From a virus, in the IMG/VR virus record IMGVR_UViG_3300041407_000075, positions 26,163-90,162 of that record: DNA of 64,000 nt. One strand, given 5' to 3'. How positions within the stretch are numbered: the stretch's first letter is position 1; the number at the start of each line of letters is the position of its first letter. A program made the translations under genes and the position numbers. The notes under the pieces are model-generated. The model was not told where the DNA came from. It was given only the letters and a program-made list of their open reading frames with translations, and searched no databases. This document shows, piece after piece, positions 1 through 64,000 of the stretch.

Positions 1-3
1 GGA

Positions 4-180
4 CTACTCAACTTGCTTCTCCTTACTATTCAAATACTCTTCAACTTCTTTCCAACTAATGTCTGGAAAGTACACGTACATCATGCCAGATTTAGCTAAG
101 TTTGTATAGTCTTCTTTCGATTTTATAATGTCTTGCCAAACAAGCTTTGGTCGTTGTGTTGGTACAACTGCTGTGATCAT
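4..180 (-). CDS. hypothetical protein, 58 aa
   Basis: Complete short ORF. The ATG at 178-180 overlaps the stop of the upstream dUTPase gene as ATGA, so the two are translationally coupled. The protein is acidic at its C-terminus and has no motif I recognise. Its position in the nucleotide-metabolism run is the only functional hint. Confidence 0.75.
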   Translation of the reverse strand: MITAVVPTQRPKLVWQDIIKSKEDYTNLAKSGMMYVYFPDISWKEVEEYLNSKEKQVE

Positions 181-608
181 TTACCACTACTCCCAAACCC
201 ACCCTCTCCACGGACAGTCTCACTCAAACTATCCACTTCCTCAAACATCACTTTCTGATAAGGAATCACCATCCCTTGTGCAATTCGATCACCAGCGTTA
301 ACCTCAAGTCCCCAACCTTGTTTATCACAAGACAACTTGACTTTAAGCTCTCCTCGGTAGTCTGAATCAATTACACCAACACAATTGCTTAGACGTACAT
401 CATTCTTGAACCCATGACCACTTCGACTAAAGATTAGCATTACATGATTTTCTGGAATTTCAAATGCAAGGCCAGTTGAATAAGTATGTGGTGCATTATA
501 GTCTGTATCACCATTTAGCATTGTGTAGATATCAAAACAACCGCTGCCATCTGTTGCGTAGGTTGGAAGCTTAGCGGATTCGTACAGACGTTTTACTTTG
601 ACTTTCAA
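177..608 (-). CDS. dut: dUTPase (deoxyuridine 5'-triphosphate nucleotidohydrolase)
   Basis: Hydrolyses dUTP to dUMP and PPi, keeping uracil out of phage DNA and supplying dUMP for dTMP synthesis. The 143-aa length is normal for the trimeric family. All conserved motifs are visible: an N-terminal SGCFDIY block (motif I), SRSGHGFKNDVRL (II), GVIDSDYRGELKV (III, with the catalytic Asp), GDRIAQGMVIP (IV) and a C-terminal Gly-rich GEGGFGSSG arm (V). It leads a run of nucleotide-metabolism genes and overlaps its downstream neighbour by 4 nt. Confidence 0.97.
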   Translation of the reverse strand: MKVKVKRLYESAKLPTYATDGSGCFDIYTMLNGDTDYNAPHTYSTGLAFEIPENHVMLIFSRSGHGFKNDVRLSNCVGVIDSDYRGELKVKLSCDKQGWGLEVNAGDRIAQGMVIPYQKVMFEEVDSLSETVRGEGGFGSSGK

Positions 609-611
609 AAT

Positions 612-767
612 TTACTCCTTAATAAGACTTTTAATTACATCAGCAGTTTTGTTTAGCATTTCTTTATCTTCTTCAAACTCATCACCATACATATCTTGGT
701 GAAGTTCTAACTGTTGCTCTAGAAAGTCAACAATAAGATACAAATCATCTTGATCATATTTAATCAT
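612..767 (-). CDS. hypothetical acidic protein, 51 aa
   Basis: Short ORF rich in Asp and Glu with a helical pattern and no recognised domain. Its ATG at 765-767 overlaps the end of the membrane-protein gene upstream, consistent with an operon. It lies between that gene and dut. Confidence 0.7.
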   Translation of the reverse strand: MIKYDQDDLYLIVDFLEQQLELHQDMYGDEFEEDKEMLNKTADVIKSLIKE

Positions 768-984
768 AAACAGTCTCTCCTGTAACCTTGTTATTAAAAT
801 GACGCCTTACAACATATCCCCTGCCCAAACTCCAAACAGTACAGAGAATAGTTGTGGAAGTGGCAATCCCAACAGGGGTTGTAAAGAACATCAAACAACC
901 CATCGTAATCAACCAACTCCCTACCATGCCTATTGTAGTGTTTGTGCAGGTTTCAATCAAGGATTGTTTCTTAGTTTGTTTCAT
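760..984 (-). CDS. small membrane protein, two predicted TM segments
   Basis: 74 aa. Residues ~17-35 and ~37-55 are hydrophobic with Gly and Thr, followed by a basic tail (RGYVVRRHFNNK), so a two-helix inner-membrane hairpin with the charged end in the cytoplasm is likely. Similar two-helix proteins are common in phages and uncharacterised. It overlaps the upstream diphosphohydrolase gene by 4 nt. Confidence 0.75.
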   Translation of the reverse strand: MKQTKKQSLIETCTNTTIGMVGSWLITMGCLMFFTTPVGIATSTTILCTVWSLGRGYVVRRHFNNKVTGETVYD

Positions 985-1520
985 TTAATCTTACCTGTCA
1001 ACACAAGTTCAAGTTCAGCTAATACGTTGAAAGCGGCGTGTGCCAAATGAACAATATTACTCTCTTCGTCAGTCCTGTTAATAGCTGCAACACCTTCAGC
1101 CTTTTGAATAAATCCTTTCACTCGATGGCGACTAGCAGCGGCAGAGAATTCAGTCTCAGGGTTTGGAAGACCTTTCCAGTCATGAGGCTTGTAGCCTTTG
1201 TTCTCTGCTGCCCATGTCATTACTTTTGCAACTTCATTGATAGCGTTAGGGAAGCCTGAGTCGAATAGGTCCATTTGGACTTTACCAACTTTACGTTCTT
1301 CTAGGATTGGTCGGGCAATAGAGTCTTGACTTACGCTCAATAGCTCAAGTTCATTTTCATAAAATGCTTCTGGCCCTGTCTCACCTTCAGCGCATATCTC
1401 GTAGTCACCGAACAGTGTGTTAGAAACTACATAACCAATCCAACCTTCTGCAATAGAGGGTGTGTCACAGATAGCAATTACTTTGTCCCCGATTTTAAAC
1501 TTCTTACTTACAATCGTCAT
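981..1520 (-). CDS. dATP/dGTP diphosphohydrolase-like protein with N-terminal extension
   Basis: The C-terminal part (residues ~80-179) resembles the phage dATP/dGTP diphosphohydrolase (MazG-like, DUF5664-type) family: a helix containing NAINEVAKVMTWAAENKGYKPHDW, then ASRHRVKGF, then DEESNIVHLAHAAFN with acidic residues suited to metal binding. The N-terminal ~75 residues look like a separate small beta domain (KIGDKVIAICD, GWIGYVV). Such enzymes shape the dNTP pool in phage infection. Some partner with modified-base pathways, but no PurZ or other base-modification gene is visible here. The family call rests on motif memory only. Confidence 0.65.
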   Translation of the reverse strand: MTIVSKKFKIGDKVIAICDTPSIAEGWIGYVVSNTLFGDYEICAEGETGPEAFYENELELLSVSQDSIARPILEERKVGKVQMDLFDSGFPNAINEVAKVMTWAAENKGYKPHDWKGLPNPETEFSAAASRHRVKGFIQKAEGVAAINRTDEESNIVHLAHAAFNVLAELELVLTGKIK

Positions 1521-1659
1521 TCGATACAGCCTCCTTCAATCGTTTAATCTGCTCAAGCATATCCGCTTGATGTTGTTTGAGATTATAGATTTCTTTAGTT
1601 AAGCTGTCAATCGAATTCTCCAAGCGATTGACAGTGTTCTTTAGTTTGTAGTCTTCCAC
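1504..1659 (-). CDS. coiled-coil protein, 51 aa
   Basis: Starts at GTG 1657-1659, which overlaps the upstream stop (TAGTG) and has an AGGTGG site ahead. A longer reading from 1689 would run far into the neighbour. The protein is almost entirely a heptad-like helix (LENSIDSLTKEIYNLKQHQ), so it probably oligomerises. No function is recognised. Confidence 0.65.
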   Translation of the reverse strand: MEDYKLKNTVNRLENSIDSLTKEIYNLKQHQADMLEQIKRLKEAVSNDDCK

Positions 1660-1763
1660 TATTTCGCCACCTGCTGCTTCTCTTCCCACATCTTACGACA
1701 TTGTTCACAATCGGCAGTAGGCTTGCGGATAACTTTATATTGTGGGTGTTTTTTACACTTCAT
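1659..1763 (-). CDS. short Cys-containing phage protein, 34 aa
   Basis: Begins MKCKKHPQYKV and carries C-x18-20-C-x2-C, a layout seen in many short phage ORFs that probably form a metal knuckle. It sits directly between the HNH gene and the coiled-coil gene with 1-3 nt overlaps, so it appears to be a genuine operon member. Confidence 0.7.
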   Translation of the reverse strand: MKCKKHPQYKVIRKPTADCEQCRKMWEEKQQVAK

Positions 1764-1766
1764 AGT

Positions 1767-2462
1767 TTACGCCTCAATAGTAGCCAATAATTCTTTATTT
1801 GGTTCGTCACCGTAGTATTCCTTAGATAACTTGTCGTAAAGTATGGCAGCTTCTACATCGTCTGTAAAGTTTTTATCTACAATTGTTTTACCTTTAAACA
1901 CAAGCTTCATTCTCCACTTCTGTGAGAACTTGTGCCACACAACCCCAATAAATCTTGAAGGGTTAGTTGTATTTTTATAGGTAAGTTTACGTCTTCCGTG
2001 ACTTTGGACACCATTATCAGACCACCTGCAATTATCTTTACAGTAGTGCCCATTTACATCAACACGGTCAATACTCAATCCATTAGGTGCTTCACCCATA
2101 TCCTCGAAAAACCTCTGAAAGTCTTCCCAACCATCTAAGAGTTGAATACCACGACCTCCATAATTCTCCCACTCTTCATTCTCAGGATTGGTGCATCTTT
2201 GTTTCATATTAGCCCAAGAGCCATATGTAGCAGTTCCTGTCATTCCATGAGTTGTGAATCTTTCCTTAACGCCATCAATCATTGCACAACCACAGGAACT
2301 GCTAGTACCATTAGTTAGTCGTCGGCCATCCACCTCCCTGATAACCCCGCACAAGCATTTACAGACATATTTCTTTCTGTTATCCGAGGATTTTTCATCA
2401 GACCTATAAAGTACAGACCACCTTCCAAACTGTTGCCCTGTTAGATCAGTTTTCTTCCCCAT
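1767..2462 (-). CDS. HNH homing endonuclease with AP2-like DNA-binding domain
   Basis: Mobile endonuclease. The start is set at ATG 2460-2462, which has GAGGA six bases ahead, rather than the ORF limit at 2477. Order of parts: a zinc-ribbon-like N-terminus (LTGQQFGRWSVLY, then CKCLCG and SCGCA), an HNH core (residues ~85-150: GMTGTATYGSW, SIDRVDVNGHYCKDNCRW) and a C-terminal AP2-like fold (FIGVVWHKFSQKWRMKL). It lies immediately after the DEDD exonuclease gene with a 7-nt gap, as expected for a free-standing homing gene inserted next to a conserved replication gene. Confidence 0.9.
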   Translation of the reverse strand: MGKKTDLTGQQFGRWSVLYRSDEKSSDNRKKYVCKCLCGVIREVDGRRLTNGTSSSCGCAMIDGVKERFTTHGMTGTATYGSWANMKQRCTNPENEEWENYGGRGIQLLDGWEDFQRFFEDMGEAPNGLSIDRVDVNGHYCKDNCRWSDNGVQSHGRRKLTYKNTTNPSRFIGVVWHKFSQKWRMKLVFKGKTIVDKNFTDDVEAAILYDKLSKEYYGDEPNKELLATIEA

Positions 2463-2469
2463 AAGATCC

Positions 2470-3387
2470 TCACACAATGTTTCTCAACAAACTGTCACGC
2501 TTAACTTTAGAGAGCAGATTCACACTACCTCGACGTTGTTGTCCAGTTACAGTGTTACGATAGCGGTCATACTTCCCAAGATTAGAGTAAACAAAACCTT
2601 CTTTCACCCACTCTTCGTTGTTACTAGGTTCATCGTCGTATACGTCAAAGTTAGGAAGCTTTGCGTCCCATGGACTGATAATCAGGTAGAGTTCTTCTAG
2701 GCTTAAGATGTCTAGAATATTGTAATCTTCCATCTCACAGAAAGCTTCCAAATTACCTTTTAAGCACTCACTCCAAAGCTCGAAACCAGAGAATTTTGCA
2801 TGTCCTGATTTCTTATATTTTGTGCAAAGTGTGTCCGTCATATACTGAAGCTTGTTACTTGTAAAACCAAACTGAGACTTTGCAATCTGTAAGACATCGA
2901 TGTGACGATATGCACTTGGAGGCTTCATTCCATGAATAACAAATCTGGCATTTAGCTTTTTCTGATCGAATTTTTTACCATTCTGAGTGATAACAAAATC
3001 ACACTCATCGAGAAGTTTCCAGATACCTTGTAGAAGTTCTTTATCATCCTCTACATTCTTAGCATCACGCTGATCTTGATAGTAAATATCATCCTCACCA
3101 AGAAACTTCGCAGCCCAGCTCAATACGTGCCAGTCAGAATGAATTTGGTTCAGACCAATATTGTTATCCCAAAGCGACCAACAGTAACCAAGCAATGGGG
3201 CCGTTTCAATATCATAAATGAGAACTCGTGGACCTTTCTTTGCAGTCGCCGGTACCGATTTAAACTCTTTACGCAAGTAATCGGAAACAGTTGACTTACT
3301 TACATCAAGAAGTTCTGCAATCTTCCTCCAACTCTTGCCCGTCTTAGCTAGTTCAATTGCCTGTTGTTTCCATTCTACTTCACTCAA
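2470..3387 (-). CDS. predicted 3'-5' exonuclease (DEDD/RNase H-like) with N-terminal HTH
   Basis: 305 aa. Residues ~1-40 form a resolvase-type helix-turn-helix (TGKSWRKIAELLDVSKSTVSDYL). Residues ~50-240 carry a DEDD nuclease core: VLIYDIET (Asp and Glu of motif I), TQNGKKFDQKKL (II) and YNILDILSLEELY (III). The C-terminus has the layout of the zinc-ribbon tail of related phage exonucleases (GFVYSNLGKYDRYRN), but I see no Cys pairs, so the ribbon looks degenerate. Likely roles are DNA processing or repair. It overlaps the genes on both sides only minimally. Confidence 0.8.
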   Translation of the reverse strand: MSEVEWKQQAIELAKTGKSWRKIAELLDVSKSTVSDYLRKEFKSVPATAKKGPRVLIYDIETAPLLGYCWSLWDNNIGLNQIHSDWHVLSWAAKFLGEDDIYYQDQRDAKNVEDDKELLQGIWKLLDECDFVITQNGKKFDQKKLNARFVIHGMKPPSAYRHIDVLQIAKSQFGFTSNKLQYMTDTLCTKYKKSGHAKFSGFELWSECLKGNLEAFCEMEDYNILDILSLEELYLIISPWDAKLPNFDVYDDEPSNNEEWVKEGFVYSNLGKYDRYRNTVTGQQRRGSVNLLSKVKRDSLLRNIV

Positions 3388-3603
3388 TTAAATCTCTCCC
3401 TTCAATTCTAAAATAAGCTGATAAAGCTTGTTATTGATGTCAAGCACAGTGTCCAGCGTCTCTTGCTTCTGGTAAACACTGAAAGTATGAAAGTCCCTAC
3501 TTATGATCTCATTCCGCCCGACCCAGAAGTCTAACTTAGAGATAGTGTGCTCTATCGAGTTACCTGCGTCTGGTTTCTTTGGAAACATCTCTATAACTGA
3601 CAT
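3388..3603 (-). CDS. hypothetical protein, 71 aa
   Basis: Start chosen at ATG 3601-3603 because GGAGG lies seven bases ahead. The longer frame to 3675 lacks a site and would overlap the next gene. The C-terminal half is a likely coiled coil (DTVLDINNKLYQLILELKG). No family recognised. Its stop abuts the exonuclease start. Confidence 0.7.
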   Translation of the reverse strand: MSVIEMFPKKPDAGNSIEHTISKLDFWVGRNEIISRDFHTFSVYQKQETLDTVLDINNKLYQLILELKGEI

Positions 3604-3616
3604 ATCTAACCTCCGG

Positions 3617-3760
3617 TTACACACCCAAGACTGAGCACCACACATTAAAAAAGACACTAAACTGGATAAATTCACACCAGAAGATTGCTGTCCAATAATT
3701 ATTCAGAAGCCAATCTTTGATTTCAGGATCAGACGGATAATCAATCGTATAATATTTCAT
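3617..3760 (-). CDS. hypothetical protein, 47 aa
   Basis: Short ORF with an aromatic-rich, hydrophobic C-terminal half (WTAIFWCEFIQFSVFFNVW), possibly membrane-associated. The start overlaps the end of the upstream ORF (ATGA). No function recognised. Confidence 0.55.
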   Translation of the reverse strand: MKYYTIDYPSDPEIKDWLLNNYWTAIFWCEFIQFSVFFNVWCSVLGV

Positions 3761-3930
3761 TTGAATTGTTCACTCCAGTCTTCTTCTGATGGGGGTATGT
3801 TGTCAATAAGATAGGATTCTTGTTTCATGGCTAGTTCAAGCAATTTATCAAGCTTAAGATTAAGCGTAGAAATTTGAATAGTTAATTCCTGATAGGATTC
3901 AAGGTTGGACATCTTAGTTTTGTCAGTCAT
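3757..3930 (-). CDS. coiled-coil protein, 57 aa
   Basis: Residues ~10-40 form an amphipathic helix (LTIQISTLNLKLDKLLELAM), followed by an acidic tail. The ATG at 3928-3930 overlaps the stop of the next gene upstream, indicating a coupled operon. No family recognised. Confidence 0.65.
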   Translation of the reverse strand: MTDKTKMSNLESYQELTIQISTLNLKLDKLLELAMKQESYLIDNIPPSEEDWSEQFK

Positions 3931-4292
3931 TCTACACTCTCCAAAAATTTAACGATTTCATTATGTACTTGATAATCACAACGACCTAGGACAGATCGAA
4001 GAAGGTTAATAGCCTCATCAAGTTTACTGTGAGCTTCATATTTCAACTCTACAACCTCAAAGATATCTTGCTCTGAGAACAGTGGACTGCGCTTACTTGC
4101 CTGACCACCAACCCAACGAGATGGCTCTTCAATATAATCAAGACCATACTTAGTCATTGTAGTGCCAAACATACTCTGGTTAAAAGCATTCTTAGCATGT
4201 CCCGGTTGTTTCCAAGAGGATTTACCAGACCGTGCAATGAACAACTCTTTTGTTTCTTTGTGTTGGATTATGTAGGTTTTATTTGGATTCAT
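3927..4292 (-). CDS. conserved phage hypothetical protein, 121 aa
   Basis: The N-terminus (YIIQHKETKELFIARSGKSS) is a beta-rich segment I associate with uncharacterised phage proteins. The C-terminus is helical. It overlaps the HNH nuclease gene by 14 nt and belongs to the replication operon. Function unknown. Confidence 0.7.
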   Translation of the reverse strand: MNPNKTYIIQHKETKELFIARSGKSSWKQPGHAKNAFNQSMFGTTMTKYGLDYIEEPSRWVGGQASKRSPLFSEQDIFEVVELKYEAHSKLDEAINLLRSVLGRCDYQVHNEIVKFLESVE

Positions 4293-4806
4293 TCTTCATT
4301 TCCTCCTCAATTTGCTTACGTCTTTTTTGAGCATTGCTTGCTGGCACTATACCATGTTCTTTAAGCCAAGCAACGTCTTTCTTTGCCTTGCAGAGGGAAA
4401 TAATCTCTTTTTGAATGAGTGCGTCTTCGAAACTAATCCCCATCCGTTCAGCATAAGATTTTACTTTGTGCGCTTCCTTATTGACCAAAGCCATTTCATC
4501 TTTATCACAACACAAGTGAAGAATGAAGGGGAGGACATCTTCCCAATCAGTGAATTTTACATTACCAATCTTATGATCCACTTCCAGCAAAGACTTCCCT
4601 GTCCACTCTCCTGTCAACTCACAGTAAGCTCCAGACTTTGCACGTCCTTTGTAATCGTCTGGTGGCTTGGAACACCCTTCATTCTTGAACTGCATCTTTG
4701 GTGGGTAGAACTGCCAGATAGATTTTCTGAGTGCTCCTCTAAGCCAAGTGAAAAAGCTAGACTTTGTAGGCCAAACATCTGGAGATTGTTTCCAAGGTTC
4801 CTTCAT
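4279..4806 (-). CDS. HNH endonuclease, replication-associated
   Basis: 175 aa with a single HNH core at ~62-115: YCELTG, then EVDHKIGNVKFTDW with the catalytic His, then a C-terminal ALVNKEAHKVKSYAERMG helix. Unlike the mobile HNH genes it has no AP2 domain, and it overlaps the 5'-3' exonuclease by 4 nt, so it is probably a resident nuclease, either Holliday-junction or debranching type (compare T7 gp3 by position only) or for host DNA breakdown. Confidence 0.75.
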   Translation of the reverse strand: MKEPWKQSPDVWPTKSSFFTWLRGALRKSIWQFYPPKMQFKNEGCSKPPDDYKGRAKSGAYCELTGEWTGKSLLEVDHKIGNVKFTDWEDVLPFILHLCCDKDEMALVNKEAHKVKSYAERMGISFEDALIQKEIISLCKAKKDVAWLKEHGIVPASNAQKRRKQIEEEMKNESK

Positions 4807-5756
4807 ACTATACCCATATTCTGCATAACTTCACGGATATTTACAAAGTCACCTTCCCAACGTAGCATGTGAATTCCATCCCAATATATTTGTGCAACAC
4901 CAAGGTAATCTTTTGTAACTTCACGTCCACATTGATCAGTGTAAGTTACTTCTTCTGGATACCACTTCTTGTACATGTCATGCACAGCTTGCCAACATTC
5001 TTGTTCTGTCTCCAAATCTTTGAGTAGCTTGTATCCAGACTTTTCCCCAAACTTAATTTTAGCAAGGTAGCAAGGATTCAATCCGTCAATCGCATCACCA
5101 ACAATCCACTGAAGATACTTCCATTTACTACCGTGGCCCCTTACTTTACCTTTGTCATCTAAAACTAGTTCACCAAGACCTTTAACAAACAAGGGTTCTT
5201 GCATCCGATCCCAATTGTACACCCAGCCATCGGTACCCATACTATCTTTATCTGTGCTACAACCAATGATTTTAGTCTTGGTTTTAATCCCATCATGTTG
5301 ACGAATGGAGATTTTATCATCAGCTTCACCAATAACAACTTCAGCCTTATGAACCCCTTTCAAATACTCCATAACTTCCTTAAGTTGGAGGGGTTTTACT
5401 AGTCCTGAGCGGTTTCCCTTGTAGCGTTGAGGTAGGGGTAGCTCATCACGAAAGTTGTCTTTTCCACTAAGATAAATCTCGTACTTATCTGTTCCACAAG
5501 TTTCACAGATACCTTGGATCATCCGCTTGACTGTGTGTAAAGCATAAGAGATATCTTCAGCGTTTTGTGTATCTGTAATCTCAAAGTCTTCTAGTGGAAA
5601 TTTATCACCGATTGTTTCTTTAAGTTCAGTACGGTGCTTGAATACTTTACTGCGCTGACTAGGTTTGTGTAAAGCAATAATTCCACGAGTTTCATTTGCA
5701 GCAGAGGCTTTAAAAGCCAGCAAATCTCCATCGATGATGCATATTGGTTTACTCAT
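4803..5756 (-). CDS. 5'-3' exonuclease / flap nuclease (PIN-like, T7 gp6 type)
   Basis: 317 aa. The N-terminal metal site is ICIIDGDLLAFKASA. The central conserved blocks are LPQRYKGNRSG, VVIGEADDKISIRQ and IGCSTDKDSMG, whose Asp residues bind the two metals of the FEN/T7 gp6 fold. The later IVGDAIDGLNPCYL matches the helix-3-turn region. It removes RNA primers and flaps during phage replication. It sits in the replication operon, overlapping the HNH nuclease by ATGA. Confidence 0.9.
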   Translation of the reverse strand: MSKPICIIDGDLLAFKASAANETRGIIALHKPSQRSKVFKHRTELKETIGDKFPLEDFEITDTQNAEDISYALHTVKRMIQGICETCGTDKYEIYLSGKDNFRDELPLPQRYKGNRSGLVKPLQLKEVMEYLKGVHKAEVVIGEADDKISIRQHDGIKTKTKIIGCSTDKDSMGTDGWVYNWDRMQEPLFVKGLGELVLDDKGKVRGHGSKWKYLQWIVGDAIDGLNPCYLAKIKFGEKSGYKLLKDLETEQECWQAVHDMYKKWYPEEVTYTDQCGREVTKDYLGVAQIYWDGIHMLRWEGDFVNIREVMQNMGIV

Positions 5757-6068
5757 TTAAGAACCTTCTGCCATTAGATAAACTTTAGGCGTAACACCAA
5801 ACTGCTTCTCAAGTTTAACGACAGCATTACCAATTTGTTCAGGAAGGTTTGCACTGAGTTCTACGGTTGAATACTCACTACTGGATACAACTACTTCACC
5901 AAAGATACAATCATCTGTATCAGCATCATAATATGGACCAGAACGTTCTAGGCCTTCATCTTCTGACCAATCATAGAAGTCTAATTCTGTATCTGTCGAA
6001 TTCATAATATCTTCAGCTTCGCTGTAAGTGTAACCAACAGCAATAACTCCACGATATGAAATACCCAT
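5757..6068 (-). CDS. conserved phage hypothetical protein, 103 aa
   Basis: Acidic, beta-rich N-terminus (YRGVIAVGYTYSEAED). I recall similar short proteins from unrelated phages but no function. It is preceded by a hairpin with a T-run (6081-6110) and its stop touches the exonuclease start. Confidence 0.7.
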   Translation of the reverse strand: MGISYRGVIAVGYTYSEAEDIMNSTDTELDFYDWSEDEGLERSGPYYDADTDDCIFGEVVVSSSEYSTVELSANLPEQIGNAVVKLEKQFGVTPKVYLMAEGS

Positions 6069-6080
6069 AATGTTTTCTCC

Positions 6081-6110
6081 TTATACAAATAAGGGCTCTT
6101 TCGAGCCCAA
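6081..6110 (-). terminator. rho-independent terminator
   Basis: GGGCTC and GAGCCC (6093-6098, 6103-6108) form a 6-bp stem with a 4-nt loop, read on the minus strand into TTATTTG. It lies between two minus-strand genes, so it probably lowers transcription into the exonuclease genes. Confidence 0.65.
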
Positions 6111-6117
6111 ACAAACC

Positions 6118-6393
6118 TTAGTTATATTCACCACTAATCTCTTTATAAAACTCTACAAAGTCTTTAGCCTTAGCAATCTTATCTTCTTCTTTGTCAATGT
6201 TATTACGAACATAAACTTCAGCGGCTTTCAGCGTTGACTTAACTACAGCCTTCTCAATACCAAGTTCATTCTCGTTCTTCTGATAAGTGTACTCTTCAGC
6301 GAGGGAATTCAAGTCTTGCTCAAGGGTTACGATTTCATTGAACAGCGCTTTTGCTCGTTCGTACAGGGATTCTTTAGATAGGGTGATGCTCAT
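6118..6393 (-). CDS. helical hypothetical protein, 91 aa
   Basis: Mostly alpha-helical and charged (LEQDLNSLAEEYTYQKNENE, KAKDFVEFYKEISG). No recognised family. It lies directly upstream of a terminator and next to the SSB cluster. Confidence 0.7.
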   Translation of the reverse strand: MSITLSKESLYERAKALFNEIVTLEQDLNSLAEEYTYQKNENELGIEKAVVKSTLKAAEVYVRNNIDKEEDKIAKAKDFVEFYKEISGEYN

Positions 6394-6408
6394 ATATATT
6401 TCTCCTAA

Positions 6409-6900
6409 TTAATAAATTTCAATACCAAAGTTAATCTCACCCATCAGTTCAGTATTACCGCTCTCTGTTTTATAAGCATATAGAAAGGGTTTAACTTCGT
6501 CTACACGTTTTCCAATAGTACAGAAGCGAGCTGGTCCACAAGTATGAATTTTACCAATCTTTGCAACTTTATCTGGGCGCACATTCCAGTCATAAGCTTT
6601 AAGCAAACCATCATCCAATACTGGAACTTGCTGAGGAAGTTTTTGCTCAATGTAGCCAGAAACAGTGCGCCAGAACGCAGCAGAAATTGTTTCAAGTTTC
6701 TTTGCTTGTGCTACGTAGTCTGTTGTCGGATAAACATCATCCAAAGGATAGTGCTTTACAAGTTTACGATCCTCAGACCATTCAATATCAAACTTGGACA
6801 ATAGGGCAAGTGCTTTATCTTTCTCTTTACTACCAATTGCATTTAATTCAGAGGTAATGTCTGTGACATTTGGTGTGAACTCTTTTATTTCTAAAATCAT
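6409..6900 (-). CDS. hypothetical protein, 163 aa
   Basis: Start placed at ATG 6898-6900, with AAGGAG seven bases ahead. The ORF extends to 6927 without a site. The mixed alpha/beta protein has no motif I recognise. Located just downstream of the SSB gene in the replication run. Confidence 0.7.
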   Translation of the reverse strand: MILEIKEFTPNVTDITSELNAIGSKEKDKALALLSKFDIEWSEDRKLVKHYPLDDVYPTTDYVAQAKKLETISAAFWRTVSGYIEQKLPQQVPVLDDGLLKAYDWNVRPDKVAKIGKIHTCGPARFCTIGKRVDEVKPFLYAYKTESGNTELMGEINFGIEIY

Positions 6901-6947
6901 AAATCTCTCCTTAAATAAGTGACTCATCCTTGAGTCATTGTGTTAGA

Positions 6948-7634
6948 TCAGAAAGGGAGCAAATCTTGCTCTTCTTCGTCCAGTTCTACAGGCGCTGGCT
7001 TAGCCTTCGGTGCTGGGGCTTCCTTTTCAGCAGGCTTAGCCTCAACCTTTTTCATTGCATAAGTGCCAAGTACATCATCCACCACATTACCATCACCACC
7101 TTTACTTTCATAAGGAATGTGCTCAACTACTTGTACAGTATCCAGAGTAACAGTGAGCTGACCTTCAGGGTTACGATAGCCGAACAATTTCAAAGTACAA
7201 ACTGAGCCATTACCAATATCTTGAGTAAAGGCTTGACCTTCTTTGTCAATAACATTGACAGTCATTGGGTTGCCCTTCTTGCTGAACTCAGGCTTAGCCA
7301 AACCAAAGCCGTACATCCCCTCTACAACATCGTAGTTAGTCTTACCTTCCTCGACATCCTTGGACAAAGGATATTTAATACGACGCGGTGGCTTAGTGGT
7401 CTTGTCCTTACCAACCAAGGCAAAACCTTTGTTCAACATCACTTCGTCCAGCAATTTATCCTTAGTTGCCTCATCCACGAACGCTGTCAGACTGAACTCT
7501 TTGTCCGTACTCTGGTACTTGCTTTTGGGAGAATGTACAGCAGCATAGAACACAGGAGCATTCAGTACATATACATTAAAAGTTTCCAAAGTACCGGACT
7601 TAGGGAGTTGCTTGACAATTACAGAAGTAGTCAT
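6948..7634 (-). CDS. single-stranded DNA-binding protein, gp2.5-like
   Basis: 228 aa. The body (residues ~1-180) resembles phage OB-fold SSBs (YAAVHSPKSKYQSTDKEFSL, then FVDEATKDKL, then GMYGFGLAKPEFSKKGN). A Pro/Ala/Lys linker (~190-212) leads to an acidic tip ending DEEEQDLLPF, the hallmark of SSB tails that recruit replisome partners. It coats ssDNA and coordinates the polymerase and primase-helicase encoded nearby. Confidence 0.85.
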   Translation of the reverse strand: MTTSVIVKQLPKSGTLETFNVYVLNAPVFYAAVHSPKSKYQSTDKEFSLTAFVDEATKDKLLDEVMLNKGFALVGKDKTTKPPRRIKYPLSKDVEEGKTNYDVVEGMYGFGLAKPEFSKKGNPMTVNVIDKEGQAFTQDIGNGSVCTLKLFGYRNPEGQLTVTLDTVQVVEHIPYESKGGDGNVVDDVLGTYAMKKVEAKPAEKEAPAPKAKPAPVELDEEEQDLLPF

Positions 7635-7709
7635 TTAATTTTCTCTATTAAGTTGTGTATAGTTTTGTTCACATTATTGTGAGGGTATATCTGCCTTTCG
7701 ACAAATTCT

Positions 7710-8006
7710 TTACATAAAGCCTACAGCAATCCAGCCAAGGAACAGTGCGAATGCTGGCATCAGTACACCCACTGTAACAGATGTTGCCCAATCATCACTG
7801 CTTTTTTCTTTGCCAATTTCAAGCCCGCGAGTATTGAGGAACAAACCGAACAATACACTAAGACCATAAGCATGTGCAAGTTTAATTGGTACTACACCAA
7901 GAGGCACTACGAACCATGCCCACAGAACATGAATTGCATATCCCCACCAAAGACCCAGAAGTGCCAGCCCAACTACAGCGCCTAGAACCAAAAGAATTGC
8001 TTTCAT
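7710..8006 (-). CDS. integral membrane protein, ~3 TM
   Basis: 98 aa with hydrophobic spans at ~3-22, ~30-55 and ~75-97, and a short soluble loop (GLEIGKEKSSDDWATS). No enzymatic motif. It could be a phage inner-membrane protein acting on the host envelope or in superinfection exclusion, but nothing in the sequence decides this. Confidence 0.75.
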   Translation of the reverse strand: MKAILLVLGAVVGLALLGLWWGYAIHVLWAWFVVPLGVVPIKLAHAYGLSVLFGLFLNTRGLEIGKEKSSDDWATSVTVGVLMPAFALFLGWIAVGFM

Positions 8007-8016
8007 TTATTTCTCC

Positions 8017-8283
8017 TTAATGTTTAGTTGGTTCAGTTTTCTTCTTGGCTACTTTAATCTCTGTCACATTCCCAGCTTCTTCATTCTCAAAAGGACTTTC
8101 ACCCGAAAGATGATCACCAAACAACTGACTATCAACAAAGCTCTTTACAGCCTGATTCATAGCATCTCGTTTAGATTGCTCCCACTGAAAGAAATCGGCT
8201 GCATCTGAGAAGACATATTCTACAGTGGAAATTGATGCATCACCAACTTTTTCTACAGAATCTTTTAATGTTACGCTGCCCAT
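8017..8283 (-). CDS. hypothetical protein, 88 aa
   Basis: Soluble, with a Lys-rich C-terminus (KVAKKKTEPTKH). No recognised domain. Co-directional and tightly spaced with its neighbours. Confidence 0.65.
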   Translation of the reverse strand: MGSVTLKDSVEKVGDASISTVEYVFSDAADFFQWEQSKRDAMNQAVKSFVDSQLFGDHLSGESPFENEEAGNVTEIKVAKKKTEPTKH

Positions 8284-8453
8284 TATCGCACCTGTTTGCT
8301 AGCAATACGGGCGAACTCTTCTTGATAAATTTTCACAGATTTATTCCCGTTAGCTTTCAAGTCACGAAGATATGAGCGGGCCTGTTCGCGTGTTTCTACT
8401 TCTGCATAGATAGTGGTGTCATCTGCTACGGTGTATTGGATCTTGGTTTGCAT
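8283..8453 (-). CDS. hypothetical protein, 56 aa
   Basis: Small alpha/beta ORF (MQTKIQYTVADDTTIYAEVE, then a basic helix). The ATG at 8451-8453 is behind GGAGAAAC. Its end overlaps the next start by 1 nt. Function unknown. Confidence 0.7.
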   Translation of the reverse strand: MQTKIQYTVADDTTIYAEVETREQARSYLRDLKANGNKSVKIYQEEFARIASKQVR

Positions 8454-8464
8454 TTTGTTTCTCC

Positions 8465-8689
8465 TCAGAATGTAGTTGGTTGTGCAACAGAACGAATGGC
8501 AGCCATGAAGCCTTTTTGCAAATCAGTCTTAGCAATTGCTACCCAACGCTGATCCAGTTGACTGTTAGCCTCAAGTTCTTCAATCAGGAACCCAATACGC
8601 TCAGCTTCTTTCTTTACAGCATTCATTGCATTAATTTCTTCTTGACTAAGATCACGATAACCTTTGATCAATGTGTGTTGGTCTTTCAT
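8465..8689 (-). CDS. hypothetical helical protein, 74 aa
   Basis: Helical, charged ORF (EEINAMNAVKKEAERIGFLI) behind a strong AAAGGAGAG site. It is the first gene after the polymerase C-terminal fragment, with an 83-nt gap that may hold a promoter I could not define. Confidence 0.7.
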   Translation of the reverse strand: MKDQHTLIKGYRDLSQEEINAMNAVKKEAERIGFLIEELEANSQLDQRWVAIAKTDLQKGFMAAIRSVAQPTTF

Positions 8690-8772
8690 CTCTTCTCTCC
8701 TTTACAATTTAATTTGTACTACCATTCTCGCATGATTTATTGGGTTTGTACAGCGGTATTTTCAGTTTCTTT

Positions 8773-9267
8773 TCAGCCTACAGAATCAATTAAAGCCTTT
8801 GCTTCTTGGACAAAATATCTGTAGTCCAAATCCCAAGAAAAGTCCTTGATGTCGTTACATGGTTTCACATCCCAACTGGTGTCAATACCCATGCGTCTCC
8901 ATTCACCACCTTCAGCCAATGGTGGCATCACCTTGATAAGTTTACCACCTTCTTTCGAAGGATAGTAGCGGCAAATGTTTTGTAGCTCAATTTCTTCGCC
9001 ATCCCCCATAACCATCAAAAGCTTACTACTTCTTGGTACTTTTGTCCTTAAACAAAAGTCATATTTGTCACGGTGTAGTCGAATAAAGTCTTCGTAGTCA
9101 CCCATCTCCAAAAGATGATAGAGTGCAGCCATTGACACAACCATGGATGACTGATTTTTTTGCCAACCGATTTTATCAAATGGCATTACTTCATATGCAC
9201 CTTTTGTTTTTACTTTACCGGATGAAATCAAATCCCGGATGATTTTTACTTCGTCTTCGTGGTCCAC
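8773..9267 (-). CDS. family B DNA polymerase, C-terminal fragment
   Basis: 164 aa that continues the fold broken off at 9773. GKVKTKGAYE, then GWQKNQSSMVV and DFCLRTKVPRS match the end of the palm and the thumb of compact phage family B polymerases. The reading starts at GTG 9265-9267 inside the HNH gene, with GGAG ten bases ahead, so the first ~15 residues (DHEDEVKIIRDLISS) are HNH-overlapping sequence rather than polymerase. The fragment should assemble with the 570-aa N-terminal part to give an active enzyme, as known for T4-like phages whose gp43 is split. Confidence 0.8.
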   Translation of the reverse strand: MDHEDEVKIIRDLISSGKVKTKGAYEVMPFDKIGWQKNQSSMVVSMAALYHLLEMGDYEDFIRLHRDKYDFCLRTKVPRSSKLLMVMGDGEEIELQNICRYYPSKEGGKLIKVMPPLAEGGEWRRMGIDTSWDVKPCNDIKDFSWDLDYRYFVQEAKALIDSVG

Positions 9268-9770
9268 GAATCTCTTTCTCCATGGTCGTCGTCAAAATTA
9301 TACTTTTCGTTAGCACTTTTCCTAGCTGCGGCTGCCAATTCTACAGTATCAAAAGTACCAAGTCCAATCAATTTACCATTAATTTTGATTCGTGCTCTGT
9401 ACCTACCACTACTCGACAAGTATACACCGTTGTACCCGGTTGTGTTATTTTCATTCTTCCCTCTATTTCTCATATTCTCTAGTGGTGTGGACAACCTAAG
9501 ATTTTCAATTCTATTGTCTTGTTTATCACCATTAATGTGGTCAATACTTGGATTAGGGTACTCACCATGTGTAATATACCAAGCTAGTTTATGAGCTGAA
9601 TACTTCTCCTCACCTACTGAAATTTCTAGGTAACCCCTTGAACTAGCATTACCTATTGTTTCACCCAATCTCCACATATGTGCAGGATGATCATTGAGAA
9701 TCTTAGTTCTTGTGAATTCACCTGTCAATGGGTCATAACTTACATAATTAATAAATTCTTCTAATTTCAC
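9246..9770 (-). CDS. HNH-AP2 homing endonuclease splitting the DNA polymerase gene
   Basis: 174 aa. The HNH core is at ~60-100 (SAHKLAWYITHGEYPNPSIDH, INGDKQDNRIENLRL). AP2 DNA-binding residues ~112-160 follow (GYNGVYLSSSGRYRARI, IGLGTFDTVELAAAARKSA). It starts at GTG 9768-9770 with AAGGAA directly ahead, 2 nt after the stop of the polymerase N-part, and its 3' end overlaps the C-part by 22 nt. About 530 nt separate the two polymerase parts and nearly all of it is coding, which leaves no room for a group I intron core. Confidence 0.92.
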   Translation of the reverse strand: MKLEEFINYVSYDPLTGEFTRTKILNDHPAHMWRLGETIGNASSRGYLEISVGEEKYSAHKLAWYITHGEYPNPSIDHINGDKQDNRIENLRLSTPLENMRNRGKNENNTTGYNGVYLSSSGRYRARIKINGKLIGLGTFDTVELAAAARKSANEKYNFDDDHGERDSWTTKTK

Positions 9771-9772
9771 TT

Positions 9773-11485
9773 CTATTCCTTAATTGCAATATATGAATTG
9801 ACATCGCGTATGAACATTGCTGAATAATCAAGACCTTCCATCTCAAGTTTAGTTTCTGTCTCCCACCAGTTAACCCATTTATCATCCTCCCCAATAAGGT
9901 CAGTATCAATAATATATTCAAAACCGTCTGTATTACACATTACAATCTGCACATTACAGTGATCAATCAACTTCTCCATGAGCATACATAGCGATAACTG
10001 TCCACCGATAGTAATACTCATTGTATACGCTGGGTCATAAAGTGGGCTAAACTCGTTATTCGTTTCCCCGTACGAACCATTCAAAGCTAGTTTGAGTGCA
10101 GCGTTACCCGCTGAACCTTTTGCTGTCTTTGTGCGCTCGTCATATAGTGAAGCATTAACATCACAGAAAGTCGTACCTAAGTGTTTAGGATAAATCTGAT
10201 TTGAAATCCCCATGTTTGGATAAAAAGATTTTACATCGAGCGAACGAATCTTTCTTTTCTCTGTACTTCTAATTGTACCTTGTTTGGCGCCGTGGATACC
10301 CCCCACACCGTAGTCATATCGAAACCCATTGATTACTACGTTGAGAGTTTCTGCTACGTTCCAACACCAGTAATAGCTCTTTGCTCCTTTAGGGCTCTTA
10401 AGCTCTTTCTCTTCAATCCAACCCATCGGTTGCTCTTTCTTCAGTTCAACAAGTTGCTCTTCTTTTGGGTAGAAGGTTTTACTCCGAGTCCCTTTAAAAT
10501 CATCGAAGTCATACTTTGTACAGTCAGCTTGATTACCAAGTTTCTTTTTCTTCACCACCATTTCAGCATACTTAGCAACATCCCCCAACTGATGTTCCAT
10601 CAAATCACTGAACACACCCTTTGTCTCAGTAATAACCTGATCCTGAAACCATTTATGGACAGCTTGAAATTCAGGTCGGTCAAACTTAATGTAAGGAAAT
10701 AGACAATCTTTAATGATGATCTTATCACGCTTCGTCTGCCGGATCTTTCGACCAAACTTAGTCACTTCATAACAACAACCCGGACTCACCTTCTCAAGCG
10801 TGCGAATAAACAATTCTTTACCAATCTTCGTGTCATTAAAATTGGTACAATCAAATCCGAATTGTTTTGTAAGATCACCCCGCAGTTTAAGATTTTCATA
10901 AGAATACCAGTAAAACTTTAGTGTCTCGCTAACGTCGTGTTTGTTGTATTTCAACAATACATCTTTTTCATGATCATTAAGAATCTTTCCAACAGGGAAC
11001 GGTAAATCCTCAATATTAGGGGATCGCATGTTGTACTCAAGCATTTTTAGGGATGTAGCCCGAGCGTGGTTATCAAAATGGTGGATTTTAAACAAATCAA
11101 CCTGTGGGATAATTACATCCTTTTCCTTAATTGCACTACCAAACTTCTCATCTTTGCTTGAGTTGATCAACTTCATTGCTACATCATAAATTTGTTTTGC
11201 TGTTATCTTAAGTTTTTTATCTGTCCCATGAACAGCACGAGCTTTCTCTAGAATGAAATGAAGAACTGGGTAATCGAAGTTCAGGTTGTTAAATCCAACA
11301 AAACGATGTCCAGCACTCTTTACCTTACGGAAGAAATCAAGAAGGTCTTCTACTTCATTTTTACGATCACTAATTTCAAAGGCTCGCATACCTTTGCCGT
11401 TTGAGTAGACAGCAGCGAACGTAAAGGTATTTGGATAAGTTTCGATATCAAAAATCCAGTCCCCCTCAAAGAATTTCTTTTCCAA
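9773..11485 (-). CDS. family B DNA polymerase, N-terminal and catalytic part
   Basis: 570 aa. The 3'-5' proofreading domain has IFDIETYP (Asp13/Glu15), FVGFNNLNFDYP and YNKHDVSETL. The polymerase palm has motif A SLDVKSFYPNM (Asp ~417), motif B KLALNGSYGE (Lys ~465) and motif C CNTDGFEY (Asp ~520), where the usual first Asp is Asn. I recall the NTDG form from related phage enzymes. Translation stops just after DVNSYIAIKE, where intact relatives continue into GKVKxKGAYE. The rest is encoded at 8773-9267. This is the replicative polymerase of the phage. Confidence 0.92.
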   Translation of the reverse strand: MEKKFFEGDWIFDIETYPNTFTFAAVYSNGKGMRAFEISDRKNEVEDLLDFFRKVKSAGHRFVGFNNLNFDYPVLHFILEKARAVHGTDKKLKITAKQIYDVAMKLINSSKDEKFGSAIKEKDVIIPQVDLFKIHHFDNHARATSLKMLEYNMRSPNIEDLPFPVGKILNDHEKDVLLKYNKHDVSETLKFYWYSYENLKLRGDLTKQFGFDCTNFNDTKIGKELFIRTLEKVSPGCCYEVTKFGRKIRQTKRDKIIIKDCLFPYIKFDRPEFQAVHKWFQDQVITETKGVFSDLMEHQLGDVAKYAEMVVKKKKLGNQADCTKYDFDDFKGTRSKTFYPKEEQLVELKKEQPMGWIEEKELKSPKGAKSYYWCWNVAETLNVVINGFRYDYGVGGIHGAKQGTIRSTEKRKIRSLDVKSFYPNMGISNQIYPKHLGTTFCDVNASLYDERTKTAKGSAGNAALKLALNGSYGETNNEFSPLYDPAYTMSITIGGQLSLCMLMEKLIDHCNVQIVMCNTDGFEYIIDTDLIGEDDKWVNWWETETKLEMEGLDYSAMFIRDVNSYIAIKE

Positions 11486-11507
11486 TGCTAAATCTCCTAG
11501 ATTGAAC

Positions 11508-11525
11508 GGAGGATTTTAGCCCTCC
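11508..11525. other. intergenic hairpin between primase-helicase and polymerase
   Basis: GGAGG and CCTCC pair around an 8-nt loop. On the plus strand a T-run follows, but all genes here run on the minus strand, where the following sequence is not T-rich. It could act as a minor attenuator or mRNA-end stabiliser. Confidence 0.35.
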
Positions 11526-11530
11526 TTTTA

Positions 11531-13285
11531 TTAAAAGTCAACCATGTGTGCTGGAATTTCTAGACTTTCCACCGATGGTGGCTCATCCATTAGACTTTCT
11601 TCAATATATGGATCAGAGGTCGCAAACATATGTGTAGTCGCACCATCATAACGCAACCATCCTGCGTCTCCGGTATTCCCTGTCCGACGACATTTGACCA
11701 ATTGCAGCTTAGTGGCTGACTTTTTAATCGGACAAGGGTTCATCTTATCACGGCTGATCAAAATTGTATTGAATGCAATTTGGTTCAGACTTGAGGAACC
11801 CATTAATTGATATTCAGTTACAGCGTGTGGATTCTCTTCAGAAGGCTTGCGCATGTGTGAGATAGCAACTACACAAGTATCCGTCTCCTTTGCAAACTTC
11901 AACAGTGTATCCATAAACTCAATGATTGCACCGTTATCGCTACTGTTCACACCAGCCTGAACTGGATCGATAACAATCACATCACAGTTCTCAGCCTTCG
12001 CCAGATAGTTAAGTTTATCAAAAATCTCAGCAGTTGAAATACTACCTTGATGGTCAACATAAACGAACTGATCTTTCTTTGCAAGGTTCTCAAAGAAACG
12101 ATTCTTCAGAGCTTCAATATCTACGTTCTCACGATTGACAGTCCGCAAGTTCATACCAGCGTCAAGCGACAGCAGATCACGTACAACTTCGCGTTTGGTG
12201 CCTTCCAGATACATCGCACCTACTTTAAACTGTGTGTTCTCAATGAGTGAGTAGACTACGTTGTTTACAATCGAGCTTTTACCGATAGATGTCAATGCAC
12301 CAATGATTGTGATTTCACCCTTTTCCATACCACCATTCATCATTTCATTCAAGTGCGACCAAGACGAAGGAAATGGAATCTTTACGTTATTGTCTTCACT
12401 TTCAAAATCATCCCACATTTGACTCAAGTGTAAAACATCAACCCGGCTAAATGGTGTAGCTTTCCAGAAGAGTTGTTTAAGCTCTGCTGTACGACCAGTT
12501 TTAACCATGTCAGAGGCATCTTTAACGCCTTGTGGAAGCTTTGCAATGAATGCCTTACCCGGAGTAAGGAGTCGTGCAGCTTCTTCTACATACTTCTGTG
12601 CCGATTCATCTTGATCAAACGAAAGGATTACTTTAGAAAAACTGTTAATATATTCAAAGTTAGCCTTGAATTGTTTGATAATACTACCATCACCACACGT
12701 TACGCTAACACATGGCGTCCAGTATTCTACACCATCTTTCTTCGAATAGAGAGCTTGGGCAAATGCCAGAGCATCTTCTTCTCCCGTGGTGATTACCAAA
12801 TACTTTTGACCAGCTTCAAAGACAGACTGACCAAAGAGTTCATTAGTTGCCTTAGTGCTACCAATTCCAACAAAGTCTTTAGGATTCAAACGTTTCTTAA
12901 ATCCTACAATCTTACCATCAGATGTCGATGGATAATAACGAGCTGTCACATCAAAGCCATTTTCAACTTCTGTGTGGACGCCATATTTAGTCGATACCGG
13001 CTGACCAATGCCACGTTCTTTCCAACCACGAAATGGGATTGCTTGAATGTTTGTAAAATCCACTACTTCTGACACTTTATGTTTCCCCTCTTTAATCTTA
13101 ATACCAACCTCTTCAAGTTGGTCATGATTGAAGTAATTTGTGCAAACAAAACAGAACGCATCGTTAACATGCTTTCCATCAATTTCTTTCTGATACACAG
13201 CCATACCATCTGACGACGAACAGTCATCTCCAATACAAGCAGCATGGTACAACAACTCTCCGTCTGGTCGCTCTTGTTTACTCAC
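11531..13285 (-). CDS. bifunctional DNA primase-helicase (T7 gp4 type)
   Basis: Start set at GTG 13283-13285, behind GGAGGGGAGAAGGGC; the open frame to 13312 has no site. The N-terminal zinc-binding domain is CIGDDC...FCFVC (~13-55). TOPRIM primase motifs follow: LVITTGEEDALAFAQAL and VILSFDQDESAQKY. The C-terminal RecA-like helicase has Walker A GALTSIGKSS (~335), Walker B CDVIVIDPVQAG and a VAISHMRK arginine-finger region, and an acidic C-terminus. It unwinds the fork and primes the lagging strand together with the polymerase and SSB encoded beside it. Confidence 0.93.
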   Translation of the reverse strand: MSKQERPDGELLYHAACIGDDCSSSDGMAVYQKEIDGKHVNDAFCFVCTNYFNHDQLEEVGIKIKEGKHKVSEVVDFTNIQAIPFRGWKERGIGQPVSTKYGVHTEVENGFDVTARYYPSTSDGKIVGFKKRLNPKDFVGIGSTKATNELFGQSVFEAGQKYLVITTGEEDALAFAQALYSKKDGVEYWTPCVSVTCGDGSIIKQFKANFEYINSFSKVILSFDQDESAQKYVEEAARLLTPGKAFIAKLPQGVKDASDMVKTGRTAELKQLFWKATPFSRVDVLHLSQMWDDFESEDNNVKIPFPSSWSHLNEMMNGGMEKGEITIIGALTSIGKSSIVNNVVYSLIENTQFKVGAMYLEGTKREVVRDLLSLDAGMNLRTVNRENVDIEALKNRFFENLAKKDQFVYVDHQGSISTAEIFDKLNYLAKAENCDVIVIDPVQAGVNSSDNGAIIEFMDTLLKFAKETDTCVVAISHMRKPSEENPHAVTEYQLMGSSSLNQIAFNTILISRDKMNPCPIKKSATKLQLVKCRRTGNTGDAGWLRYDGATTHMFATSDPYIEESLMDEPPSVESLEIPAHMVDF

Positions 13286-13315
13286 GCCCTTCTCCCCTCC
13301 AACACCCTGCAAAGA

Positions 13316-13345
13316 ATATTAATCAAATTGCTTCAAGAATAGCAA
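13316..13345 (-). promoter_or_regulatory. possible sigma70 promoter for the primase-helicase operon
   Basis: Read on the minus strand, TTGCTA and TAATAT are separated by 18 nt, about 30 nt upstream of the primase start. The match is moderate and no experimental support exists. Confidence 0.35.
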
Positions 13346-13351
13346 GGATGT

Positions 13352-13591
13352 TCAGCCATAGATCTCTTCTTCACATTCTGAACAAATACTAATCTCACTG
13401 TCAAGAGCTTCCTTCTTACCTTCCTCAAAGGCTTCTTTCAAGTCTTGTTCACTATACATATCCTGAAAGATGTATTCAAGGAACGAATCAAGGTCGTACC
13501 CGTTACACTCAAGCAAGCCTGAATACGCGAGTGATCGCAGTTCTTCACTAGAATATTTACGATAGTCTTTAACAATGTTAATCATAGCCAT
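13352..13591 (-). CDS. hypothetical acidic protein with C-terminal Cys pair, 79 aa
   Basis: Start taken at ATG 13589-13591 with GAGGTG ahead. Very acidic (YIFQDMYSEQDLKEAFEEGK), ending with CSECEEEIYG, perhaps half a metal site. It overlaps the 318-aa gene. Function unknown. Confidence 0.65.
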   Translation of the reverse strand: MAMINIVKDYRKYSSEELRSLAYSGLLECNGYDLDSFLEYIFQDMYSEQDLKEAFEEGKKEALDSEISICSECEEEIYG

Positions 13592-14547
13592 CAATACACC
13601 TCATAATAACTTTTAAGGGTTTCGTAGTCAACCAAGATTTCTTCACTAGCTTTGCTGAACAAGAAATTATAGTTAAACTCACAATCACGAAAGATTCGCC
13701 CATCTTGTTCTTCAGATTCCAAAAGATCCTGAATGCAAGATTCAATTTCTTTGTCTTCTTCTGTCTCAACAGTAAATTTAGAGATAGCCCATTCTACAGG
13801 CCCAAACCCATCATTCCAATCATTACGCACAGCCTCCATCGAACGTGCTAGTGCAAAGTATTTATCCTTGCTATCCAGCACTTCAAGGACATCAGACCAT
13901 TCAAAGTCATCGTCAAGATTATATTTAACCTGCAACCTCGCCTTAGCCAACACTTCTTTCTTAGCTTTCTCGGTCTTTTCTGCCTCTTGCAGCTCTTTAC
14001 GGATCGTACCCTTAAGAGTGTCAGCGTGACGCTTCAACGAGTCTTCAGCACTCTTAATTAGCGTTAACATACGGTCTTTCTCATCACTCACAGGAACATT
14101 GCGCTGCAAGTCCCCAAGGTATCCAGCAGAATGAGTTGTTGTAGTCTTTGTACGTGAACGCTGAGTCTTAAATTCTGATGTACTGTAGTTATTCGGAATC
14201 CCAATGTCCTTCATAATCTGTGTGATCTTCTCACGTACTTTCAGATTGTTTTCAATAGCTGGGATGTTGGCTTGGTGTTCTTCCAAGACTTTAGCTCGTT
14301 CTTGCTCAGCTTTGGTTAGCAAGGAAGAAAGCTTGCTTTCAACTTCCTCAATAGTTTTAGGGTCACGTTCATAATAGCTGCTGCCATATTTGAAAGCATT
14401 GCCAGCGTATGTATTAGCTACAGAAGGTGTTGTGATTTTATTCAACTTCATCACTGAAGGAATATTGCTTTCAGCTTTCTTTTCGAGGTCAGACACAAGA
14501 CCTTTCACGAATGAGAATGCTTCATCAATGTTCTTTACGTATTTCAT
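13591..14547 (-). CDS. hypothetical protein with long coiled coil, 318 aa
   Basis: Start set at ATG 14545-14547, after GGGAGGAATAGTG. Residues ~60-110 and ~155-215 are predicted coiled coils (EEVESKLSSLLTKAEQERAK, KTEKAKKEVLAKARL). The C-terminus is acidic and aromatic. It is the largest unassigned gene in the replication block, directly upstream of the primase cluster, so a structural or accessory replication role is possible. That is position-based inference only. Confidence 0.75.
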   Translation of the reverse strand: MKYVKNIDEAFSFVKGLVSDLEKKAESNIPSVMKLNKITTPSVANTYAGNAFKYGSSYYERDPKTIEEVESKLSSLLTKAEQERAKVLEEHQANIPAIENNLKVREKITQIMKDIGIPNNYSTSEFKTQRSRTKTTTTHSAGYLGDLQRNVPVSDEKDRMLTLIKSAEDSLKRHADTLKGTIRKELQEAEKTEKAKKEVLAKARLQVKYNLDDDFEWSDVLEVLDSKDKYFALARSMEAVRNDWNDGFGPVEWAISKFTVETEEDKEIESCIQDLLESEEQDGRIFRDCEFNYNFLFSKASEEILVDYETLKSYYEVY

Positions 14548-14607
14548 CACTATTCCTCCCACCCATTCAATTTATTTTCAATCTCACTTACCTGCTGCAT
14601 ATGTTTA

Positions 14608-14802
14608 TCAATCACTGTAAGTAATCACTTCTTTCCCACAATTACCACAGTTGAAACCTTTAGTGGTGCACATGCAGCCAGAAATATCACGTCCTTTGTA
14701 TAGTTCCCGTTCCTCATTGGGAAGGTACTCGTTGATGCTACCACATGCACGACAGGTTGCACGCTTATAAACTGTCTGATCTTGACCTACTACTTTAGGC
14801 AT
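14608..14802 (-). CDS. zinc-ribbon protein, 64 aa
   Basis: CRACGS at ~18-23, then CMCTTKGFNCGNCGK, giving paired CxxC-type knuckles that should bind one or two zinc ions. Possible nucleic-acid or protein adaptor. It overlaps the upstream gene by 1 nt. Confidence 0.75.
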   Translation of the reverse strand: MPKVVGQDQTVYKRATCRACGSINEYLPNEERELYKGRDISGCMCTTKGFNCGNCGKEVITYSD

Positions 14803-15014
14803 TATTTAACCTCCAACGTAGCATTCACTGGTGTAAAGACGTCACCTTTGTGCTCATCTTCATCATAAACTTCTCCACTGTCAAGGCATACTGTTTTATA
14901 GTCTTGTGTGAAGATCATATATTTTTGAAATCGACTAGAAATGTATACTTGACCAAATACTAAAAGCTCCCAACCAAGCTCTTTAAATTCACGACTTCTA
15001 TCATTGATATTCAT
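14802..15014 (-). CDS. hypothetical protein, 70 aa
   Basis: Small beta-rich protein (WELLVFGQVYISSRFQKYMI). No known family. Start ATG 15012-15014. Upstream lies a 158-nt gap that contains a short GAGAC/GTCTC hairpin near 15,131-15,144 and no gene I can support. Confidence 0.65.
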   Translation of the reverse strand: MNINDRSREFKELGWELLVFGQVYISSRFQKYMIFTQDYKTVCLDSGEVYDEDEHKGDVFTPVNATLEVK

Positions 15015-15172
15015 CCCATCTCTCCCACAGCCGCCATTCTTCGAATAACCTTTCGCTGCATAGCATTACATTAATAATTCATTCAAATTTATTTGCTTAC
15101 ATTTCTAAGCCTTTCAGTAGAGACTTTAGTCTCGTCGCATCTTGTCACATCGTTTGTGAGGGGTCAAGAGGT

Positions 15173-15523
15173 TTATTGAATCTGAGTGCTACGACCATCA
15201 TAACGAATCACTTCACCGTATTCGCCGATGCCAACATTTGCATCCGAAGGTTGACGAAGAGCTTTCTTGACAGCATTCTCAGCATTACCTACGTATTTGT
15301 CAAATTCTTTACGCAGCGCATCATACTTTTGTTTCCACTCTCTGTCAATTTCTGCATAACGGTCAGATGCTGGTGGTGTGTAGAATGCTTGACTTTCACA
15401 GTCAATTGAGATAAGCAGACCTTCTGCTATTTCATGTAATTGTTCATTTGTGACTTCAATTTTAAAGTCAGTAAAACAGTCGGACAAGTACTCTGCGTAG
15501 TAGTCAGCTTTGGAATAGCTCAT
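15173..15523 (-). CDS. hypothetical helical protein, first gene of the minus-strand replication block
   Basis: 116 aa, helical (EIDREWKQKYDALRKEFDKY). It is read directly from the divergent promoter at 15570-15597, so it is probably an early-expressed gene. No family recognised. Confidence 0.7.
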   Translation of the reverse strand: MSYSKADYYAEYLSDCFTDFKIEVTNEQLHEIAEGLLISIDCESQAFYTPPASDRYAEIDREWKQKYDALRKEFDKYVGNAENAVKKALRQPSDANVGIGEYGEVIRYDGRSTQIQ

Positions 15524-15569
15524 TTTATTTCTCCGTTTTGTTTAGGTTGTGTCTTGCTCGATTGGCCTC

Positions 15570-15597
15570 AGTTTACACGCTCCACTCCCTGTGTCAA
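15570..15597 (-). promoter_or_regulatory. sigma70-type promoter driving the leftward replication block
   Basis: On the minus strand a perfect TTGACA (15592-15597) is followed after 16 nt by TAAACT. It lies 47 nt ahead of the first gene of the leftward block and forms a divergent pair with the promoter at 15719-15747. Confidence 0.7.
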
Positions 15598-15718
15598 GCG
15601 ATGATTTAAAAATATTCTTCAAGGCATCTATTCAGGGAAACCTCCATGGGCAAATTCCTTTGGTAAATTCATTCAGTAGATTTGTCTACACTCTGTCAGA
15701 AGATTTTTCGAAATGTAG

Positions 15719-15747
15719 TTGACAGGGGTTGGTGATGGAGGTAAGCT
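15719..15747 (+). promoter_or_regulatory. sigma70-type promoter driving the rightward accessory block
   Basis: TTGACA (15719-15724), 17 nt, TAAGCT (15742-15747), then a strong AGGAGG ribosome site at 15762 for the 15776 gene. The -10 resembles that of the leftward promoter, suggesting both are recognised by host RNA polymerase early in infection. Confidence 0.75.
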
Positions 15748-15775
15748 GTGTGGAAATCAATAGGAGGAAGGCACC

Positions 15776-15970
15776 ATGAACATTAAATTCAGAAGTAACC
15801 ACTTTCAACTGCATGGTAAACACTGGACTGACTTTGATTCTCGTTCCTTTATGGAAACCAACAAAGGCTCTGTACACGAAGCCGTCCAGCACAACATGAA
15901 TTTCTATAAACTAACTGAGAACGGTATGCTTGTACACGTTTATGATGCTTATGAGGCTGATGCCAAATGA
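15776..15970 (+). CDS. hypothetical protein, 64 aa
   Basis: First gene of the rightward block, with a perfect AGGAGG site. The small His/Phe-rich protein (FRSNHFQLHGKHWTDFD) has no known domain. A strong promoter and ribosome site make it likely to be an abundant early product acting on the host. Confidence 0.8.
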   Translation: MNIKFRSNHFQLHGKHWTDFDSRSFMETNKGSVHEAVQHNMNFYKLTENGMLVHVYDAYEADAK

Positions 15971-16149
15971 ATTATGAAGAGTTTAGAGGGTATTGTATAG
16001 GCCTTCTCTGCTGGAAAATGTCTAGGAGTACAGCAGAAAATTTGGTTGACTGGATCTTCCCAGAAGAGTATGCAGAGCTGTATGAGAAGAGGCTAACTGA
16101 TTCTGATGAATTCCTCAATTATGCCACCAAAGTATTAGGAGAATATTAA
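15967..16149 (+). CDS. hypothetical protein, 60 aa
   Basis: Start overlaps the previous stop (ATGA). Helical and acidic at the C-terminus (DWIFPEEYAELYEKRL). No function recognised. Confidence 0.7.
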   Translation: MNYEEFRGYCIGLLCWKMSRSTAENLVDWIFPEEYAELYEKRLTDSDEFLNYATKVLGEY

Positions 16150-16320
16150 ATGGCTAAGGCACTCGCAACATTAACCAGTAACGACCACAAATTTCAGGCA
16201 GGAACCGTGCTTGTATTGGAAGAAAAGACTACAGAAAAAGGCGTTACGTGGTGGTCCTTCCGTTACCCTGATGGTACGCTTGTCCATCTTAAATATCACG
16301 AATTTTCATGGGGAATTTGA
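16150..16320 (+). CDS. hypothetical protein, 56 aa
   Basis: ATG follows the previous stop directly, with GGAG at 16139. The predicted beta-rich sequence (FQAGTVLVLEEKTTEKG, WWSFRYPDGTLVHLKYHEF) suggests a small SH3-like or beta-barrel fold. Another frame is open over part of this stretch but lacks a start site and fits poorly. Confidence 0.65.
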   Translation: MAKALATLTSNDHKFQAGTVLVLEEKTTEKGVTWWSFRYPDGTLVHLKYHEFSWGI

Positions 16321-16324
16321 CAAA

Positions 16325-16396
16325 ATGAAAAAGAAATTCAAAATAATCGACACATCTACGGGACAGAAGATTAAGCTAAAAGAGGGAGAAGAATGA
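16325..16396 (+). CDS. very small basic peptide, 23 aa
   Basis: MKKKFKIIDTSTGQKIKLKE then EGEE, bracketed by genes with the usual overlaps (its stop overlaps the next ATG). It is short, but the spacing and coding frame fit the operon. Confidence 0.45.
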   Translation: MKKKFKIIDTSTGQKIKLKEGEE

Positions 16397-16605
16397 TGAA
16401 CAACAGAATCAGTGTAGATGCCAGTACAGACAAACACTTGGCAACGTACGTATTTTACCTTGATGACGCCAACAAGCTTACAGATGTATACCTGAGTAGC
16501 ATATCGGGAAAAGGCACAAGTGGGTTTGGAGATTTTATTGATGTAAAATATGTCCCAGAAGATGTGATTAAGGAGTTCAACATTAAAGTGGATGCTCTGA
16601 AATGA
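16393..16605 (+). CDS. hypothetical protein, 70 aa
   Basis: Starts ATGATG behind GGGAGAAGA. Small alpha/beta protein (HLATYVFYLDDANKLTDVYL). Unknown function. Overlaps the next gene by ATGA. Confidence 0.7.
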   Translation: MMNNRISVDASTDKHLATYVFYLDDANKLTDVYLSSISGKGTSGFGDFIDVKYVPEDVIKEFNIKVDALK

Positions 16606-16886
16606 ACAATCTTAAAGCTTGGTACGTTACACATTTACACTCAGGAAAGAAATATTCTTCTGTAGTCCTCAGTAAATCACGCTACCTTGCATCTACATAT
16701 GTTGAAGGTGAAGTTCTGAATGTGGATGAGTCTTGGGGTAAACCTATCCGAGAAGGTGGTATCATTAGTAGCAGTGGTTGGGCTATGTATTTCTTTGACA
16801 ACCACACGAAGAAGGATTATGAAGTTAGTGAAGAATGGCGACAGTATTTGATTCGTAGACATTTTGATGATGGGATTGAGGATTAA
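16602..16886 (+). CDS. hypothetical protein, 94 aa
   Basis: Mixed fold with several aromatic residues (WYVTHLHSGKKYSSVVLSKS, SSSGWAMYFFDN). No recognised family. Coupled to the genes on both sides. Confidence 0.7.
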   Translation: MNNLKAWYVTHLHSGKKYSSVVLSKSRYLASTYVEGEVLNVDESWGKPIREGGIISSSGWAMYFFDNHTKKDYEVSEEWRQYLIRRHFDDGIED

Positions 16887-17276
16887 ATGATGATCGAAGC
16901 AATCGTAGAAGTGTGGTGTTCACCTCTTCGCAGGGAAGATTATTCTGTAAAAATAATTCCTCTGTTCGCCGGGGAAATGTTCAACGTAGAGGATGACATT
17001 AGAGACTACATCAAGTGGGATTTCTATCTGAATACCTTTGGTGTTGACTATGCAGAAGTCAAGGGTCTGTGGAAGGTTGTGTTCAAGATTTCTGTATCAT
17101 ATAGCACCTATTATACTTATGCCGGACCAGACGATGACGTAGATATTGGGCAAGAAGTGCTGTTCAAAGGTCAGTGTCAAGAATGGGCTGAGATGAAATA
17201 CACTTGGCTTGAGTTGAATGGGAAGATTGATGAGTATTTTAGTAAGCCTTGGAAGAGGCATGTGATTGGTTTGTAG
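16887..17276 (+). CDS. hypothetical protein, 129 aa
   Basis: Follows the previous stop without a gap. Beta-strand-rich, acidic (VEVWCSPLRREDYSVKIIPL). Unknown. A 182-nt non-coding gap follows before the polymerase-like gene. It holds no clear terminator, only a weak possible -10 (TATAGT near 17,416). Confidence 0.65.
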   Translation: MMIEAIVEVWCSPLRREDYSVKIIPLFAGEMFNVEDDIRDYIKWDFYLNTFGVDYAEVKGLWKVVFKISVSYSTYYTYAGPDDDVDIGQEVLFKGQCQEWAEMKYTWLELNGKIDEYFSKPWKRHVIGL

Positions 17277-17458
17277 GTAAATCTCCTGAAACCACCCAAT
17301 AAACAGTGAATTCAACCTTGTGTTTGGAAGGGTGGATGTGAGATTATGGTTGTCTGGATTTGAGTGCTTATTCAGATTGATCATTTTTTAACCAAAGCGT
17401 TTCCCATATAGTGTTATTGAATAGGAGATGTGTATGTGTGTAGGAGATTAGATGTAAT

Positions 17459-18799
17459 ATGACAAGAATGGAAGAGAAAGTAAGAGATTTAGAAGGAAGA
17501 GAGTTATATTCTGTTCTTATCTCTACAGCTAGAGGTAAGCCCTTTAGATCGCCTAGTGTGGTCTATAACCATTTGGTATCTCTAATAAATAAAGAATTAA
17601 AATACAAGAAGTTTGAAGCTGTAGAATGGTTCTTCACTAACACAGCAAGAGCCTTACGTGATAATTACATGGGTTTCTCTGTAAAGCTACAAGCTGTCTA
17701 TTGGACAGGGAACGATTGTGGGATCAGTATTCGTGCTATCCATTCAGTATTGGATTACATGAAAGAGAATGATTACATTTATGTACTAAAAGGCAGTCAT
17801 GATTACAGAAATGAAGACCTTTCTTACATGAGTGTAGTGAGATTTACTGAAAAACTGGTTGACCTATTCGACAAAAAGGAGCTACTATTGCACATTCCTA
17901 GCGTGTCTATGGATTACCCTATTATTTTGAAAGATAGGAAGACAAAAGAAATGATTGAAGTACAGAAAACAGGCATGGTTGAACAGATGGCAGAGGAAAT
18001 GCAGCGTTACAATCAGAGTTTGTCTGGTGTTGACGTTCGTTTTGATGGGAAATCTATCCCTTTGTTGGAATATAAGCGTAGTTTTAGTGGTGATTTCAAC
18101 AGTGGTGGGAGGTTGTTCGCTCATGGCGGCAGTATTCAGCTTGTCCCACAGGAATTACGTTTAGCTGCTATTACTATTGATGGTGAGTCTGTAGTAGAGT
18201 TAGACTATAGTGCAAATCATCCACGGATTCTGCTAGAATTTCTCTGTCAGCGTGATCAAAGTGTATTGGAGTTTGTAGGAAAGGACGTTGATCCATATGC
18301 AGCAGACAGTTCGTGCCTGAAAGTTGACACTTTGGCGATTGAAGATCATAAATTGCGTTATGGTATTACTAAATATAACCCATCTCGCTCGTTTATGAAA
18401 CATGCAGTCATGCGTGCATTAAATTGTGATAGCTTTGATAAGGCGTTTTCTAGTTTGTCGCATGAATTCTTCACAGATAGTAAGAAGAACATTGCAGATC
18501 GTGACTATGTGGGGTTGATTAAACCTGATTGTCGTCTTGTATTATCTGCAATTTGTGAGCACAACCGACTGATTGCAAATGATTTCTTTCAGGATAAAGG
18601 TATTTGGTTACAAAATCTCGACAGTGAAATTGCTTTACGTGTAATTGATTTGATGCTACAGTCTGGAGAAGTTGTACTCTGCTGGCATGATAGCTTTCAA
18701 TGTCGAGCAAGTGCTAAAGAACTATTGCATTCTGCAATGATCGAAGCTTGGAACGATGTTCTAGGCTCTAATATTTTCGTAAAGGTGGATCAAAAATGA
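17459..18799 (+). CDS. polymerase-palm protein (PolA / single-subunit RNAP-like superfamily)
   Basis: 446 aa. The C-terminal half carries a polymerase palm signature: a GGRLFAHGG...QLVP block (~217-231), motif A VVELDYSANHPRIL (Asp249), a helix RSFMKHAVMRALNC (~310-323) placed like motif B with a Lys, and motif C VVLCWHDSFQC (His410/Asp411). HDSF is the motif C form of T7-like RNA polymerases and HDE that of PolA. The N-terminal ~200 residues are unassigned and there is no proofreading domain. I recall similar palm proteins in phages and plasmids without a settled function. It overlaps a nucleotidyltransferase gene by ATGA, suggesting joint action on RNA or DNA ends. Activity is inferred, not shown. 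Confidence 0.7.
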   Translation: MTRMEEKVRDLEGRELYSVLISTARGKPFRSPSVVYNHLVSLINKELKYKKFEAVEWFFTNTARALRDNYMGFSVKLQAVYWTGNDCGISIRAIHSVLDYMKENDYIYVLKGSHDYRNEDLSYMSVVRFTEKLVDLFDKKELLLHIPSVSMDYPIILKDRKTKEMIEVQKTGMVEQMAEEMQRYNQSLSGVDVRFDGKSIPLLEYKRSFSGDFNSGGRLFAHGGSIQLVPQELRLAAITIDGESVVELDYSANHPRILLEFLCQRDQSVLEFVGKDVDPYAADSSCLKVDTLAIEDHKLRYGITKYNPSRSFMKHAVMRALNCDSFDKAFSSLSHEFFTDSKKNIADRDYVGLIKPDCRLVLSAICEHNRLIANDFFQDKGIWLQNLDSEIALRVIDLMLQSGEVVLCWHDSFQCRASAKELLHSAMIEAWNDVLGSNIFVKVDQK

Positions 18800-19371
18800 C
18801 TATCGAAACTCAGAAACAACTAGCTGACAAAGTGTATGAAGCACTCACTCTCATTGACCCTTCGTGCGTCCTTGCTGGTGGTGCTCCCCGAGATTGGTAT
18901 TTGGGAACAGAGGCTAATGATCTTGATTTCTACTTCTGCTCTACCGGATCAACTGTAGACCGTGTAAAGAAACAACTCAATCGTGTTGGTTTTGAAGTGG
19001 AAGCTTCAGTTTGTCCTGTGCAATCAGAGCTTTATCAATCCATGCCCGGTTTGACACGTATCTGGAATTGTGAATCTGAGACTATGAAGATTCAATTTAT
19101 TCAAATGGCTGAACCTAAATTCAGATGGGGTGTTGTTAATAATATGGATGTCAGTATCTGCAAAGCGTGGTATTCTCAGGTTGGACATATTCATTTGCAT
19201 CAAGACTTTAAACTGACCATTGCAAGTAAAATTATGTTTCTGAAAGAAAGTTATTGCTGGGCTAACAAGCATGGTCAGAAAATGAAAGAACGCTTTGAAG
19301 GTAAGTTTCACGCTGGTACGAAGGATCAAGCTACACGTTCTTTGGTGTCCAAAGTGTTGATGGAGATTTAA
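18796..19371 (+). CDS. nucleotidyltransferase (Pol beta-like, PAP/CCA-adding head domain)
   Basis: 191 aa. The catalytic signature is VLAGGAPRDWYLGTEANDLDFYF: GG for triphosphate binding, RD, then the metal-binding Asp pair of DLD. A third acidic position may be in MDVSICKAW (~120). It lacks the long C-terminal tRNA-binding body of CCA enzymes, so it resembles stand-alone phage nucleotidyltransferases that add nucleotides to RNA, protein or small molecules. Coupled to the palm-polymerase gene. Confidence 0.8.
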   Translation: MTIETQKQLADKVYEALTLIDPSCVLAGGAPRDWYLGTEANDLDFYFCSTGSTVDRVKKQLNRVGFEVEASVCPVQSELYQSMPGLTRIWNCESETMKIQFIQMAEPKFRWGVVNNMDVSICKAWYSQVGHIHLHQDFKLTIASKIMFLKESYCWANKHGQKMKERFEGKFHAGTKDQATRSLVSKVLMEI

Positions 19372-19372
19372 A

Positions 19373-19603
19373 ATGAACTGGATCAGCGTAAAAGATTCAC
19401 TCCCTGCACTAAACGTAGACGGCTCTAAAGTATTTGACAGTATTGATGTAATCGCTACAGATGGTATTCATGTCTGCACTTGTGAGTTTCAGTCTGGATG
19501 GTATTGTCAGGAGCAATGGTTTGCTTGGGGAAATTATAATCAAATCCCTAAGAGCCAGATTACACATTGGCAGTATTTGCCTAAACCACCTGTGGAGGGT
19601 TGA
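19373..19603 (+). CDS. DUF551-like protein, 76 aa
   Basis: The layout WISVKDSLP ... THWQYLPK ... PP is the DUF551 signature common in phages and prophages, function unknown. GGAG lies ahead of the ATG and only 1 nt separates it from the nucleotidyltransferase. Confidence 0.8.
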   Translation: MNWISVKDSLPALNVDGSKVFDSIDVIATDGIHVCTCEFQSGWYCQEQWFAWGNYNQIPKSQITHWQYLPKPPVEG

Positions 19604-19606
19604 CTG

Positions 19607-19762
19607 ATGACTGATTCATACAGTTTTAAACTAAACCCTAACAACTTCACTCAAGTAGGAGAGACAAGATTCTTTGAAATTCAGGCAGATAAAGAATCTG
19701 TTGAGCGGTTTATAAAGGATCTTGAATTGTTTGAAAAGAAGCGTGCTGAGGAGAACGAATAA
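19607..19762 (+). CDS. hypothetical protein, 51 aa
   Basis: Short ORF with a helical C-terminus (VERFIKDLELFEKKRAEENE). Located between two DUF551-like genes in one transcription unit. Confidence 0.6.
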   Translation: MTDSYSFKLNPNNFTQVGETRFFEIQADKESVERFIKDLELFEKKRAEENE

Positions 19763-19957
19763 ATGAATTGGAAAAACATTGAAACAGATGGCATTCCTGA
19801 TTGGTGCGGTGAGTACCTTGTCCGCCACATCAAAGATGGCTGGCCTTTGTATCTGGTTGCACGTATTGAAAATGAACATTTCTTTGATGAGATGGATGAG
19901 ATGACAAAGCTAGATGTTACTCATTGGGCAGTTATTGAACCTCCTCTAAAAGATTAA
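19763..19957 (+). CDS. second DUF551-like protein, 64 aa
   Basis: MNWKNIETDGIP ... GEYLVRHIKDGWPLYLVARI ... VTHWAVIEPP, a divergent paralogue of the 19373 gene, so tandem duplication is likely. Last gene before the terminator at 19972. Confidence 0.75.
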   Translation: MNWKNIETDGIPDWCGEYLVRHIKDGWPLYLVARIENEHFFDEMDEMTKLDVTHWAVIEPPLKD

Positions 19958-19971
19958 AGAAATAACCACCC

Positions 19972-19997
19972 AGGCCGCTTGACGGCCTTTTCTTTTG
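19972..19997 (+). terminator. rho-independent terminator overlapping the next promoter
   Basis: AGGCCG / CGGCCT stem with loop CTTGA, followed by TTTTCTTTT. The loop and 3' stem include the -35 TTGACG of the following promoter. Confidence 0.85.
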
Positions 19998-20007
19998 TCT
20001 GTATGAT
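19979..20007 (+). promoter_or_regulatory. sigma70-type promoter nested in a terminator
   Basis: TTGACG (19979-19984) inside the terminator hairpin, a 17-nt spacer that is the T-run, and TATGAT (20002-20007). It drives the 20056 gene and the small genes after it. Confidence 0.7.
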
Positions 20008-20055
20008 TCTCACATAAGCCGTTCACACAGAAGATGCAATCGGAGATTGTTCCTC

Positions 20056-20277
20056 ATGAACCTACTGAATGTATTAGATAAGCTTCCCTGCAATATCAAG
20101 AAAGCTGAGCTTGAGCCATTTGCTATGTGTATGGATGATGAGTATAAGCGGTTGGGGATTTTTGATCAGACGGTTGCTTACCAACACTACCTTCGTGCCA
20201 AATTTGTAAGTTGGGCTTGCAGAGAGAAGCCTATTAAGGTATGCTGGGGATCTAGAAATAAACCAGAATGGGTGTAA
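20056..20277 (+). CDS. hypothetical protein, 73 aa
   Basis: ATG 20056 is preferred over the TTG at 20047 because GGAG at 20042 is 10 nt ahead of it and too close to the TTG. The helical protein ends with basic residues (KVCWGSRNKPEWV). No family recognised. Confidence 0.65.
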   Translation: MNLLNVLDKLPCNIKKAELEPFAMCMDDEYKRLGIFDQTVAYQHYLRAKFVSWACREKPIKVCWGSRNKPEWV

Positions 20278-20278
20278 T

Positions 20279-20404
20279 ATGAATATCATCTATGCTAAAC
20301 AAAAAGCTTTAGAATCTCTTATTCAGCGTGTTGCGGACGGCACAGCTTCAGAGTACGACCTCAAGAATTATAGTAAACTTAAAAAGTTAGGAGTTGTCAA
20401 ATGA
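20279..20404 (+). CDS. hypothetical protein, 41 aa
   Basis: Short ORF whose stop overlaps the next ATG (ATGA). Helical (KQKALESLIQRVADG). Unknown. Confidence 0.6.
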   Translation: MNIIYAKQKALESLIQRVADGTASEYDLKNYSKLKKLGVVK

Positions 20405-20623
20405 TAAACAAAGCTGATTGTTGGACTGTAGGCGATGGGTACGGAACCTACGTGGAACCTACGTGGACAATGAAAATGGGTGGTGGTATGAACGAGATGA
20501 TTATAATCAATTGTTTGAAGCTTACGAACTTCAAATGAAGGGTTGTTTGACATCACTTTTGAGAAAGAAGGCTTGACACGTAAAGTCACCCAAGTGATGA
20601 CAGAAAAAGTGGAGTATGTCTGA
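20401..20623 (+). pseudogene. small gene disrupted by an 11-bp tandem duplication
   Basis: GGAACCTACGT occurs twice in a row at 20443-20464. As written, the frame stops at 20536 after 45 residues. Removing one copy gives a much more protein-like reading (GYGTYVDNENGWWYERDDYN), and a second +1 correction in the AAA run near 20,533-20,535 continues it (EGLFDITFEKEGLTRKVTQV) to the stop at 20621, whose last base starts the next gene. The ancestor was probably ~70 aa. This is either gene decay or sequence error. Confidence 0.6.
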
Positions 20624-20831
20624 TGACAACCTTAGAGGAATCCTTGCGAGAAAACAAAGAGTGGTGTAAAGAATTCCAGTCACAAACAAATGTGATGCAG
20701 GTTGTGGGAAAGAGGCTACAACATGGTTTGGTAATACTTCTTGTGCAACATGCGGTGATAGACGTTGTGTAGGAATTATGCAGGCTGATTACGATAAACA
20801 TCGTTATGAATCTGAAGATGAGGGTTATTAA
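20623..20831 (+). pseudogene. zinc-binding protein gene with a single-base frameshift
   Basis: The first frame (MTTLEESLRENKEWCKEF) loses coding character near 20,690. From there the -1 frame encodes a convincing Cys-rich protein (CDAGCGKEATTWFG, then CATCGDRRC) that ends at 20829-20831, directly before the next ATG, and has no start of its own. One missing A in an AAA run restores a single ~68-aa protein. Confidence 0.55.
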
Positions 20832-21110
20832 ATGATCGTACATAAAAACATCACGCTCGTTAAGTGCAGCTCTGGTGATTGGGAGGGTTTGTATCTTGAC
20901 AATGAATTGTATCGTGAAGCTCACAGCATTCCTACACACGACATCTTCTACTTGATCAACAATCACCACATCCAAGAGGCTAAATCCTTTGAAGTGAATG
21001 AAGATTATACAGAGAATGTGGTAGAGTTGGTAGAGTTGGTTGAGTTGGTTGAGTATCATGGAGGTTATCCGCACTATCTTAGTGAAATTCCTGAAGAGGT
21101 TAGAGTGTGA
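20832..21110 (+). CDS. hypothetical protein with VEL tandem repeat, 92 aa
   Basis: Contains a perfect-to-near-perfect 9-bp tandem repeat (GTAGAGTTG/GTTGAGTTG, ~21,020-21,050) encoding VELVELVELVE, a possible slippage site that keeps frame. Otherwise no recognised domain. Confidence 0.7.
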   Translation: MIVHKNITLVKCSSGDWEGLYLDNELYREAHSIPTHDIFYLINNHHIQEAKSFEVNEDYTENVVELVELVELVEYHGGYPHYLSEIPEEVRV

Positions 21111-21283
21111 CAAACCTAGTAAAATGTCACGGCACGGATTGTGACAGACGCCTATCCTGCACAAGATTCACCCAGGAATCTCTGCCGAAGTACCAAGCGT
21201 ATTTGGTAATGTGTGTGGCATGCAAGAATCCTAATGACGGGTGTAAATGGTTTGTTGATAATGAGGAGAAAACAAATGCTTGA
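21107..21283 (+). CDS. Cys-rich small protein, 58 aa
   Basis: GTG start overlapping the previous stop (GTGTGA). Cys at CHGTDCDRRLSC, and later CVACKNPNDGCKW, suggests a zinc-binding fold. Unknown role. Confidence 0.65.
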   Translation: MTNLVKCHGTDCDRRLSCTRFTQESLPKYQAYLVMCVACKNPNDGCKWFVDNEEKTNA

Positions 21284-21449
21284 TGAAGAGAAAGTATTCA
21301 AACGTTTGTGTCGCGATATGCACATTGGAAATGACCATTCAAAGGTTGAAGATGCTAGGATCATTTGGGAAGCTGCAATCGCTTGGAAGGTTCAATACGA
21401 TGAATCTGTAACGGCAGCTAGAGAAGAAGCTTTGAGCAGGTATGAATAA
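21276..21449 (+). CDS. hypothetical protein, 57 aa
   Basis: Start at ATG 21276 with GGAG ten bases ahead. Helical (EDARIIWEAAIAWKVQYDES). Resembles the short phage proteins that begin with a conserved Cys/Arg helix, function unknown. Confidence 0.65.
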   Translation: MLDEEKVFKRLCRDMHIGNDHSKVEDARIIWEAAIAWKVQYDESVTAAREEALSRYE

Positions 21450-21455
21450 AACAGC

Positions 21456-21484
21456 TTGATAGATTCTTTTCAATCCACCATAAT
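21456..21484 (+). promoter_or_regulatory. possible sigma70 promoter
   Basis: TTGATA, 17 nt, CATAAT in the 115-nt gap before the 21565 gene, whose ribosome site (AGGAGAGAAGG) is strong. Confidence 0.5.
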
Positions 21485-21564
21485 CAACACACAAGACATG
21501 GCGTTAAGAGCGCTGAGATGAATGAAATAGATAAGTTATGTAGGATAAATAGGAGAGAAGGGTT

Positions 21565-21771
21565 ATGCCAAAACTAAAATGTATAGAGGTGTTTGAAATG
21601 GGAACAGGTGAGCCTGCATACTTCACAAAAGATAAAACTTATCTGCTTTACAGTTTAGATAACATAGTGTTCTTTTGTGTTGATGATCAGGAACAACTTC
21701 ACATTCTACCTTGGCCAGAAGTTGACGAAGATGGGTTTAATACTAAAGACTATTTTGAGGTGGTGAAATGA
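21565..21771 (+). CDS. hypothetical protein, 68 aa
   Basis: Beta-rich small protein (YFTKDKTYLLYSLDNIVFF). First gene of a coupled trio. Unknown. Confidence 0.7.
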   Translation: MPKLKCIEVFEMGTGEPAYFTKDKTYLLYSLDNIVFFCVDDQEQLHILPWPEVDEDGFNTKDYFEVVK

Positions 21772-21980
21772 AAACTCCACGTAAAGCTGTAGTAAGTAAA
21801 CGTGTATCTGAAGATGAGAAACTTAATAGCGCCCGTTGGACCTTCTTCCTCTCTCAGTGTAAGATTGATTGGGAATCTTTGAGCGAAGAATCTCGTGATT
21901 TCTTCGCAAGTATGGGCTCAACAGGATCCAGTGAAGAAGATATTAATAATGCAATCGACCTTGCCAGAGGTTTTAAATGA
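21768..21980 (+). CDS. hypothetical protein, 70 aa
   Basis: ATGA overlap with the previous gene. Basic N-terminus, acidic C-terminus (GSTGSSEEDINNAIDLARGF). Unknown. Confidence 0.7.
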   Translation: MKTPRKAVVSKRVSEDEKLNSARWTFFLSQCKIDWESLSEESRDFFASMGSTGSSEEDINNAIDLARGFK

Positions 21981-22177
21981 ATATTGATTTCGGTTGGATG
22001 GGTAAGGTTGTTCTGCAAGATTGGGAAGATCCTTTTACTCCTGAAGGTGAAGGATTTGCAATAGTGTCTGATGGTTACACAGAATCTGGTATTCGTGTTC
22101 ACGGTGTACTGGATCAACGTGAGTATGCTACTTACCCAAGTGTTTGGCGTAATGCCATTATGATTAAGGTGAATTGA
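21977..22177 (+). CDS. hypothetical protein, 66 aa
   Basis: ATGA overlap with the previous gene. Beta-rich (GWMGKVVLQDWEDPFTPEGE). Unknown. Confidence 0.7.
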   Translation: MNIDFGWMGKVVLQDWEDPFTPEGEGFAIVSDGYTESGIRVHGVLDQREYATYPSVWRNAIMIKVN

Positions 22178-22178
22178 G

Positions 22179-22334
22179 ATGATTTTTAAAACAAAGAAAG
22201 AGTGGTCATCTTTAGGCTTCTTCATTAAATCATTCGCACATCCTATTGGAAACATGTACGGATATAAAGATGTTCATGTAAAACTTTGTGGTCCAACTAG
22301 AAGAACTTATGAATTTTGGGAGAGTGTGGAATGA
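22179..22334 (+). CDS. hypothetical basic protein, 51 aa
   Basis: Short ORF (KTKKEWSSLGFFIKSFAHPI). Its stop overlaps the next ATG. Unknown. Confidence 0.6.
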   Translation: MIFKTKKEWSSLGFFIKSFAHPIGNMYGYKDVHVKLCGPTRRTYEFWESVE

Positions 22335-22519
22335 ACACCTCACACGAACTAGCTCTTATGAACGCAATCGGTGTCCTCCCATTCAAACGCACTGGCTCTT
22401 CCCAATGGACTGTGTGTTTTAAGGATGCAACTGGTCAAGTTAAAACTGGTAACAACATTGCTAAGACATTTGGAAATGTTAGTGATGCGATGGTTTATGC
22501 AAAGGGATTGGTGAAATGA
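22331..22519 (+). CDS. hypothetical protein, 62 aa
   Basis: ATG 22331 chosen for the ATGA overlap. The longer GTG frame has no site. Small alpha/beta protein (ALMNAIGVLPFKRTGSSQWT). Unknown. Confidence 0.65.
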   Translation: MNTSHELALMNAIGVLPFKRTGSSQWTVCFKDATGQVKTGNNIAKTFGNVSDAMVYAKGLVK

Positions 22520-22680
22520 GCGCTCATCTTACATTTAAAGAGATTCCTAGAGTAAACGACTGTAAGTCTTGTCACGGTACGGGTGTTATGCGCTGGTATG
22601 ATCTAGATGGAGGTCCATATTATTCTTGGATGAAGCCTAAAGAATCACTCTGTAAAGAGTGCAGAGGACAAACCTTATGA
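22516..22680 (+). CDS. DnaJ-like zinc-finger protein, 54 aa
   Basis: CKSCHGTGVM and CKECRGQ form the CxxCxGxG-type pairs of the DnaJ Cys-rich region, so one zinc site is likely. Stand-alone phage proteins like this probably act as small adaptors. ATGA overlaps on both sides. Confidence 0.7.
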   Translation: MSAHLTFKEIPRVNDCKSCHGTGVMRWYDLDGGPYYSWMKPKESLCKECRGQTL

Positions 22681-22883
22681 ACCACCTTAAGGAACTCCTA
22701 GAACAGCTCCAGTGTGCAGAAAGTGCCTATACAACCTCGAAAAGTTCCCTAGATAATAGTCTTGAATACATACTTTGCCGTGAAGAACTTAAGCAATGTC
22801 GTTTTAGGTTTGATAAGGCATGTCGTGAGTATGTTTTGGCTAATGTGTTTGGACAAGTTATTGAAGAGGAGATTGAGGCGTGA
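22677..22883 (+). CDS. helical protein, 68 aa
   Basis: Start at ATG 22677 overlapping the previous stop. Coiled-coil-like (HLKELLEQLQCAESAYTTSK) with several Cys. Unknown. Confidence 0.65.
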   Translation: MNHLKELLEQLQCAESAYTTSKSSLDNSLEYILCREELKQCRFRFDKACREYVLANVFGQVIEEEIEA

Positions 22884-23077
22884 ATATCAAATACATTTCT
22901 AGGAAGTTTCTATTATCTGCTGTTGTGCAGATGCTCTTGTTTGTGTTTCTCTACATCGGTAAGCTTCCGGTTGAGAATTTCCAGATTCTTACTATGACAA
23001 TCCTAACTTGCTACTTGGCGAGTAATGTTATCCAGAAAAGTGTTACGAAGGAGGCTAGTGATGAATCCAAAGTATAG
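22880..23077 (+). CDS. small membrane protein, two TM segments
   Basis: GTG start overlapping the previous stop. Hydrophobic at ~10-28 (LLSAVVQMLLFVFLYIG) and ~34-52 (FQILTMTILTCYLASNVI), with a charged tail. Probably in the host inner membrane. Confidence 0.7.
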   Translation: MNIKYISRKFLLSAVVQMLLFVFLYIGKLPVENFQILTMTILTCYLASNVIQKSVTKEASDESKV

Positions 23078-23372
23078 CGAAGGCGAGATTGTCATTCTAC
23101 AAAGTGTTAATCATCCAGAGTACAGCGGAGAATATGAAGTATTCAAAATCCTATTCTACGGAGATAAATTTCCAGACCGACTGGATGAAACTACTATGTT
23201 AGTTTGTGATGGGCCAATTGGTTATATGTTCACAGAAGCTCTTGCAGATAAACCAAGCACAACAGAATGTATTTGGGCAGAGCATTCTTTGTGTAAACGA
23301 CAAGAGCCCGGTGAGATGGACTATAAAAAGTTGATGCAGACATTGAAGAATAGTGTTTTGGAGTGGAATTGA
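23061..23372 (+). CDS. hypothetical protein, 103 aa
   Basis: ATG 23061 is behind AAGGAGG and is favoured over the longer frame. Begins with a small beta domain (YSEGEIVILQSVNHPEYSGE), like other phage proteins with KOW/SH3-type folds. Unknown. Confidence 0.7.
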   Translation: MNPKYSEGEIVILQSVNHPEYSGEYEVFKILFYGDKFPDRLDETTMLVCDGPIGYMFTEALADKPSTTECIWAEHSLCKRQEPGEMDYKKLMQTLKNSVLEWN

Positions 23373-23584
23373 TGAATTGGTACAATGAACTGTGTGGAAA
23401 TGGTTGTAAAGAAACTACTTTACCAGATGAAGTGAAGCCTTCGTGGGCAACACATTCATTCAGGCGAATGGGACAAACTTTGTACGGGCAACTCGTCACA
23501 GACAATTGGTTCTGGATGAATGAGGAACACAGCTTGTATTATACGTCTGAAGATATTGATACAGGATCGGTTGTTAAGCTATAA
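23372..23584 (+). CDS. hypothetical protein, 70 aa
   Basis: ATG 23372 overlaps the previous stop by one base. Trp-rich (MNWYNELCGNGC, DNWFWMNEEH). Unknown. Followed by a weak TAAGCC/GGCTTA hairpin near 23,622-23,640 with no T-run. Confidence 0.65.
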   Translation: MNWYNELCGNGCKETTLPDEVKPSWATHSFRRMGQTLYGQLVTDNWFWMNEEHSLYYTSEDIDTGSVVKL

Positions 23585-23700
23585 ATAAGGTTGAATATTC
23601 CTAGCCTACTCCTTGTATCAACTAAGCCCTAACGTGGCTTAAACATACGAAAAAGCCGCATGAAAGGGTTGTTTTGCGGGGAGTTTGTGTAAATTAAAGG

Positions 23701-23729
23701 TTGCATGACATTCTCAGGAATGGTACAGT
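23701..23729 (+). promoter_or_regulatory. possible sigma70 promoter
   Basis: TTGCAT, 17 nt, TACAGT, ending 37 nt ahead of the 23766 start. Confidence 0.45.
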
Positions 23730-23765
23730 GATGGCATATAAACACTACAGATGGGGAAATAGAAT

Positions 23766-24005
23766 ATGAAACGGTCAAAACGTGTACAAGAGATTGAAGT
23801 GACAGCAACCGTCCATTTGGATACCTTGTATCTCCAAGAAGATCAGGCTTTTGCACTGATTGAAGCTGTTGACTTGCAGCAAGCTGAGTCTGGATTTACC
23901 ACAGAGGTTATCCTGCGGTTGATTAAATCTATGAAAGCTGAGTTTAAAGATGCTCCTGATGAGCTTGAAGATTTCATCACAACAGTCGGGGACGCTCTTA
24001 AATGA
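23766..24005 (+). CDS. hypothetical acidic protein, 79 aa
   Basis: Basic first residues (MKRSKRVQEIEV) and an acidic remainder (KAEFKDAPDELEDFITTVGD). Unknown. ATGA overlap with the next gene. Confidence 0.7.
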   Translation: MKRSKRVQEIEVTATVHLDTLYLQEDQAFALIEAVDLQQAESGFTTEVILRLIKSMKAEFKDAPDELEDFITTVGDALK

Positions 24006-24256
24006 ATTCCCTAGTTCTCCTAAAAGAACGCTTGCAAACTGTCTTAAATGGATCGACAGAGTCAGAAAGCTTTAAAGATGCAATCAGCGAAGGCTTGTAT
24101 GCATGTGATTTGAGTGTCATTGGTTTGGAACAGTGGATTGCACATTGGATTGAGTGGAAATCTGAGGATGTGGTTAATCGAAATGATGATCACGATTATT
24201 TAGAAGGTGTCAAGTTTGTAGAAGAACAATGGCATAAAATAACTGGGATGTTTTAA
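24002..24256 (+). CDS. hypothetical protein, 84 aa
   Basis: Helical (LVLLKERLQTVLNGSTESES) with an acidic C-terminal half. Shares a general layout with the 24587 product, so the two may be distant paralogues. Unknown. Confidence 0.7.
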   Translation: MNSLVLLKERLQTVLNGSTESESFKDAISEGLYACDLSVIGLEQWIAHWIEWKSEDVVNRNDDHDYLEGVKFVEEQWHKITGMF

Positions 24257-24302
24257 AGAGATGGTGTTTTGATAATTTAAATTAATGTTTTAGGAGAGAA
24301 AG

Positions 24303-24461
24303 ATGATTGGAGACAAAGCTGTACTCGTGAGACTTACAGAAAAACAGCTTTGGTTGATCCTCAATCAATTGGAAGCATCCTCTGAGCCTGCACACCGTAC
24401 AAAAGAGGAAGATGAGACGCTACAAATTCTTAATGCTGCATGGAAACGGGCTCGAAAATAA
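24303..24461 (+). CDS. hypothetical helical protein, 52 aa
   Basis: Good site (AGGAGAGAAAG). Helix-rich (LTEKQLWLILNQLEASSEPA). Unknown. Confidence 0.65.
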   Translation: MIGDKAVLVRLTEKQLWLILNQLEASSEPAHRTKEEDETLQILNAAWKRARK

Positions 24462-24586
24462 ATGTGATAATTTCGTGAAACACCCCTTGCTATCGGATCC
24501 AAAGGCTGTAAACTCACCTTTACAGAGTCTCTCACCAACTTTACACAGGCTCTGAATTTGTAACACAACACACATTGGAGCTTAAA

Positions 24587-24841
24587 ATGATCGTAGAAAT
24601 CAAAGCTGTATTGGAATCTCTGAAAGTAGAAGGTGTACACAATGAAGCACTGATGGATTGTCTAGCTTATTCAAACCTGCCTGTCAGCACATTGGAAGGG
24701 TTCCTAGACAGCCACCTGTGGTTTGCTGAGGATGCTGATTTCGATACAGCTTATCCTACAGATGAGGCTAAATCTTATGTTATCAGCCTTGGAAGTATTG
24801 AGCAAGTGCTTGTAAATCAAGGGCTTATCTATAACGATTGA
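24587..24841 (+). CDS. hypothetical protein, 84 aa
   Basis: ATG 24587 has GGAG seven bases ahead, better than the TTG at 24575 that overlaps it. Acidic, helical (IKAVLESLKVEGVHNEALMD). Unknown. Confidence 0.7.
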   Translation: MIVEIKAVLESLKVEGVHNEALMDCLAYSNLPVSTLEGFLDSHLWFAEDADFDTAYPTDEAKSYVISLGSIEQVLVNQGLIYND

Positions 24842-24880
24842 TAGGTTTGAAATAATTTGATTTATTTTGACTCAGAGAGC

Positions 24881-24909
24881 TTGACACCATGATCAGGCTC
24901 GCTTACTAT
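24881..24909 (+). promoter_or_regulatory. sigma70-type promoter
   Basis: TTGACA (24881-24886), 17 nt, TACTAT (24904-24909), ahead of the 25029 gene with a leader of ~115 nt. The leader encodes no clear peptide. Confidence 0.75.
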
Positions 24910-25028
24910 TAAGTCACAGAAGGGAGATGTTGAAGAAGGCAAACAAGCAGTAGCCATCTTGAAGAGCATGGAGACAAGCACACAGGAACAATCCTTTGTG
25001 TTCTTTCTAAATTCTTAGGGTGATTATC

Positions 25029-25235
25029 ATGGCAGTCACACAGATCAAAAGCACTTTCAGCACAATCAATCCAGGCAAAGTCCGCCGTGTGTTTAACGAT
25101 AGTGGGTTGTTCCTTGGGACGATTACTAAACTTGACAACAATCAAGGCTACTCAGTGTTCCGTCTCAAAGATGGAAAGCGCAGAATCAAACGGTATTTGG
25201 CCGATGCATTCAAGACTATCCGGCGCGAAAATTGA
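25029..25235 (+). CDS. small basic protein, 68 aa
   Basis: ATG 25029 chosen over the in-frame GTG nine bases earlier. Lys/Arg-rich C-terminus (LKDGKRRIKRYLADAFKTIR) suggests nucleic-acid binding. Unknown family. Confidence 0.65.
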   Translation: MAVTQIKSTFSTINPGKVRRVFNDSGLFLGTITKLDNNQGYSVFRLKDGKRRIKRYLADAFKTIRREN

Positions 25236-25245
25236 GGGTGAGACT

Positions 25246-25656
25246 ATGATTAATGTCAAAGGCTACTTAGTGGAAAGAGATAATCGTTCACTATTCATCC
25301 GGGATATTAACGAGGCTTCATGGGCGTTGGAGGATAGTGAATACACAGTAACACCGTTGGTTGCAATGAAGTCAGCAGATGTATATGAACAGTTTATAGT
25401 GGCAGATCCGAAGGAAGAATCCCCCAGCCTTCCAAGTACAGATGATACAGCGGAGCGTATTGAGTTAATGAATGAGCTGTTTGATTTGCAACAGGCTGAA
25501 ATTGACTTCCTCAAGAATAGGTTAGAGGAGTTTGTTGAGGTGGTGGAAGGGATCGTTGAGCTAACAGAAGTGATTAGTCAAAGTAGCATAGAGAATCGGA
25601 GCAAACTCATCGTTATAGGTGATAGCTGCAAAGCTGTCCTAAATCCTAGTGAATAG
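25246..25656 (+). CDS. hypothetical protein with coiled coil, 136 aa
   Basis: Start at ATG 25246. A beta-rich N-terminus is followed by a long helix (~75-120: LMNELFDLQQAEIDFLKNRL). Last gene before the 25674 terminator. Confidence 0.7.
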   Translation: MINVKGYLVERDNRSLFIRDINEASWALEDSEYTVTPLVAMKSADVYEQFIVADPKEESPSLPSTDDTAERIELMNELFDLQQAEIDFLKNRLEEFVEVVEGIVELTEVISQSSIENRSKLIVIGDSCKAVLNPSE

Positions 25657-25673
25657 CTGAAAGTACTACCTCA

Positions 25674-25700
25674 ATCCCTCCTAACCCGAGGGATTTTTCT
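25674..25700 (+). terminator. rho-independent terminator
   Basis: ATCCCTC / GAGGGAT, 7-bp stem, 7-nt loop, then TTTTTCTT. Confidence 0.85.
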
Positions 25701-25731
25701 TGTCTATCTGAAAATAAATTGAAAATTCTTG

Positions 25732-25760
25732 TTGACATGATTGTGCTGTGGGCCTAGTAT
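25732..25760 (+). promoter_or_regulatory. sigma70-type promoter
   Basis: TTGACA (25732-25737), 17 nt, TAGTAT (25755-25760). Its position shows that the next gene must start at 25799 and not at the GTG 25748, which lies upstream of the predicted transcript start. Confidence 0.8.
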
Positions 25761-25798
25761 GCAGGTATAGAAACCAAACACAGCAAAAGGTGATCGAG

Positions 25799-25987
25799 AT
25801 GAACATCCAACAAAAGCAACTCACCCCAGAATTTTCAGAAGGCTGGACTACTCGTGTTGAGCATAAAATGTTGTCGGTTTGCCCTTATGCTAAAGATACT
25901 TTAGAAGCCAGGCTCTGGTGCTATGGCTGGTATGAAGCTTCTCGTGATCCAGCTTTAATTTCTGAAGAGATGGGAGAGAGGGAATGA
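25799..25987 (+). CDS. hypothetical protein, 62 aa
   Basis: First gene after a strong promoter, with AAGGTGATCGAG ahead of the ATG. Contains a Trp/Tyr-rich helix (EARLWCYGWYEASRDPALIS). Similar short proteins occur in many phages. Role unknown. Confidence 0.7.
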   Translation: MNIQQKQLTPEFSEGWTTRVEHKMLSVCPYAKDTLEARLWCYGWYEASRDPALISEEMGERE

Positions 25988-26082
25988 ACATTACTGACTT
26001 TATATGTGAAGTGATTTTCTGGATGATCGTGACTACGCTGACATCTGTGCTGGTTGCCTCAGTGCTCACAGGAGTTAAATAA
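25984..26082 (+). CDS. single-TM peptide, 32 aa
   Basis: ATGA overlap with the previous gene. Almost entirely hydrophobic (FWMIVTTLTSVLVASVLTGV). Likely a membrane micropeptide. Confidence 0.55.
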   Translation: MNITDFICEVIFWMIVTTLTSVLVASVLTGVK

Positions 26083-26096
26083 AATGAAAATAGGTA

Positions 26097-26125
26097 TTGA
26101 CAGGACTTTCTGACTACCTTAGAAT
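26097..26125 (+). promoter_or_regulatory. sigma70-type promoter
   Basis: TTGACA (26097-26102), 17 nt, TAGAAT (26120-26125), 48 nt ahead of the 26173 gene. Confidence 0.8.
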
Positions 26126-26172
26126 ATCTACATAGGAAGCAGAAAGCTTCTAAACGAACAGGAGCGACAACC

Positions 26173-26343
26173 ATGAACATGTCCCAACTCAAAGCCCGTG
26201 TAGAAGCAGCCCTCAAAGCTGGCATCCTTTCTAACGAACAAGCTGTAGCCGCCTATGCAGCTTTGTCTTCCAAGACTCACTACGGTGCTTCGGCAAGCAA
26301 TGCCACTCGTGATCGTATGTTGACTAATCGGTTTGGGGTGTGA
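26173..26343 (+). CDS. Ala-rich helical protein, 56 aa
   Basis: MNMSQLKARVEAALKAGILS and an Ala-rich body, likely a small helical bundle. First gene of its unit and close to a strong promoter. Unknown. Confidence 0.65.
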   Translation: MNMSQLKARVEAALKAGILSNEQAVAAYAALSSKTHYGASASNATRDRMLTNRFGV

Positions 26344-26552
26344 CCATCAAAAAGCTTATAGGCCAACTCATACCCGGTGACAAGGTATTCGTTCGAGTAG
26401 GTGGCAGCAAATTCAAATCAGCTTGCGAAGTTAGGGAGATGACCTTTAACAACATAGGCGAGGAGAATGAAACAGCCACTATACTTTTTGATGATGGGAC
26501 TGAGCAGTGGCTACAGAATTGGTATACAACTGAATTGATTGAGGTGATATAG
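26340..26552 (+). CDS. hypothetical beta-rich protein, 70 aa
   Basis: GTG start overlapping the previous stop (GTGTGA). Reads like a small Tudor/KOW-type barrel (LIPGDKVFVRVGGSKFKSAC, TATILFDDGTEQWLQNWYT). Unknown. Confidence 0.65.
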   Translation: MTIKKLIGQLIPGDKVFVRVGGSKFKSACEVREMTFNNIGEENETATILFDDGTEQWLQNWYTTELIEVI

Positions 26553-26953
26553 TGAGTAATTTTAAAGGTTCGGTAAGTATAAGTCGTAACAGTAACGATC
26601 AAGTGAACATCCGAATTCACGATAGTGCATCTGGTGCTGAATTTGTAGACATACAGATTACACTTGAAAACTACGCGCTGCTAATTACTGGCCTTAGTCG
26701 TGTAGAGGCTACAGGTGATGTTCGTGGTCTTGATAAGGTAGGCAAGCAAAAAGTAATTGAACAACGTTCTGTAGTTTGCCCACTAGACGGCTGGGATAAG
26801 AAGGTCTTTAGACACTGGCTTATCGAAAACTGTCAGGAAGAAGGTTGGGAGTTGAACAGCTACCTTGACAGTCAAACGAGTGTCAGTAATAATAAAGATG
26901 GGACCAAGACTCTGAACTATTCAGTCGTTAGATATGTGGAGGATGCATCATGA
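26552..26953 (+). CDS. hypothetical protein, 133 aa
   Basis: GTG start overlapping the previous stop (TAGTGAG). Two beta-rich halves (SVSISRNSNDQVNIRIHDSA, then WDKKVFRHWLIENCQEEGWE). I recall similar phage proteins but no function. Confidence 0.7.
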   Translation: MSNFKGSVSISRNSNDQVNIRIHDSASGAEFVDIQITLENYALLITGLSRVEATGDVRGLDKVGKQKVIEQRSVVCPLDGWDKKVFRHWLIENCQEEGWELNSYLDSQTSVSNNKDGTKTLNYSVVRYVEDAS

Positions 26954-27150
26954 GTACCGTAATGTGTATGTGTAAGACTTGCGGAGTGAAACCCGGTATT
27001 CGTACTGGCCTAGGTGGGCTAGGACACTTCTTTAACTGCATTCTGTGTATCTTGACAGGAATTCTGTGGTTGCCAGTGTATCTGCTGATATGGGCAGTAT
27101 CCTATAAAACACAGTGTATGAATTGTGGTCGTCTCGCTAAGAAGATGTAA
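26950..27150 (+). CDS. membrane protein with split zinc ribbon, 66 aa
   Basis: N-terminal CMCKTCG and C-terminal CMNCGR flank a hydrophobic hairpin (~30-50: LCILTGILWLPVYLLIWAVS), so the Cys pairs could meet at the cytoplasmic face. Last gene before the 27172 terminator. Confidence 0.7.
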   Translation: MSTVMCMCKTCGVKPGIRTGLGGLGHFFNCILCILTGILWLPVYLLIWAVSYKTQCMNCGRLAKKM

Positions 27151-27171
27151 AAACATAGAAATAAACACTAC

Positions 27172-27194
27172 GCCCCGCTTGACGGGGCTTCTTC
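27172..27194 (+). terminator. rho-independent terminator overlapping the next promoter
   Basis: GCCCCG / CGGGGC stem with loop CTTGA, then TTCTTC. Same loop and same overlap with a -35 as the one at 19972. Confidence 0.75.
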
Positions 27195-27207
27195 ATGCCT
27201 ATAGAAT
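27179..27207 (+). promoter_or_regulatory. sigma70-type promoter nested in a terminator
   Basis: TTGACG (27179-27184) in the terminator loop and stem, 17 nt, TAGAAT (27202-27207). The bases after the -10 closely match those after the promoter at 30450. Confidence 0.7.
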
Positions 27208-27243
27208 TACCCTAACGAAACGAACAAAGCTTAGGTGAACATC

Positions 27244-27957
27244 ATGTGGAAAGGTCAAGGTAGGTCAGGTTACGGTGAATCCTCAACAGGTGGTGATTAC
27301 GACGATTGGTCTTGCCTTTCCCGTAATGGTCGCCAGTGGAAGAACCCAGCCACCATGCTCACTCGTGACCTTTCCGGTGCTGACTACTGGCATATCCGTA
27401 AACAAATGACAGACAGCTATGATGTTCCATTAGAAGTGTATGCTGAGAACGACACTGTGAACTTGGCTCATACACTGCCGAACGGAAAAGCTAACTTATT
27501 GGCTTATGCTGATAAGGCACCAGTTGTCAAGCCTAAAGTCAGTATCAAAGATAAGATCTTACCACAAGCCAAACGCTTGACAATTCTTCGTGAACAGATG
27601 GTGGAACTGGAAAAATCCTATCGTAATGATGAGATGTCAATCTCTGAGTATAGTCTTCTTCGTGATGTGATTGTGGCTAAGATCGAACGTCAGGAAGTGT
27701 TGCTGAAGAAGGCTGTAAGTGTCCGTCCAATTCGTACAGAAACAGAGGAAGTTGGCGTAGAAACTGCCTATGAAACGTGTGATGTAGACTACAGCCACAC
27801 AGAGGTAGCCACTAGCTGTGGAGTGAGCTGGATCGATGAATTATCCCCAAGCAATTCCTTTAAAAAGATTTTGCAAATCACTTGCACGGTAGCCGTAAAG
27901 CTTGTACACTTTAGTCAAAGGGCAAAAGCCTACTACCAAACGTTGAAAGAGGTGTGA
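27244..27957 (+). CDS. hypothetical protein, 237 aa
   Basis: ATG 27244 with AGG eight bases ahead (the ORF could start at GTG 27235). The N-terminus is Gly/Ser-rich (GQGRSGYGESSTGGDYDDWS), the middle a coiled coil (~105-150), the C-terminus mixed. The largest gene of this unit. No recognised domain. Confidence 0.7.
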   Translation: MWKGQGRSGYGESSTGGDYDDWSCLSRNGRQWKNPATMLTRDLSGADYWHIRKQMTDSYDVPLEVYAENDTVNLAHTLPNGKANLLAYADKAPVVKPKVSIKDKILPQAKRLTILREQMVELEKSYRNDEMSISEYSLLRDVIVAKIERQEVLLKKAVSVRPIRTETEEVGVETAYETCDVDYSHTEVATSCGVSWIDELSPSNSFKKILQITCTVAVKLVHFSQRAKAYYQTLKEV

Positions 27958-27958
27958 C

Positions 27959-28168
27959 ATGGATATCTTCGAACAGTACGAAAGAGAGTTGTCGGAAAAG
28001 GCACGCAAGGAGATTGCTGAAGAAGACGCCAAGTGGACTGCTTTGACCCAGGAGGAGAAAGACAAGATCAACAAAGCCCGTGAAGACAAGTACGCAAATG
28101 TACCTGACGAAGAGCCTGACCTTGATAGTGATGACTACGAAGAAGACGATGAGGAGGAAGATGAATGA
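27959..28168 (+). CDS. highly acidic protein, 69 aa
   Basis: Helical first half (EQYERELSEKARKEIAEEDA) and an Asp/Glu-only tail (DDYEEDDEEEDE). Such acidic proteins can mimic DNA and inhibit host DNA-binding enzymes, but this is only a composition-based idea. Confidence 0.65.
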   Translation: MDIFEQYERELSEKARKEIAEEDAKWTALTQEEKDKINKAREDKYANVPDEEPDLDSDDYEEDDEEEDE

Positions 28169-28335
28169 CGACTCAACAATCAGCATTCCAACAAGCCTAC
28201 ACCTTTATTTCCCAAGGTGTAGCTGCTAAACTTTATCGTGAGCAAGGGCAATGGGTCTGTCTTCCTACGTCAGACACTCCATGTGTTCCAATGTATAATA
28301 CAAAACAGATGATTGAATTGGAGATGTTGAAATGA
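28165..28335 (+). CDS. hypothetical protein, 56 aa
   Basis: ATGA overlap with the previous gene. Small soluble protein (QQAYTFISQGVAAKLYREQG). Unknown. Confidence 0.6.
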   Translation: MTTQQSAFQQAYTFISQGVAAKLYREQGQWVCLPTSDTPCVPMYNTKQMIELEMLK

Positions 28336-28571
28336 AATATAATCCTATTGTAACAATGACGAAACGTGATGCTAAAATTGCTGTTTGGGTGAACATGCCT
28401 TCTGGTGATAAATACAACATATGGGATCTGGAAGATAAGGAATGTTCTGTTACCGTTATAAATGCAATAGCCTCCGCTTTTGAGCGTGGAATGCTCGCTC
28501 AAAAACAAATGATCAATCAAGCTATGCAAACATCCTTTCCTTCTGTAAATACTAAAGTAGAAACCAAATGA
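28332..28571 (+). CDS. hypothetical protein, 79 aa
   Basis: ATGA overlap with the previous gene. Predicted alpha/beta fold (VTMTKRDAKIAVWVNMPSGD). Unknown. Confidence 0.7.
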   Translation: MKYNPIVTMTKRDAKIAVWVNMPSGDKYNIWDLEDKECSVTVINAIASAFERGMLAQKQMINQAMQTSFPSVNTKVETK

Positions 28572-28720
28572 ACACTTACACACAAGAATCATTCCAGAAA
28601 TATGAACGCAAATCTTCTAAGCGTAAGTGTGCAGACCACTATGACACAGGTGGTAAAGACAAGAAGCGAGGCTATAGCACTGAGAGAAATCTTAAACGGA
28701 ATTGGGAGCAAGAAACATGA
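28568..28720 (+). CDS. basic protein, 50 aa
   Basis: Strongly basic (KYERKSSKRKC, GGKDKKRGYSTERNLKR). A likely nucleic-acid binder. Overlaps both neighbours by 4 nt. Confidence 0.6.
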   Translation: MNTYTQESFQKYERKSSKRKCADHYDTGGKDKKRGYSTERNLKRNWEQET

Positions 28721-29049
28721 AGATTAATATGTCAAGTGGTGGTACTGCTAAATGGTTTGCTGTGACTGTAGCTTCTAGTGATAAGAGTCAGTTGAGCGAC
28801 AAAGGCTCAAAGTTCAATCAGCTTGTAGATCATCCAGATTGGAATCCCGATAACATCGACTTCAAGATTGTTATGAACGGTATTGAGTTTGAGAACCTAG
28901 ACGATATCTTTCGTCGTCTGGATGAACACATTGAAAAGGAAGCACAAGAGAAGGCTGAACAGAATCCATTACTTCTTGCAAAGCTCTATGCAATCCAAGG
29001 TATTATTAATGCACAGTCTGTTGAAGAAATCACAGGTGAATGGGAATGA
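28717..29049 (+). CDS. hypothetical protein, 110 aa
   Basis: Start at ATG 28717 (ATGA overlap) instead of the upstream TTG. Beta-rich N-terminus and acidic helical C-terminus (DEHIEKEAQEKAEQNPLLLA). Unknown. Confidence 0.7.
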   Translation: MKINMSSGGTAKWFAVTVASSDKSQLSDKGSKFNQLVDHPDWNPDNIDFKIVMNGIEFENLDDIFRRLDEHIEKEAQEKAEQNPLLLAKLYAIQGIINAQSVEEITGEWE

Positions 29050-29354
29050 GCTATCTTGAGGGCACCAAATACAAGCTCCAAGCCGATTACTACGAACACA
29101 TCACTCTTACTTGCACATGGGTGACGTACACAACAGCTTACTTCAAGCTAGACAGTGATGATATGAGCCTAGGAAGTGACTATAGGTTAGACATCAAGGC
29201 TAAGCGCTTACACAAATGGAATAGTAAGTGTATGACTTGGGATTTGATCGAAAACACCCTCTCCGAACACACTGCTGACGACGTATGGAGCAGACGGATA
29301 GGGAATGGTGGTGGGGATGATTATTATAGTGGATGTGGGCAGGACCAGCTATAA
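29046..29354 (+). CDS. hypothetical protein, 102 aa
   Basis: ATG 29046 overlaps the previous stop. Beta-rich (EHITLTCTWVTYTTAYFKLD), Gly/Asp-rich at the end. Last gene before the 29376 terminator. Confidence 0.7.
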   Translation: MSYLEGTKYKLQADYYEHITLTCTWVTYTTAYFKLDSDDMSLGSDYRLDIKAKRLHKWNSKCMTWDLIENTLSEHTADDVWSRRIGNGGGDDYYSGCGQDQL

Positions 29355-29375
29355 ACAGAATACGAACTAAACAAT

Positions 29376-29400
29376 AAGCCCATTAACTTGGGCTTTAATC
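29376..29400 (+). terminator. rho-independent terminator
   Basis: AAGCCCA / TGGGCTT stem, 6-nt loop, then TTAATCT. It isolates the following HNH gene from the operon upstream. Confidence 0.7.
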
Positions 29401-29416
29401 TATTGAGGAGAAATTA

Positions 29417-30097
29417 ATGAAACAACTTAAATTTATTCACGGTGTTGGTATCAACGATGCAGACTACCCTGTAACACAAAACAAAGTCGTTGATGGAAAA
29501 CAAGTTCAGATTTGGATTTGTCCGTTTTATGCAAGGTGGCGGGCTATGTTCAAAAGGGCTTATTCCGAAGCTTACCAGTCTCTGTACACCACATATGTGG
29601 GTTGTTCGGTTTGTCCTGAATGGATTTACTTTACTAATTTCAAAAGCTGGATGGAGACACAAGATTGGGAAGGTAAACAACTTGATAAAGATTTGTTGGT
29701 TAAAAGCAACAAGATTTATAGTCCTGAGACTTGCGTGTTTATTGAGCAGAAGATCAACAAATTCATGTCAGAAAAACCTAATAAGGTTCGAGAACTGCCT
29801 ACAGGTGTTTCTTGGGATAAAAAGGCCAGCGCATATAGGGCTCAGTGTATCTCAGTCGAAACGGGCAAACAGACCAATCTAGGATGGTTTGATTCCCCCG
29901 ATACGGCACACAAAGCATGGCTGGCTTTCAAGCTAGAGCAAGCACATGCACTGGCATTCACCCAATCAGATAAGCGTATCGCAAAAGCTTTGATTGAACG
30001 ATACGAAAATTATTCAAAAATAGATGAGATAATTGTTGACCATAGCCCTGAATTAACCTATTATTCACTTACTAAAGAGAATCAACAGAAGGAATAA
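29417..30097 (+). CDS. HNH/AP2-like mobile endonuclease
   Basis: 226 aa. Starts with a T7-type HNH-like block (PFYARWRAMFKRAYSEAYQS, CSVCPEWIYFTNFKSWM, LDKDLLVKSNKIYSPETCVF), followed by an AP2-like domain (TGVSWDKKASAYRAQCI, GWFDSPDTAHKAW). Strong TTGAGGAG site. It sits alone between a terminator and small genes, as expected for a free-standing mobile endonuclease. It shares its layout with the 52505 gene. Confidence 0.85.
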   Translation: MKQLKFIHGVGINDADYPVTQNKVVDGKQVQIWICPFYARWRAMFKRAYSEAYQSLYTTYVGCSVCPEWIYFTNFKSWMETQDWEGKQLDKDLLVKSNKIYSPETCVFIEQKINKFMSEKPNKVRELPTGVSWDKKASAYRAQCISVETGKQTNLGWFDSPDTAHKAWLAFKLEQAHALAFTQSDKRIAKALIERYENYSKIDEIIVDHSPELTYYSLTKENQQKE

Positions 30098-30101
30098 AGA
30101 G

Positions 30102-30230
30102 ATGAATTATTGCGAACGCTACACAGAATCCCAAGCAATCGAATTGGTAGCAGAGTTGAAAGGTGAAGGCTACAAAGCCTACTTCACTAAGAACAATTCC
30201 GACTCTTTCACTGTTCAATATTGGAGCTAA
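30102..30230 (+). CDS. hypothetical protein, 42 aa
   Basis: Short alpha/beta ORF (ELVAELKGEGYKAYFTKNNS). Similar short ORFs are common in phages. Unknown. Confidence 0.6.
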   Translation: MNYCERYTESQAIELVAELKGEGYKAYFTKNNSDSFTVQYWS

Positions 30231-30234
30231 GACT

Positions 30235-30446
30235 ATGTTTACCACTATCTTGTACGTATCGCTTTGCTTCTCTAACGTTGACTGTGTAGCCTACGAACCA
30301 CAAACGTGGAAAACTAATTCTTTAGCTGAACTGAACTGAACAAAGATATTGAAGCTTGTGCTAAAGAAGAACGTAAATACCTGTCTAATGTTATTGGAAC
30401 GTATAAAGAATCTGACTGCTACGTAGTAGAAAATAAATCAAAATAA
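30235..30446 (+). pseudogene. secreted or membrane-anchored small gene disrupted by a 5-bp tandem duplication
   Basis: The frame from ATG 30235 stops after 34 residues inside GAACTGAACTGAAC (30328-30341). Removing one GAACT unit restores a single 68-aa protein that continues NKDIEACAKEERKYLSN to the stop at 30444. The N-terminus (MFTTILYVSLCF) is hydrophobic. Either gene decay, a switchable repeat or sequence error. Confidence 0.6.
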
Positions 30447-30449
30447 TGT

Positions 30450-30478
30450 TTGCAAAAGCTTTGTACAAGGTCTAGAAT
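30450..30478 (+). promoter_or_regulatory. sigma70-type promoter
   Basis: TTGCAA (30450-30455), 17 nt, TAGAAT (30473-30478). The TAGAATTACC...TAA...GAAAC...AACA stretch repeats that at 27202, so the two promoters are related copies. Confidence 0.65.
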
Positions 30479-30513
30479 TACCTTAATGAAACAAACATAC
30501 AGGGGCTCAGAAA

Positions 30514-30762
30514 ATGACCATTCAAACCAAAGACTTCTCCTACTTCGATCAAGGTCTGTTCACTATGTTCATTCCTAACACTAAAGAGGCTGAACAGGCT
30601 TGGAATGAAATGGCTTCGACCACTGATGGTACTGGCAAGGTGCCAACTGTACAGGCTAAGCAGTTTATTTATCAACTGAAGAAAGCAGGTTATACAGTAT
30701 CAAAAGGTAAGAAGCCTTCTATCTCGATTGATGACATTCTTCTTGACGAACTGTTCAACTAA
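30514..30762 (+). CDS. hypothetical protein, 82 aa
   Basis: Soluble alpha/beta protein (FTMFIPNTKEAEQAWNEMAS, QFIYQLKKAGYTVSKGKKPS). Unknown. Followed by a coupled 50-aa ORF. Confidence 0.7.
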   Translation: MTIQTKDFSYFDQGLFTMFIPNTKEAEQAWNEMASTTDGTGKVPTVQAKQFIYQLKKAGYTVSKGKKPSISIDDILLDELFN

Positions 30763-30773
30763 GGAATACAGCC

Positions 30774-30926
30774 ATGATCATCTCCCTGATAGCTTTCTAC
30801 AAAATCTTCCTTCAAGACAGCCAACCAACTAAAAATAAGCCTATATACCACAAGACGTGGAAAGACGAAGTGGAAGGCTATCCAGCGTCTAGCTATGCTA
30901 AGAGCTTGGAGATGGTTGTTCATTAA
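30774..30926 (+). CDS. hypothetical protein, 50 aa
   Basis: ATG behind AAGGAATACAGCC. Hydrophobic N-terminus (MIISLIAFYKIFL), then polar. It ends where the CCWGG-rich region begins. Confidence 0.55.
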   Translation: MIISLIAFYKIFLQDSQPTKNKPIYHKTWKDEVEGYPASSYAKSLEMVVH

Positions 30927-30944
30927 TTTATTGCAGCCCATTCT

Positions 30945-30998
30945 TACCCTGGTTGCCTGGATAAGAAGATGAACCAGGATGCCTAGGCAACCAGGGTA
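30945..30998 (+). repeat. 13-bp perfect inverted repeat, start of the CCWGG island
   Basis: TACCCTGGTTGCC at 30945-30957 is mirrored by GGCAACCAGGGTA at 30986-30998 with a 28-nt loop. Each arm carries a CCWGG core. It lies ~45 nt upstream of the 31044 promoter and could be an operator or a large hairpin. Confidence 0.8.
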
Positions 30999-31043
30999 CA
31001 CCTACCAGGGTGAAAATATCTTTATTTTCTTTTGAAAATTCTC

Positions 31044-31071
31044 TTGACCTGTCCCACCAGGGTGCTACACT
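31044..31071 (+). promoter_or_regulatory. sigma70-type promoter with a CCAGG site in the spacer
   Basis: TTGACC (31044-31049), 16 nt, TACACT (31066-31071). ACCAGGGT sits inside the spacer, so a protein binding this motif would block or adjust transcription of the 31127 gene. Confidence 0.7.
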
Positions 31072-31126
31072 ACAGACATGAAAGGGAAGAAGTGGAATCC
31101 TCCACACCCTCTCCAGGAGATTCAAA

Positions 31127-31675
31127 ATGTCGAATGTAGCCGTTTCTTTCGCCTCCCTGGTTAAATCCAACAACGGTATGTTCAAGTCTGAAGCTCAGGC
31201 TAAATTCCTTCTGTCTCAATGCCAGGAAGAAAACACCTTTGTTTGCGGCGGCAACGTCTACAACAACTCTTTCACAATTTTCTACATCTGTGACTCCCTG
31301 GGTGTTGTTAAGGTTGAAAAATACCTTCCTAAATCCGGTAAAACTACCACTACCTGGGAACGTCTGACTGCTGATCAATTCCAAGCAAGCCAGGAAGCTA
31401 AAGCGACCTCTAAAGCTCGTGACATCGCTTTGCAAGAAGCCTCGGTTGCTAAGTGGCAAGTCCGCCAGGACGCATTCAACAATGCGCTGGCAGTGGCAAA
31501 GTCTTACATTAAACAAGTTATGATTGAAACTGGTTGCCCTGAAGCAACTGCTCAACGTGCTGTTGATAGCATCATGAACAACCAGGACGACATTAACAAC
31601 AGCATGGAAACCCTGGTTAAATCTTCTGAGTTTGTTAAAGCCTGGGAGGTATACAACAACGAACCAGGAGTGTAA
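31127..31675 (+). CDS. hypothetical protein encoded within the CCWGG island, 182 aa
   Basis: Ribosome site AGGAG lies inside a CCAGG. The N-terminus is mixed, and residues ~85-150 form a Gln/Ala-rich helix (EAKATSKARDIALQEASVAK, RQDAFNNALAVAKSYIKQVM). Codon use differs from neighbours: Gln is CAA except where a preceding C and following G make CCAGG (in CQE, SQE, RQD and NQD), and CTG or TGG codons complete CCTGG in SLV, SLG, TWE, TLV and AWE. One other CAG (in EAQAK) does not form the site. No known domain. It might bind the sites it carries. Confidence 0.75.
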   Translation: MSNVAVSFASLVKSNNGMFKSEAQAKFLLSQCQEENTFVCGGNVYNNSFTIFYICDSLGVVKVEKYLPKSGKTTTTWERLTADQFQASQEAKATSKARDIALQEASVAKWQVRQDAFNNALAVAKSYIKQVMIETGCPEATAQRAVDSIMNNQDDINNSMETLVKSSEFVKAWEVYNNEPGV

Positions 31676-31696
31676 AAGCTTCCTGAAGAGTCCTAG

Positions 31697-31720
31697 AAGC
31701 CCCGTGAGGGGCTTTAATTG
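31697..31720 (+). terminator. rho-independent terminator
   Basis: AAGCCCC GTGA GGGGCTT, 7-bp stem with a tetraloop, then TAATTGTTT. Confidence 0.8.
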
Positions 31721-31804
31721 TTTATAGGGTATGAGAATGTCTATTCCAGGTAAATTAACCTTCCAGGGGCTACCAGGGACAGTGAACAATTTAAAAGAAA
31801 TACC

Positions 31805-31833
31805 TTTACCTGGTAATTTTCAAAGTCTATAAT
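31805..31833 (+). promoter_or_regulatory. sigma70-type promoter with CCTGG at the -35 edge
   Basis: TTTACC (31805-31810), 17 nt, TATAAT (31828-31833). A CCTGG overlaps the end of the -35, and four further sites flank it, suggesting shared control with the 31044 promoter. Confidence 0.7.
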
Positions 31834-31859
31834 CTATAAACAAACCAGGAGCAGACACC

Positions 31860-32024
31860 ATGAATTATGAAGAAAAGCCCATCATCATCCCTTTCCTTAA
31901 AGTGATCAATGGTATTCAATTAGTGATGTGGGACTACTCAGAGCGTGCTGAGATCTATGAGCAGTTTATTATGATGAGCGAGGACTATGCTGAGTACACG
32001 CCAGTCCGATTCGAAGCTTTGTGA
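31860..32024 (+). CDS. hypothetical protein, 54 aa
   Basis: ATG after CCAGGAGCAGACACC. Acidic C-terminus (EQFIMMSEDYAEYTPVRFEA). Unknown. First product of the 31805 promoter. Confidence 0.65.
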   Translation: MNYEEKPIIIPFLKVINGIQLVMWDYSERAEIYEQFIMMSEDYAEYTPVRFEAL

Positions 32025-32081
32025 GAATGGATGGATACAGGCAAAGCCTGAATATCCTGTTAGGTTTGAGAAGCTTTAATT

Positions 32082-32107
32082 AATTACGCTCGGAGTATAA
32101 TAGAGAT
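32082..32107 (+). repeat. 26-bp repeat, copy 1 (inverted copy at 34051)
   Basis: AATTACGCTCGGAGTATAAT followed by AGAGAT. The same 26 bp with one mismatch is on the minus strand at 34051-34076. Here the GGAG serves as ribosome site for the 32106 gene. Confidence 0.8.
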
Positions 32108-32294
32108 GACTAATAAAGAATTTGACACTTGGTTTTCTTCATTGACTGACACAGATAAACTGAAGATACTCAGTGAGCAGTGTCAAAGTATCACTTCGAT
32201 GAAAGGAGACACTTATGTGACTTTCGGTTGCAAATGGAACTTAGATTCATTCATTTATCAAGTGATGTATGAGGAGAAAACAGGAAGAGAGTAA
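32106..32294 (+). CDS. hypothetical protein, 62 aa, last gene of the rightward block
   Basis: ATG 10 nt after GGAG. Small alpha/beta ORF (FDTWFSSLTDTDKLKILSEQ). Unknown. A strong terminator follows. Confidence 0.65.
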   Translation: MTNKEFDTWFSSLTDTDKLKILSEQCQSITSMKGDTYVTFGCKWNLDSFIYQVMYEEKTGRE

Positions 32295-32337
32295 GATATG
32301 CACTAATGCATAAATAATCAATCTAGCAGGGAATTAT

Positions 32338-32363
32338 AAGCCACTCAAATGAGTGGCTTAATG
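32338..32363 (+). terminator. rho-independent terminator ending the rightward block
   Basis: AAGCCACTC AAAT GAGTGGCTT, a perfect 9-bp stem followed by AATGTTAT. Weak T-run, but placed at the end of the plus-strand genes facing the convergent minus-strand block. Confidence 0.7.
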
Positions 32364-32993
32364 TTATCAAGAGTATTAATACAACACCTTCCAAGTATCC
32401 TTTCTGTTGATACTAACAAATCCCCTCAAAGCCTTGTCCAATCTAGTCTTAATGACTACACAAACTACACTCATTAGTCTACTTTCTAGGCATGTACAGT
32501 ATTATCTAAGTAGTCTCATATGTTAAGCCTGATACCATTTCCCTCCAACTTTCCTCCTGCACCAATTCCTTTCCACCCATCCTAACCACCATCTCTTAGC
32601 AATTTATTGCGTATCCTTTCACACAATCCTCATAATACATTGACATAAGCTAGTGAAGTGTGCTAGTTGTGCAACATAGATTATTATGGTTGACATATGT
32701 GGTCTGTTCAGGGTGACTAGGTGTTTAGAGTAGTTGCTCCATTGAACATAACGTTAAAATCTATGCACACCAAGCAAGCTATCTTGTTACATCCACCTGT
32801 CAGAGTTTATGTCAAGGGTAATATCTTCAGAGGTATTGACCAGATGATTGGGCAGGTAGTTGGCATGATCTTTGTTGCAATATTTTGTTATTTAAGAATG
32901 ATTCGTATTGGGTGAGTCCTTAAGGCGTTAAGCTAATCTGATACCGCGCCAGTGTTTTCAAGGCTTTCAGACCTATTCCATATTTTCTTACAG
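32364..32993. other. 630-nt convergent intergenic region
   Basis: No gene I can support. Two TTGACATA motifs occur (near 32,640 and 32,690). An ORF at 32721-32915 (64 aa, GTG start, hydrophobic middle) has only a weak site and is left unannotated. No repeat or tRNA was found. Confidence 0.5.
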
Positions 32994-33018
32994 ACAAAAG
33001 AAACCCTCCGAAGAGGGC
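32994..33018 (-). terminator. rho-independent terminator ending the leftward block
   Basis: On the minus strand CCCTC TTCG GAGGG, then TTTCTTTTG: a classic UUCG-loop terminator after the 33040 gene. Confidence 0.88.
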
Positions 33019-33039
33019 TGTAGTTAATTTTACAGGGGA

Positions 33040-34032
33040 TTAGATATTTCTCACACCACCATGTTCTTCAAAGATATGAATCACAGGTTCTAAATTTGAG
33101 GGGAAGGTAGTCTCAGTATACCCATCAGGCATTTCCTCTTTAGTGATTACCTTTGTAGTTAGGTTATTCAGACAATACCTTTCAGCATCTCTACAGTCTT
33201 TAACTGTTGGATAAGTCCAGACACCATAATTTATAACATCATAAATTGATAGCTGGTTCTGACGTTTAATCCTTTCAGTTGATAGATTTGCAATACCAAA
33301 CTTAATAGCAACTACATCTTCTTTATCCATTAGAAGATTAATATAGGTTTCTTGTTGTCTATTACCACTACAAGCACAAGACCTAACACCCTTATACAAA
33401 CCCACTAAATGTCCTTCACCTAATTCACCACAGTCAGGACAATCCATGTACCAGTATTTCTTATGTCCGTGTTTATCAACTCTTTCACTTCTGGTAAATA
33501 CTGTACCATCAGCATAACATCCAGTGTCCATAAACATTTTAATCATTACAGAGTCATCTTTTCTTTTGTAGTCTCCCATCCTCAAAGCAAAGCATCCCGC
33601 ACAACCTTTGTATCCACCTTTGATAAGAAAGAAACTGATTGTCATAGAAAAGAAATCTCCGTGGTCTGGACACTCCGCTACCACTTTAGTTTTGTTGGCT
33701 GTAGTGAAATCACCATGCCAACCTTTAAAGATTAAACCTCTTTCCACACAAGCTCTATTAACCCTTACTACATACTGCTCTTTAGACCAATTGCACTTAT
33801 CTGTACATCCGCATGGAATACAACCTCTGTTTAGATGGCCTTTACTCATTGCAAACAACCCCTCACCAAATAGTTCAGGGTCTTCTTTGCATACAGAGCA
33901 CTCTACAATATACTTCTTATCGTTAGCATACTTACCATTCCAGCCTACAACCGTTAAGTTTCCAAATACTGTTCCTTCAAACCCATCATATTTCATTACC
34001 CCATCTTCAATCAAGTCTTTCAAACTAGCCAT
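33040..34032 (-). CDS. mobile endonuclease-like protein with zinc repeats and GIY-YIG-like C-terminus
   Basis: 330 aa. Start at ATG 34030-34032 (a GTG lies 6 nt upstream). Three Cys-rich modules (CSVCKEDPE...CIPCGC; CPDHGDFF...CAGC; CPDCGELGEG...CACSG) resemble the repeated zinc modules of phage homing proteins. The last ~90 residues (ETYINLL, then AIKFGIANLSTERIKRQNQL) resemble a GIY-YIG-type nuclease. It is inserted between the 34075 gene and the block end, next to a copy of the 26-bp repeat. Confidence 0.7.
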   Translation of the reverse strand: MASLKDLIEDGVMKYDGFEGTVFGNLTVVGWNGKYANDKKYIVECSVCKEDPELFGEGLFAMSKGHLNRGCIPCGCTDKCNWSKEQYVVRVNRACVERGLIFKGWHGDFTTANKTKVVAECPDHGDFFSMTISFFLIKGGYKGCAGCFALRMGDYKRKDDSVMIKMFMDTGCYADGTVFTRSERVDKHGHKKYWYMDCPDCGELGEGHLVGLYKGVRSCACSGNRQQETYINLLMDKEDVVAIKFGIANLSTERIKRQNQLSIYDVINYGVWTYPTVKDCRDAERYCLNNLTTKVITKEEMPDGYTETTFPSNLEPVIHIFEEHGGVRNI

Positions 34033-34050
34033 ACGCACTCAACTTAAATT

Positions 34051-34076
34051 ATCTCTATTATACTCCGACCGTAATT
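34051..34076 (-). repeat. 26-bp repeat, copy 2 (inverted relative to 32082)
   Basis: The minus strand reads AATTACGGTCGGAGTATAAT then AGAGAT, one mismatch from the copy at 32082. It overlaps the stop of the 34075 gene and precedes the mobile gene, possibly a relic of the insertion site. Confidence 0.8.
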
Positions 34077-34608
34077 ACTTACTTCGAAACGCCTGTACAG
34101 CCAACCCATACTCCAGATATTTCCCCTCATCTCTCAGTGCTAATATTTCAGATGGTAGTTCTGTCATTGGTGGGGAATGTAACTTACTCTGTCGTCCTTG
34201 GTAGTAGTCCCTAATAAACTCTCTTTCCACTTCTGTGTTCTCCTTCTCTTCATCAGATATTTTACTTTCATATTCTTGTATTCGATGTCTGATTCCATCA
34301 AGTGCAAATCTAACAGTTTGGGCTAATCGCCTAGCTTGTCTGTCACTCATCTCATATGCAACTTCTCTTGTCTTTACAAGCTCAGAAGTAATTGAATTCA
34401 ACATGAGGCACTTAAACACCAACTTAGGGCTGATATTAACTTGCCCATTGGAAGTACCTGCAACAATGTATACGGCAGCCATAACGGCATCCTCTACAAA
34501 GGCAGGCATCTTTTGTTTGGTTCCCGTATTGAGGGATTCTTTCCAACGGTGTTCTATCAGCCATTCAGCTACAATTACGTTATCCGTTACCTTTGGTAGT
34601 CGTGCCAT
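34075..34608 (-). CDS. hypothetical protein, 177 aa
   Basis: Helical, starting MARLPKVTDNVIVAEWLIEH. A central helical stretch (EMSDRQARRLAQTVRFALDG) could bind nucleic acid. Unknown. AGGAAACTA precedes the ATG. Confidence 0.7.
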   Translation of the reverse strand: MARLPKVTDNVIVAEWLIEHRWKESLNTGTKQKMPAFVEDAVMAAVYIVAGTSNGQVNISPKLVFKCLMLNSITSELVKTREVAYEMSDRQARRLAQTVRFALDGIRHRIQEYESKISDEEKENTEVEREFIRDYYQGRQSKLHSPPMTELPSEILALRDEGKYLEYGLAVQAFRSK

Positions 34609-34762
34609 TAGTTTCCTGTTCTAGTTTAAGTTTATCCAACACTCTGTCTAATCCATCATAATCTTTTTCCAAACCTCTGAACTGTTGATCTAGGAAGTCT
34701 TCGAACAAAGCAATTTCTTTTGTATTACACTCATTAGACGTAATCTCTCCCTCAGAAGTCAC
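34580..34762 (-). CDS. hypothetical acidic protein, 60 aa
   Basis: GTG start after TAGGAATAAAAT. Helical (LFEDFLDQQFRGLEKDYDGL). Overlaps the next gene by 29 nt. Unknown. Confidence 0.6.
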   Translation of the reverse strand: MTSEGEITSNECNTKEIALFEDFLDQQFRGLEKDYDGLDRVLDKLKLEQETNGTTTKGNG

Positions 34763-34771
34763 ATTTTATTC

Positions 34772-34972
34772 CTATTTATTTTCATTAGCCGACGAACGGG
34801 CAATCTTCAAGCTAATAATCTCCGCTCTCATTTCCTTAATCATCTTACTCTGATATTCAGAAAGCTTTAGAGCATCCTGTAGCATCAGTCCGAGTTGTCT
34901 TTGTTCTCCACGTCCTAAATTCTTACGACCAATTGCTTTATTGATTAGGGCTGTTGTTTCTAATGTAATCAT
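34772..34972 (-). CDS. helical protein, 66 aa
   Basis: Predicted coiled coil (LQDALKLSEYQSKMIKEMRA) with a basic N-terminus. Overlaps the upstream gene by ATGA. Unknown. Confidence 0.65.
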   Translation of the reverse strand: MITLETTALINKAIGRKNLGRGEQRQLGLMLQDALKLSEYQSKMIKEMRAEIISLKIARSSANENK

Positions 34973-35133
34973 TTACTCCACCCCACATCAATAAACAGAA
35001 ACCCCTCTTCAACAGAGTGCTCTTCGTGATACTTTATAGCATCTTCCACGTTATCAAATACCTTCACCACATCCCAACGTTCATCATCGTAATCTTTTCT
35101 ATAACAATGTGTCACCATATATCGAACGTCCAT
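34969..35133 (-). CDS. hypothetical protein, 54 aa
   Basis: GGAGGATAAGG precedes the ATG at 35131-35133. Small alpha/beta ORF (DDERWDVVKVFDNVEDAIKY), typical of short phage proteins. Unknown. Confidence 0.65.
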   Translation of the reverse strand: MDVRYMVTHCYRKDYDDERWDVVKVFDNVEDAIKYHEEHSVEEGFLFIDVGWSK

Positions 35134-35179
35134 CACACCTTATCCTCCCAATTTTGACTCATAGTCAAGCACCCAACTA

Positions 35180-35323
35180 TCATAAGCCTCTACAGGACTT
35201 GTCCCCACTCCACATGCAAGCCACACAGCAGGCCTCATCAGATACCCAGTCCTCTGGTTCATTCTCAATAGGAATTTCACAGACATAAAGTCCTTCTGGT
35301 GTTTTAAGGATTAATGGTTTCAC
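35180..35323 (-). CDS. Cys-containing small protein, 47 aa
   Basis: GTG start overlapping the nuclease stop (TAGTGA). Contains ACCVACMWSGDKSC near its end. Unknown. Confidence 0.55.
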   Translation of the reverse strand: MKPLILKTPEGLYVCEIPIENEPEDWVSDEACCVACMWSGDKSCRGL

Positions 35324-35823
35324 TATACAACCTCCTTCACAGGAACACCATCATAAATCTCCTTGAAATGCCCCCGTATAACCATACGCCTACAAGCTGA
35401 ATACATATAATCACACTCAGCTTGTTTGTTACCAGTAAAAGGTTTATCACCAAACCAACCCGTGTTAGTTGGGAATCCAAACACTTTACTCACCCTCTTT
35501 CCATCAGTCTCTAACAATCCCCATCCAGCAGGAAGCTCTTCAACCCGAATAAGCCCTGTAGGTGTTAGAAAGAATCTCCAATCACCCATACCTAATAGTG
35601 GATCAACTCTAAACTTCTTACGCTTGTCTACTAAGAAGTCTGAACGAGATGTCTTACACTCAATAAGGCAGGACACTCCACTTCTAAATCCAAGACAATC
35701 AGGTTGTTCACCAGTGTTAGTGTAGGCTTTGAATTTATCATGGAACACAACACCGAATGCATTCTTAACTAAGAATTTCTCAGCTAACAGACACAGGTTG
35801 TCGTGTGTAAGGAGTTCGGTCAT
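35323..35823 (-). CDS. PD-(D/E)XK nuclease-fold protein (MmcB-like)
   Basis: 166 aa. The core motif is EQPDCLGFRSG ... CLIECKTSRSDFL, i.e. PD-x(n)-ExK with a beta-strand between, followed by DKRKKFRVDP. This matches small restriction-nuclease-like proteins related to MmcB. Likely a DNA-processing or host-DNA-degrading nuclease. Behind the motif is a WRFFLTPTGLIRVEELPAGW strand pair, usual for this group. Confidence 0.75.
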   Translation of the reverse strand: MTELLTHDNLCLLAEKFLVKNAFGVVFHDKFKAYTNTGEQPDCLGFRSGVSCLIECKTSRSDFLVDKRKKFRVDPLLGMGDWRFFLTPTGLIRVEELPAGWGLLETDGKRVSKVFGFPTNTGWFGDKPFTGNKQAECDYMYSACRRMVIRGHFKEIYDGVPVKEVV

Positions 35824-35987
35824 TCCTCTTCTTCCTTATCATCAATATCTTCCATAAACGCCCTCAACACTCTCTTTTGATGTTCTGGTGAAAGATATTT
35901 AGGCAATAGTTCTACTTTTAGTTCTTCCTTGAGTGCTTTCAATTCCTTATCAATATTCTTCATACGATCTTCAATTGTTTGGTTCAT
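35820..35987 (-). CDS. helical protein, 55 aa
   Basis: ATG 35985-35987 with GGGGGAAG ahead is chosen over the longer frame to 36038. Charged coiled-coil-like (DRMKNIDKELKALKEELKVE). Overlaps the nuclease start by ATGA. Unknown. Confidence 0.6.
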   Translation of the reverse strand: MNQTIEDRMKNIDKELKALKEELKVELLPKYLSPEHQKRVLRAFMEDIDDKEEEE

Positions 35988-36285
35988 ATTTAACTTCCCC
36001 CAGAATTCTATCATATTTGTCCACAATATTAGGGTCATACCAATCTATGCTATTTGGATCACTTTGCGTACAGGATTTACATTTAAGAATCTTATCTCCA
36101 AACCTCACAACACTGCCTTCAGGGTATACTGTCATAGCATCCCAGTAAGGATATTTGGCTTTCTGATTCTCTTTCAATTCCTTCAGGCACATCTTACCAT
36201 ACCTTACACTGTCGATAGGTGTGGATTCTTTATTACACTTATTCTTCTCCCTAGCCCCACATGAGCAGCGTTCAGGGTTTGTCAT
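35971..36285 (-). CDS. Cys-rich protein with RCSCGAREKNKC motif, 104 aa
   Basis: The N-terminal Cys cluster (RCSCGAREKNKC) is repeated almost exactly in the 37098 gene. The middle holds CKSCTQSDPNSIDW, a second Cys pair, so zinc binding is likely. Unknown. Confidence 0.7.
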   Translation of the reverse strand: MTNPERCSCGAREKNKCNKESTPIDSVRYGKMCLKELKENQKAKYPYWDAMTVYPEGSVVRFGDKILKCKSCTQSDPNSIDWYDPNIVDKYDRILGEVKYEPNN

Positions 36286-36446
36286 GATTTGATCACATCC
36301 TTCTTAAGTTTCATACATTTAGTGCAACGATGTACAGATGTCATATAAATAATATACTTACCACGACTGTCCATAGTGTCAAACTTAGTAAGAAACTGAT
36401 ACTCGTGTTCACAACCGTAGAACCAGCGCTTTAACCAAAGATACAT
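36282..36446 (-). CDS. zinc-binding small protein, 54 aa
   Basis: C-x-H near the N-terminus (YGCEHEYQF) and a C-terminal HRCTKCMKLKK suggest one zinc site. Short phage proteins of this shape are common. Overlaps the next gene by 4 nt. Confidence 0.65.
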   Translation of the reverse strand: MYLWLKRWFYGCEHEYQFLTKFDTMDSRGKYIIYMTSVHRCTKCMKLKKDVIKS

Positions 36447-36599
36447 TTAATCTTCCTCCAAGTTAATCCATTCACACCAACCACCCGTCTTAATATCCGT
36501 AAGTCTATACCAAATACTGCCATCATCAAGGATTGTGGTCTGGATGTCAATGGTAATAGTTGAGATATTTCGTTTAGGGAATTGCAGAATGTTAGTCAT
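36447..36599 (-). CDS. hypothetical protein, 50 aa
   Basis: Beta-rich (ISTITIDIQTTILDDGSIWY). Ends immediately before the next gene. Unknown. Confidence 0.6.
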   Translation of the reverse strand: MTNILQFPKRNISTITIDIQTTILDDGSIWYRLTDIKTGGWCEWINLEED

Positions 36600-36820
36600 C
36601 TAGGCCACTCCGTACACATCATTCGATTCTTCATAAGACTCTTCTCCAACAGCTTCTGATCTTCACTCATAAACAACTCATCAAACCAATTAAGTTTCTT
36701 CTGTGGGTGTGGGTAAGGGATTGACATACTTGTGTACCAATCCACAAGCTCCCATTCGTTCACCCGTGTGTAACCTCTCAGTGCCCTCCTGGGCGGTGGT
36801 TTAGGTGGTTCTAGTTTCAT
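36596..36820 (-). CDS. Pro/Arg-rich N-terminus protein, 74 aa
   Basis: Starts MKLEPPKPPPRRALRGYTRV, then aromatic and acidic. The Pro-rich start may bind a partner domain. Unknown. Overlaps both neighbours slightly. Confidence 0.65.
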   Translation of the reverse strand: MKLEPPKPPPRRALRGYTRVNEWELVDWYTSMSIPYPHPQKKLNWFDELFMSEDQKLLEKSLMKNRMMCTEWPR

Positions 36821-37101
36821 TAAGGTTTCCTCGGTGGTGCAGGAGGCGCTTTAGGACGACTCTTGACAAACCACTCTTTAACTTTAGTGTTAACATCCCC
36901 TTTAGAAGAGCAGCAATCCCCACAAGAATACATCCAAGGACGATCTACTTGCATCTGAAACCTAAATCCATTTTCGCGTCTAAAGTCTTTCTTACAAAAG
37001 AAGCATTCTTTCCAGAAGAACAGTCCGTAGTGATTGTAGATGTCATTACCAACTACATTTGAATAACCATAGTTAGTATTAGGGTCTTTTTCACGTTTCA
37101 T
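36820..37101 (-). CDS. zinc-finger-like protein with Pro-rich tail, 93 aa
   Basis: Two Cys pairs (CFFCKKD; CGDCCS) and a C-terminal APPAPPRKP tail that resembles the Pro-rich start of the next gene's product. Unknown. Confidence 0.65.
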   Translation of the reverse strand: MKREKDPNTNYGYSNVVGNDIYNHYGLFFWKECFFCKKDFRRENGFRFQMQVDRPWMYSCGDCCSSKGDVNTKVKEWFVKSRPKAPPAPPRKP

Positions 37102-37247
37102 CTCTTCTCTCCATTAACAACACCGTTGCGTATCCCAATATCTTCCATACCTCCCTTCAAACACATCTTCCCCGTATTGTGTTCGCTCTCCTTGCTACAC
37201 TTATTCTTCTCCCTAGCCCCACATGAGCAGCGTTCTTCTATATTCAT
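37098..37247 (-). CDS. Cys-rich small protein, paralogue of the 35971 gene start, 49 aa
   Basis: MNIEERCSCGAREKNKCSKE is nearly identical to the start of the 35971 product. The underlying DNA (about 37 bp) is also identical at 36,235-36,272 and 37,198-37,235, indicating recent duplication or gene conversion. ATGA overlaps on both sides. Confidence 0.6.
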   Translation of the reverse strand: MNIEERCSCGAREKNKCSKESEHNTGKMCLKGGMEDIGIRNGVVNGEKR

Positions 37248-37648
37248 CGTTTCCCCACCTCATGTAGTCCATCACACATATACTGAATAGAGGCTAGAGT
37301 TTCTACCACAGAGTTATAATCTTCCTTACATTGACAATCATCATAACAGCAACTGTGAGTTTCTGAATACCAGAATACACCACCAACATCCACTGCATTG
37401 TATTTATCAGCTTGTAAATATGCAGCCACTTCCTCCCAACTTTTGAAATCACTCCTATTAATCTTCTCCATCGTCTTCGTTATACCAATCTTTTTGAACA
37501 TCTCGGAGTCACATGAATTTATGATGTTGTATTCTTGGGTTGAGTGTTGAAGACCAATCGCATTAACTTCATCTGGTGTCATATCCCGAAATTTTTCAAA
37601 AGTTTTATCAATAGCCCTACTGAGTTTATCAGAAATGTTGAACAACAT
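37244..37648 (-). CDS. hypothetical protein with Cys-rich segment, 134 aa
   Basis: Helical N-terminal half, then HSCCYDDCQCKED with four Cys near residue 97. No family recognised. Confidence 0.65.
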   Translation of the reverse strand: MLFNISDKLSRAIDKTFEKFRDMTPDEVNAIGLQHSTQEYNIINSCDSEMFKKIGITKTMEKINRSDFKSWEEVAAYLQADKYNAVDVGGVFWYSETHSCCYDDCQCKEDYNSVVETLASIQYMCDGLHEVGKR

Positions 37649-37649
37649 T

Positions 37650-37880
37650 TTATTCCTCCAATATAAGTTCTACAATTGCCGTGGCTTCAGATAGTGTGTC
37701 CATGGCAACCCAATCTTCTTTGTCTCCAGCACCCATCTTATAACACATCCACAGATATTCAACCCTGTACAGTGCATCTTTAACACCTGCATTATATTCT
37801 TCTGTGTCCTTGTATGGGCTAGGTTCTTTATCCGTAGAGAATTGCCACAAATCCTTAACTCTCTGCTTTACCTCATCCAT
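37650..37880 (-). CDS. hypothetical protein, 76 aa
   Basis: Helical and acidic (MDEVKQRVKDLWQFSTDKEP). Overlaps the macro-like gene by 13 nt. Unknown. Confidence 0.6.
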   Translation of the reverse strand: MDEVKQRVKDLWQFSTDKEPSPYKDTEEYNAGVKDALYRVEYLWMCYKMGAGDKEDWVAMDTLSEATAIVELILEE

Positions 37881-38266
37881 ACCTTCTCTCCATTAACTAT
37901 ACCAAAATGTTCCCACAGAATACCACACATCATCTCATAAGCAACAGGAGATTTCTCTTTCATCTTAGCCCTTCCTGTTCCAATGCCGTCTTCAGGGAAT
38001 ACAATCACTTTGTCCTGACCAAGCTTCCACAGTTCACGTAGAGATACCTTTACAGCTTCAAGTTCATCTGGTTTGTCACTAAAGAATGCCCAATCATCCC
38101 AAGAGGGATATCGTTTAGTTGGAATACCAAAGGCGTTAGGCTCATCTCTGATGATTGCTTGACCACCTTTGCCGAAGTGCTTTAGGTTATCTCCGTAGAC
38201 CCATATCTTTTCTGGATAACGTCTACACATTGGAGGTGAAAGTATTTTAGCGTATTCAATTATCAT
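37868..38266 (-). CDS. macro-domain-like phage protein (ADP-ribose-related fold, predicted)
   Basis: 132 aa. KIWVYGDNLKHFGKGGQAII, then EPNAFGIPTKRYPS, then VIVFPEDGIGTGRAKMKE follow the layout I associate with a stand-alone phage family of macro-like fold: GDN, a Gly-rich loop and a second Gly loop around the ligand pocket. Related folds bind or hydrolyse ADP-ribose derivatives, so a role in countering NAD-based host defences or reversing ADP-ribosylation is plausible but inferred. It is directly downstream of phaZ with no gap. Confidence 0.6.
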   Translation of the reverse strand: MIIEYAKILSPPMCRRYPEKIWVYGDNLKHFGKGGQAIIRDEPNAFGIPTKRYPSWDDWAFFSDKPDELEAVKVSLRELWKLGQDKVIVFPEDGIGTGRAKMKEKSPVAYEMMCGILWEHFGIVNGEKVWMR

Positions 38267-39106
38267 TTAACCCTCCAAAAACTTAGTAACAATTGGAACA
38301 ACCCCCTCCAAACTCGTAAGAAGGAAGAGATGACCTTCGCCCTCAAACACATACATCTCAGAATTAGGGATTAGCTTCGCTAATATTTTCATATTCCGCA
38401 AGTCTATCAGAGGATCATCATCACCAGCAAGGACTAATGTTGGTTGTTTAATACTGTGCAAATACCACAACGATGACCACCACATCAAAGCTCCTTGCTG
38501 ATAGGCATAACCCAACTGACTGTGTTTAAACTCTCCCTTACTCTGTGACATACGCGAAGCATGCTCAACAGCCAGTTCTTTGTTTCCCCTAAAATGGCCC
38601 CCATAGATATCTGCTGCAATCGAAGCTGCGTAGTTGCTATCTGTATAGCGTTTAGGCGAGGACATCAAACTAAGCACTTTCATACTTGGTGGTATGGCTG
38701 TAACACCGGCACAAGTCGCTGCAAGGATTAGTTTCTTACAACGATTTGGATACCGGTAAGCAAATTCCTGACTGGTGAATCCTCCCCACGATAGTCCTAG
38801 TACAAATACTTGCCCGTAGTTCAAAAAGTCCAGCATTTCTGAGATTGTTCTACACAGGCCACTAAAACGATATGGGAACAGAGGTGTAGAACTGCCAGCA
38901 ACTCCCGGGTAATCGAATGTAATGATTTCTAAGTCTGGTTGTGCAAGGTGCATAGCCTCAACAAAGGGAAATAACAGTTCTAGCGATGCACCTATGCCTG
39001 TACAAAGCAGAAGAGGAACACTGTTCGCTTTTCCCAGCTTAATAGATACACGAAGGGTCTGATTGCCGTTCATTGTTATTGTTCTAGTATTCATTTGAAT
39101 GGCCAT
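38267..39106 (-). CDS. phaZ: PHA depolymerase (alpha/beta hydrolase, PhaZ-like)
   Basis: 279 aa, about the length of Pseudomonas PhaZ (283 aa as I recall). It tracks that protein end to end: GIGASLELLFPFVEAM, FDYPGVAGSSTPLFPYRFSG, the nucleophile elbow GLSWGG (Ser106), RYPNRCKKLILAATCAGV, IYGGHFRGNKELAVEHASR, QPTLVLAGDDDPLI (acid ~229-231) and GEGHLFLLTS (His259). No signal peptide, so it acts in the cytoplasm on stored medium-chain PHA granules, releasing 3-hydroxyalkanoic acids. Phage lipases of other families lack these blocks. It overlaps the upstream gene by 16 nt. Probably host-derived. Confidence 0.9.
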   Translation of the reverse strand: MAIQMNTRTITMNGNQTLRVSIKLGKANSVPLLLCTGIGASLELLFPFVEAMHLAQPDLEIITFDYPGVAGSSTPLFPYRFSGLCRTISEMLDFLNYGQVFVLGLSWGGFTSQEFAYRYPNRCKKLILAATCAGVTAIPPSMKVLSLMSSPKRYTDSNYAASIAADIYGGHFRGNKELAVEHASRMSQSKGEFKHSQLGYAYQQGALMWWSSLWYLHSIKQPTLVLAGDDDPLIDLRNMKILAKLIPNSEMYVFEGEGHLFLLTSLEGVVPIVTKFLEG

Positions 39107-39282
39107 TTATAAACAATCCTCTCTAAGTCAATAATCCTATTATCCAAATATTCAATCATCTGCTGTTGGTCGTAAATACTGCCAACCAAAGATTTAATTA
39201 TATCATCACCATTTCTCTTATCTGTCCATATACATCCATTAGTTGCACATATGTAGTTGTGTATAAACTCTTCTCTAGTCAT
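39091..39282 (-). CDS. hypothetical protein, 63 aa
   Basis: Small mixed protein (EFIHNYICATNGCIWTDKRN, helical end). It overlaps phaZ by 16 nt, so the two are co-translated. Unknown. Confidence 0.65.
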   Translation of the reverse strand: MTREEFIHNYICATNGCIWTDKRNGDDIIKSLVGSIYDQQQMIEYLDNRIIDLERIVYKWPFK

Positions 39283-39460
39283 GCATTCTCCCCTCTAAAA
39301 ACTCTTCCAATATCTCACTAACATTCACAAACCGATAGTTTACATACTGACTAGCAGCAAATTCATCTGGAAAGCACACCACACAAGATTTGTGCTCATC
39401 TGACAAGAACCGGATGAAGTCTTTGATCACTTCTCTGTCATGGGAGTATTCTTTGGTCAT
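39275..39460 (-). CDS. hypothetical protein, 61 aa
   Basis: Start at ATG 39458-39460, which has AAGGAACTGAA ahead and overlaps the previous stop. The longer frame to 39511 lacks a site. Alpha/beta (SCVVCFPDEFAASQYVNYRF). Unknown. Confidence 0.65.
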   Translation of the reverse strand: MTKEYSHDREVIKDFIRFLSDEHKSCVVCFPDEFAASQYVNYRFVNVSEILEEFLEGRMHD

Positions 39461-39630
39461 TTCAGTTCCTTCCACATCAAATAAGAGGAGAAAGGTATAC
39501 TCACAATCCACAAAAGAGAGAATGATATGCTCCTTACAAAGTCAACCTTAACTTTACATCTGTATGAATCTAATACTTCGTGGTAAAACATCACCAAACT
39601 AATGGCTAAATAAACTATAAGAATTGTCAT
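39457..39630 (-). CDS. small membrane protein, two TM segments
   Basis: 57 aa. Hydrophobic at ~2-19 (ILIVYLAISLVMFYHEV) and ~35-52 (SFSLLWIVSIPFSSYLM). ATGA overlaps on both sides. Unknown. Confidence 0.6.
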   Translation of the reverse strand: MTILIVYLAISLVMFYHEVLDSYRCKVKVDFVRSISFSLLWIVSIPFSSYLMWKELK

Positions 39631-39932
39631 GATTTAAATTCTCCGGTAGCAACAAGTATTTTAGCAACTGCTTCAGCATCTAACCAAATCTCTGTGTCTT
39701 CAGGAAGAGTTTCAATCTGAATGTTTGCACCAAGTAGCTTGTTCCAAGGATAATACATACACATGTGCACCCAATAATCGTTATTACTAGACCAAGGTGT
39801 ATTGGTAGTTTTCTTATTGAAGAATCCACCAGTTGTCTCTTGTACTGAAGAGTAAGTCATTTTCAAACGGTGATAATTGACCACTAAAGGCAGACGTTGC
39901 TTAAGCCAACCTATTGTAAGTTTAGTTTTCAT
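39627..39932 (-). CDS. hypothetical protein, 101 aa
   Basis: Aromatic and polar (STNTPW-like loops, DYWVHMCMYYPWNKLLG). No recognised family. Confidence 0.65.
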   Translation of the reverse strand: MKTKLTIGWLKQRLPLVVNYHRLKMTYSSVQETTGGFFNKKTTNTPWSSNNDYWVHMCMYYPWNKLLGANIQIETLPEDTEIWLDAEAVAKILVATGEFKS

Positions 39933-39941
39933 TCGTTTCTC

Positions 39942-40253
39942 CTATTGAGTAATATACTTACCACAGCGGATAGAGTACAAATCATCCCTACTAATTTTCC
40001 GTGGTGTCAACCCTGCAACCTTTTCACGCAACACTTGAAAACCACAACCCCACCCCTCTTCTGACATGCCACAGTCTAGACATACACGCATTGGTGCAAG
40101 AGCATTGAAGAATTCACTTGGTTGGTAGTCACATTCAGCTATGTTTGTGTGACTACATTTATTTTGTACATAATTAATAACAGCAGACAACTCACTTTGA
40201 GCTACTTTCAGGTTTTCAATGGAACTATTGATGTCTTCATTTGTCAGTTTCAA
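39942..40253 (-). CDS. zinc-binding protein, 103 aa
   Basis: Helical N-terminus (IENLKVAQSELSAVINYVQN), then a Cys/His set (CSHTNIAECD ... VCLDCGMSEEGWGCGF) that fits a treble-clef or ribbon. Phage proteins of this pattern are uncharacterised. Confidence 0.7.
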   Translation of the reverse strand: MKLTNEDINSSIENLKVAQSELSAVINYVQNKCSHTNIAECDYQPSEFFNALAPMRVCLDCGMSEEGWGCGFQVLREKVAGLTPRKISRDDLYSIRCGKYITQ

Positions 40254-40255
40254 TT

Positions 40256-40720
40256 TTATTTCTCCTCAAAATATTTGTTATATTTAACAACTGTTGAAAT
40301 ATATTTATTTAAATTACATGTCTTTGTATGTTTGGCTGCATAGCCCGTGTATGAATACCAGCATTCCTTTAAGAATTGGTTATCCTTGCCTCTCCCCATC
40401 CTGTTTGAGAACTTAGAAGCTGTAGCCTCCTCTGCTAACAAAGTATACAACTCCGTAGTACCCCACTTATAATCTTGTCCAAGTGCTATACAATGTTTGT
40501 TCTGATATTGCAGTGTTCGTTTTGCTACAAAATGTCCAACCTCATGAAACAAGATTGCCCAGAAGTGTTTGGATAAAATAGAGATCTCAATCCACTCATA
40601 TCTGAACTCATTCCCTGTAATTCTCCAGCAGATAGCTCCGTGCTCTCCTGTCCATTTTATCTTGTAATCGAGTCCGTATTTTTTGCATACATACCTGAGA
40701 GCTAGAATTCTTTTAATCAT
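40256..40720 (-). CDS. zincin-like metallopeptidase, 154 aa
   Basis: ATG 40718-40720 with GGAGGTTATC ahead. The HExxH site is FHEVGHFVAKR (~77-82), followed by a Glu-rich helix (LLAEEATASKF) that could supply the third ligand. Layout matches small phage metallopeptidases of unknown target. Cytoplasmic, no signal peptide. Confidence 0.7.
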   Translation of the reverse strand: MIKRILALRYVCKKYGLDYKIKWTGEHGAICWRITGNEFRYEWIEISILSKHFWAILFHEVGHFVAKRTLQYQNKHCIALGQDYKWGTTELYTLLAEEATASKFSNRMGRGKDNQFLKECWYSYTGYAAKHTKTCNLNKYISTVVKYNKYFEEK

Positions 40721-40841
40721 GATAACCTCCATAAATGTTTGTAGGGAGTTTTATACCCTGAAAGAGAGTCTAGCAACCTCAGACATACTACGCAAGCTCT
40801 TTTCAGTTAATTCGTCTCCAGATGCATAAAACTACGCCAAC

Positions 40842-41201
40842 TTAGCCCCTTTCCATCGCAAATTCGATGCACAAACCAACCATACCAAGAGCAGTCCACT
40901 TGGAATTGGCCTTTACAAGTTGATTTAGGTTAGAAAAGCCTGTACTTGAGATGAAATCATTGATATCAATACCAAGTTTCTTGCAAGCACGTCGTACATA
41001 TTTGGTATCTGAAGCTGGCTTCCACCACATTGGCAGGCGGATACTAAAGTCTGAAGCCTTCTCACGCCAGAATTGCTCATCTGCATAGGAGACATTTAGG
41101 TGCTCCTTTGCGTATTCTTGGTCAGCAATCCTTTTAAGGCGTACTTCCTCTCGTTGACTGTCCGACATCGGTTTGAAGTCTGGATTTCCTTTCTTAATCA
41201 T
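40842..41201 (-). CDS. hypothetical protein, 119 aa
   Basis: Basic N-terminus (SDSQREEVRLKRIADQEYAK) and helical body. ATGA overlap with the upstream gene. Unknown. The 121-nt gap on its downstream side has only a weak possible promoter (TTGCGT / TAGACT, minus strand). Confidence 0.65.
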   Translation of the reverse strand: MIKKGNPDFKPMSDSQREEVRLKRIADQEYAKEHLNVSYADEQFWREKASDFSIRLPMWWKPASDTKYVRRACKKLGIDINDFISSTGFSNLNQLVKANSKWTALGMVGLCIEFAMERG

Positions 41202-41395
41202 TTTAATTTTCCCTCTAAGTGAGCAAGCTTCTCTTCAAGTACGATAGTGTAACAGAAAAACTCTTCCAATGCCGCATTCAATCTGAAAGATTCCGAATCC
41301 TTATTCTTCTTGTAATCTAAGAATGCCGGAAACCAAGGTTCTTTTCCAAAGTGGTATTCATACTCCCACTTGATTCTCTGTTTTACTAAGTTCAC
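41198..41395 (-). CDS. hypothetical protein, 65 aa
   Basis: Helical, Trp-containing (WEYEYHFGKEPWFPAFLDYK). Overlaps both neighbours by ATGA. Unknown. Confidence 0.65.
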   Translation of the reverse strand: MNLVKQRIKWEYEYHFGKEPWFPAFLDYKKNKDSESFRLNAALEEFFCYTIVLEEKLAHLEGKLK

Positions 41396-41802
41396 TCAAA
41401 TTCCTCAATGATCATCTTCTTACGTTGTACGAATTGATTAAAAATGATTTCTTCCAATTCTGCATTGCCCCAATCAAATTCATCAGGAACATTCAACACA
41501 GAGATAGTTTTGTCGAGACAAGAAATCAAAGTTTTCTCTTCTGCATCCAAATCAAGCACATTATCCGAGTTTACAAACACAATCTCTTCCGCCCAATGAA
41601 TCAAAGCTTCTGTGATTGGAATCAGGGCGAAGTCTTTACAGCTACCACATGCCCGTGTGTTTAGACCGAGACGTTTGTGGATAGTGTTAGCCGCTGTTGG
41701 GCTTCTCAATAATCCAGCACTACACACGAACAAGACTTTCTTTGCCGTCCCTTGGAACTGATTATGTACGTTAGCCAACTGATTACGATTACCCCTGATC
41801 AT
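41392..41802 (-). CDS. low-molecular-weight tyrosine phosphatase-like protein
   Basis: 136 aa. The P-loop is VLFVCSAGLLRSPTAANTI, i.e. C-x5-R-S near residue 27 as in the LMW phosphatase fold. A DEFDWGN-type acidic stretch follows near residue 110. The family removes phosphate from protein tyrosines or small molecules. In a phage it may switch host kinase signalling. The ~20-residue N-terminal extension is unusual. Confidence 0.75.
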   Translation of the reverse strand: MIRGNRNQLANVHNQFQGTAKKVLFVCSAGLLRSPTAANTIHKRLGLNTRACGSCKDFALIPITEALIHWAEEIVFVNSDNVLDLDAEEKTLISCLDKTISVLNVPDEFDWGNAELEEIIFNQFVQRKKMIIEEFE

Positions 41803-41983
41803 TTTCTTTCCCCTTCAACATTTTAATATAATCTAGAACAGCTTGTGTCTCGTCCATAGCGTATTGAATTAATAGATTCTGTTCAATACCAATTGCTTTA
41901 GAAATACGGTTGCATCTGTTATGGCAGCGCTTCAAGTCTGAATGAAGTAGTTCCAGTTGATGTGTCAATTTCTCTTTATTCAA
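41789..41983 (-). CDS. helical protein, 64 aa
   Basis: Coiled-coil-like (QLELLHSDLKRCHNRCNRIS). Overlaps the alarmone hydrolase gene end by 8 nt. Unknown. Confidence 0.6.
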   Translation of the reverse strand: MNKEKLTHQLELLHSDLKRCHNRCNRISKAIGIEQNLLIQYAMDETQAVLDYIKMLKGKENDQG

Positions 41984-42503
41984 TTCCCAACTCCTTCTTA
42001 GCTTTCTCTACAATATCCTTAGCCTGTGCATACAGCGTAGGATCACCTTCAGTCAGCACTTCTAGCAACAACTCCTTCTCTTTAATGTAAACCTTTGCAA
42101 AATTTTTATCGTGCTCAAGAATTGATTTACTGTTTGAGATAAGGTCTGCAAGTTTAATTGTTTTACACTCAGGGGACTGCATAGCTGTGTGGTAGCGGTC
42201 AATCTCCTTACGCTTTGCACGATTACCATCTTCAGGTTTAGATACATCTGTCAACCCTGAGACTAAATCCCCAATGTAATGACCAAACATGCGATCAATT
42301 GTCCACATATCTACTTGTGTATCTTCCACGCAGTCGTGCAGGTATGCCGCTGCAATCATGCCGGGGGTTCCGCCAACACTCTTCACAATAGCAGCCACCT
42401 CGGCTGGGTGAAAGAAATAAGGCTCATTAGTATATTTCCTACGTTGTCCTACAGCTTGATGTGCCCCTACAGAAAAATAATAAGCTAGTTGTTCGATGTC
42501 CAT
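41976..42503 (-). CDS. HD-domain (p)ppGpp hydrolase-like protein (SpoT/MESH1 type)
   Basis: 175 aa, the size of single-domain alarmone hydrolases. Metal and substrate residues of the SpoT hydrolase domain are visible: YFFHPAEVAAIV (first His), YLHDCVEDTQVD (HDxxED), LTDVSKP and LADLISNS (late Asp). There is no synthetase or regulatory domain. It should remove (p)ppGpp, keeping host transcription and metabolism active during infection. The whole HDxxED set is typical of SpoT rather than of dNTP-hydrolysing HD proteins. Confidence 0.8.
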   Translation of the reverse strand: MDIEQLAYYFSVGAHQAVGQRRKYTNEPYFFHPAEVAAIVKSVGGTPGMIAAAYLHDCVEDTQVDMWTIDRMFGHYIGDLVSGLTDVSKPEDGNRAKRKEIDRYHTAMQSPECKTIKLADLISNSKSILEHDKNFAKVYIKEKELLLEVLTEGDPTLYAQAKDIVEKAKKELGIE

Positions 42504-42534
42504 AAAACCTCCTATTTAATTTGTAAATCATTAT

Positions 42535-42573
42535 GGCAAAAGAAAAGCCCCAGTACAAGAGTACCAGAGCTTA
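42535..42573 (-). terminator. rho-independent terminator
   Basis: GTACCAGAGCTT and its near complement form an ~11-bp imperfect stem. On the minus strand TTTTCTTTTGCC follows. It ends the unit upstream of the alarmone hydrolase gene. Confidence 0.7.
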
Positions 42574-42580
42574 TAAATTT

Positions 42581-42772
42581 CTATTGATCAAAGATTGTTG
42601 ATGCATTTTCTTCATGGTATGGTTTAATCATTTCATCAACCTCACGACTACTCCAACCACGACCAATGATGATTTCGTGATACTTACCTTTCTCAGAATG
42701 AAACTTTGGATTGAACTCGCACGCGTACATCCATGAAGAATCGGAGAACATATAGATAATTGCTCTGTCCAT
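42581..42772 (-). CDS. hypothetical protein, 63 aa
   Basis: Small alpha/beta ORF (IIYMFSDSSWMYACEFNPKF). Unknown. Ends just before a terminator. Confidence 0.65.
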   Translation of the reverse strand: MDRAIIYMFSDSSWMYACEFNPKFHSEKGKYHEIIIGRGWSSREVDEMIKPYHEENASTIFDQ

Positions 42773-42775
42773 AAG

Positions 42776-43204
42776 TCACCCCAAATACTTGTTCGAAAGA
42801 AATAGTTTAGAATAACTCTTCAGTGTAAATTCCACACGATGGTCTTGAACCAGAATAGTCTTCGTAGACTTACACAGTTGCAGCTTCAACCGGACAAGGA
42901 TACGTGCTGCCTTAGCTTTAGCAATTTGATAATCATTAAATGACCACAAGCTGAGCTTTTCTGGTGGTTTACCAAATACACACTTCACACTGTTTCCGTT
43001 ATAAAGCTTTAGGGCGCTAACAAAACCAATAATGTTACGACCTTTATTTGAATGATGGGATGAGTGAAAGAATGGGTTGGACCATAATGTTCCTTCAACA
43101 AATTCATAGTTAAGACACTTCATAAACTCACGAAGGGTGAATAGTTGTAAAGATTTAGTGTCTACGATTTCGTCTGCTAACCATTGAGACTGATTACTGT
43201 GCAT
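42776..43204 (-). CDS. AP2/HTH-like DNA-binding protein of unknown role, 142 aa
   Basis: Start at ATG 43202-43204 behind AAGGAGAAGAAA; the open frame to 43258 lies inside the deaminase gene. Basic in its C-terminal half (AKAKAARILVRLKLQLCKST). Possible DNA-binding protein, but no confident family. Confidence 0.55.
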   Translation of the reverse strand: MHSNQSQWLADEIVDTKSLQLFTLREFMKCLNYEFVEGTLWSNPFFHSSHHSNKGRNIIGFVSALKLYNGNSVKCVFGKPPEKLSLWSFNDYQIAKAKAARILVRLKLQLCKSTKTILVQDHRVEFTLKSYSKLFLSNKYLG

Positions 43205-43700
43205 TTTCTTCTCCTTTATATTGTACAACTTCAACACCAAAGTCTTCCAGCATCTCAATACCCTTGGTATCCCTATATTCCTCTAAGTATACAACCTTTT
43301 TAATCCCACTGGAAGCAATAATTGAACTACAAGTCGCACAGGGTGACAACGTTACAAAAATTGTAGCCCCTTCTGCACTAACACCTTCCTTTAGCATCTT
43401 ACATAGCGAGTTAATTTCCGAGTGGACAACTCCTTCCAAAGTTTTAAGTTTGTAATACCCAAGCCCATCTTGGTAAGGATAAGTTTCATGGAATGTTTCA
43501 ACATCCAACCAAGCCCCTGCACCTTCGCTGTAAATCTTCTCTTCACAAGTGTTGCTCATTCCGGGAAGCGTACCGTTGTATCCTACATAAAGACCACGAC
43601 TTTTAGTTAGAATGCATGAACCCACTTTCTTTCGGATTGCGTGACTATCTTGTGCAGCTCGTTTAGCAATGTCCATGTAAAGGGAGTATTCTTTAGTCAT
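43194..43700 (-). CDS. dCMP deaminase
   Basis: 168 aa. The zinc site is VHSEINSLCKML (His and the catalytic Glu), then TLSPCATCSSII (PCxxC), typical of the cytidine/dCMP deaminase fold (ComEB-like, phage T4 gpCd). It converts dCMP to dUMP for dTTP synthesis and works with the dUTPase at the left end. The N-terminal GYNGTLPGMSN block matches phage dCMP deaminases. Confidence 0.93.
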   Translation of the reverse strand: MTKEYSLYMDIAKRAAQDSHAIRKKVGSCILTKSRGLYVGYNGTLPGMSNTCEEKIYSEGAGAWLDVETFHETYPYQDGLGYYKLKTLEGVVHSEINSLCKMLKEGVSAEGATIFVTLSPCATCSSIIASSGIKKVVYLEEYRDTKGIEMLEDFGVEVVQYKGEENAQ

Positions 43701-43981
43701 TTCTTCCTAGTCTCTGTGCCAGTTACCGAATATCCACCACCTTCAAGTTTGCTGACTGTCTTTTGTAACTTACTCGCGATGACGGAATATTTACCCTTGA
43801 TTCCAGTCAAATCATCCACATAATCTTGTGCCACTTGACGGCTTGAGGTATGAATGAATGCAAAATCTCCCATTGCATTCTTATAGAAAAAGGTGCTTGG
43901 TGGTAAAAAGTCGATATCGCTGAATTCTTTAAAGCTTACCATTGTTATTTTGAGTTCTTTCTTCTTCTCACTCGTAGTCAT
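43697..43981 (-). CDS. conserved phage hypothetical protein, 94 aa
   Basis: ATG 43979-43981 is preferred over 44011 because it leaves only a 14-nt overlap with the upstream ORF. Alpha/beta (KITMVSFKEFSDIDFLPPST). I recall similar proteins in other phages without function. Confidence 0.6.
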   Translation of the reverse strand: MTTSEKKKELKITMVSFKEFSDIDFLPPSTFFYKNAMGDFAFIHTSSRQVAQDYVDDLTGIKGKYSVIASKLQKTVSKLEGGGYSVTGTETRKK

Positions 43982-44111
43982 AATCATATCCATCTTCAGG
44001 GTAAGGGCCATCCCATTCTTCCGTTTCTAAGTCTTCAGATTCTAATTCTTCATAAAACCTTTCAAGTTCTGTATCCAAGAAAGAATCATAAGCTGAATAT
44101 GCACTACTCAT
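43968..44111 (-). CDS. acidic protein, 47 aa
   Basis: Very acidic, Tyr-rich (ELERFYEELESEDLETEEWD). ATG at 44109-44111. DNA-mimic-like composition, but function unknown. Confidence 0.55.
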   Translation of the reverse strand: MSSAYSAYDSFLDTELERFYEELESEDLETEEWDGPYPEDGYDYDYE

Positions 44112-44247
44112 AATCCAATACCTCAGCTACAGCACTTACTAAGTCCTCCCCAAGTGCGTGGCTAGCTCCTTCTAAATCATGTTGCAACCAGCTTGAAATA
44201 GTAGACTCTTCGAGTTCATCATTAGCGTATTCTACAAACTGATTCAT
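44104..44247 (-). CDS. acidic helical protein, 47 aa
   Basis: Helical acidic ORF (FVEYANDELEESTISSWLQH). Overlaps both neighbours by 4-8 nt. Unknown. Confidence 0.55.
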   Translation of the reverse strand: MNQFVEYANDELEESTISSWLQHDLEGASHALGEDLVSAVAEVLDYE

Positions 44248-44414
44248 ACTACTCGGTGCTCCTCAATAAAGTAACTAATTCCAGCAAGACTACCTGAGTC
44301 AAACAACTCTAGCTCAAGAGATGTCTGCAAAGCCATTGCCTTAGCTTGTGTGTCAAACAATCCCATATTCTCACGGTGTCCGAAGTCAACTTTAACTAGC
44401 ATGTATAATGCCAT
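44244..44414 (-). CDS. hypothetical protein, 56 aa
   Basis: Small alpha/beta ORF (MALYMLVKVDFGHRENMGLF). ATGA overlap with the next gene. Unknown. Confidence 0.6.
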   Translation of the reverse strand: MALYMLVKVDFGHRENMGLFDTQAKAMALQTSLELELFDSGSLAGISYFIEEHRVV

Positions 44415-44425
44415 TACATTTCTCC

Positions 44426-45142
44426 TTAATTTAAAGTAAACAACTTTTCAATACCTTTCTTTGAACCTGTATCTTTTGTCAAAGAATTATTAACTTCTTT
44501 TGACCAGACACAAACAAAGTCATCTGGCATCCAATACTCAGAAATAAATACTTTATGACCTTCTTTATGTCGATCACGACACCAAGTATAAAACTTATCA
44601 TGATCAAAGTCATCTTTATACTTGGTAGTTCCGACATACGGTGGATCGCAGTAAATTGTACAAGGCTTTGTGAAGCTAAAATAAGCAAGATCTAGATCAA
44701 ATACAGATGTATTTACAAAGTGTACGCCTTCTAGGTTTTTAATTTGTTTTATCATACCTCTATAGGATTCCATTGCATAATCTCGCTTACCAATGGAATC
44801 TCGTCGGTATCCACCAAACCACTTACCACCAAAAGACATTGAAAATCCAATATATCCTGTGAGAGCTTTATTGAAGTCTTTGTTATCTTTAACAAAGTTA
44901 TAGTCTGCCTCCGTTACCTTCTCAGGTGGAGTCCAGCCTTTACGTATAGCTTGCCACATTGCTATGAGATATTCATGTACATCGCAACCTGTGCGCTTCG
45001 GTGCAATAATTGGATCAACTTTATCAATCATATTAGCCCCACCAACAAAAGGTTCAACATACCACATATCTGGCGTGTGATCTTTCAAGATAATTGGTAG
45101 TAGTTCTTTTGCGTGACGTGCTTTAGATCCCATGTATTTCAT
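44426..45142 (-). CDS. dam: DNA adenine methyltransferase (Dam-type, N6)
   Basis: 238 aa. The SAM-binding block is KYMGSKARHAKELL ... YVEPFVGGANM, the catalytic motif IYCDPPYVGTTKY (DPPY). Size and order match phage Dam homologues. It probably methylates GATC-like sites, protecting phage DNA from restriction or marking it for mismatch repair. Specificity is not read from sequence. Confidence 0.88.
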   Translation of the reverse strand: MKYMGSKARHAKELLPIILKDHTPDMWYVEPFVGGANMIDKVDPIIAPKRTGCDVHEYLIAMWQAIRKGWTPPEKVTEADYNFVKDNKDFNKALTGYIGFSMSFGGKWFGGYRRDSIGKRDYAMESYRGMIKQIKNLEGVHFVNTSVFDLDLAYFSFTKPCTIYCDPPYVGTTKYKDDFDHDKFYTWCRDRHKEGHKVFISEYWMPDDFVCVWSKEVNNSLTKDTGSKKGIEKLFTLN

Positions 45143-45143
45143 A

Positions 45144-45347
45144 TTAATACTCTACCTTAAATTCATAATTTAAAGATTGTAGAAATCGTTTCTCAGGTCC
45201 ATCCATCCATCCCCAGTAAATCGATTGCTCACCAATAACCCATTGTTTATCTAGGTATCTGTTGATGTAAGCTTCTAAATCTTGTACAAGCTCTGATTTA
45301 CGCTCATAACTCAGAGCTTTTGTAGCTACTTCTTCTTTCAGAATCAT
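45144..45347 (-). CDS. hypothetical protein, 67 aa
   Basis: Helical, with WVIGEQSIYWGWMDGPEKRF. Unknown. Follows a 39-aa ORF upstream. Confidence 0.6.
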   Translation of the reverse strand: MILKEEVATKALSYERKSELVQDLEAYINRYLDKQWVIGEQSIYWGWMDGPEKRFLQSLNYEFKVEY

Positions 45348-45348
45348 A

Positions 45349-45468
45349 CTATTCCCCTTGTGCGTATTCCAAATCGTACTCTAAGTGCCATTGAGGGTCC
45401 ACATCGAAACAGTGTTCAACGATTGCCAGATAATCTTCATATCGTTCATCGTAATCTAGCTCCTTCAT
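45349..45468 (-). CDS. acidic protein, 39 aa
   Basis: Short acidic ORF (DERYEDYLAIVEHCFDVDPQ). ATG behind GAGGAGGAAG. Unknown. Confidence 0.5.
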   Translation of the reverse strand: MKELDYDERYEDYLAIVEHCFDVDPQWHLEYDLEYAQGE

Positions 45469-45560
45469 TCTTCCTCCTCAGAATTCTCTGCCTTTTCCTG
45501 TGCAGCAAGGTCAGCTTGTTGTTCTGCGAGTAGTTCTTCGATTTCCTGTGCGCTAATCAT
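45465..45560 (-). CDS. Glu-rich peptide, 31 aa
   Basis: MISAQEIEELLAEQQADLAA and a Glu tail. ATGA overlap with the next ORF. Unknown. Confidence 0.5.
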   Translation of the reverse strand: MISAQEIEELLAEQQADLAAQEKAENSEEEE

Positions 45561-45571
45561 AGTGTTTCTCC

Positions 45572-45781
45572 TTAACGTTTAACAGTAAATTTAGCAGTAT
45601 CTTTGCAAGTAAACATCCAGTTGTCAATGTCTACTTTAGAATATTCGATACCTCCATTCTTGGAACATACTTCATTTAGTATTTTAACTGTTTCGTTTGC
45701 ATCGAAACGAAATGTTGTGCAGTTCACACTGACAAATGCAACAAAGATCATGCAAACAAACCACGCTGTAATTTCACCCAT
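45572..45781 (-). CDS. small secreted or membrane-anchored protein, 69 aa
   Basis: N-terminal hydrophobic segment (ITAWFVCMIFVAFVSVNC) then a polar Cys-containing domain (NEVCSKNGGIEY ... MFTCKDTAKF), likely exported or membrane-anchored with a disulfide. Unknown. Confidence 0.65.
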   Translation of the reverse strand: MGEITAWFVCMIFVAFVSVNCTTFRFDANETVKILNEVCSKNGGIEYSKVDIDNWMFTCKDTAKFTVKR

Positions 45782-45847
45782 TTAATTCTCCTTTGTTTGG
45801 TTTTGGTGTACCCATTGTAAGCAGTACACCACATCTGTGCAAGCTCT

Positions 45848-46624
45848 TTATTCAGTTCTCTCGATTACTTTTGCAGCTTTAGTGCGATTTGCTTTCTTTT
45901 CAGCAGCATCTCGAGCAGCGAGAGCCTTCTTTACACCCAATTCTACAGCATCTGCAATGATTTCAGCAAGACTTGGCATTTCATCAAAGTCTTCGTCATC
46001 TTCCAGCTCAGAAAGAGCTTCAAGTTGGGCATTTTTAGGGCAATCTGCTTGGCCACAATTACAAGGTTGTGCTGCTCGATATTCTTTGAAACTTTGCAGA
46101 CGTTCCATAAGTTCATCACCATCAAACAGCAGGTCTACGCCTTTTAGAGCCTCAAGAATTTCTTGCTCGTTCAAAAACCCACTGTACGTGTTCCGCAAAG
46201 AGCGTTCATTCAGTTTCTTATTGAAAGCAGCAGTATTGTAAACTTGAGCCTCGTGCCCGTATGTACCATAAGAAAATCCGTGTACAAGGAAAGTAGACAT
46301 TTCATCAACTTCCCAGTCATCAGCCGCCAAGCAGATAGCTGTACCTTCGCTCGCCGTCCCCATACCAATTACAGCTACAATAGTTGCACCACAACGATTC
46401 ATATGCTGGATGTATTGATGGCCTACTGATACAGATCCACCCGGTGACTGAATCCATAAGCGGATTAGGTCTTCTGGACCAGCTTGGTGGTATACAGCAA
46501 AGTGTTCCAAGTATTCATCAGCATCGTGTGAGATTTCACCGTGAAGGTATAGGTTATATTCATTACTTACGAATGTTTTACTAATAAGCTGGCTTGGTTT
46601 GTTAACCATTGAAATATCGGACAT
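45848..46624 (-). CDS. ClpP-like serine protease
   Basis: 258 aa. The ClpP fold is visible: IQSPGGSVSVGHQYIQHMN, catalytic Ser92 in GMGTASEGTA, and His115 in STFLVHGFSYG. The Cys-containing insert CNCGQADCPKN (~188) and a long helical Lys-rich C-terminus are extra. Away from the head genes and next to PhoH, it is probably a soluble protease acting on host or phage regulators, though a head-protease paralogue cannot be excluded. Confidence 0.82.
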   Translation of the reverse strand: MSDISMVNKPSQLISKTFVSNEYNLYLHGEISHDADEYLEHFAVYHQAGPEDLIRLWIQSPGGSVSVGHQYIQHMNRCGATIVAVIGMGTASEGTAICLAADDWEVDEMSTFLVHGFSYGTYGHEAQVYNTAAFNKKLNERSLRNTYSGFLNEQEILEALKGVDLLFDGDELMERLQSFKEYRAAQPCNCGQADCPKNAQLEALSELEDDEDFDEMPSLAEIIADAVELGVKKALAARDAAEKKANRTKAAKVIERTE

Positions 46625-46627
46625 TAT

Positions 46628-47263
46628 TTACTCCTTATTAAAACCATAGTATTTAAGTTCAGCTTCAGAACGTATAAAACATGCTAGTTCAAAATCATCA
46701 TACCTGCCTAATCGAATAGTTTTACCATTTTGATTAATTCGAACTTCCCACTTACCTTTCTCCTTATTCCAGTTTACGCCCGTACGACCAGAAGTGTTTG
46801 TCTTCTTCATCTTTTGATCATAAGCCTGTAAACTCAGGTCAGCCCATTCACAAGTTTCTTTGGAGTAAATTTTAGCTCCATTTATGCGATTGATTGTTTT
46901 ACCTTCTGGCCGCGCACCCATATCTCCAAAGAAGTTTTCAAAAGATCCACCCTTTGTAGTATCCCATCTGTCGCAAATCTCAACATCTCCGTGCCACTCT
47001 GCGTATTCTTCACTTCTTGTCCTTGAACACAACTTTGCCCAAGAAGTGTAGGTTGAAGTTTTATACATTCCGTGACTAATTGGTTTTCTAGGTTGACACC
47101 CACAATGTGTAGTTCTGTTGTGAAGAAGTCTTGGTGAAAGCAATTCTAAATGATTACCGCAATCACACACGCAGTTCCAACTAATGCTTTTACTCTTATG
47201 TTTGGCATCCGACTGACCTACCACCAATAGCAGGCCAAATCTCTGATTAGTTAAATCTCTCAA
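46628..47263 (-). CDS. HNH-AP2 mobile endonuclease with zinc ribbon
   Basis: 211 aa. LTNQRFGLLLVVGQSDAKHK, CVCDCGNHLELL and THCGCQ form the N-terminal ribbon. The HNH core is AEWHGDVEICDRWD...INRINGAKIYSKETCEW. The AP2 domain is RTGVNWNKEKGKWEVRI...LGRYDDFELACFI. It is inserted between clpP and phoH with 3-12 nt gaps, as expected for a homing gene. Confidence 0.9.
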   Translation of the reverse strand: MRDLTNQRFGLLLVVGQSDAKHKSKSISWNCVCDCGNHLELLSPRLLHNRTTHCGCQPRKPISHGMYKTSTYTSWAKLCSRTRSEEYAEWHGDVEICDRWDTTKGGSFENFFGDMGARPEGKTINRINGAKIYSKETCEWADLSLQAYDQKMKKTNTSGRTGVNWNKEKGKWEVRINQNGKTIRLGRYDDFELACFIRSEAELKYYGFNKE

Positions 47264-47275
47264 ATTATCTCCTAT

Positions 47276-48055
47276 TTATTTTCTTTTATCAAATTTCTCG
47301 AAAGCCATACCCCACATTTTAGCCTCTTCTGAACGAACACAGTAGTCCCAAGAATCGAAGTTGATAAGTGTGATTGGAAGACTCGAATATTCTGCAACAT
47401 CTAGCAAATACTGAAGTCCAGAATTCTTTTTCAAGTCTTGTTGTGCAATATCCCCCGTAACGATGCACTTACTATTAATGCCTTGGCGACCAACCAGACT
47501 TTTAGCTACTTCTGGTTCCAAATCCTCACTTTCGTCAACGAGAATACAACTGTAATCCCATGACCGCCCTTTCACATGCTCCAAGGCGAGCATTTCAATC
47601 TTACCGTTAGCAAGAAAAGCTTCGTAGTTACCTTGACCAAGACGCATTTTAAGAGTGTCTGTGATTGGAGCACACCAAGGCTCCAGTTTCTCTTCTTTTC
47701 CACCTTTTAGAAAACCGATTGACTTACCTTTACCCTCAGCAGGGCGCGCAATGATGATACGCTCAATCTGTTTATCCAACAGCATATCTGCTGCAATAAT
47801 AGAGGGGATATACGTTTTTGAGCTGCCCCAAACTCCAATACACATCACAAAGTTATTATTTTTAATAGCATCAATGTATTCTTGCTGACGGTCATTCATA
47901 GCAACAAGAGGATCACGCTTAGAAGCGAACTGTGTAAATTTCTCCTTGATTTCTGGCTTTACACCACCGTTTCTTGTAGATTTTGTGCGCTTCCGAGGCA
48001 CTGCCACTTCTACGCCTTCGATCTCAACCAAAAAGTTTCTCTTTGCTGCGCCCAT
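47276..48055 (-). CDS. phoH: PhoH-like ATPase
   Basis: 259 aa. The basic N-terminal ~30 residues are followed by the PhoH ATPase: DRQQEYIDAIKNNNFVMCIG, Walker A-like GVWGSSKTY, IIARPAEGKGKSIGFLKGG, CILVDESEDLEP (Walker B) and IVTGDIAQQDLK. PhoH is very common in phages. Known homologues associate with phosphate starvation or RNA metabolism, but the role in infection is unsettled. Confidence 0.9.
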   Translation of the reverse strand: MGAAKRNFLVEIEGVEVAVPRKRTKSTRNGGVKPEIKEKFTQFASKRDPLVAMNDRQQEYIDAIKNNNFVMCIGVWGSSKTYIPSIIAADMLLDKQIERIIIARPAEGKGKSIGFLKGGKEEKLEPWCAPITDTLKMRLGQGNYEAFLANGKIEMLALEHVKGRSWDYSCILVDESEDLEPEVAKSLVGRQGINSKCIVTGDIAQQDLKKNSGLQYLLDVAEYSSLPITLINFDSWDYCVRSEEAKMWGMAFEKFDKRK

Positions 48056-48076
48056 ACTAGTATTTCCTTCAATTAA

Positions 48077-48145
48077 TTAAATTTCCACACCTTTTCTTTG
48101 CTTCACCACTTTCCCAACATCTCTAGCTTCCCACACTTCAATCAC
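48077..48145 (-). CDS. possible 22-aa peptide
   Basis: GTG-initiated frame (IEVWEARDVGKVVKQRKGVE) filling part of the 101-nt gap between phoH and the 48157 gene. No clear ribosome site, so it may be the tail of a lost gene. Confidence 0.25.
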   Translation of the reverse strand: MIEVWEARDVGKVVKQRKGVEI

Positions 48146-48156
48146 GTTTGCAAGCT

Positions 48157-48366
48157 TTATTTCACAATATACACAGGATTGGCAGATCCTGCCACAATCT
48201 CTTTCCAGCTACTCCGCTCCACCACCTTCTCAGTAATCTCCAGCACTTTATAAACCAACTCTTCAGCCGTAATACTACTCTTATCCTCAAGATCGTCAAA
48301 TAGCTTATTAGCCCATTTCATATAAGCTGTGTATATAGCTTTCTTGTCTTCATCTGTGATTGTCAT
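48157..48366 (-). CDS. hypothetical protein, 69 aa
   Basis: Helical (AIYTAYMKWANKLFDDLEDK). Overlaps the next gene by ATGA. Unknown. Confidence 0.65.
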   Translation of the reverse strand: MTITDEDKKAIYTAYMKWANKLFDDLEDKSSITAEELVYKVLEITEKVVERSSWKEIVAGSANPVYIVK

Positions 48367-48554
48367 TGTATATCCTTCATATCTTTTATTCTTTCCCTAA
48401 GATGTGCATCATTCTCAACCCAAGCCGTCAGAGACTTACTATAACCAATATCTGTCCATACACAATAGTCATTTGGTTTATCTTCTTCACAATACCCATA
48501 AATTTCCCTGTGTACTTGTGGAAGACTCATTAAGTAATCTAAATGAGAAATCAT
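48363..48554 (-). CDS. hypothetical protein, 63 aa
   Basis: ATG 48552-48554 with GGTGAAGAA ahead and an ATGA overlap. The longer frame to 48569 is disfavoured. Helical (LPQVHREIYGYCEEDKPNDY). Unknown. Confidence 0.6.
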   Translation of the reverse strand: MISHLDYLMSLPQVHREIYGYCEEDKPNDYCVWTDIGYSKSLTAWVENDAHLRERIKDMKDIQ

Positions 48555-48811
48555 TTCTTCACCACACACTTGAAAGGACTTTCTACAGTTGGTTTCATAG
48601 GCTTAATATGATTTTCATACCCAAGCTCATTGAAGGGAATCTCTACTACTGTCCAATCCTCACACGTAGCCAGTACAGTGAACGGCTTACCTTTAATATC
48701 TTTATACCACAACCGTTCACGAGTTGCATAGATAGTCTCATCCATCACATAACCTATAACTTCAATTTTACCAAAACATACTTTAACATCTTCTGCTGTA
48801 TATTTGTTCAC
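48551..48811 (-). CDS. hypothetical protein, 86 aa
   Basis: Beta-rich (KVCFGKIEVIGYVMDETIYA, VLATCEDWTVVEIPFNELG). Unknown. ATGA overlaps on both sides. Confidence 0.65.
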   Translation of the reverse strand: MNKYTAEDVKVCFGKIEVIGYVMDETIYATRERLWYKDIKGKPFTVLATCEDWTVVEIPFNELGYENHIKPMKPTVESPFKCVVKK

Positions 48812-49137
48812 AATTTACCCTCTTTGACAATTTTCAAAGCATTCTCAGCAGCCTTCAGGGCTTCCTTAGCTTTAGCTACAGATTCTTCTGCTGCGATTTC
48901 TTCTTTACAGGGCTGTTTATGTTTAACCAAGATAACTTCCTGAAGTGTTGTTTTCCATATCACTTCTGGCTCAGAGAATCCCCACCAGGAAGGGTCACCA
49001 CGCATCCCGTGCTCCTCAGCAATAATAGCATACAACTCTTCTTTTCCTGTGAGGTTTAACTTTACCATGCCAAGACTGTCTCGGTCTTTAGTAAGTCGCT
49101 CACGAGTTTCAATTTGCTGTGTTAGTCCAGTTCTCAT
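48808..49137 (-). CDS. hypothetical protein, 109 aa
   Basis: Mixed N-terminus with a Glu/Ala/Lys-rich C-terminal helix (EIAAEESVAKAKEALKAAEN). Unknown. Confidence 0.65.
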   Translation of the reverse strand: MRTGLTQQIETRERLTKDRDSLGMVKLNLTGKEELYAIIAEEHGMRGDPSWWGFSEPEVIWKTTLQEVILVKHKQPCKEEIAAEESVAKAKEALKAAENALKIVKEGKL

Positions 49138-49379
49138 ACCTTCCCCTCCAATTCAAGCAATTCATTAGTCATCAACCCAGCCGATGTAATCACATTAAAG
49201 AATTTCTGATACATATTCTCATAATATGCACGTTCGTCAAGTGTTTTGTGCAGCAGATAGTAGATAGCGTCAGTATAAGGCATTTGATTAAGGTTAGGAT
49301 TCATCAACAGATGTTGAATAGTTCCGTTCATGCCATTGACGTCCAACTGCTTTAATTTCTCAATCTCTTGTGGCTTCAT
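49134..49379 (-). CDS. helical protein, 81 aa
   Basis: ATG 49377-49379 with AAGGA ~9 nt ahead is chosen over 49388, which sits on the site itself. Helical (DAIYYLLHKTLDERAYYENM). Unknown. Confidence 0.6.
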   Translation of the reverse strand: MKPQEIEKLKQLDVNGMNGTIQHLLMNPNLNQMPYTDAIYYLLHKTLDERAYYENMYQKFFNVITSAGLMTNELLELEGKV

Positions 49380-49650
49380 CTTTACCATCCTTCACTTTAA
49401 ATAAATGTCGCATGTCTTCGTGACTAATGCAATCGTTTGTATCGAAAATTATTGTCTGCTGGGTGCTACCCGTCAGCACCCACTTCCGATCTTGCTGTGG
49501 AAGATCCTGATCGTAGCAATTCTTACTGATATAGTTATAAGAATCCATCTTGAAATGAAAGACCCCCCGACTTGTGCTGACTGTAAATACTTCGAACTCA
49601 TTCGTGTTAAATGGGGCGTGTTCATTCCGACCTTCTAAAGTGATCTTCAC
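49360..49650 (-). CDS. hypothetical protein sharing the FDTNDCIS motif, 96 aa
   Basis: Ends with FDTNDCISHEDMRHLFKVKD, closely related to the end of the 50023 product (FDTNDCISYEGIIKLLEK), so part of a local duplicated family. The body is beta-rich. Unknown. Confidence 0.65.
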   Translation of the reverse strand: MKITLEGRNEHAPFNTNEFEVFTVSTSRGVFHFKMDSYNYISKNCYDQDLPQQDRKWVLTGSTQQTIIFDTNDCISHEDMRHLFKVKDGKDEATRD

Positions 49651-49832
49651 AATTTATCCTCTTCTAATTTCTTCAGACACATATCAACAAGTTCTTTATG
49701 ATTCTTACAACCATACAATCTGTACAATAGTTTGCCGCTATCTCTACTCCAACCGCCTGACCATGGATTTCCCTCAGTGCCCACTACATCACAAAAAGAA
49801 CACCTTATGCAAAATACCTGTTCATCATTCAT
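49647..49832 (-). CDS. zinc-binding small protein, 61 aa
   Basis: CIRCSFCDVVGTEGNPWSGG gives one CxxC pair with later Cys and His (YGCKNHKELVDMC). Resembles the short phage proteins with one zinc knuckle. Unknown. Confidence 0.65.
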   Translation of the reverse strand: MNDEQVFCIRCSFCDVVGTEGNPWSGGWSRDSGKLLYRLYGCKNHKELVDMCLKKLEEDKL

Positions 49833-50023
49833 ACCATCTTCCTGTATTCAATACAAGGGTAAGTTTTATTGTATATCCCTGAATTATCACAATTCGTACA
49901 CATATGAGGGTATTTTGGAGGGTGGCTCGGGAAAACTCGATCTGTAGGCTTCATAACACCATCTTTACACACATCACACGACATAGATACTACAACACAT
50001 TGTACTTCTGTAATCTTTTCCAT
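49829..50023 (-). CDS. zinc-binding small protein, 64 aa
   Basis: CDVCKDG and CTNCDNSG pairs indicate a zinc ribbon. ATGA overlaps. Unknown. Confidence 0.65.
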   Translation of the reverse strand: MEKITEVQCVVVSMSCDVCKDGVMKPTDRVFPSHPPKYPHMCTNCDNSGIYNKTYPCIEYRKMV

Positions 50024-50226
50024 TATTTATTTCCTTTCTCTAGTAGTTTAATTATGCCTTCATAGCTAATGCAATCGTTTGTGTCGAATGTTCCAAGACC
50101 TGTTAGCAATAAATCAAAGTCTTCGACCTCTATTGGTCCTACACAATGATCATTTCCACAGCCACCTAGCCGTTCAAAGTCTGTCAATGTGTCATAAGGT
50201 TTACCATTTGAGCAGCATACTTTCAT
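50023..50226 (-). CDS. CCSNxKP-family small protein, 67 aa
   Basis: ATG 50224-50226 behind GGGAGTGTTG. MKVCCSNGKPYDTLTDFERL ... DHCVGPIEVEDFDLLLTG is shared with the 50529 product, so the two are tandem paralogues. Cys/His content suggests metal binding. Ends with the FDTNDCIS motif. Confidence 0.65.
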   Translation of the reverse strand: MKVCCSNGKPYDTLTDFERLGGCGNDHCVGPIEVEDFDLLLTGLGTFDTNDCISYEGIIKLLEKGNK

Positions 50227-50317
50227 GTTCAACACTCCCAAACAAGTGGTTCAACTGGATACTCTGAAAAATAGTATCCTGTGTTTTCAGCCACTCTATA
50301 AAGTCTTTAACTTTCAT
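50201..50317 (-). CDS. short phage protein starting MKVKDFIEWLKTQ, 38 aa, possibly frameshifted
   Basis: The start resembles the phage family that begins MKVKxLIEWLKTQD. After ~14 residues this frame reads poorly, while the -1 frame gives GYYFSEYPVEPLVWEC, suggesting a shift near a run of T in the DNA. It overlaps the 50023 gene. Confidence 0.4.
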   Translation of the reverse strand: MKVKDFIEWLKTQDTIFQSIQLNHLFGSVEHESMLLKW

Positions 50318-50532
50318 TCTTGTTCCCCACTCATAAAGTCTTGTGTAGTTCTACCAATACGGTATCTTACATGATCAATGCTGCAATATGTACTTGTAAT
50401 TGATGCCCCTACCGTTCCTGTGCTAAACCTACCATTAGCACTAGCACAGGCTGCTTTAGCTGCGTTAAGTTCAGACAAGTCATAACCACACCCTGCAAGC
50501 ATTAGAAACCCAACCAAACAGATGTATTTCAT
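50314..50532 (-). CDS. predicted lipoprotein, 72 aa
   Basis: Signal peptide with lipobox (ICLVGFLMLAGCGYDLSELN), cleaved before the Cys near residue 15, so likely anchored at the inner face of the outer membrane or to the inner membrane. Later Cys pair (CASANGRFSTG ... STYCSIDHV). Could act in superinfection exclusion or as a spanin-like part, but no partner is visible. Confidence 0.75.
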   Translation of the reverse strand: MKYICLVGFLMLAGCGYDLSELNAAKAACASANGRFSTGTVGASITSTYCSIDHVRYRIGRTTQDFMSGEQE

Positions 50533-50903
50533 TTCCGCATCACTCCCTCTTCCTTTCCATCAATAATATCAAGCAATCTCACTAGATCAACCCTTGTGTA
50601 AAACGTCTCCTCTGTTGGGCCTAAGTAGCTTATGTGGAGGAGGGTGTTGTTTGGTGGATCAGTGATGACGAAGATTTCGTCTATGTCTTTGTGACGAAAT
50701 GTGTGGGTCATTTGTTGGTAATCCTTTTCTAAACCACCATTAAGTATTGGCACATCTTCTGGGTTAAAGGTCTTAAAACCTACCAAGAGAAGGTCGTAGT
50801 CTTCCACTTCAATCGGCCCGACACAATGGTCGTGATTACAAGCCAGTCTGTGTAGTTCAGACATTTCTAATATTGGCTTACGGTTACTACAACACACCCT
50901 CAT
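50529..50903 (-). CDS. CCSNxKP-family protein, 124 aa
   Basis: MRVCCSNRKPILEMSELHRL ... NHDHCVGPIEVEDYDLLLVG, the longer paralogue of the 50023 product, with an extra beta-rich C-terminal half (DEIFVITDPPNNTLLHISYL). Unknown. Confidence 0.65.
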   Translation of the reverse strand: MRVCCSNRKPILEMSELHRLACNHDHCVGPIEVEDYDLLLVGFKTFNPEDVPILNGGLEKDYQQMTHTFRHKDIDEIFVITDPPNNTLLHISYLGPTEETFYTRVDLVRLLDIIDGKEEGVMRK

Positions 50904-51112
50904 TACCCTTCATCCCCAACCTGATACATGGAATACTCCGTATCAATCCAGTCGCGAATCACTTCAATCCACATAGCTTGCTCAATCTTTTTATCATCCT
51001 TCATGTCTTGAATCAATTCTTTGCTCAGTTGTAAAGCTTTCTCCAAACCTTCCCGATAACCTTGACGGAACTCGAAACTTTCATTCTCATGTGTATACAT
51101 TTCTTCAGTCAT
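50903..51112 (-). CDS. helical protein, 69 aa
   Basis: ATG 51110-51112 with GAGGAAG ahead is preferred over the frame to 51160. Helical, charged (GYREGLEKALQLSKELIQDM). Unknown. Confidence 0.6.
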   Translation of the reverse strand: MTEEMYTHENESFEFRQGYREGLEKALQLSKELIQDMKDDKKIEQAMWIEVIRDWIDTEYSMYQVGDEG

Positions 51113-51113
51113 T

Positions 51114-51182
51114 TTAAACTTCCTCGTTGTATTTAGATACATATAGGTATTCTTTGTCAACTACTTTATTTTCTTCAATCAT
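51114..51182 (-). CDS. very small peptide, 22 aa
   Basis: MIEENKVVDKEYLYVSKYNE plus two residues. The ATG overlaps the previous gene's end. It may be a real micro-ORF or chance. Confidence 0.35.
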   Translation of the reverse strand: MIEENKVVDKEYLYVSKYNEEV

Positions 51183-51306
51183 TTTCCATATTCTCCTTTT
51201 TGAGCTGTAAGCCAACACAGTAATATAGGAAATGTTGAAAAATCTCATGACCCTCTAGAGGTATGCCTGCCAATTTTATTAACGTACTAAATTCTTTATA
51301 TGTCAT
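51175..51306 (-). CDS. hypothetical protein, 43 aa, first gene of the leftward block
   Basis: ATG 51304-51306 behind AAAGGAGAGAAGAG, preferred over the ORF limit at 51366. Helical (YKEFSTLIKLAGIPLEGHEI). Its promoter should lie in the 51.31-51.5 kb region. Confidence 0.6.
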   Translation of the reverse strand: MTYKEFSTLIKLAGIPLEGHEIFQHFLYYCVGLQLKKENMEND

Positions 51307-51533
51307 CTCTTCTCTCCTTTCTGTATTTGATGAACCAATCTTACACCCATCATTCAAGGAAAGCAAGCTCCTTGGTGAAGAATTTAGATTAGTTTGGAAT
51401 AAGGAGAATTTCTGATTGGGGGTTGATAGAGAACGACGAACGGTTAATTATTTTCTACGAAAGCTTGACAATGAGTCATCAATAGTGAGAAGATGAATAT
51501 GGATGAGGAAATGATATGCGAGTCTACTTAATT
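51307..51533. other. divergent intergenic region upstream of the operator array
   Basis: No gene. It separates the leftward and rightward blocks. A TTGACA at 51465-51470 is followed by a poor -10. No other feature seen. Confidence 0.4.
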
Positions 51534-51801
51534 TATCCTATACCTATAGGACAAAAGATCCCACATGTATAGGATAAAATGTCTCTTTATATAGAATGAT
51601 TAAGATAGAAAGAAAAATATAGATTTTAAAGCTTTATAAGACAAAAGATCCTATACTACCCAAACAGCTTGAAAAGCGAAAAGCATGATTTTGATTTGTG
51701 GTATTTAGGTTTGTATCGTGCAAGGCTCTTGCTCCTCCGTTGTTTGGTGCAAGAACGAAGTGATAGAGAAAGAAACGAGTATAGGATAAAATGTCCTATA
51801 C
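51534..51801 (+). promoter_or_regulatory. array of 23-bp operator/iteron sites
   Basis: Copies at 51544-51566, 51567-51589 (directly adjacent), 51634-51656 and 51779-51801. The last is a perfect palindrome GTATAGGA-N7-TCCTATAC. The others match it at ~15-18 of 23 positions. An extra half-site (TATCCTATAC) is at 51534-51543. The last site is 31 nt ahead of the ribbon-helix-helix gene. Confidence 0.75.
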
Positions 51802-51831
51802 ATATGAGATAAATAAAGTAGGAGATACAAA

Positions 51832-51957
51832 ATGAGCTTGATTATCCCTCGACCACTGCTTTCTTGGATTGATGAGAATCGTGGTGATATGAGTAGACAA
51901 TCTTTTATTCTTAAATGCATGTTCAAGCTAAAGGAGATTCAAGATATGAGTAAATAA
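51832..51957 (+). CDS. ribbon-helix-helix regulator (CopG/Arc-like), 41 aa
   Basis: SLIIPRPLLSWIDENRGDMS then RQSFILKCMFKLKEI fits the RHH fold: a short beta strand for DNA contacts and two helices. The size is at the lower limit, as in Arc/CopG. Behind GTAGGAGATAC. It follows the operator array, so autoregulation and control of the initiator gene are expected. Family by pattern only. Confidence 0.7.
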   Translation: MSLIIPRPLLSWIDENRGDMSRQSFILKCMFKLKEIQDMSK

Positions 51958-52015
51958 AATAAATGCTTCATAAAAACTATAGATTTACAGATCCAATAAC
52001 TAAAGGTACACAAAT

Positions 52016-52498
52016 GTGAATACAGATGAGTTTTATAAATTACCTAAAAGCCTAGCAATGGCAGATGGGTATATCAGTAAGAAGACAGGCGAAGCTGTAA
52101 AGCTTTCAGCCAGTGGAAAGATTATTTATGCGTACATGCTGAGTAAGAATGAGTTCTTTACTGAAACTCTGAAAGGTCAGCATTATGAAGCTCAAGCTAC
52201 AATCGCTAAATGTTGTGGTGTTGAGTATAAAGCAGCAGGAACAATCCTAAGATCATTTCTTTACCATGAGGTTATGGAAGGTAAGAAACTTAAACCTGAT
52301 GCGGGGCAGTGGCGATGGTTTTACTATAAGGTTCATTCTGATTTGATATTGTGGGAAGGTAGTATTCAAGACTTCCGATTAATCGAAGAAGAAAAGCCTA
52401 AGTATGCGGAGAAAGTGGTGTCTAAACCGACGATAGCGAAGAAACCATACCAACACCAACCTGAGCCCGAATGGGACGATAGTCAATTACCTTTTTAG
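52016..52498 (+). CDS. replication initiator-like protein (winged helix) with SSB-type C-terminal tip
   Basis: 160 aa. FYKLPKSLAMADGYISKKTG ... LSASGKIIYAYMLSKNEFFT ... IAKCCGVEYKAAGTILRSF resembles phage and plasmid initiation proteins of the winged-helix type (Rep/lambda O/DnaD-like N-domains). A basic linker leads to PEWDDSQLPF, similar to the acidic tip of SSB. Starts at GTG 52016. The operator array and RHH gene lie just upstream. Origin binding is inferred from this context. Confidence 0.65.
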   Translation: MNTDEFYKLPKSLAMADGYISKKTGEAVKLSASGKIIYAYMLSKNEFFTETLKGQHYEAQATIAKCCGVEYKAAGTILRSFLYHEVMEGKKLKPDAGQWRWFYYKVHSDLILWEGSIQDFRLIEEEKPKYAEKVVSKPTIAKKPYQHQPEPEWDDSQLPF

Positions 52499-52504
52499 GA
52501 GTAA

Positions 52505-53272
52505 ATGAGAATGACCAAACTAGAGAAAAAGAATATGAAACGTGGGGATATCTACAACACAAAAAATGGCGATTTGGAAATTCGAGTGGTCATCAGTGCT
52601 AATGAGGTTGTGGTCAGGTTTGTAGATACAGACTATTTTACAATTACCACTAAATCTAATATTTGCAGCGGTAAGATTAAAGATCTGATGAAACCAAGTG
52701 TTTTTGGTATTGGTTTTATGGGTGCAGGTAAATATAATATAAATAATGCACCGACAGCCTACCAAAAGTGGACATCCATGCTTCAGAGGTGCTATCGGGA
52801 GAATTCCATTAGCTGGGAACGGTATGGAGGTAATGGGGTTACTGTTGCGGAAGAGTGGCATAACTTCCAAAACTTTGCAGAGTGGTACGAGAGTTACAAA
52901 TATAAGGAGGATGGGTGGCACCTAGATAAAGACATCCTCATAAAAGGTAATAAACTGTATTGCAAAGAATCCTGCTGTATTGTACCTAGAATTATAAACC
53001 AATCTCTCGTCTCTAGAGTTGGACTGAGGGGTGAGTATGCAATTGGAGTTACGTGGGATGAAAAAGCTAGCAGATACTCTGTAATGCTAAATGCTCACCA
53101 TACACACTACAAAGCATTTCGACAGATGTACAGGAGCGAGCGTGAAGCATTTATGGAGTACAAAGCCGCAAAAGAAAGTTATCTTGTTGCATTAGCATAT
53201 GAATGGAGGGGGCGTGTAGCCCCTAAAGTATTGAAAGCCTTAGTAGAGTATGAAGTTGAATGGAACGATTAA
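52505..53272 (+). CDS. HNH/AP2-like mobile endonuclease
   Basis: 255 aa. The N-terminal ~75 residues are beta-rich. The core resembles the 29417 gene: AYQKWTSMLQRCYRENSISW, HNFQNFAEWYESY, LDKDILIKGNKLYCKESCCI. The AP2-like domain is IGVTWDEKASRYSVMLNAHH, FRQMYRSEREAFMEYKAAKE. The start after TTTTTAGGAG follows the initiator stop by 7 nt. Likely inserted into this replication module. Confidence 0.85.
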   Translation: MRMTKLEKKNMKRGDIYNTKNGDLEIRVVISANEVVVRFVDTDYFTITTKSNICSGKIKDLMKPSVFGIGFMGAGKYNINNAPTAYQKWTSMLQRCYRENSISWERYGGNGVTVAEEWHNFQNFAEWYESYKYKEDGWHLDKDILIKGNKLYCKESCCIVPRIINQSLVSRVGLRGEYAIGVTWDEKASRYSVMLNAHHTHYKAFRQMYRSEREAFMEYKAAKESYLVALAYEWRGRVAPKVLKALVEYEVEWND

Positions 53273-53436
53273 TTGAAGATTTGTGTGAACATTGCGGCGA
53301 GTTAGAAGACTTATGCCCATGTTATTTTTCTGATTATGTATTTGAAGAGTTTGAATTTAAACCCCGATTTGAATACGCATTCGAACATTTAACCAATGAA
53401 AACAGCATATTTAAAAAGAATTTGCCAATAAAGTAA
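53260..53436 (+). CDS. Cys-rich small protein, 58 aa
   Basis: MERLIEDLCEHCGELEDLCP then CYFSDY gives a CxxC-x6-C-x-C cluster suited to zinc binding. Overlaps the HNH gene by 13 nt. Unknown. Confidence 0.55.
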   Translation: MERLIEDLCEHCGELEDLCPCYFSDYVFEEFEFKPRFEYAFEHLTNENSIFKKNLPIK

Positions 53437-53447
53437 CTAAAATAACT

Positions 53448-53477
53448 TACCCTATTGCTTTTTACTAGAATAGGGTA
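53448..53477 (+). repeat. 9-bp palindrome over a promoter
   Basis: TACCCTATT at 53448-53456 and AATAGGGTA at 53469-53477 are perfect complements with a 12-nt loop and cover the -35 and spacer of the promoter that ends at 53483. Likely an operator. Confidence 0.65.
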
Positions 53478-53483
53478 TATAAT
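53455..53483 (+). promoter_or_regulatory. sigma70-type promoter
   Basis: TTGCTT (53455-53460), 17 nt, TATAAT (53478-53483). It feeds the 53510 gene and the structured RNA region. Confidence 0.7.
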
Positions 53484-53509
53484 TTCTCTTATGAACTGAG
53501 GAAATCTCA

Positions 53510-53596
53510 ATGAACGAAGAATACGATGGTTTGATTGATAGTTGGAAAGATTATATTTCCGGTGTTGGTGAAGGTTGTACAAATGAATGGGTATGA
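53510..53596 (+). CDS. small acidic peptide, 28 aa
   Basis: MNEEYDGLIDSWKDYISGVG and eight more residues. Behind GAGGAAATCTCA. ATGA overlap with the next gene. Plausible leader peptide. Confidence 0.45.
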   Translation: MNEEYDGLIDSWKDYISGVGEGCTNEWV

Positions 53597-53856
53597 CTCC
53601 TGAATCCTTTACATACTGGCCCCAAGGCTTCGTAGAACTCTCTGAGTCTGATGCAGTCCCTAATGAAAAACAATGGTTGATGATTAAAGATCATTTGAAA
53701 CTTGTGTTTGATAAAAAGACGCCTGAGCGTGCTTTTGAAATTAAACCTTAAATTAATCTAGGTGACGGTGTTGATTACAAAAGGTTGTCTGACTTGATTG
53801 GTAAGAAAGCTGATCCTAGCTATTGGCAATTTGATCCTTATCAAGTGACTTGTTAA
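53593..53856 (+). pseudogene. conserved phage protein gene with an in-frame stop
   Basis: MTPESFTYWPQGFVELSESD ... LMIKDHLKLVFDKKTPERAF (52 aa) is a common phage motif of unknown function. It stops at TAA 53749, but the same frame stays open and protein-like to 53854 (GDGVDYKRLSDLIGKKADPS, YWQFDPYQVTC). One changed base would give an 87-aa protein. Nonsense mutation or readthrough. Confidence 0.55.
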
Positions 53857-53867
53857 AAGTTTAACAA

Positions 53868-53918
53868 ACTGACCACACTTATCCATCAACGGTGGATGCT
53901 AATGTGCAAAAGGTCAGT
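53868..53918 (+). ncRNA. structured RNA element a
   Basis: A 7-bp stem ACTGACC / GGTCAGT encloses an ATCCA / TGGAT hairpin with a 7-nt loop. No known RNA family recognised. Confidence 0.45.
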
Positions 53919-53921
53919 ATT

Positions 53922-54004
53922 GCGGGTAAACATGCTGTCTTAACTATTTGTGAAGCGCTTCACGGTAGAAAGGTCGAGGGTTGGATTCCCTAATAACCGC
54001 TCCA
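53922..54004 (+). ncRNA. tRNA-like element with acceptor-type stem ending TCCA
   Basis: GCGGGTA pairs with TAACCGC (one mismatch), followed by TCCA, and a T-arm-like AGGG TTGGATT CCCT precedes it. The middle contains a palindrome GTGAAGCGCTTCAC and no proper D or anticodon arm, so this looks like a degenerate tRNA. Confidence 0.4.
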
Positions 54005-54006
54005 AT

Positions 54007-54091
54007 TTTGAAGTGTAGGCGAAAGCCCCGAAGTCGATACCGGGTCAGAGAATGATTACTGGCAGCTCCATGAAAAGAGTGACACTTCAAA
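54007..54091 (+). ncRNA. structured RNA element b
   Basis: A 10-bp stem TTTGAAGTGT / ACACTTCAAA closes an ~85-nt element with internal hairpins: GGC GAAA GCC (GNRA loop) and CCCG...CGGG. Cloverleaf-like size, but no tRNA arms fit. Confidence 0.5.
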
Positions 54092-54241
54092 TTAGTTTCA
54101 CCCCAACACGAAGATCAAATTCTAGAAAGTTGGGTTTCTCCGTCGCTATCCTCTCTCTTATGGCGACTCTTAAAGATTAGGGTTTCTCTCCTCCCCAAAG
54201 TCTTTACTCATTGGTGCTGCCTCTCCTCAGCTATCAGTGAG

Positions 54242-54307
54242 CTTTCTAAATAATCTTGTTGTTCTATAACGATAATACCAGTGATCTGGTCAGGGTTATT
54301 TAGAAAG
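54242..54307 (+). ncRNA. structured RNA element c
   Basis: A perfect 12-bp stem CTTTCTAAATAA / TTATTTAGAAAG encloses ACCAG TGAT CTGGT and a possible GTT...AAC hairpin. Confidence 0.5.
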
Positions 54308-54344
54308 TATTATTCCTCATGTGTTTTGTATATACCTAGTCGGG

Positions 54345-54418
54345 TTCCAGTTAGTTCAGAGGTAGAACACTCTTGATGAAAAGAGAGGATAGTCGGCGAG
54401 TCAGATAAGCCACTGGAC
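54345..54418 (+). ncRNA. tRNA-like element with canonical D-arm
   Basis: TCCAGT / ACTGGA acceptor, TA, then a perfect D-arm GTTC AGAGGTA GAAC, then CTCTT / AAGAG with a 6-nt loop. The T-arm is degenerate and there is no encoded CCA, so it is more likely a decayed tRNA than a functional one. Confidence 0.4.
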
Positions 54419-54455
54419 AGAACACAGCAGAAATATTATTTATAGGTAAAGTATA

Positions 54456-54857
54456 ATGGCTAATAAAAAAGAACAAACTGAAGCTCAGAAGAAGACTAGG
54501 TTTGATGGTGAGAAATCTAACCGGAATGTCCGGGGCAACAGTAAAATTCGAATCCAGAAGTCCAAGTTGCGTGATACTGCCTCCAAACTTCGTGAAATTG
54601 AACCAACTGCACTTGAGAATATTAAGAATAGTGTAGAAGGTAAAGATGTTGAAGCTAAGATGCTTTCTACTTCACAATGGGTGATTACGTCAATCATCGC
54701 GCTGGACCGTGCAGCAGCAGGTGAGGAAGCTTCTCTAACTAAGCTTCGTATGGAAGGTAAGCGAGACGATTCCGATGATGAACAAGAAGTTGCAGAGATT
54801 GTAAAACTTGTTCCTCGTTTGAAGCTTACATTTGATGAGCCTAAAGTAACAGAATAA
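54456..54857 (+). CDS. hypothetical basic protein, 133 aa
   Basis: Basic, helical N-terminus (KIRIQKSKLRDTASKLREIE), then VEAKMLSTSQWVITSIIALD and an acidic tail. It sits among the tRNA-like elements ahead of the structural genes. A small terminase subunit has been considered because of the position, but nothing confirms it. Confidence 0.6.
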   Translation: MANKKEQTEAQKKTRFDGEKSNRNVRGNSKIRIQKSKLRDTASKLREIEPTALENIKNSVEGKDVEAKMLSTSQWVITSIIALDRAAAGEEASLTKLRMEGKRDDSDDEQEVAEIVKLVPRLKLTFDEPKVTE

Positions 54858-54867
54858 AAGAATTACG

Positions 54868-54940
54868 CGATTAAGCTCAAGGTGAGTCGTCACCCTTCCA
54901 AGGTGTACAGAGTAGATTTCGATTATCTCTAGTCGCTCCA
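54868..54940 (+). tRNA. tRNA-Gly (UCC)
   Basis: 73 nt. Acceptor GCGATTA / TAGTCGC (7 bp with one G-T), discriminator T and encoded CCA. Anticodon arm CACC CTTCCAA GGTG with anticodon TCC, identical in loop to bacterial tRNA-Gly. Canonical T-loop TTCGATT. The D-arm is short (GCTC/GAGT around 5 nt) and position 8 is A, so it is divergent. Confidence 0.72.
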
Positions 54941-54974
54941 AACACAGCTTCGGCTTGTGTATCTGAGAACTTGC

Positions 54975-55036
54975 CTAGTTCATTCAGAAAGCTAATCTGG
55001 CGGTTAGCTAAAAATCTTAGCCAGCTTAAGAACTGG
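54975..55036 (+). ncRNA. structured leader with alternative hairpins
   Basis: CTAGTTC / GAACTGG closes a region in which AGCTAA/TTAGCT, GCTAA/TTAGC and CTGGC/GCCAG are competing pairings, like a conformational switch. It lies in the 5' region of the 55167 gene. Together with the nearby ACACAGC TTCG GCTTGTGT hairpin it fills most of the 309-nt gap. Confidence 0.45.
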
Positions 55037-55166
55037 ACGGTTGACCCTCGTTACTGTGTCGTGTGGAGAAGGTAGGTTTACTTTTAGAACCTAAGAGTCT
55101 GGTTTCCGGGTAGGTGGGAGAATCAGCACTTATTATTCAATCAGCAGCTAATCTCAAGGTATTAAT

Positions 55167-55469
55167 ATGGCACAAAGTACAATTTTAGCTGCTGGTATTA
55201 CAGAAGCGACTTCAACAGATATCGTTATTGCAGCAGGTGCTTCAGTGGTGGTTGGTGTATTCTTTCTAGACGCTGATAAGCCTCTATCTTACCAAGAGCA
55301 AAACGCACCTAAGTTTAAGATCCTTCAAGACACTCCCGGAGCTGACAATGCTGTATTCGTCGCATTGAGCTATAGCAACCCCTCCACTGTCTTGTCTGGT
55401 CCCGGCACTTATCGTGTGAAGCGTTATGCTTATGTTGGCAAACCTTTTGGTGTATTTCTAGAGACTTAA
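55167..55469 (+). CDS. small beta-rich structural protein, 100 aa
   Basis: Ala/Val-rich beta pattern (ASVVVGVFFLDADKPLSYQE, GPGTYRVKRYAYVGKPFGVF), typical of small decoration or tail-associated proteins. Directly upstream of the esterase gene. Role inferred from position. Confidence 0.55.
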   Translation: MAQSTILAAGITEATSTDIVIAAGASVVVGVFFLDADKPLSYQEQNAPKFKILQDTPGADNAVFVALSYSNPSTVLSGPGTYRVKRYAYVGKPFGVFLET

Positions 55470-55473
55470 TTTT

Positions 55474-56862
55474 ATGATGACTCATGATATTACATCTTCA
55501 GTTATCAGTTCTATTTCAAGACCTCCTCATATCTTCAAACTAAAGCATTCTGTCTTAACTCCTGATCCCACAACTACACCCTTCACATCATCTCAGTTCG
55601 TTCCAGGCTTTGCAGGCTCTCTTAATACAACTAAGAATACTGCTCGTGTATACGCCTACGGTGCTTTGACATTGTGGTGTGGATGGATTACAGGGACGCA
55701 AGCGTTGCTTACATCTCCATCAGATTATGGTGACAACGCCGGGTCTATGCAAGTGAGTGTAGATGGTGGCGACTTCATCAGCGCTCCTAATTCTGCATCT
55801 GTATACACTCTCTTCACAGGTCTTCCTCACGCTACCTACTTTGTTCAAGTCAGGTGGGTAGTGCAGATGGGTGATGCTCCTTATGTAGCATCCTCGGGAA
55901 ATGTCTTGAGTGTTACAGGTCAACCTCCAGCACTTGTTGCAGCATCTAATTGGATTCAGGCAGGCAGTGATTCAGCTACAGGATTGTACTCTGCGGGGAC
56001 CATACCGAACGTTGCAGGATATTCCCCGCTTCTACAAGCACCAAGTAATGTAACCAGTGGTTCTAACGTGGGCTCTGTGAAGATACGTGGTGCATTCACT
56101 AAGATTGTAGCTACATCCTCTAGAGTTGGTGTGAGTAAGAATGGTGGTACACCCACTTATTACACAGCTGCTCCTGAAGCTGATGGTGTTCCTCGTGCTA
56201 TTGTTATTCCTTGTGATGGCTCTGTAGCCACATATAACGTGTGGGATGGTGGTGCATTCAGAGAGCTTGGTGGACATTTTGCTGTAAGTGGCAATAGTAC
56301 ACTGCTTGATATTGGTGTCCGAAGAAAGCTTGACCAGTTTGGTGACAGCATCACTTACGGATCTGGTCCGGGAGCTACCTCAGTCAACACTGAGACAATG
56401 CACGTAGCAGCAGCACTTGGGTTTGTTGGTAGCACGAATGGTGTTAGTGGACAAACAGTAGGTGGTGGTAAGGCAATGATTGATGCCGCCTTGGCTATGA
56501 AGACTGTAACAGCCAATGATGTAGCAATTCTAGCACTAGGTGGTAACAGCGGGTCTGGTGGCATTGATAGCACAGAACAAGCTGATTATGGATTGTGTAT
56601 TGATAAGCTGCTGGCTAAAGGATATGGCAAAGTATTGTGTCGTGGGATTCTGCCAAACATTGGTGCTCCAGAACTGGTTAATGCTGCAAACGTCACATTG
56701 AAAGCTGTGATGGATGCTAAAGCTAATCCTAAGCTTATCTGGATTGATACCCTCACATGGACAGACTTTGAGACATTGGATAATACGCATCCTACGGCTA
56801 ATGGTTATCTTACATTGGCAGGTTATGCTATCCCGGCTTATACGGCTGTCTTGGGGTTGTAA
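55474..56862 (+). CDS. SGNH/GDSL esterase, probable tail or capsule-modifying protein
   Basis: 462 aa. The N-terminal ~280 residues form beta-rich domains. The esterase domain begins at GDSITYG (Ser292), has ILALGGNSGSGG and closes with LDNTHPTANGY (Asp436/His439), the full SGNH Ser/Gly/Asn/His set. Such domains on phage tails deacetylate surface polysaccharide (O-antigen or capsule). Starts ATGATG at 55474. Confidence 0.8.
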   Translation: MMTHDITSSVISSISRPPHIFKLKHSVLTPDPTTTPFTSSQFVPGFAGSLNTTKNTARVYAYGALTLWCGWITGTQALLTSPSDYGDNAGSMQVSVDGGDFISAPNSASVYTLFTGLPHATYFVQVRWVVQMGDAPYVASSGNVLSVTGQPPALVAASNWIQAGSDSATGLYSAGTIPNVAGYSPLLQAPSNVTSGSNVGSVKIRGAFTKIVATSSRVGVSKNGGTPTYYTAAPEADGVPRAIVIPCDGSVATYNVWDGGAFRELGGHFAVSGNSTLLDIGVRRKLDQFGDSITYGSGPGATSVNTETMHVAAALGFVGSTNGVSGQTVGGGKAMIDAALAMKTVTANDVAILALGGNSGSGGIDSTEQADYGLCIDKLLAKGYGKVLCRGILPNIGAPELVNAANVTLKAVMDAKANPKLIWIDTLTWTDFETLDNTHPTANGYLTLAGYAIPAYTAVLGL

Positions 56863-56923
56863 GTGAAATTACTAGACAAGTTTATAAATATTCATTCCAA
56901 ATCAAAATAATAAAAGGAATGCT

Positions 56924-57766
56924 ATGAGTGTACATAGGCTACAAACAACTGGTTGGATTAACTTATCCACCCTCACATCTCTAGACTTTACACTCAATAC
57001 CATAAAGCTTACAAACCTAAGTAACGGTGCGTTATACGTCACACGTTCAGCCACTACTCCAGCAGACTCCTTTGCAGGAGCTGAAATCTTTCCAAAAGAA
57101 ACCTACTCCCTCACAAAGAATGCTTTGCAGACGTGGATTAGGGCACCCTTCCTTGGTGTGATTGATGTTGACCTACTTCTGGATAGTTCTATTGAACCAT
57201 TCACCTCTGTAGATCTTCCTTCTGATGTATGGACCACAAAGACAGAGGAATATAGGCGCCTTAGGGTGGATGTTGGTCAGACAGGTTTCTTCGAAGGTAG
57301 GGAGTTTCGTACATTCAAGGAGCTAAGTATTGCTTCTAGCGCTACATTGGTAATGAGAATTATAGTTCCTGTGAATACAATACTTCAGAACGTTAGACTT
57401 TCCCTAGACGCAGGGTCTGTCAAACTACGTACTGTAGTTGGTGGTACACCGACGGGCACATTCTCAGAAGCTCTCCCAATCATCCCCAAGAATACTATGA
57501 CTGGCAGTGTATTTCCAGCTCCTCCACTACCCTTGTACACAGCTCAGAATACTGTCGGGTCGGGCGCAACAGCCCTGACAGGTGGTGTTGACATTGATGT
57601 CATCCGTATTGTTGTGGCTAACGCAAGTGGTCAAGCACAGTCTGTCGGTGCTTCTGTAGATGATTCTCGTGGAGTAGGTCCGGGAACTTACTATTGGATT
57701 TTCAATAACTTTGGCAGTGGTACGGCTACAGGTGTGTTCTCAAGTTTTTGGGAAGAGCGTCCTTAA
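56924..57766 (+). CDS. hypothetical structural protein, 280 aa
   Basis: Beta-rich throughout (LTSLDFTLNTIKLTNLSNGA, TNRSATTPA-like loops, IVVANASGQAQSVGASVDDS). Fits a tail or virion surface protein, and follows the esterase gene. No specific family. Confidence 0.6.
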   Translation: MSVHRLQTTGWINLSTLTSLDFTLNTIKLTNLSNGALYVTRSATTPADSFAGAEIFPKETYSLTKNALQTWIRAPFLGVIDVDLLLDSSIEPFTSVDLPSDVWTTKTEEYRRLRVDVGQTGFFEGREFRTFKELSIASSATLVMRIIVPVNTILQNVRLSLDAGSVKLRTVVGGTPTGTFSEALPIIPKNTMTGSVFPAPPLPLYTAQNTVGSGATALTGGVDIDVIRIVVANASGQAQSVGASVDDSRGVGPGTYYWIFNNFGSGTATGVFSSFWEERP

Positions 57767-57778
57767 GTTGTTTTATAG

Positions 57779-57807
57779 ATAACTCTTGAAATATAGAGTT
57801 ATTTGTT
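57779..57807 (+). terminator. terminator ending the esterase unit
   Basis: ATAACTCT / AGAGTTAT, 8-bp stem, then ATTTGTT. Confidence 0.7.
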
Positions 57808-57835
57808 AAAATAGCTAAATATATTTGCAATAAGC

Positions 57836-57865
57836 TTGACAAACGACTGTTGTGTAGCGTAATAT
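57836..57865 (+). promoter_or_regulatory. sigma70-type promoter upstream of the packaging genes
   Basis: TTGACA (57836-57841), 18 nt, TAATAT (57860-57865). It is followed by the 57901 gene with AGGAGAGATTAA ahead. Confidence 0.7.
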
Positions 57866-57900
57866 CTCTTTTATGAATTGAACACAACAGGAGAGATTAA

Positions 57901-58245
57901 ATGAACGAATATAAAGTACTAGTTACAGGCAACGACGGCATTGGTTATAACTTTATTCAAAACGTTGTTGAGCTAGCAAACATGGGTGCTGTGATGGAAG
58001 CTGGTAAAGTTCCAACAATGCGTTTCCCTTTCTCAGCTTGGATGTACCTCAAGACTGATGAATTGATGGTTAGCAAGCCCGGTTTCCAGTTCCAGATTAT
58101 GCAAGAGGTCTTTACAAAAGATCAACTTGATGATATGGATTGGGATACGTTGAAGGCAACTGTTAAGAAGAAGTATGGTATTAGTGGTCGGGATCGAAAT
58201 TTGCTTATTACTCAGTATTTGAAAGCAAGTGGTCAAGTAGAATAA
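57901..58245 (+). CDS. hypothetical protein, 114 aa
   Basis: Mixed fold (FIQNVVELANMGAVMEAGKV), C-terminal helical (KKKYGISGRDRNLLITQYLK). First gene of the packaging unit. Position suits a terminase small subunit but no motif supports it. Confidence 0.6.
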   Translation: MNEYKVLVTGNDGIGYNFIQNVVELANMGAVMEAGKVPTMRFPFSAWMYLKTDELMVSKPGFQFQIMQEVFTKDQLDDMDWDTLKATVKKKYGISGRDRNLLITQYLKASGQVE

Positions 58246-58307
58246 AACAAAACGTAGCCTGCGGGCTACTCCTTAACTGAAGGTTCATGAGAACCGGAGA
58301 ATATAAA

Positions 58308-58598
58308 ATGCATAAAGTAGAATTTAAAGTCCGTCCTGTAACTCGATATATTGTTAGTGAATACCATAGCTACTCTGATGATCCTAAATACGGATCTTCT
58401 CAAGTATGTGGCGAGTTTCAGAACGTACAGTTGGCTAACCAAGCTTGTGATGCTCTTGCACACAATTATGTTGGTGGCCCTGAGAATACACAACTTGAAA
58501 TCTTCTATAAGTTGTTCAGTCATGATTATGATTCTGATGAGCTTATTTGGGTACAAGTTGCAAACCCTCGCTACCATAGTGTAGTAAAAGAGGGTTAA
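58308..58598 (+). CDS. hypothetical protein, 96 aa
   Basis: ATG 58308 behind CGGAGAATATAAA; the upstream ATG-like frame at 58287 lacks a site. Beta-rich N-terminus (HKVEFKVRPVTRYIVSEYHS). Unknown. Confidence 0.6.
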   Translation: MHKVEFKVRPVTRYIVSEYHSYSDDPKYGSSQVCGEFQNVQLANQACDALAHNYVGGPENTQLEIFYKLFSHDYDSDELIWVQVANPRYHSVVKEG

Positions 58599-58601
58599 GT
58601 T

Positions 58602-59519
58602 TTGAATTACACTAAAATCTATAATGCTCTTGTTGAAAAAGCTAAACTTCGCGGCCTCGATAAAAGCCAGCATGAGGGTTACTTTGAAATTCATCATATT
58701 CTCCCTAAGTGTTTGGGAGGGGCTGATGATGATTCAAATTTAGTAATGTTTACTGGTCGTGAACACTTTATTGCACACATGTTAATGTGGAAAGCTAATC
58801 CCAACGATGTGAGTCTTCAACGTGCTGCTTGGATGATGAGTGCTCGTAATGTCTGCAAAGTAAATTCTAGACTTTATTCAGCCATCCAAGAAGTAAAGAG
58901 AAAAGAAGCTTCTGAACAGATGAAAGGTCGATACTTTAAAGACCTTACAGGTAATCGTTACGAACGACTTGTTGTAGTTAGTCAAGGTGATCATTATTAT
59001 ACTCCGAGTGTACTTCGGTACACTCGCTGGAATTGCGTATGTGATTGTGGGAATGAAAAGCTTATTAATGCAGGTTCTTTAACCAGTGGAAACACCCGTA
59101 GTTGTGGTTGCTTAGCTTATGAAGTTAGGAAATCCTATGCGGGTAAAACATATGATGAAGAAACGAAAAAGAAGTTTAGATACCTCACAGGTGAAGATCA
59201 CCCGTCATACGGCACAAAGTACAGTGAAGAACGAAGAGCTAAAGCCGCCGCTGCTCGCAGGGCTTTAGACCTGAAAGCTTGGGAAATCTCTTCTAAGGTA
59301 AGTTCAACCGGTCATGATCGTTGGTTAATTGCAGACTACTACCATGAACTCTGGCTATATTTTGAAAAGCCCGGAATTAAGAAATTTGCAAAGTGTTTTA
59401 ATGAAACACATAACGACGAAACAAAACACACAAGTTATACCACTCTAATCAATATGTTTAATACAGGTTGGATTCCTTTAGAAGATGAGGAATGGATTAA
59501 ATTTTCTAAAGGTAATTAA
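58602..59519 (+). CDS. HNH mobile endonuclease with zinc ribbon, next to terminase
   Basis: 305 aa. The HNH core is YFEIHHILPKCLGGADDDSN ... REHFIAHMLMWKA. It is followed by a ribbon shared with the other mobile genes (DLTGNRYERLVVV, CVCDCGNEKL, SCGC) and helical modules (EERRAKAAAARRALDLKAWE). TTG start. It sits directly upstream of the terminase with no gap. Either a homing gene or the packaging-associated HNH type. The ribbon favours homing. Confidence 0.85.
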   Translation: MNYTKIYNALVEKAKLRGLDKSQHEGYFEIHHILPKCLGGADDDSNLVMFTGREHFIAHMLMWKANPNDVSLQRAAWMMSARNVCKVNSRLYSAIQEVKRKEASEQMKGRYFKDLTGNRYERLVVVSQGDHYYTPSVLRYTRWNCVCDCGNEKLINAGSLTSGNTRSCGCLAYEVRKSYAGKTYDEETKKKFRYLTGEDHPSYGTKYSEERRAKAAAARRALDLKAWEISSKVSSTGHDRWLIADYYHELWLYFEKPGIKKFAKCFNETHNDETKHTSYTTLINMFNTGWIPLEDEEWIKFSKGN

Positions 59520-61028
59520 ATGATAGAAGAACAGGAAATTATTGGGCCTAGTAGCGCTAAACAATCCCTAATGTTGAATCAGCAAGCTGATACGGCTATT
59601 CTAGGGGGCGCTATGGGCTCAGGAAAATCATTTATTTCATTGCTTTATCCATTGAAATTTGCTGATGATCCTCACCTTCGTGGAATTATCTTCCGTAAGA
59701 CTACTGGTGAAATCACCGCTCAAGGCGGTCTTTGGGAGAATGCTTGTGAAATCTATTCTAAAGTTTATGGTAATGCTGAAGAACTAAGAAAACAAGGTAA
59801 GAAAGGTGGTATTAAGATTCATATTAAAGATCTTAAAATTACCTTTCCTTCTGGTGGTTCTATTAAGTTCTCCTACCTAGAAAACTCCCGAGATTTGCTC
59901 CGTCACCAAGGGGCAGCCTACACTTTTGTGTTATTTGACGAAGCCACGCACTTCACTCAAGAAATGATTGAGTATCTTATTAAGCGTATGCGATCGGCTC
60001 GTGCAAAACACAAAAAACAAATGGTTCTAACTTGCAACCCAGATCCAGACTGGTTCGGTCTTGAGTGGATTAAGCCATACCTAACAGAAGACGGCACACC
60101 TAATACCGATAATGACGGAAAGATGCGTTATTATGCTGTAGATAATGGTGACTATGTTTGGTCAGATAGTCGTGAAGAATTAGAAGCTATTTACGGTGAA
60201 GGAACAGATTCCGGTATTCGTAGTTTCACCTTTGTGAGCGCGAATTGCATGGACAATATTCCCCTTATGACCGCCGACCCAAGTTATCTCTCGAACTTGA
60301 AAGCGCAGAGCGCCGTAGATGTGCAGAGATATCTTTACGGGAACTGGTTTTGCCGCCCAAGCAATTCGACCATGATACGCCGGGAATGGTTCATCGAGAA
60401 AGATGAAGAGCCGCCTTGGACAGAGATAGTTAAAACAGTTAGGGCATACGACTTTGCTTTTGTTTTACGCTCAGATAAGAACAGCAGCCCCGATTACACT
60501 GTATCAGTTAAGATGAGTAAACTTAAAGACGGTAATTACTTTATTCATGACATCCGGAGAACTCGTATTCTTCCCGGCGATTGGATGAAGTTTATTTTAG
60601 ACGCAGCTTTAGCTGACGGACCTAAAGTAGAAATTGTATTACCTCTTGATCCTCAAACTCGCTACAGCAATACATTCATATCTAAAGACCTATCCTCTAA
60701 AGGTTTTCATGTACGTCAGTTCAAAACTACGGGCCACAAAGAGGATCGCTTTAAACCATTCACATCTATTGTTATGAATGGTGGAATGCAGATTCTCAAG
60801 GATTGCGGTGCTGACTATGAAAACGGAGTTTATGATGATCTTAACTTCTTCTATAAAGAGTTAGAGTCTTATGAAGGTGGTAAAAGATCCTCTGGCAGTC
60901 GCCACGATGATCTTTGTGATGCTTGCAGCGATTCATTTGCAGCTGTTGCGTCAAGTAAAACAATACCAAACTTCCTAGCTGGTTTAAAAGGTGCAAACCT
61001 TTCATATAATAACCCCTTCAATCAATAG
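59520..61028 (+). CDS. terL: large terminase subunit (ATPase-nuclease)
   Basis: 502 aa. Walker A GGAMGSGKSF (~29-38), a REGTT-like IIFRKTTGEI, Walker B YTFVLFDEATHF (~140) and coupling region MVLTCNPDPDWFG. The C-terminal RNase H-like nuclease has VRAYDFAFVL and late HDDLCDACSDSF acids. It cuts concatemeric DNA and drives it into proheads. Standard gene order with portal and protease behind it. Confidence 0.95.
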   Translation: MIEEQEIIGPSSAKQSLMLNQQADTAILGGAMGSGKSFISLLYPLKFADDPHLRGIIFRKTTGEITAQGGLWENACEIYSKVYGNAEELRKQGKKGGIKIHIKDLKITFPSGGSIKFSYLENSRDLLRHQGAAYTFVLFDEATHFTQEMIEYLIKRMRSARAKHKKQMVLTCNPDPDWFGLEWIKPYLTEDGTPNTDNDGKMRYYAVDNGDYVWSDSREELEAIYGEGTDSGIRSFTFVSANCMDNIPLMTADPSYLSNLKAQSAVDVQRYLYGNWFCRPSNSTMIRREWFIEKDEEPPWTEIVKTVRAYDFAFVLRSDKNSSPDYTVSVKMSKLKDGNYFIHDIRRTRILPGDWMKFILDAALADGPKVEIVLPLDPQTRYSNTFISKDLSSKGFHVRQFKTTGHKEDRFKPFTSIVMNGGMQILKDCGADYENGVYDDLNFFYKELESYEGGKRSSGSRHDDLCDACSDSFAAVASSKTIPNFLAGLKGANLSYNNPFNQ

Positions 61029-61036
61029 GAGATACA

Positions 61037-62560
61037 ATGGCTGATGAAGAAGATGTCTCCTTAGATGTCGGGAACTTGCAAGCCGGTACTAATAATATTC
61101 CACCACTTGCTCTTGGTGAACAAGGTTTTGCTGGCCTAAATATTTTGGGCGGCAGGGTATTCGAAGAATGCAACCACGAGCTCCGCTGGCCTGAGTGTAT
61201 TCAGACTTATAAGCGAATGGCTAAAGATGGTGCAATTGCCCCCGCTCTCGACCTAGTTGAAATGATGATAGCCCGCGTACCTTGGACTGTCAAGGTTCCT
61301 GAAGGCTACGAAGAAAAACTTAAATTCCAAGCTAACTATCTGCGTCAAGTGAAAGATGACATGGACCACTCTTGGGACTCTGCAATCAAGCAAATCGTAA
61401 GCTTCAATCGCTACGGTTTTGCCTGTGTAGAAAAGGTTTATGGTTACAGGGAAAAGGCTAAAGGTAGTAAGTATGATGACGGTTTGGTTCGTGTTAAAAA
61501 ACTAGCCCTTCGTCCACAAGACACTATTGAAAGCTGGGTATATAAGAACAAAGGCCGTGATCTTGCTGGTTTAAATCAGTGTGTTGTGCTTCCAACTAAC
61601 TCTACTATTAACGGTAGGGATTTTGTAAACAATCCCGGTCTTGTGGATTCAGGTTGGAACACAGCAACTAAGTTCCTTAAACGAGCTAAGTTCATGCTGT
61701 TCCGCCAAGGCTCTTTGAAAGACTCTCCTGAAGGTACAAGTCCGCTGAATGGTGCTTGGCAAGCTTGGAAGTATAAACAAGCTTATCAAGAGTCGGAAGC
61801 TATTGCTGTAGCACAAGATAGTAATGGATTTAAAGTGCTTTATCTCCCTCCTCAGTACATGGCAGCTGATGCCTCTGAAGAGGACAAAGCAGTATTTGAA
61901 GAATACAAAAAGATCTTGGCTAACATGCACCAAGCTAAGCAGTCAGGCATGATCCTCCCACTTATCCTAGATGAATCTGGGAATAAGATGTTTGAATTTG
62001 ATATCAAAAGTATCACAGGTCAAAAGTCGTATGACACTAATGCAATCATTGGCCGATATACTTCTGAGATTCTAACTGCACTGTTTGCTGACTTCCTTGC
62101 ACTTGGTTCTAATGGTTCTGGTTCGTTTAGTCTTGCTGAAACTAAAGTTAGCATCATTGAGATGACACTTGAGTCCAAGTTGAATGAGATTAAAGATCAG
62201 TTGAACAACGACTTGGTTCGCCAATTGTGGGAACTAAATGCGTGGGATACTGATGTAATGCCTTACTTCGACTACGGTAATATCTCTCGCGAATCGCTGG
62301 ATGAAATCGGTAAGTTCGTGCAACGAGTTGCAGCAGTTGCGATGCTTCCTAAGTCTCCAAAAGTTGTTAACTGGCTGATGAAGCAAGCGGATATTCCTTA
62401 CCATGTTGATGAGTCCTTGAGTCCAGAGGAACTTTCTGAACAGCTGACACCAATGACAAGTGGAGCCGCCCAAGGCATGACTGAAGGTCTTCCATCGGGA
62501 ACTGGTAACAATTCTGGTAGCTCAGGTGACTCTTCCACATCTAACACAGAAAATACTTAG
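61037..62560 (+). CDS. portal protein
   Basis: 507 aa. Typical portal pattern: EECNHELRWPECIQTYKRMA, then IVSFNRYGFACVEKVYGYRE, LALRPQDTIESWVYKN, then a helical stem and crown with SLAETKVSIIEMTL. Located between terL and the head protease, as usual. The C-terminal Ser/Gly-rich tail is probably disordered. Confidence 0.9.
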   Translation: MADEEDVSLDVGNLQAGTNNIPPLALGEQGFAGLNILGGRVFEECNHELRWPECIQTYKRMAKDGAIAPALDLVEMMIARVPWTVKVPEGYEEKLKFQANYLRQVKDDMDHSWDSAIKQIVSFNRYGFACVEKVYGYREKAKGSKYDDGLVRVKKLALRPQDTIESWVYKNKGRDLAGLNQCVVLPTNSTINGRDFVNNPGLVDSGWNTATKFLKRAKFMLFRQGSLKDSPEGTSPLNGAWQAWKYKQAYQESEAIAVAQDSNGFKVLYLPPQYMAADASEEDKAVFEEYKKILANMHQAKQSGMILPLILDESGNKMFEFDIKSITGQKSYDTNAIIGRYTSEILTALFADFLALGSNGSGSFSLAETKVSIIEMTLESKLNEIKDQLNNDLVRQLWELNAWDTDVMPYFDYGNISRESLDEIGKFVQRVAAVAMLPKSPKVVNWLMKQADIPYHVDESLSPEELSEQLTPMTSGAAQGMTEGLPSGTGNNSGSSGDSSTSNTENT

Positions 62561-62568
62561 GAGGCTGT

Positions 62569-63933
62569 ATGGCCCACAGTCTTCTCAGACTGAAAGAAAA
62601 GATTTGCAATACTCCTCACTTGATGCACCCAGCATCGTTTGAAATTGTTATTCAATATCTTAACGAACGAAACAACGAAGACTTCAAACTGGATACAGCA
62701 GTTGAGGATACTCGTGAAAGTAATTCCCGATACTCTTTTAACAAAGATATCGGGGTTGCTGTTCTCAACATTGATGGCCCTCTCAGCTATAAGCCTGTAA
62801 CAATTATGGGCTTTGATTGTGGTGGTGCATCCTACCAGCAGATTAAAGAAGACTTTACCTACCTTGTTGATAGTGGTGCAAAGACTATTGCATTCAGTGT
62901 TTCCAGTGGTGGTGGTGAAGCTTTCCAGATGATGCCAACTGCTAATTACATGCGTAAATTGGCTACTGAAAACGACGTTCGTATCATCACCTATGTAGAT
63001 GGTCTGTCCGCTTCAGCAGCCTATGGTTTGTCTGTAATTGCCGATGAACTGATCATGGCCCCAAGCTCAGAAGTTGGTAGCGTTGGTGTTCTGGTTCGTT
63101 TGATGAATGACTCCAAAGCACTTGAGAAAGAAGGCTATGAACGTACCTTTATCTCTGCTGGCGATGACAAGATTCCATTTGACGCTGACGGTAGTTTCCG
63201 TAAAGAGTTCTTGGAAGATATTCAAGGTAAAGTTGACACACTTTACGAAGAGTTTACTGGGTTCGTTGCAGAACATCGCAACTTGTCAGTAGAAGCAGTG
63301 AAGTCCACACAGGCGCGTACCTTCTTGCCAAAAGAAGCTATTGAGCTTGGACTAGCTGACCGTGTTATGACTCTTGAAGAGTTTTACACACATTTGGCTG
63401 ATACAGCTCAAAAACAAGAAGGTGGTATGTTAAAAACCAAACTGTTTGCCCAATTTAATAAAACCGAGGAAACTCTAGAAATGACTCAACTTGCCGAACT
63501 GCAAGAACAACTTCAGGGCGCTCAATTGAGTGTTTCTGACCTTACCTCTAAATTCGAAGCTGCTTCTTTGCTGCTTGCTGAAAAAGATACCCTTCTGGCT
63601 ACCGCTCTCCAAGAAGTTGCACAGATGAAAGAAGCTGTAGCCTCTGCTGAAGCTGCTGCTGTAGCCGTAAAAATGACCAGTCGCAAGACTGCTCTTGCCG
63701 CTGTAATGTCCGCTGACAAAGTTGAAGCTGTTTCGACCTCCTTGTCCAGCCTTGACGACTCGGCATTTGAAACTGTTCTGAGTGGTTTTGCTGCACAGAA
63801 ACAAGCTCTTGAAGCATCCGATATGTTTACAGAACTTGGCGACCAAGGTACAGAAGTAGTTCCTGAAGCTAATGCTTCTAAGTCTAAAGATGTTACCGAA
63901 GACCTTATCAAACAAAAACTAGGTTTGAAATAA
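62569..63933 (+). CDS. head maturation protease (S49/SppA-like) fused to scaffold
   Basis: 454 aa. Residues ~45-280 are the S49 fold: FSVSSGGGEAFQMMPTANYM and the catalytic loop YVDGLSASAAYGLSVIADEL with Ser/Lys partners. Residues ~300-454 form a scaffold-like helix region (LAELQEQLQGAQLSVSDLTS, then Ala/Glu-rich). An internal ATG at 63481 with GAGGA ten bases ahead could express the scaffold alone, as in lambda C/Nu3. Confidence 0.88.
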   Translation: MAHSLLRLKEKICNTPHLMHPASFEIVIQYLNERNNEDFKLDTAVEDTRESNSRYSFNKDIGVAVLNIDGPLSYKPVTIMGFDCGGASYQQIKEDFTYLVDSGAKTIAFSVSSGGGEAFQMMPTANYMRKLATENDVRIITYVDGLSASAAYGLSVIADELIMAPSSEVGSVGVLVRLMNDSKALEKEGYERTFISAGDDKIPFDADGSFRKEFLEDIQGKVDTLYEEFTGFVAEHRNLSVEAVKSTQARTFLPKEAIELGLADRVMTLEEFYTHLADTAQKQEGGMLKTKLFAQFNKTEETLEMTQLAELQEQLQGAQLSVSDLTSKFEAASLLLAEKDTLLATALQEVAQMKEAVASAEAAAVAVKMTSRKTALAAVMSADKVEAVSTSLSSLDDSAFETVLSGFAAQKQALEASDMFTELGDQGTEVVPEANASKSKDVTEDLIKQKLGLK

Positions 63934-63973
63934 TTAGCCTTAGCTAATCTCTCTATTTTTAAAGGAATCAAAT

Positions 63974-64000
63974 ATGCCTTTCGTTGCTGAAACTTTCACC
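63974..64000 (+). CDS. start of probable major capsid protein gene (partial)
   Basis: MPFVAETFT, behind AAAGGAATCAAAT. It runs off the window edge. Gene order (protease/scaffold then capsid) makes the major capsid protein the best guess. Confidence 0.55.

Follow-up and report, generated by a model that had tools for sequence, protein, structure and literature searches.

PHA is the main carbon store in many Pseudomonas. The intracellular depolymerisation of its medium-chain-length (mcl) form has been attributed so far to this genus only, and the corresponding enzyme of P. putida, PhaZ, relies on a triad made of Ser102, Asp221 and His248 with a lid extending from residue 133 to 192 (PMC12504323). 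On the viral side, phage-borne auxiliary metabolic genes (AMGs) for PHA synthesis (phaC, phbB, acs and others) were reported from PHA-producing mixed cultures (PMC12013262). Among the papers naming both polyhydroxybutyrate and viral AMGs, none except this one was relevant, and its text mentions neither phaZ nor a depolymerase. No phage phaZ was found in full-text literature searches, a scope outside which most subscription papers and preprints fall; within the same full-text literature, no description was found of the apparently virus-specific PhaZ branch reported below. The gene presented here resembles the published AMGs in being a phage gene that would act on the PHA cycle of the host; it differs from them in being devoted to degradation, in phages without phaC, instead of synthesis. 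Mycobacteriophages also carry alpha/beta-hydrolases, the esterase/lipase genes of phrog_789, but these share only ~24% identity with the present protein, at weak E-values, and form a separate family.

The window, that is the whole stretch of 64,000 nucleotides that was analysed, corresponds to bases 26163-90162 of a virus record of 90,162 bp. The phaZ-like gene is located at 38267..39106 on the minus strand and encodes a 279-aa member of the intracellular mcl-PHA depolymerase family. The preliminary description had given this reading frame without its strand; the frame is real and begins with an ATG, and the plus strand of the same stretch is full of stops. Its GC content is 43%, for 40% in the window. 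The same record encodes a terminase large subunit (59520..61028, plus strand; phrog_979, 3.7e-146), a portal protein (61037..62560, plus strand; phrog_113) and a head maturation protease (62569..63933, plus strand; phrog_53), which confirms the location of the gene in a phage. The best cultured relative of the terminase is that of phiPMW, a phage of P. putida PpG1, with 42% identity; the identity to phiPMW reaches 46% for the portal and 56% for the DNA polymerase (9773..11485, minus strand). These proteins support the assignment of the window to a phiPMW-like Pseudomonas phage, the host being very probably a Pseudomonas. phiPMW is the closest cultured relative, but it is devoid of phaZ. The gene had been proposed to betray the host genus, and the best bacterial matches listed, all Pseudomonas PhaZ, agree with this relatedness to phiPMW. 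Scores over the TIGR02240 cut-off are rare outside Pseudomonas: they were obtained for 22 of the 343 genomes scanned in the order and for 2 of 369 in the class, counts in which Pseudomonas itself is comprised.

TIGR02240, 'poly(3-hydroxyalkanoate) depolymerase', is a curated NCBIfam equivalog with a cut-off of 250.6 bits. The window protein, which also matches Abhydrolase_1, exceeds this cut-off with 313.3 bits (E 1.4e-93), and the next-best family reaches 80 bits, far below its own cut-off. Unrelated alpha/beta hydrolases are thus not the best profile matches. The model was matched by all 18 members of set A2, 17 of them viral, and its cut-off was passed by each of the ten viral copies scored against it. 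The likeness to PhaZ over the whole length, announced from the letters alone, holds as well, with 51-55% identity to Pseudomonas PhaZ, the closest bacterial matches listed from a collection of 84,980 species genomes; viral copies reach 91%. All the motifs quoted initially were found, namely PGVAGSSTPLFPYRFSG (67-83), GLSWGG (104-109), IYGGHFRG (167-174), GDDDPLI (228-234) and GHLFL (258-262). In the alignments, the nucleophile S106 of GLSWGG (codon 38789..38791, minus strand) corresponds to Ser102 of P. putida PhaZ, D231 (38414..38416, minus strand) to Asp221 and H259 (38330..38332, minus strand) to His248. This triad is invariant in the bacterial rows and in all viral copies whose sequence extends over it, and Tyr190, Gln193 and the GIG loop are also conserved throughout. 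At the level of sequence, the membership of the PhaZ family and the catalytic triad can be considered as established.

The comparison with PhaZ of P. putida KT2440 reveals, besides the full-length homology, a common Ser-Asp-His triad, a GxSWGG elbow, a GIG loop and a lid inserted between strands. The window gene differs in being phage-borne, in lying outside a phaC1-phaZ-phaC2 operon and in belonging to a deep separate branch. At the protein level, T36 (codon 38999..39001, minus strand) occupies in the alignments the place of Asn-35, the lid hinge reads YAYQQG instead of YYWQLF, and ~six residues are inserted in the lid region, directly ahead of this hinge. The threonine is restricted to a three-member viral subclade made of the window protein, L002 and L056, and Asn-35 is present in all other aligned full-length PhaZ, viral or bacterial. 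According to the account of de Eugenio 2008 given in PMC12504323, Asn-35 is essential and its mutation abolished the activity of P. putida PhaZ. A single change in the lid hinge, S184F, shifts the same enzyme from depolymerase to esterase (PMC12504323). The altered hinge and the insertion therefore indicate that the substrate range of the window protein may differ. These features speak against a depolymerase and for a substrate-shifted descendant of PhaZ, a general esterase or lipase directed at host lipids, signalling esters or small esters in place of granules. We regard this reading as unlikely, though it is the most probable of the alternatives: the TIGR02240 score is far above the cut-off and above all other families, the triad, Y190, Q193 and GIG loop are retained throughout, and outside the three-member subclade the viral lineages have Asn-35 and resemble ordinary PhaZ.

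A structure prediction had also been proposed as a check. The AlphaFold2 model is confident (pLDDT 87.8, pTM 0.89) and predicts a lidded alpha/beta-hydrolase in which helices 142-207, forming the lid, are inserted between strands 123-129 and 223-228. A fold search with this model returned many esterases and lipases together with the PhaZ of B. thuringiensis, all at similar scores, so that the substrate cannot be told from the structure; taken alone, this search ranks esterases and lipases first, which speaks for an esterase.

On these grounds, the reading that we favor, with a probability of roughly 0.7, is that the window belongs to a tailed Pseudomonas phage equipped, as an AMG, with a mcl-PHA depolymerase of the PhaZ type, and that this phage would mobilise the granules of its host during infection. 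The depolymerase would be produced at an early stage of infection, its gene being translated together with other small genes of the same block, and would bind the PHA granules of the host, where Ser106, His259 and Asp231, under the lid, would cleave the polyester and free 3-hydroxy fatty acids. Host enzymes would then activate these acids and beta-oxidise them to acetyl-CoA and reducing power, both of which would feed phage replication in carbon-limited, PHA-rich cells. With a phaZ copy of its own, the phage would no longer depend on the way in which the host controls phaZ expression and the cycling between synthesis and degradation. If this is true, the breakdown of storage polymers joins the known viral metabolic takeovers.

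The neighborhood of the gene was considered with respect to this scheme. In the window phage, phaZ is part of a minus-strand block of small genes, away from the structural and lysis genes. Its stop codon abuts the start of a gene encoding a DUF7831 protein (37868..38266, minus strand; PF25176, phrog_2072) in the arrangement TAAATG. The latter gene has a good Shine-Dalgarno sequence of its own, GGAGGG, and is probably co-translated with phaZ, judging from this arrangement; the same adjacency is present in L002. On the upstream side, a 63-aa ORF (39091..39282, minus strand) overlaps the start of phaZ by 16 nt. Further upstream, 2.9 kb from phaZ and in the same gene block, a small RelA/SpoT-type HD hydrolase resembling MESH1 is encoded at 41976..42503 (minus strand; PF13328, with PDB matches to RelA/SpoT hydrolases and MESH1). 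It contains the motifs HDCVEDT and KLAD; L002 also has a homologue, as do the records of L037, L038 and L044. This protein is a possible phage alarmone hydrolase; if it does degrade alarmones, the phage would dampen the starvation response in addition to mobilising the reserve. A constant partnership was rejected: HD_4, the alarmone hydrolase family, occurs in just 5 of 31 phaZ-bearing viral records, so that the pairing with phaZ is a lead only. A role of phaZ in a defence system was likewise rejected, as PADLOC gave no match. Two other minus-strand ORFs of the window can be mentioned. The product of 41392-41802 has an N-terminus (VLFVCSAGLLRSP) that reads like that of a low-molecular-weight phosphatase, with no match in Pfam or the PDB, and that of 33040-34038 contains CapR homology domains (PF21817, two stretches).

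The preliminary description presented phaZ as a possible new phage gene. Its absence from well-described phages stands, since no homologue above ~30% identity was found among 50,697 cultured or deposited phage records. The gene is not isolated, however: relatives of the window PhaZ were detected on 53 and 62 IMG/VR contigs in two alignment-based scans, which amounts to ~60 related viral copies overall. L058, L060, L061 and the partial L242 fall outside the viral clade or are unplaced. L058 (IMGVR_UViG_2974641675_000001, 279,845 bp), which is derived from an isolate, has a PhaZ that groups with those of Burkholderiaceae and showed no terminase with two models; it may not be viral.

The viral copies, together with one gene from a megaplasmid of P. 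silesiensis, form a single clade with supports of 95/95 (94/88 in another tree). In trees with a wider gammaproteobacterial sampling, the sister group of this clade comprises the whole of the chromosomal Pseudomonas PhaZ. Some viral lineages had branched outside the others, with weak support, in a smaller tree containing fewer outgroups, but no longer did so once the sampling was improved. A recent capture from a Pseudomonas host is rejected by the tree and by the AU test, the position of the window protein and L002 inside chromosomal Pseudomonas PhaZ having a p value of 4.7e-5. Strict virus-only monophyly is weakly rejected too (p 0.038), because the P. silesiensis copy falls inside the viral clade. 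This orphan phaZ (L003 4989-5882, NZ_CP143488.1) is carried by a megaplasmid from a plastics landfill, and its position in the tree is read as a possible phage-to-plasmid transfer.

The same data bear on the least probable of the explanations, according to which phaZ is passive cargo that does nothing for the phage, either a gene acquired from a host by accident or a bacterial fragment binned in error. Phages do contain many hitchhiking genes in general, and the presence of phaZ is patchy among close relatives. This explanation is nevertheless opposed by purifying selection, with a dN/dS of 0.116 between the window and L002 and of 0.04-0.15 across the other pairs, that is ~0.1 across a deep divergence. 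It is also opposed by the topology, since the viral copies constitute one clade and not scattered recent captures, and their nesting in host PhaZ is rejected. The GC content of the gene has ameliorated to that of each phage (r 0.95 over 62 loci), whereas Pseudomonas phaZ averages 64%. Finally, phage genes flank phaZ in independent contigs, and in one jumbo phage described below it has cleanly replaced a single gene. The probability left to a passive cargo is very small. Contaminating bacterial DNA and a pha operon carried along as a hitchhiker are both rejected by the surrounding phage genes, by the GC tracking and by the lack of phaC, which was present in none of 32 viral records and in both Pseudomonas controls. 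The viral location, the purifying selection, the virus-specific clade and the absence of phaC are thus established from sequence comparisons, and phaZ, which is located among phage genes (in synteny in L002), has a homologue in host metabolism and is maintained by selection, qualifies on this basis as a candidate AMG.

The phages bearing phaZ are diverse, with sizes ranging from ~40 kb to jumbo. The lineage of the window itself comprises contigs of ~81-104 kb with 40% GC and, where tested, a phrog_979 terminase. L024 and L053 resemble siphophages and contain genes for a terminase, a portal, the head and a tape measure. The L018 and L038 contigs, pooled, display tail sheath, baseplate, integrase and RecE/RecT genes and correspond to integrase-bearing myophages. 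Jumbo-size contigs cover 228-307 kb, one of which, L012, encodes DNA polymerase and RNA polymerase beta proteins. Further phaZ-bearing contigs yielded genes for lambda-type replication or for nicotinamide phosphoribosyltransferase, in scans pooled over loci and not resolved per contig. Phages of P. putida and P. aeruginosa are among the best cultured relatives of the L024 and L018 contigs, and such Pseudomonas-phage relatives agree with the attribution of mcl-PHA depolymerisation to Pseudomonas only (PMC12504323).

This diversity is relevant to another alternative, in which granules are attacked for a gain other than energy. The benefit would be a clearing or remodelling of granules that provides space, alters the association between phasin and nucleoid or releases surface-active 3-hydroxy acids aiding lysis; in integrase-bearing relatives, it would be an altered storage metabolism of the lysogen. 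The integrase of some phaZ lineages speaks for this alternative, as does the size range, from ~40 kb to jumbo, which makes a need linked to one life style unlikely. However, no linkage of phaZ to phasin or lysis genes was seen, and the neighbours of phaZ in the window phage are small accessory genes. We consider this alternative improbable, somewhat more so than an esterase. To return to the depolymerase feeding phage replication, a broader proposal can be made: a virus-specific PhaZ clade would have passed between unrelated phages of Pseudomonas, as different as siphophages, integrase-bearing myophages, jumbo phages and phiPMW-like phages, as a dedicated means of burning host polyester, and the mobilisation of storage granules would be a strategy general to viruses of environmental Pseudomonas. 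The chances of this generalisation are about even. The existence of a viral depolymerase clade makes the use of host storage polymers by phages in starved cells testable in P. putida KT2440. It would also be relevant to PHA production, where phages could cause product loss, and would provide ~60 diverse natural variants of an enzyme that is of interest for bioplastic recycling.

The distribution of the gene at a finer scale was approached with the window terminase. Only one of the seven contigs >80 kb found in this way has phaZ, and this patchy presence suggests that any benefit is conditional. The terminase of L255 is 98% identical to that of the window, yet this contig is without phaZ. As a source of an empty phaZ site by DNA comparison, L255 was ruled out, its early region being too diverged, and this strong divergence shows just that phaZ occupies a variable stretch. 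In these phages, phaZ is an accessory gene. A cleaner situation is provided by the jumbo phage L012, which is related to Noxifer, a phage of P. fluorescens SBW25, with 79% identity over a 962-aa virion protein and 64-84% per protein. Noxifer is its closest cultured relative but has no phaZ. The region 9652-11669 of L012 is syntenic with gp082-gp080 of Noxifer (L179), and phaZ, located between the homologues of gp082 and gp080, replaces the small gene gp081 exactly, in a single-gene swap. On another jumbo-size contig, L015 (228 kb), phaZ is directly adjoined by nine tandem ORFs of ~307-349 aa (10898-19650, minus strand), possibly virion structural paralogues. In the window itself, the ORFs 1767-2477, 29417-30097, 46628-47263 and 52505-53272 match the same ORFs of related phages and therefore look like one family; one of them has a weak AP2 match, and they are probably genes of the homing-endonuclease type.
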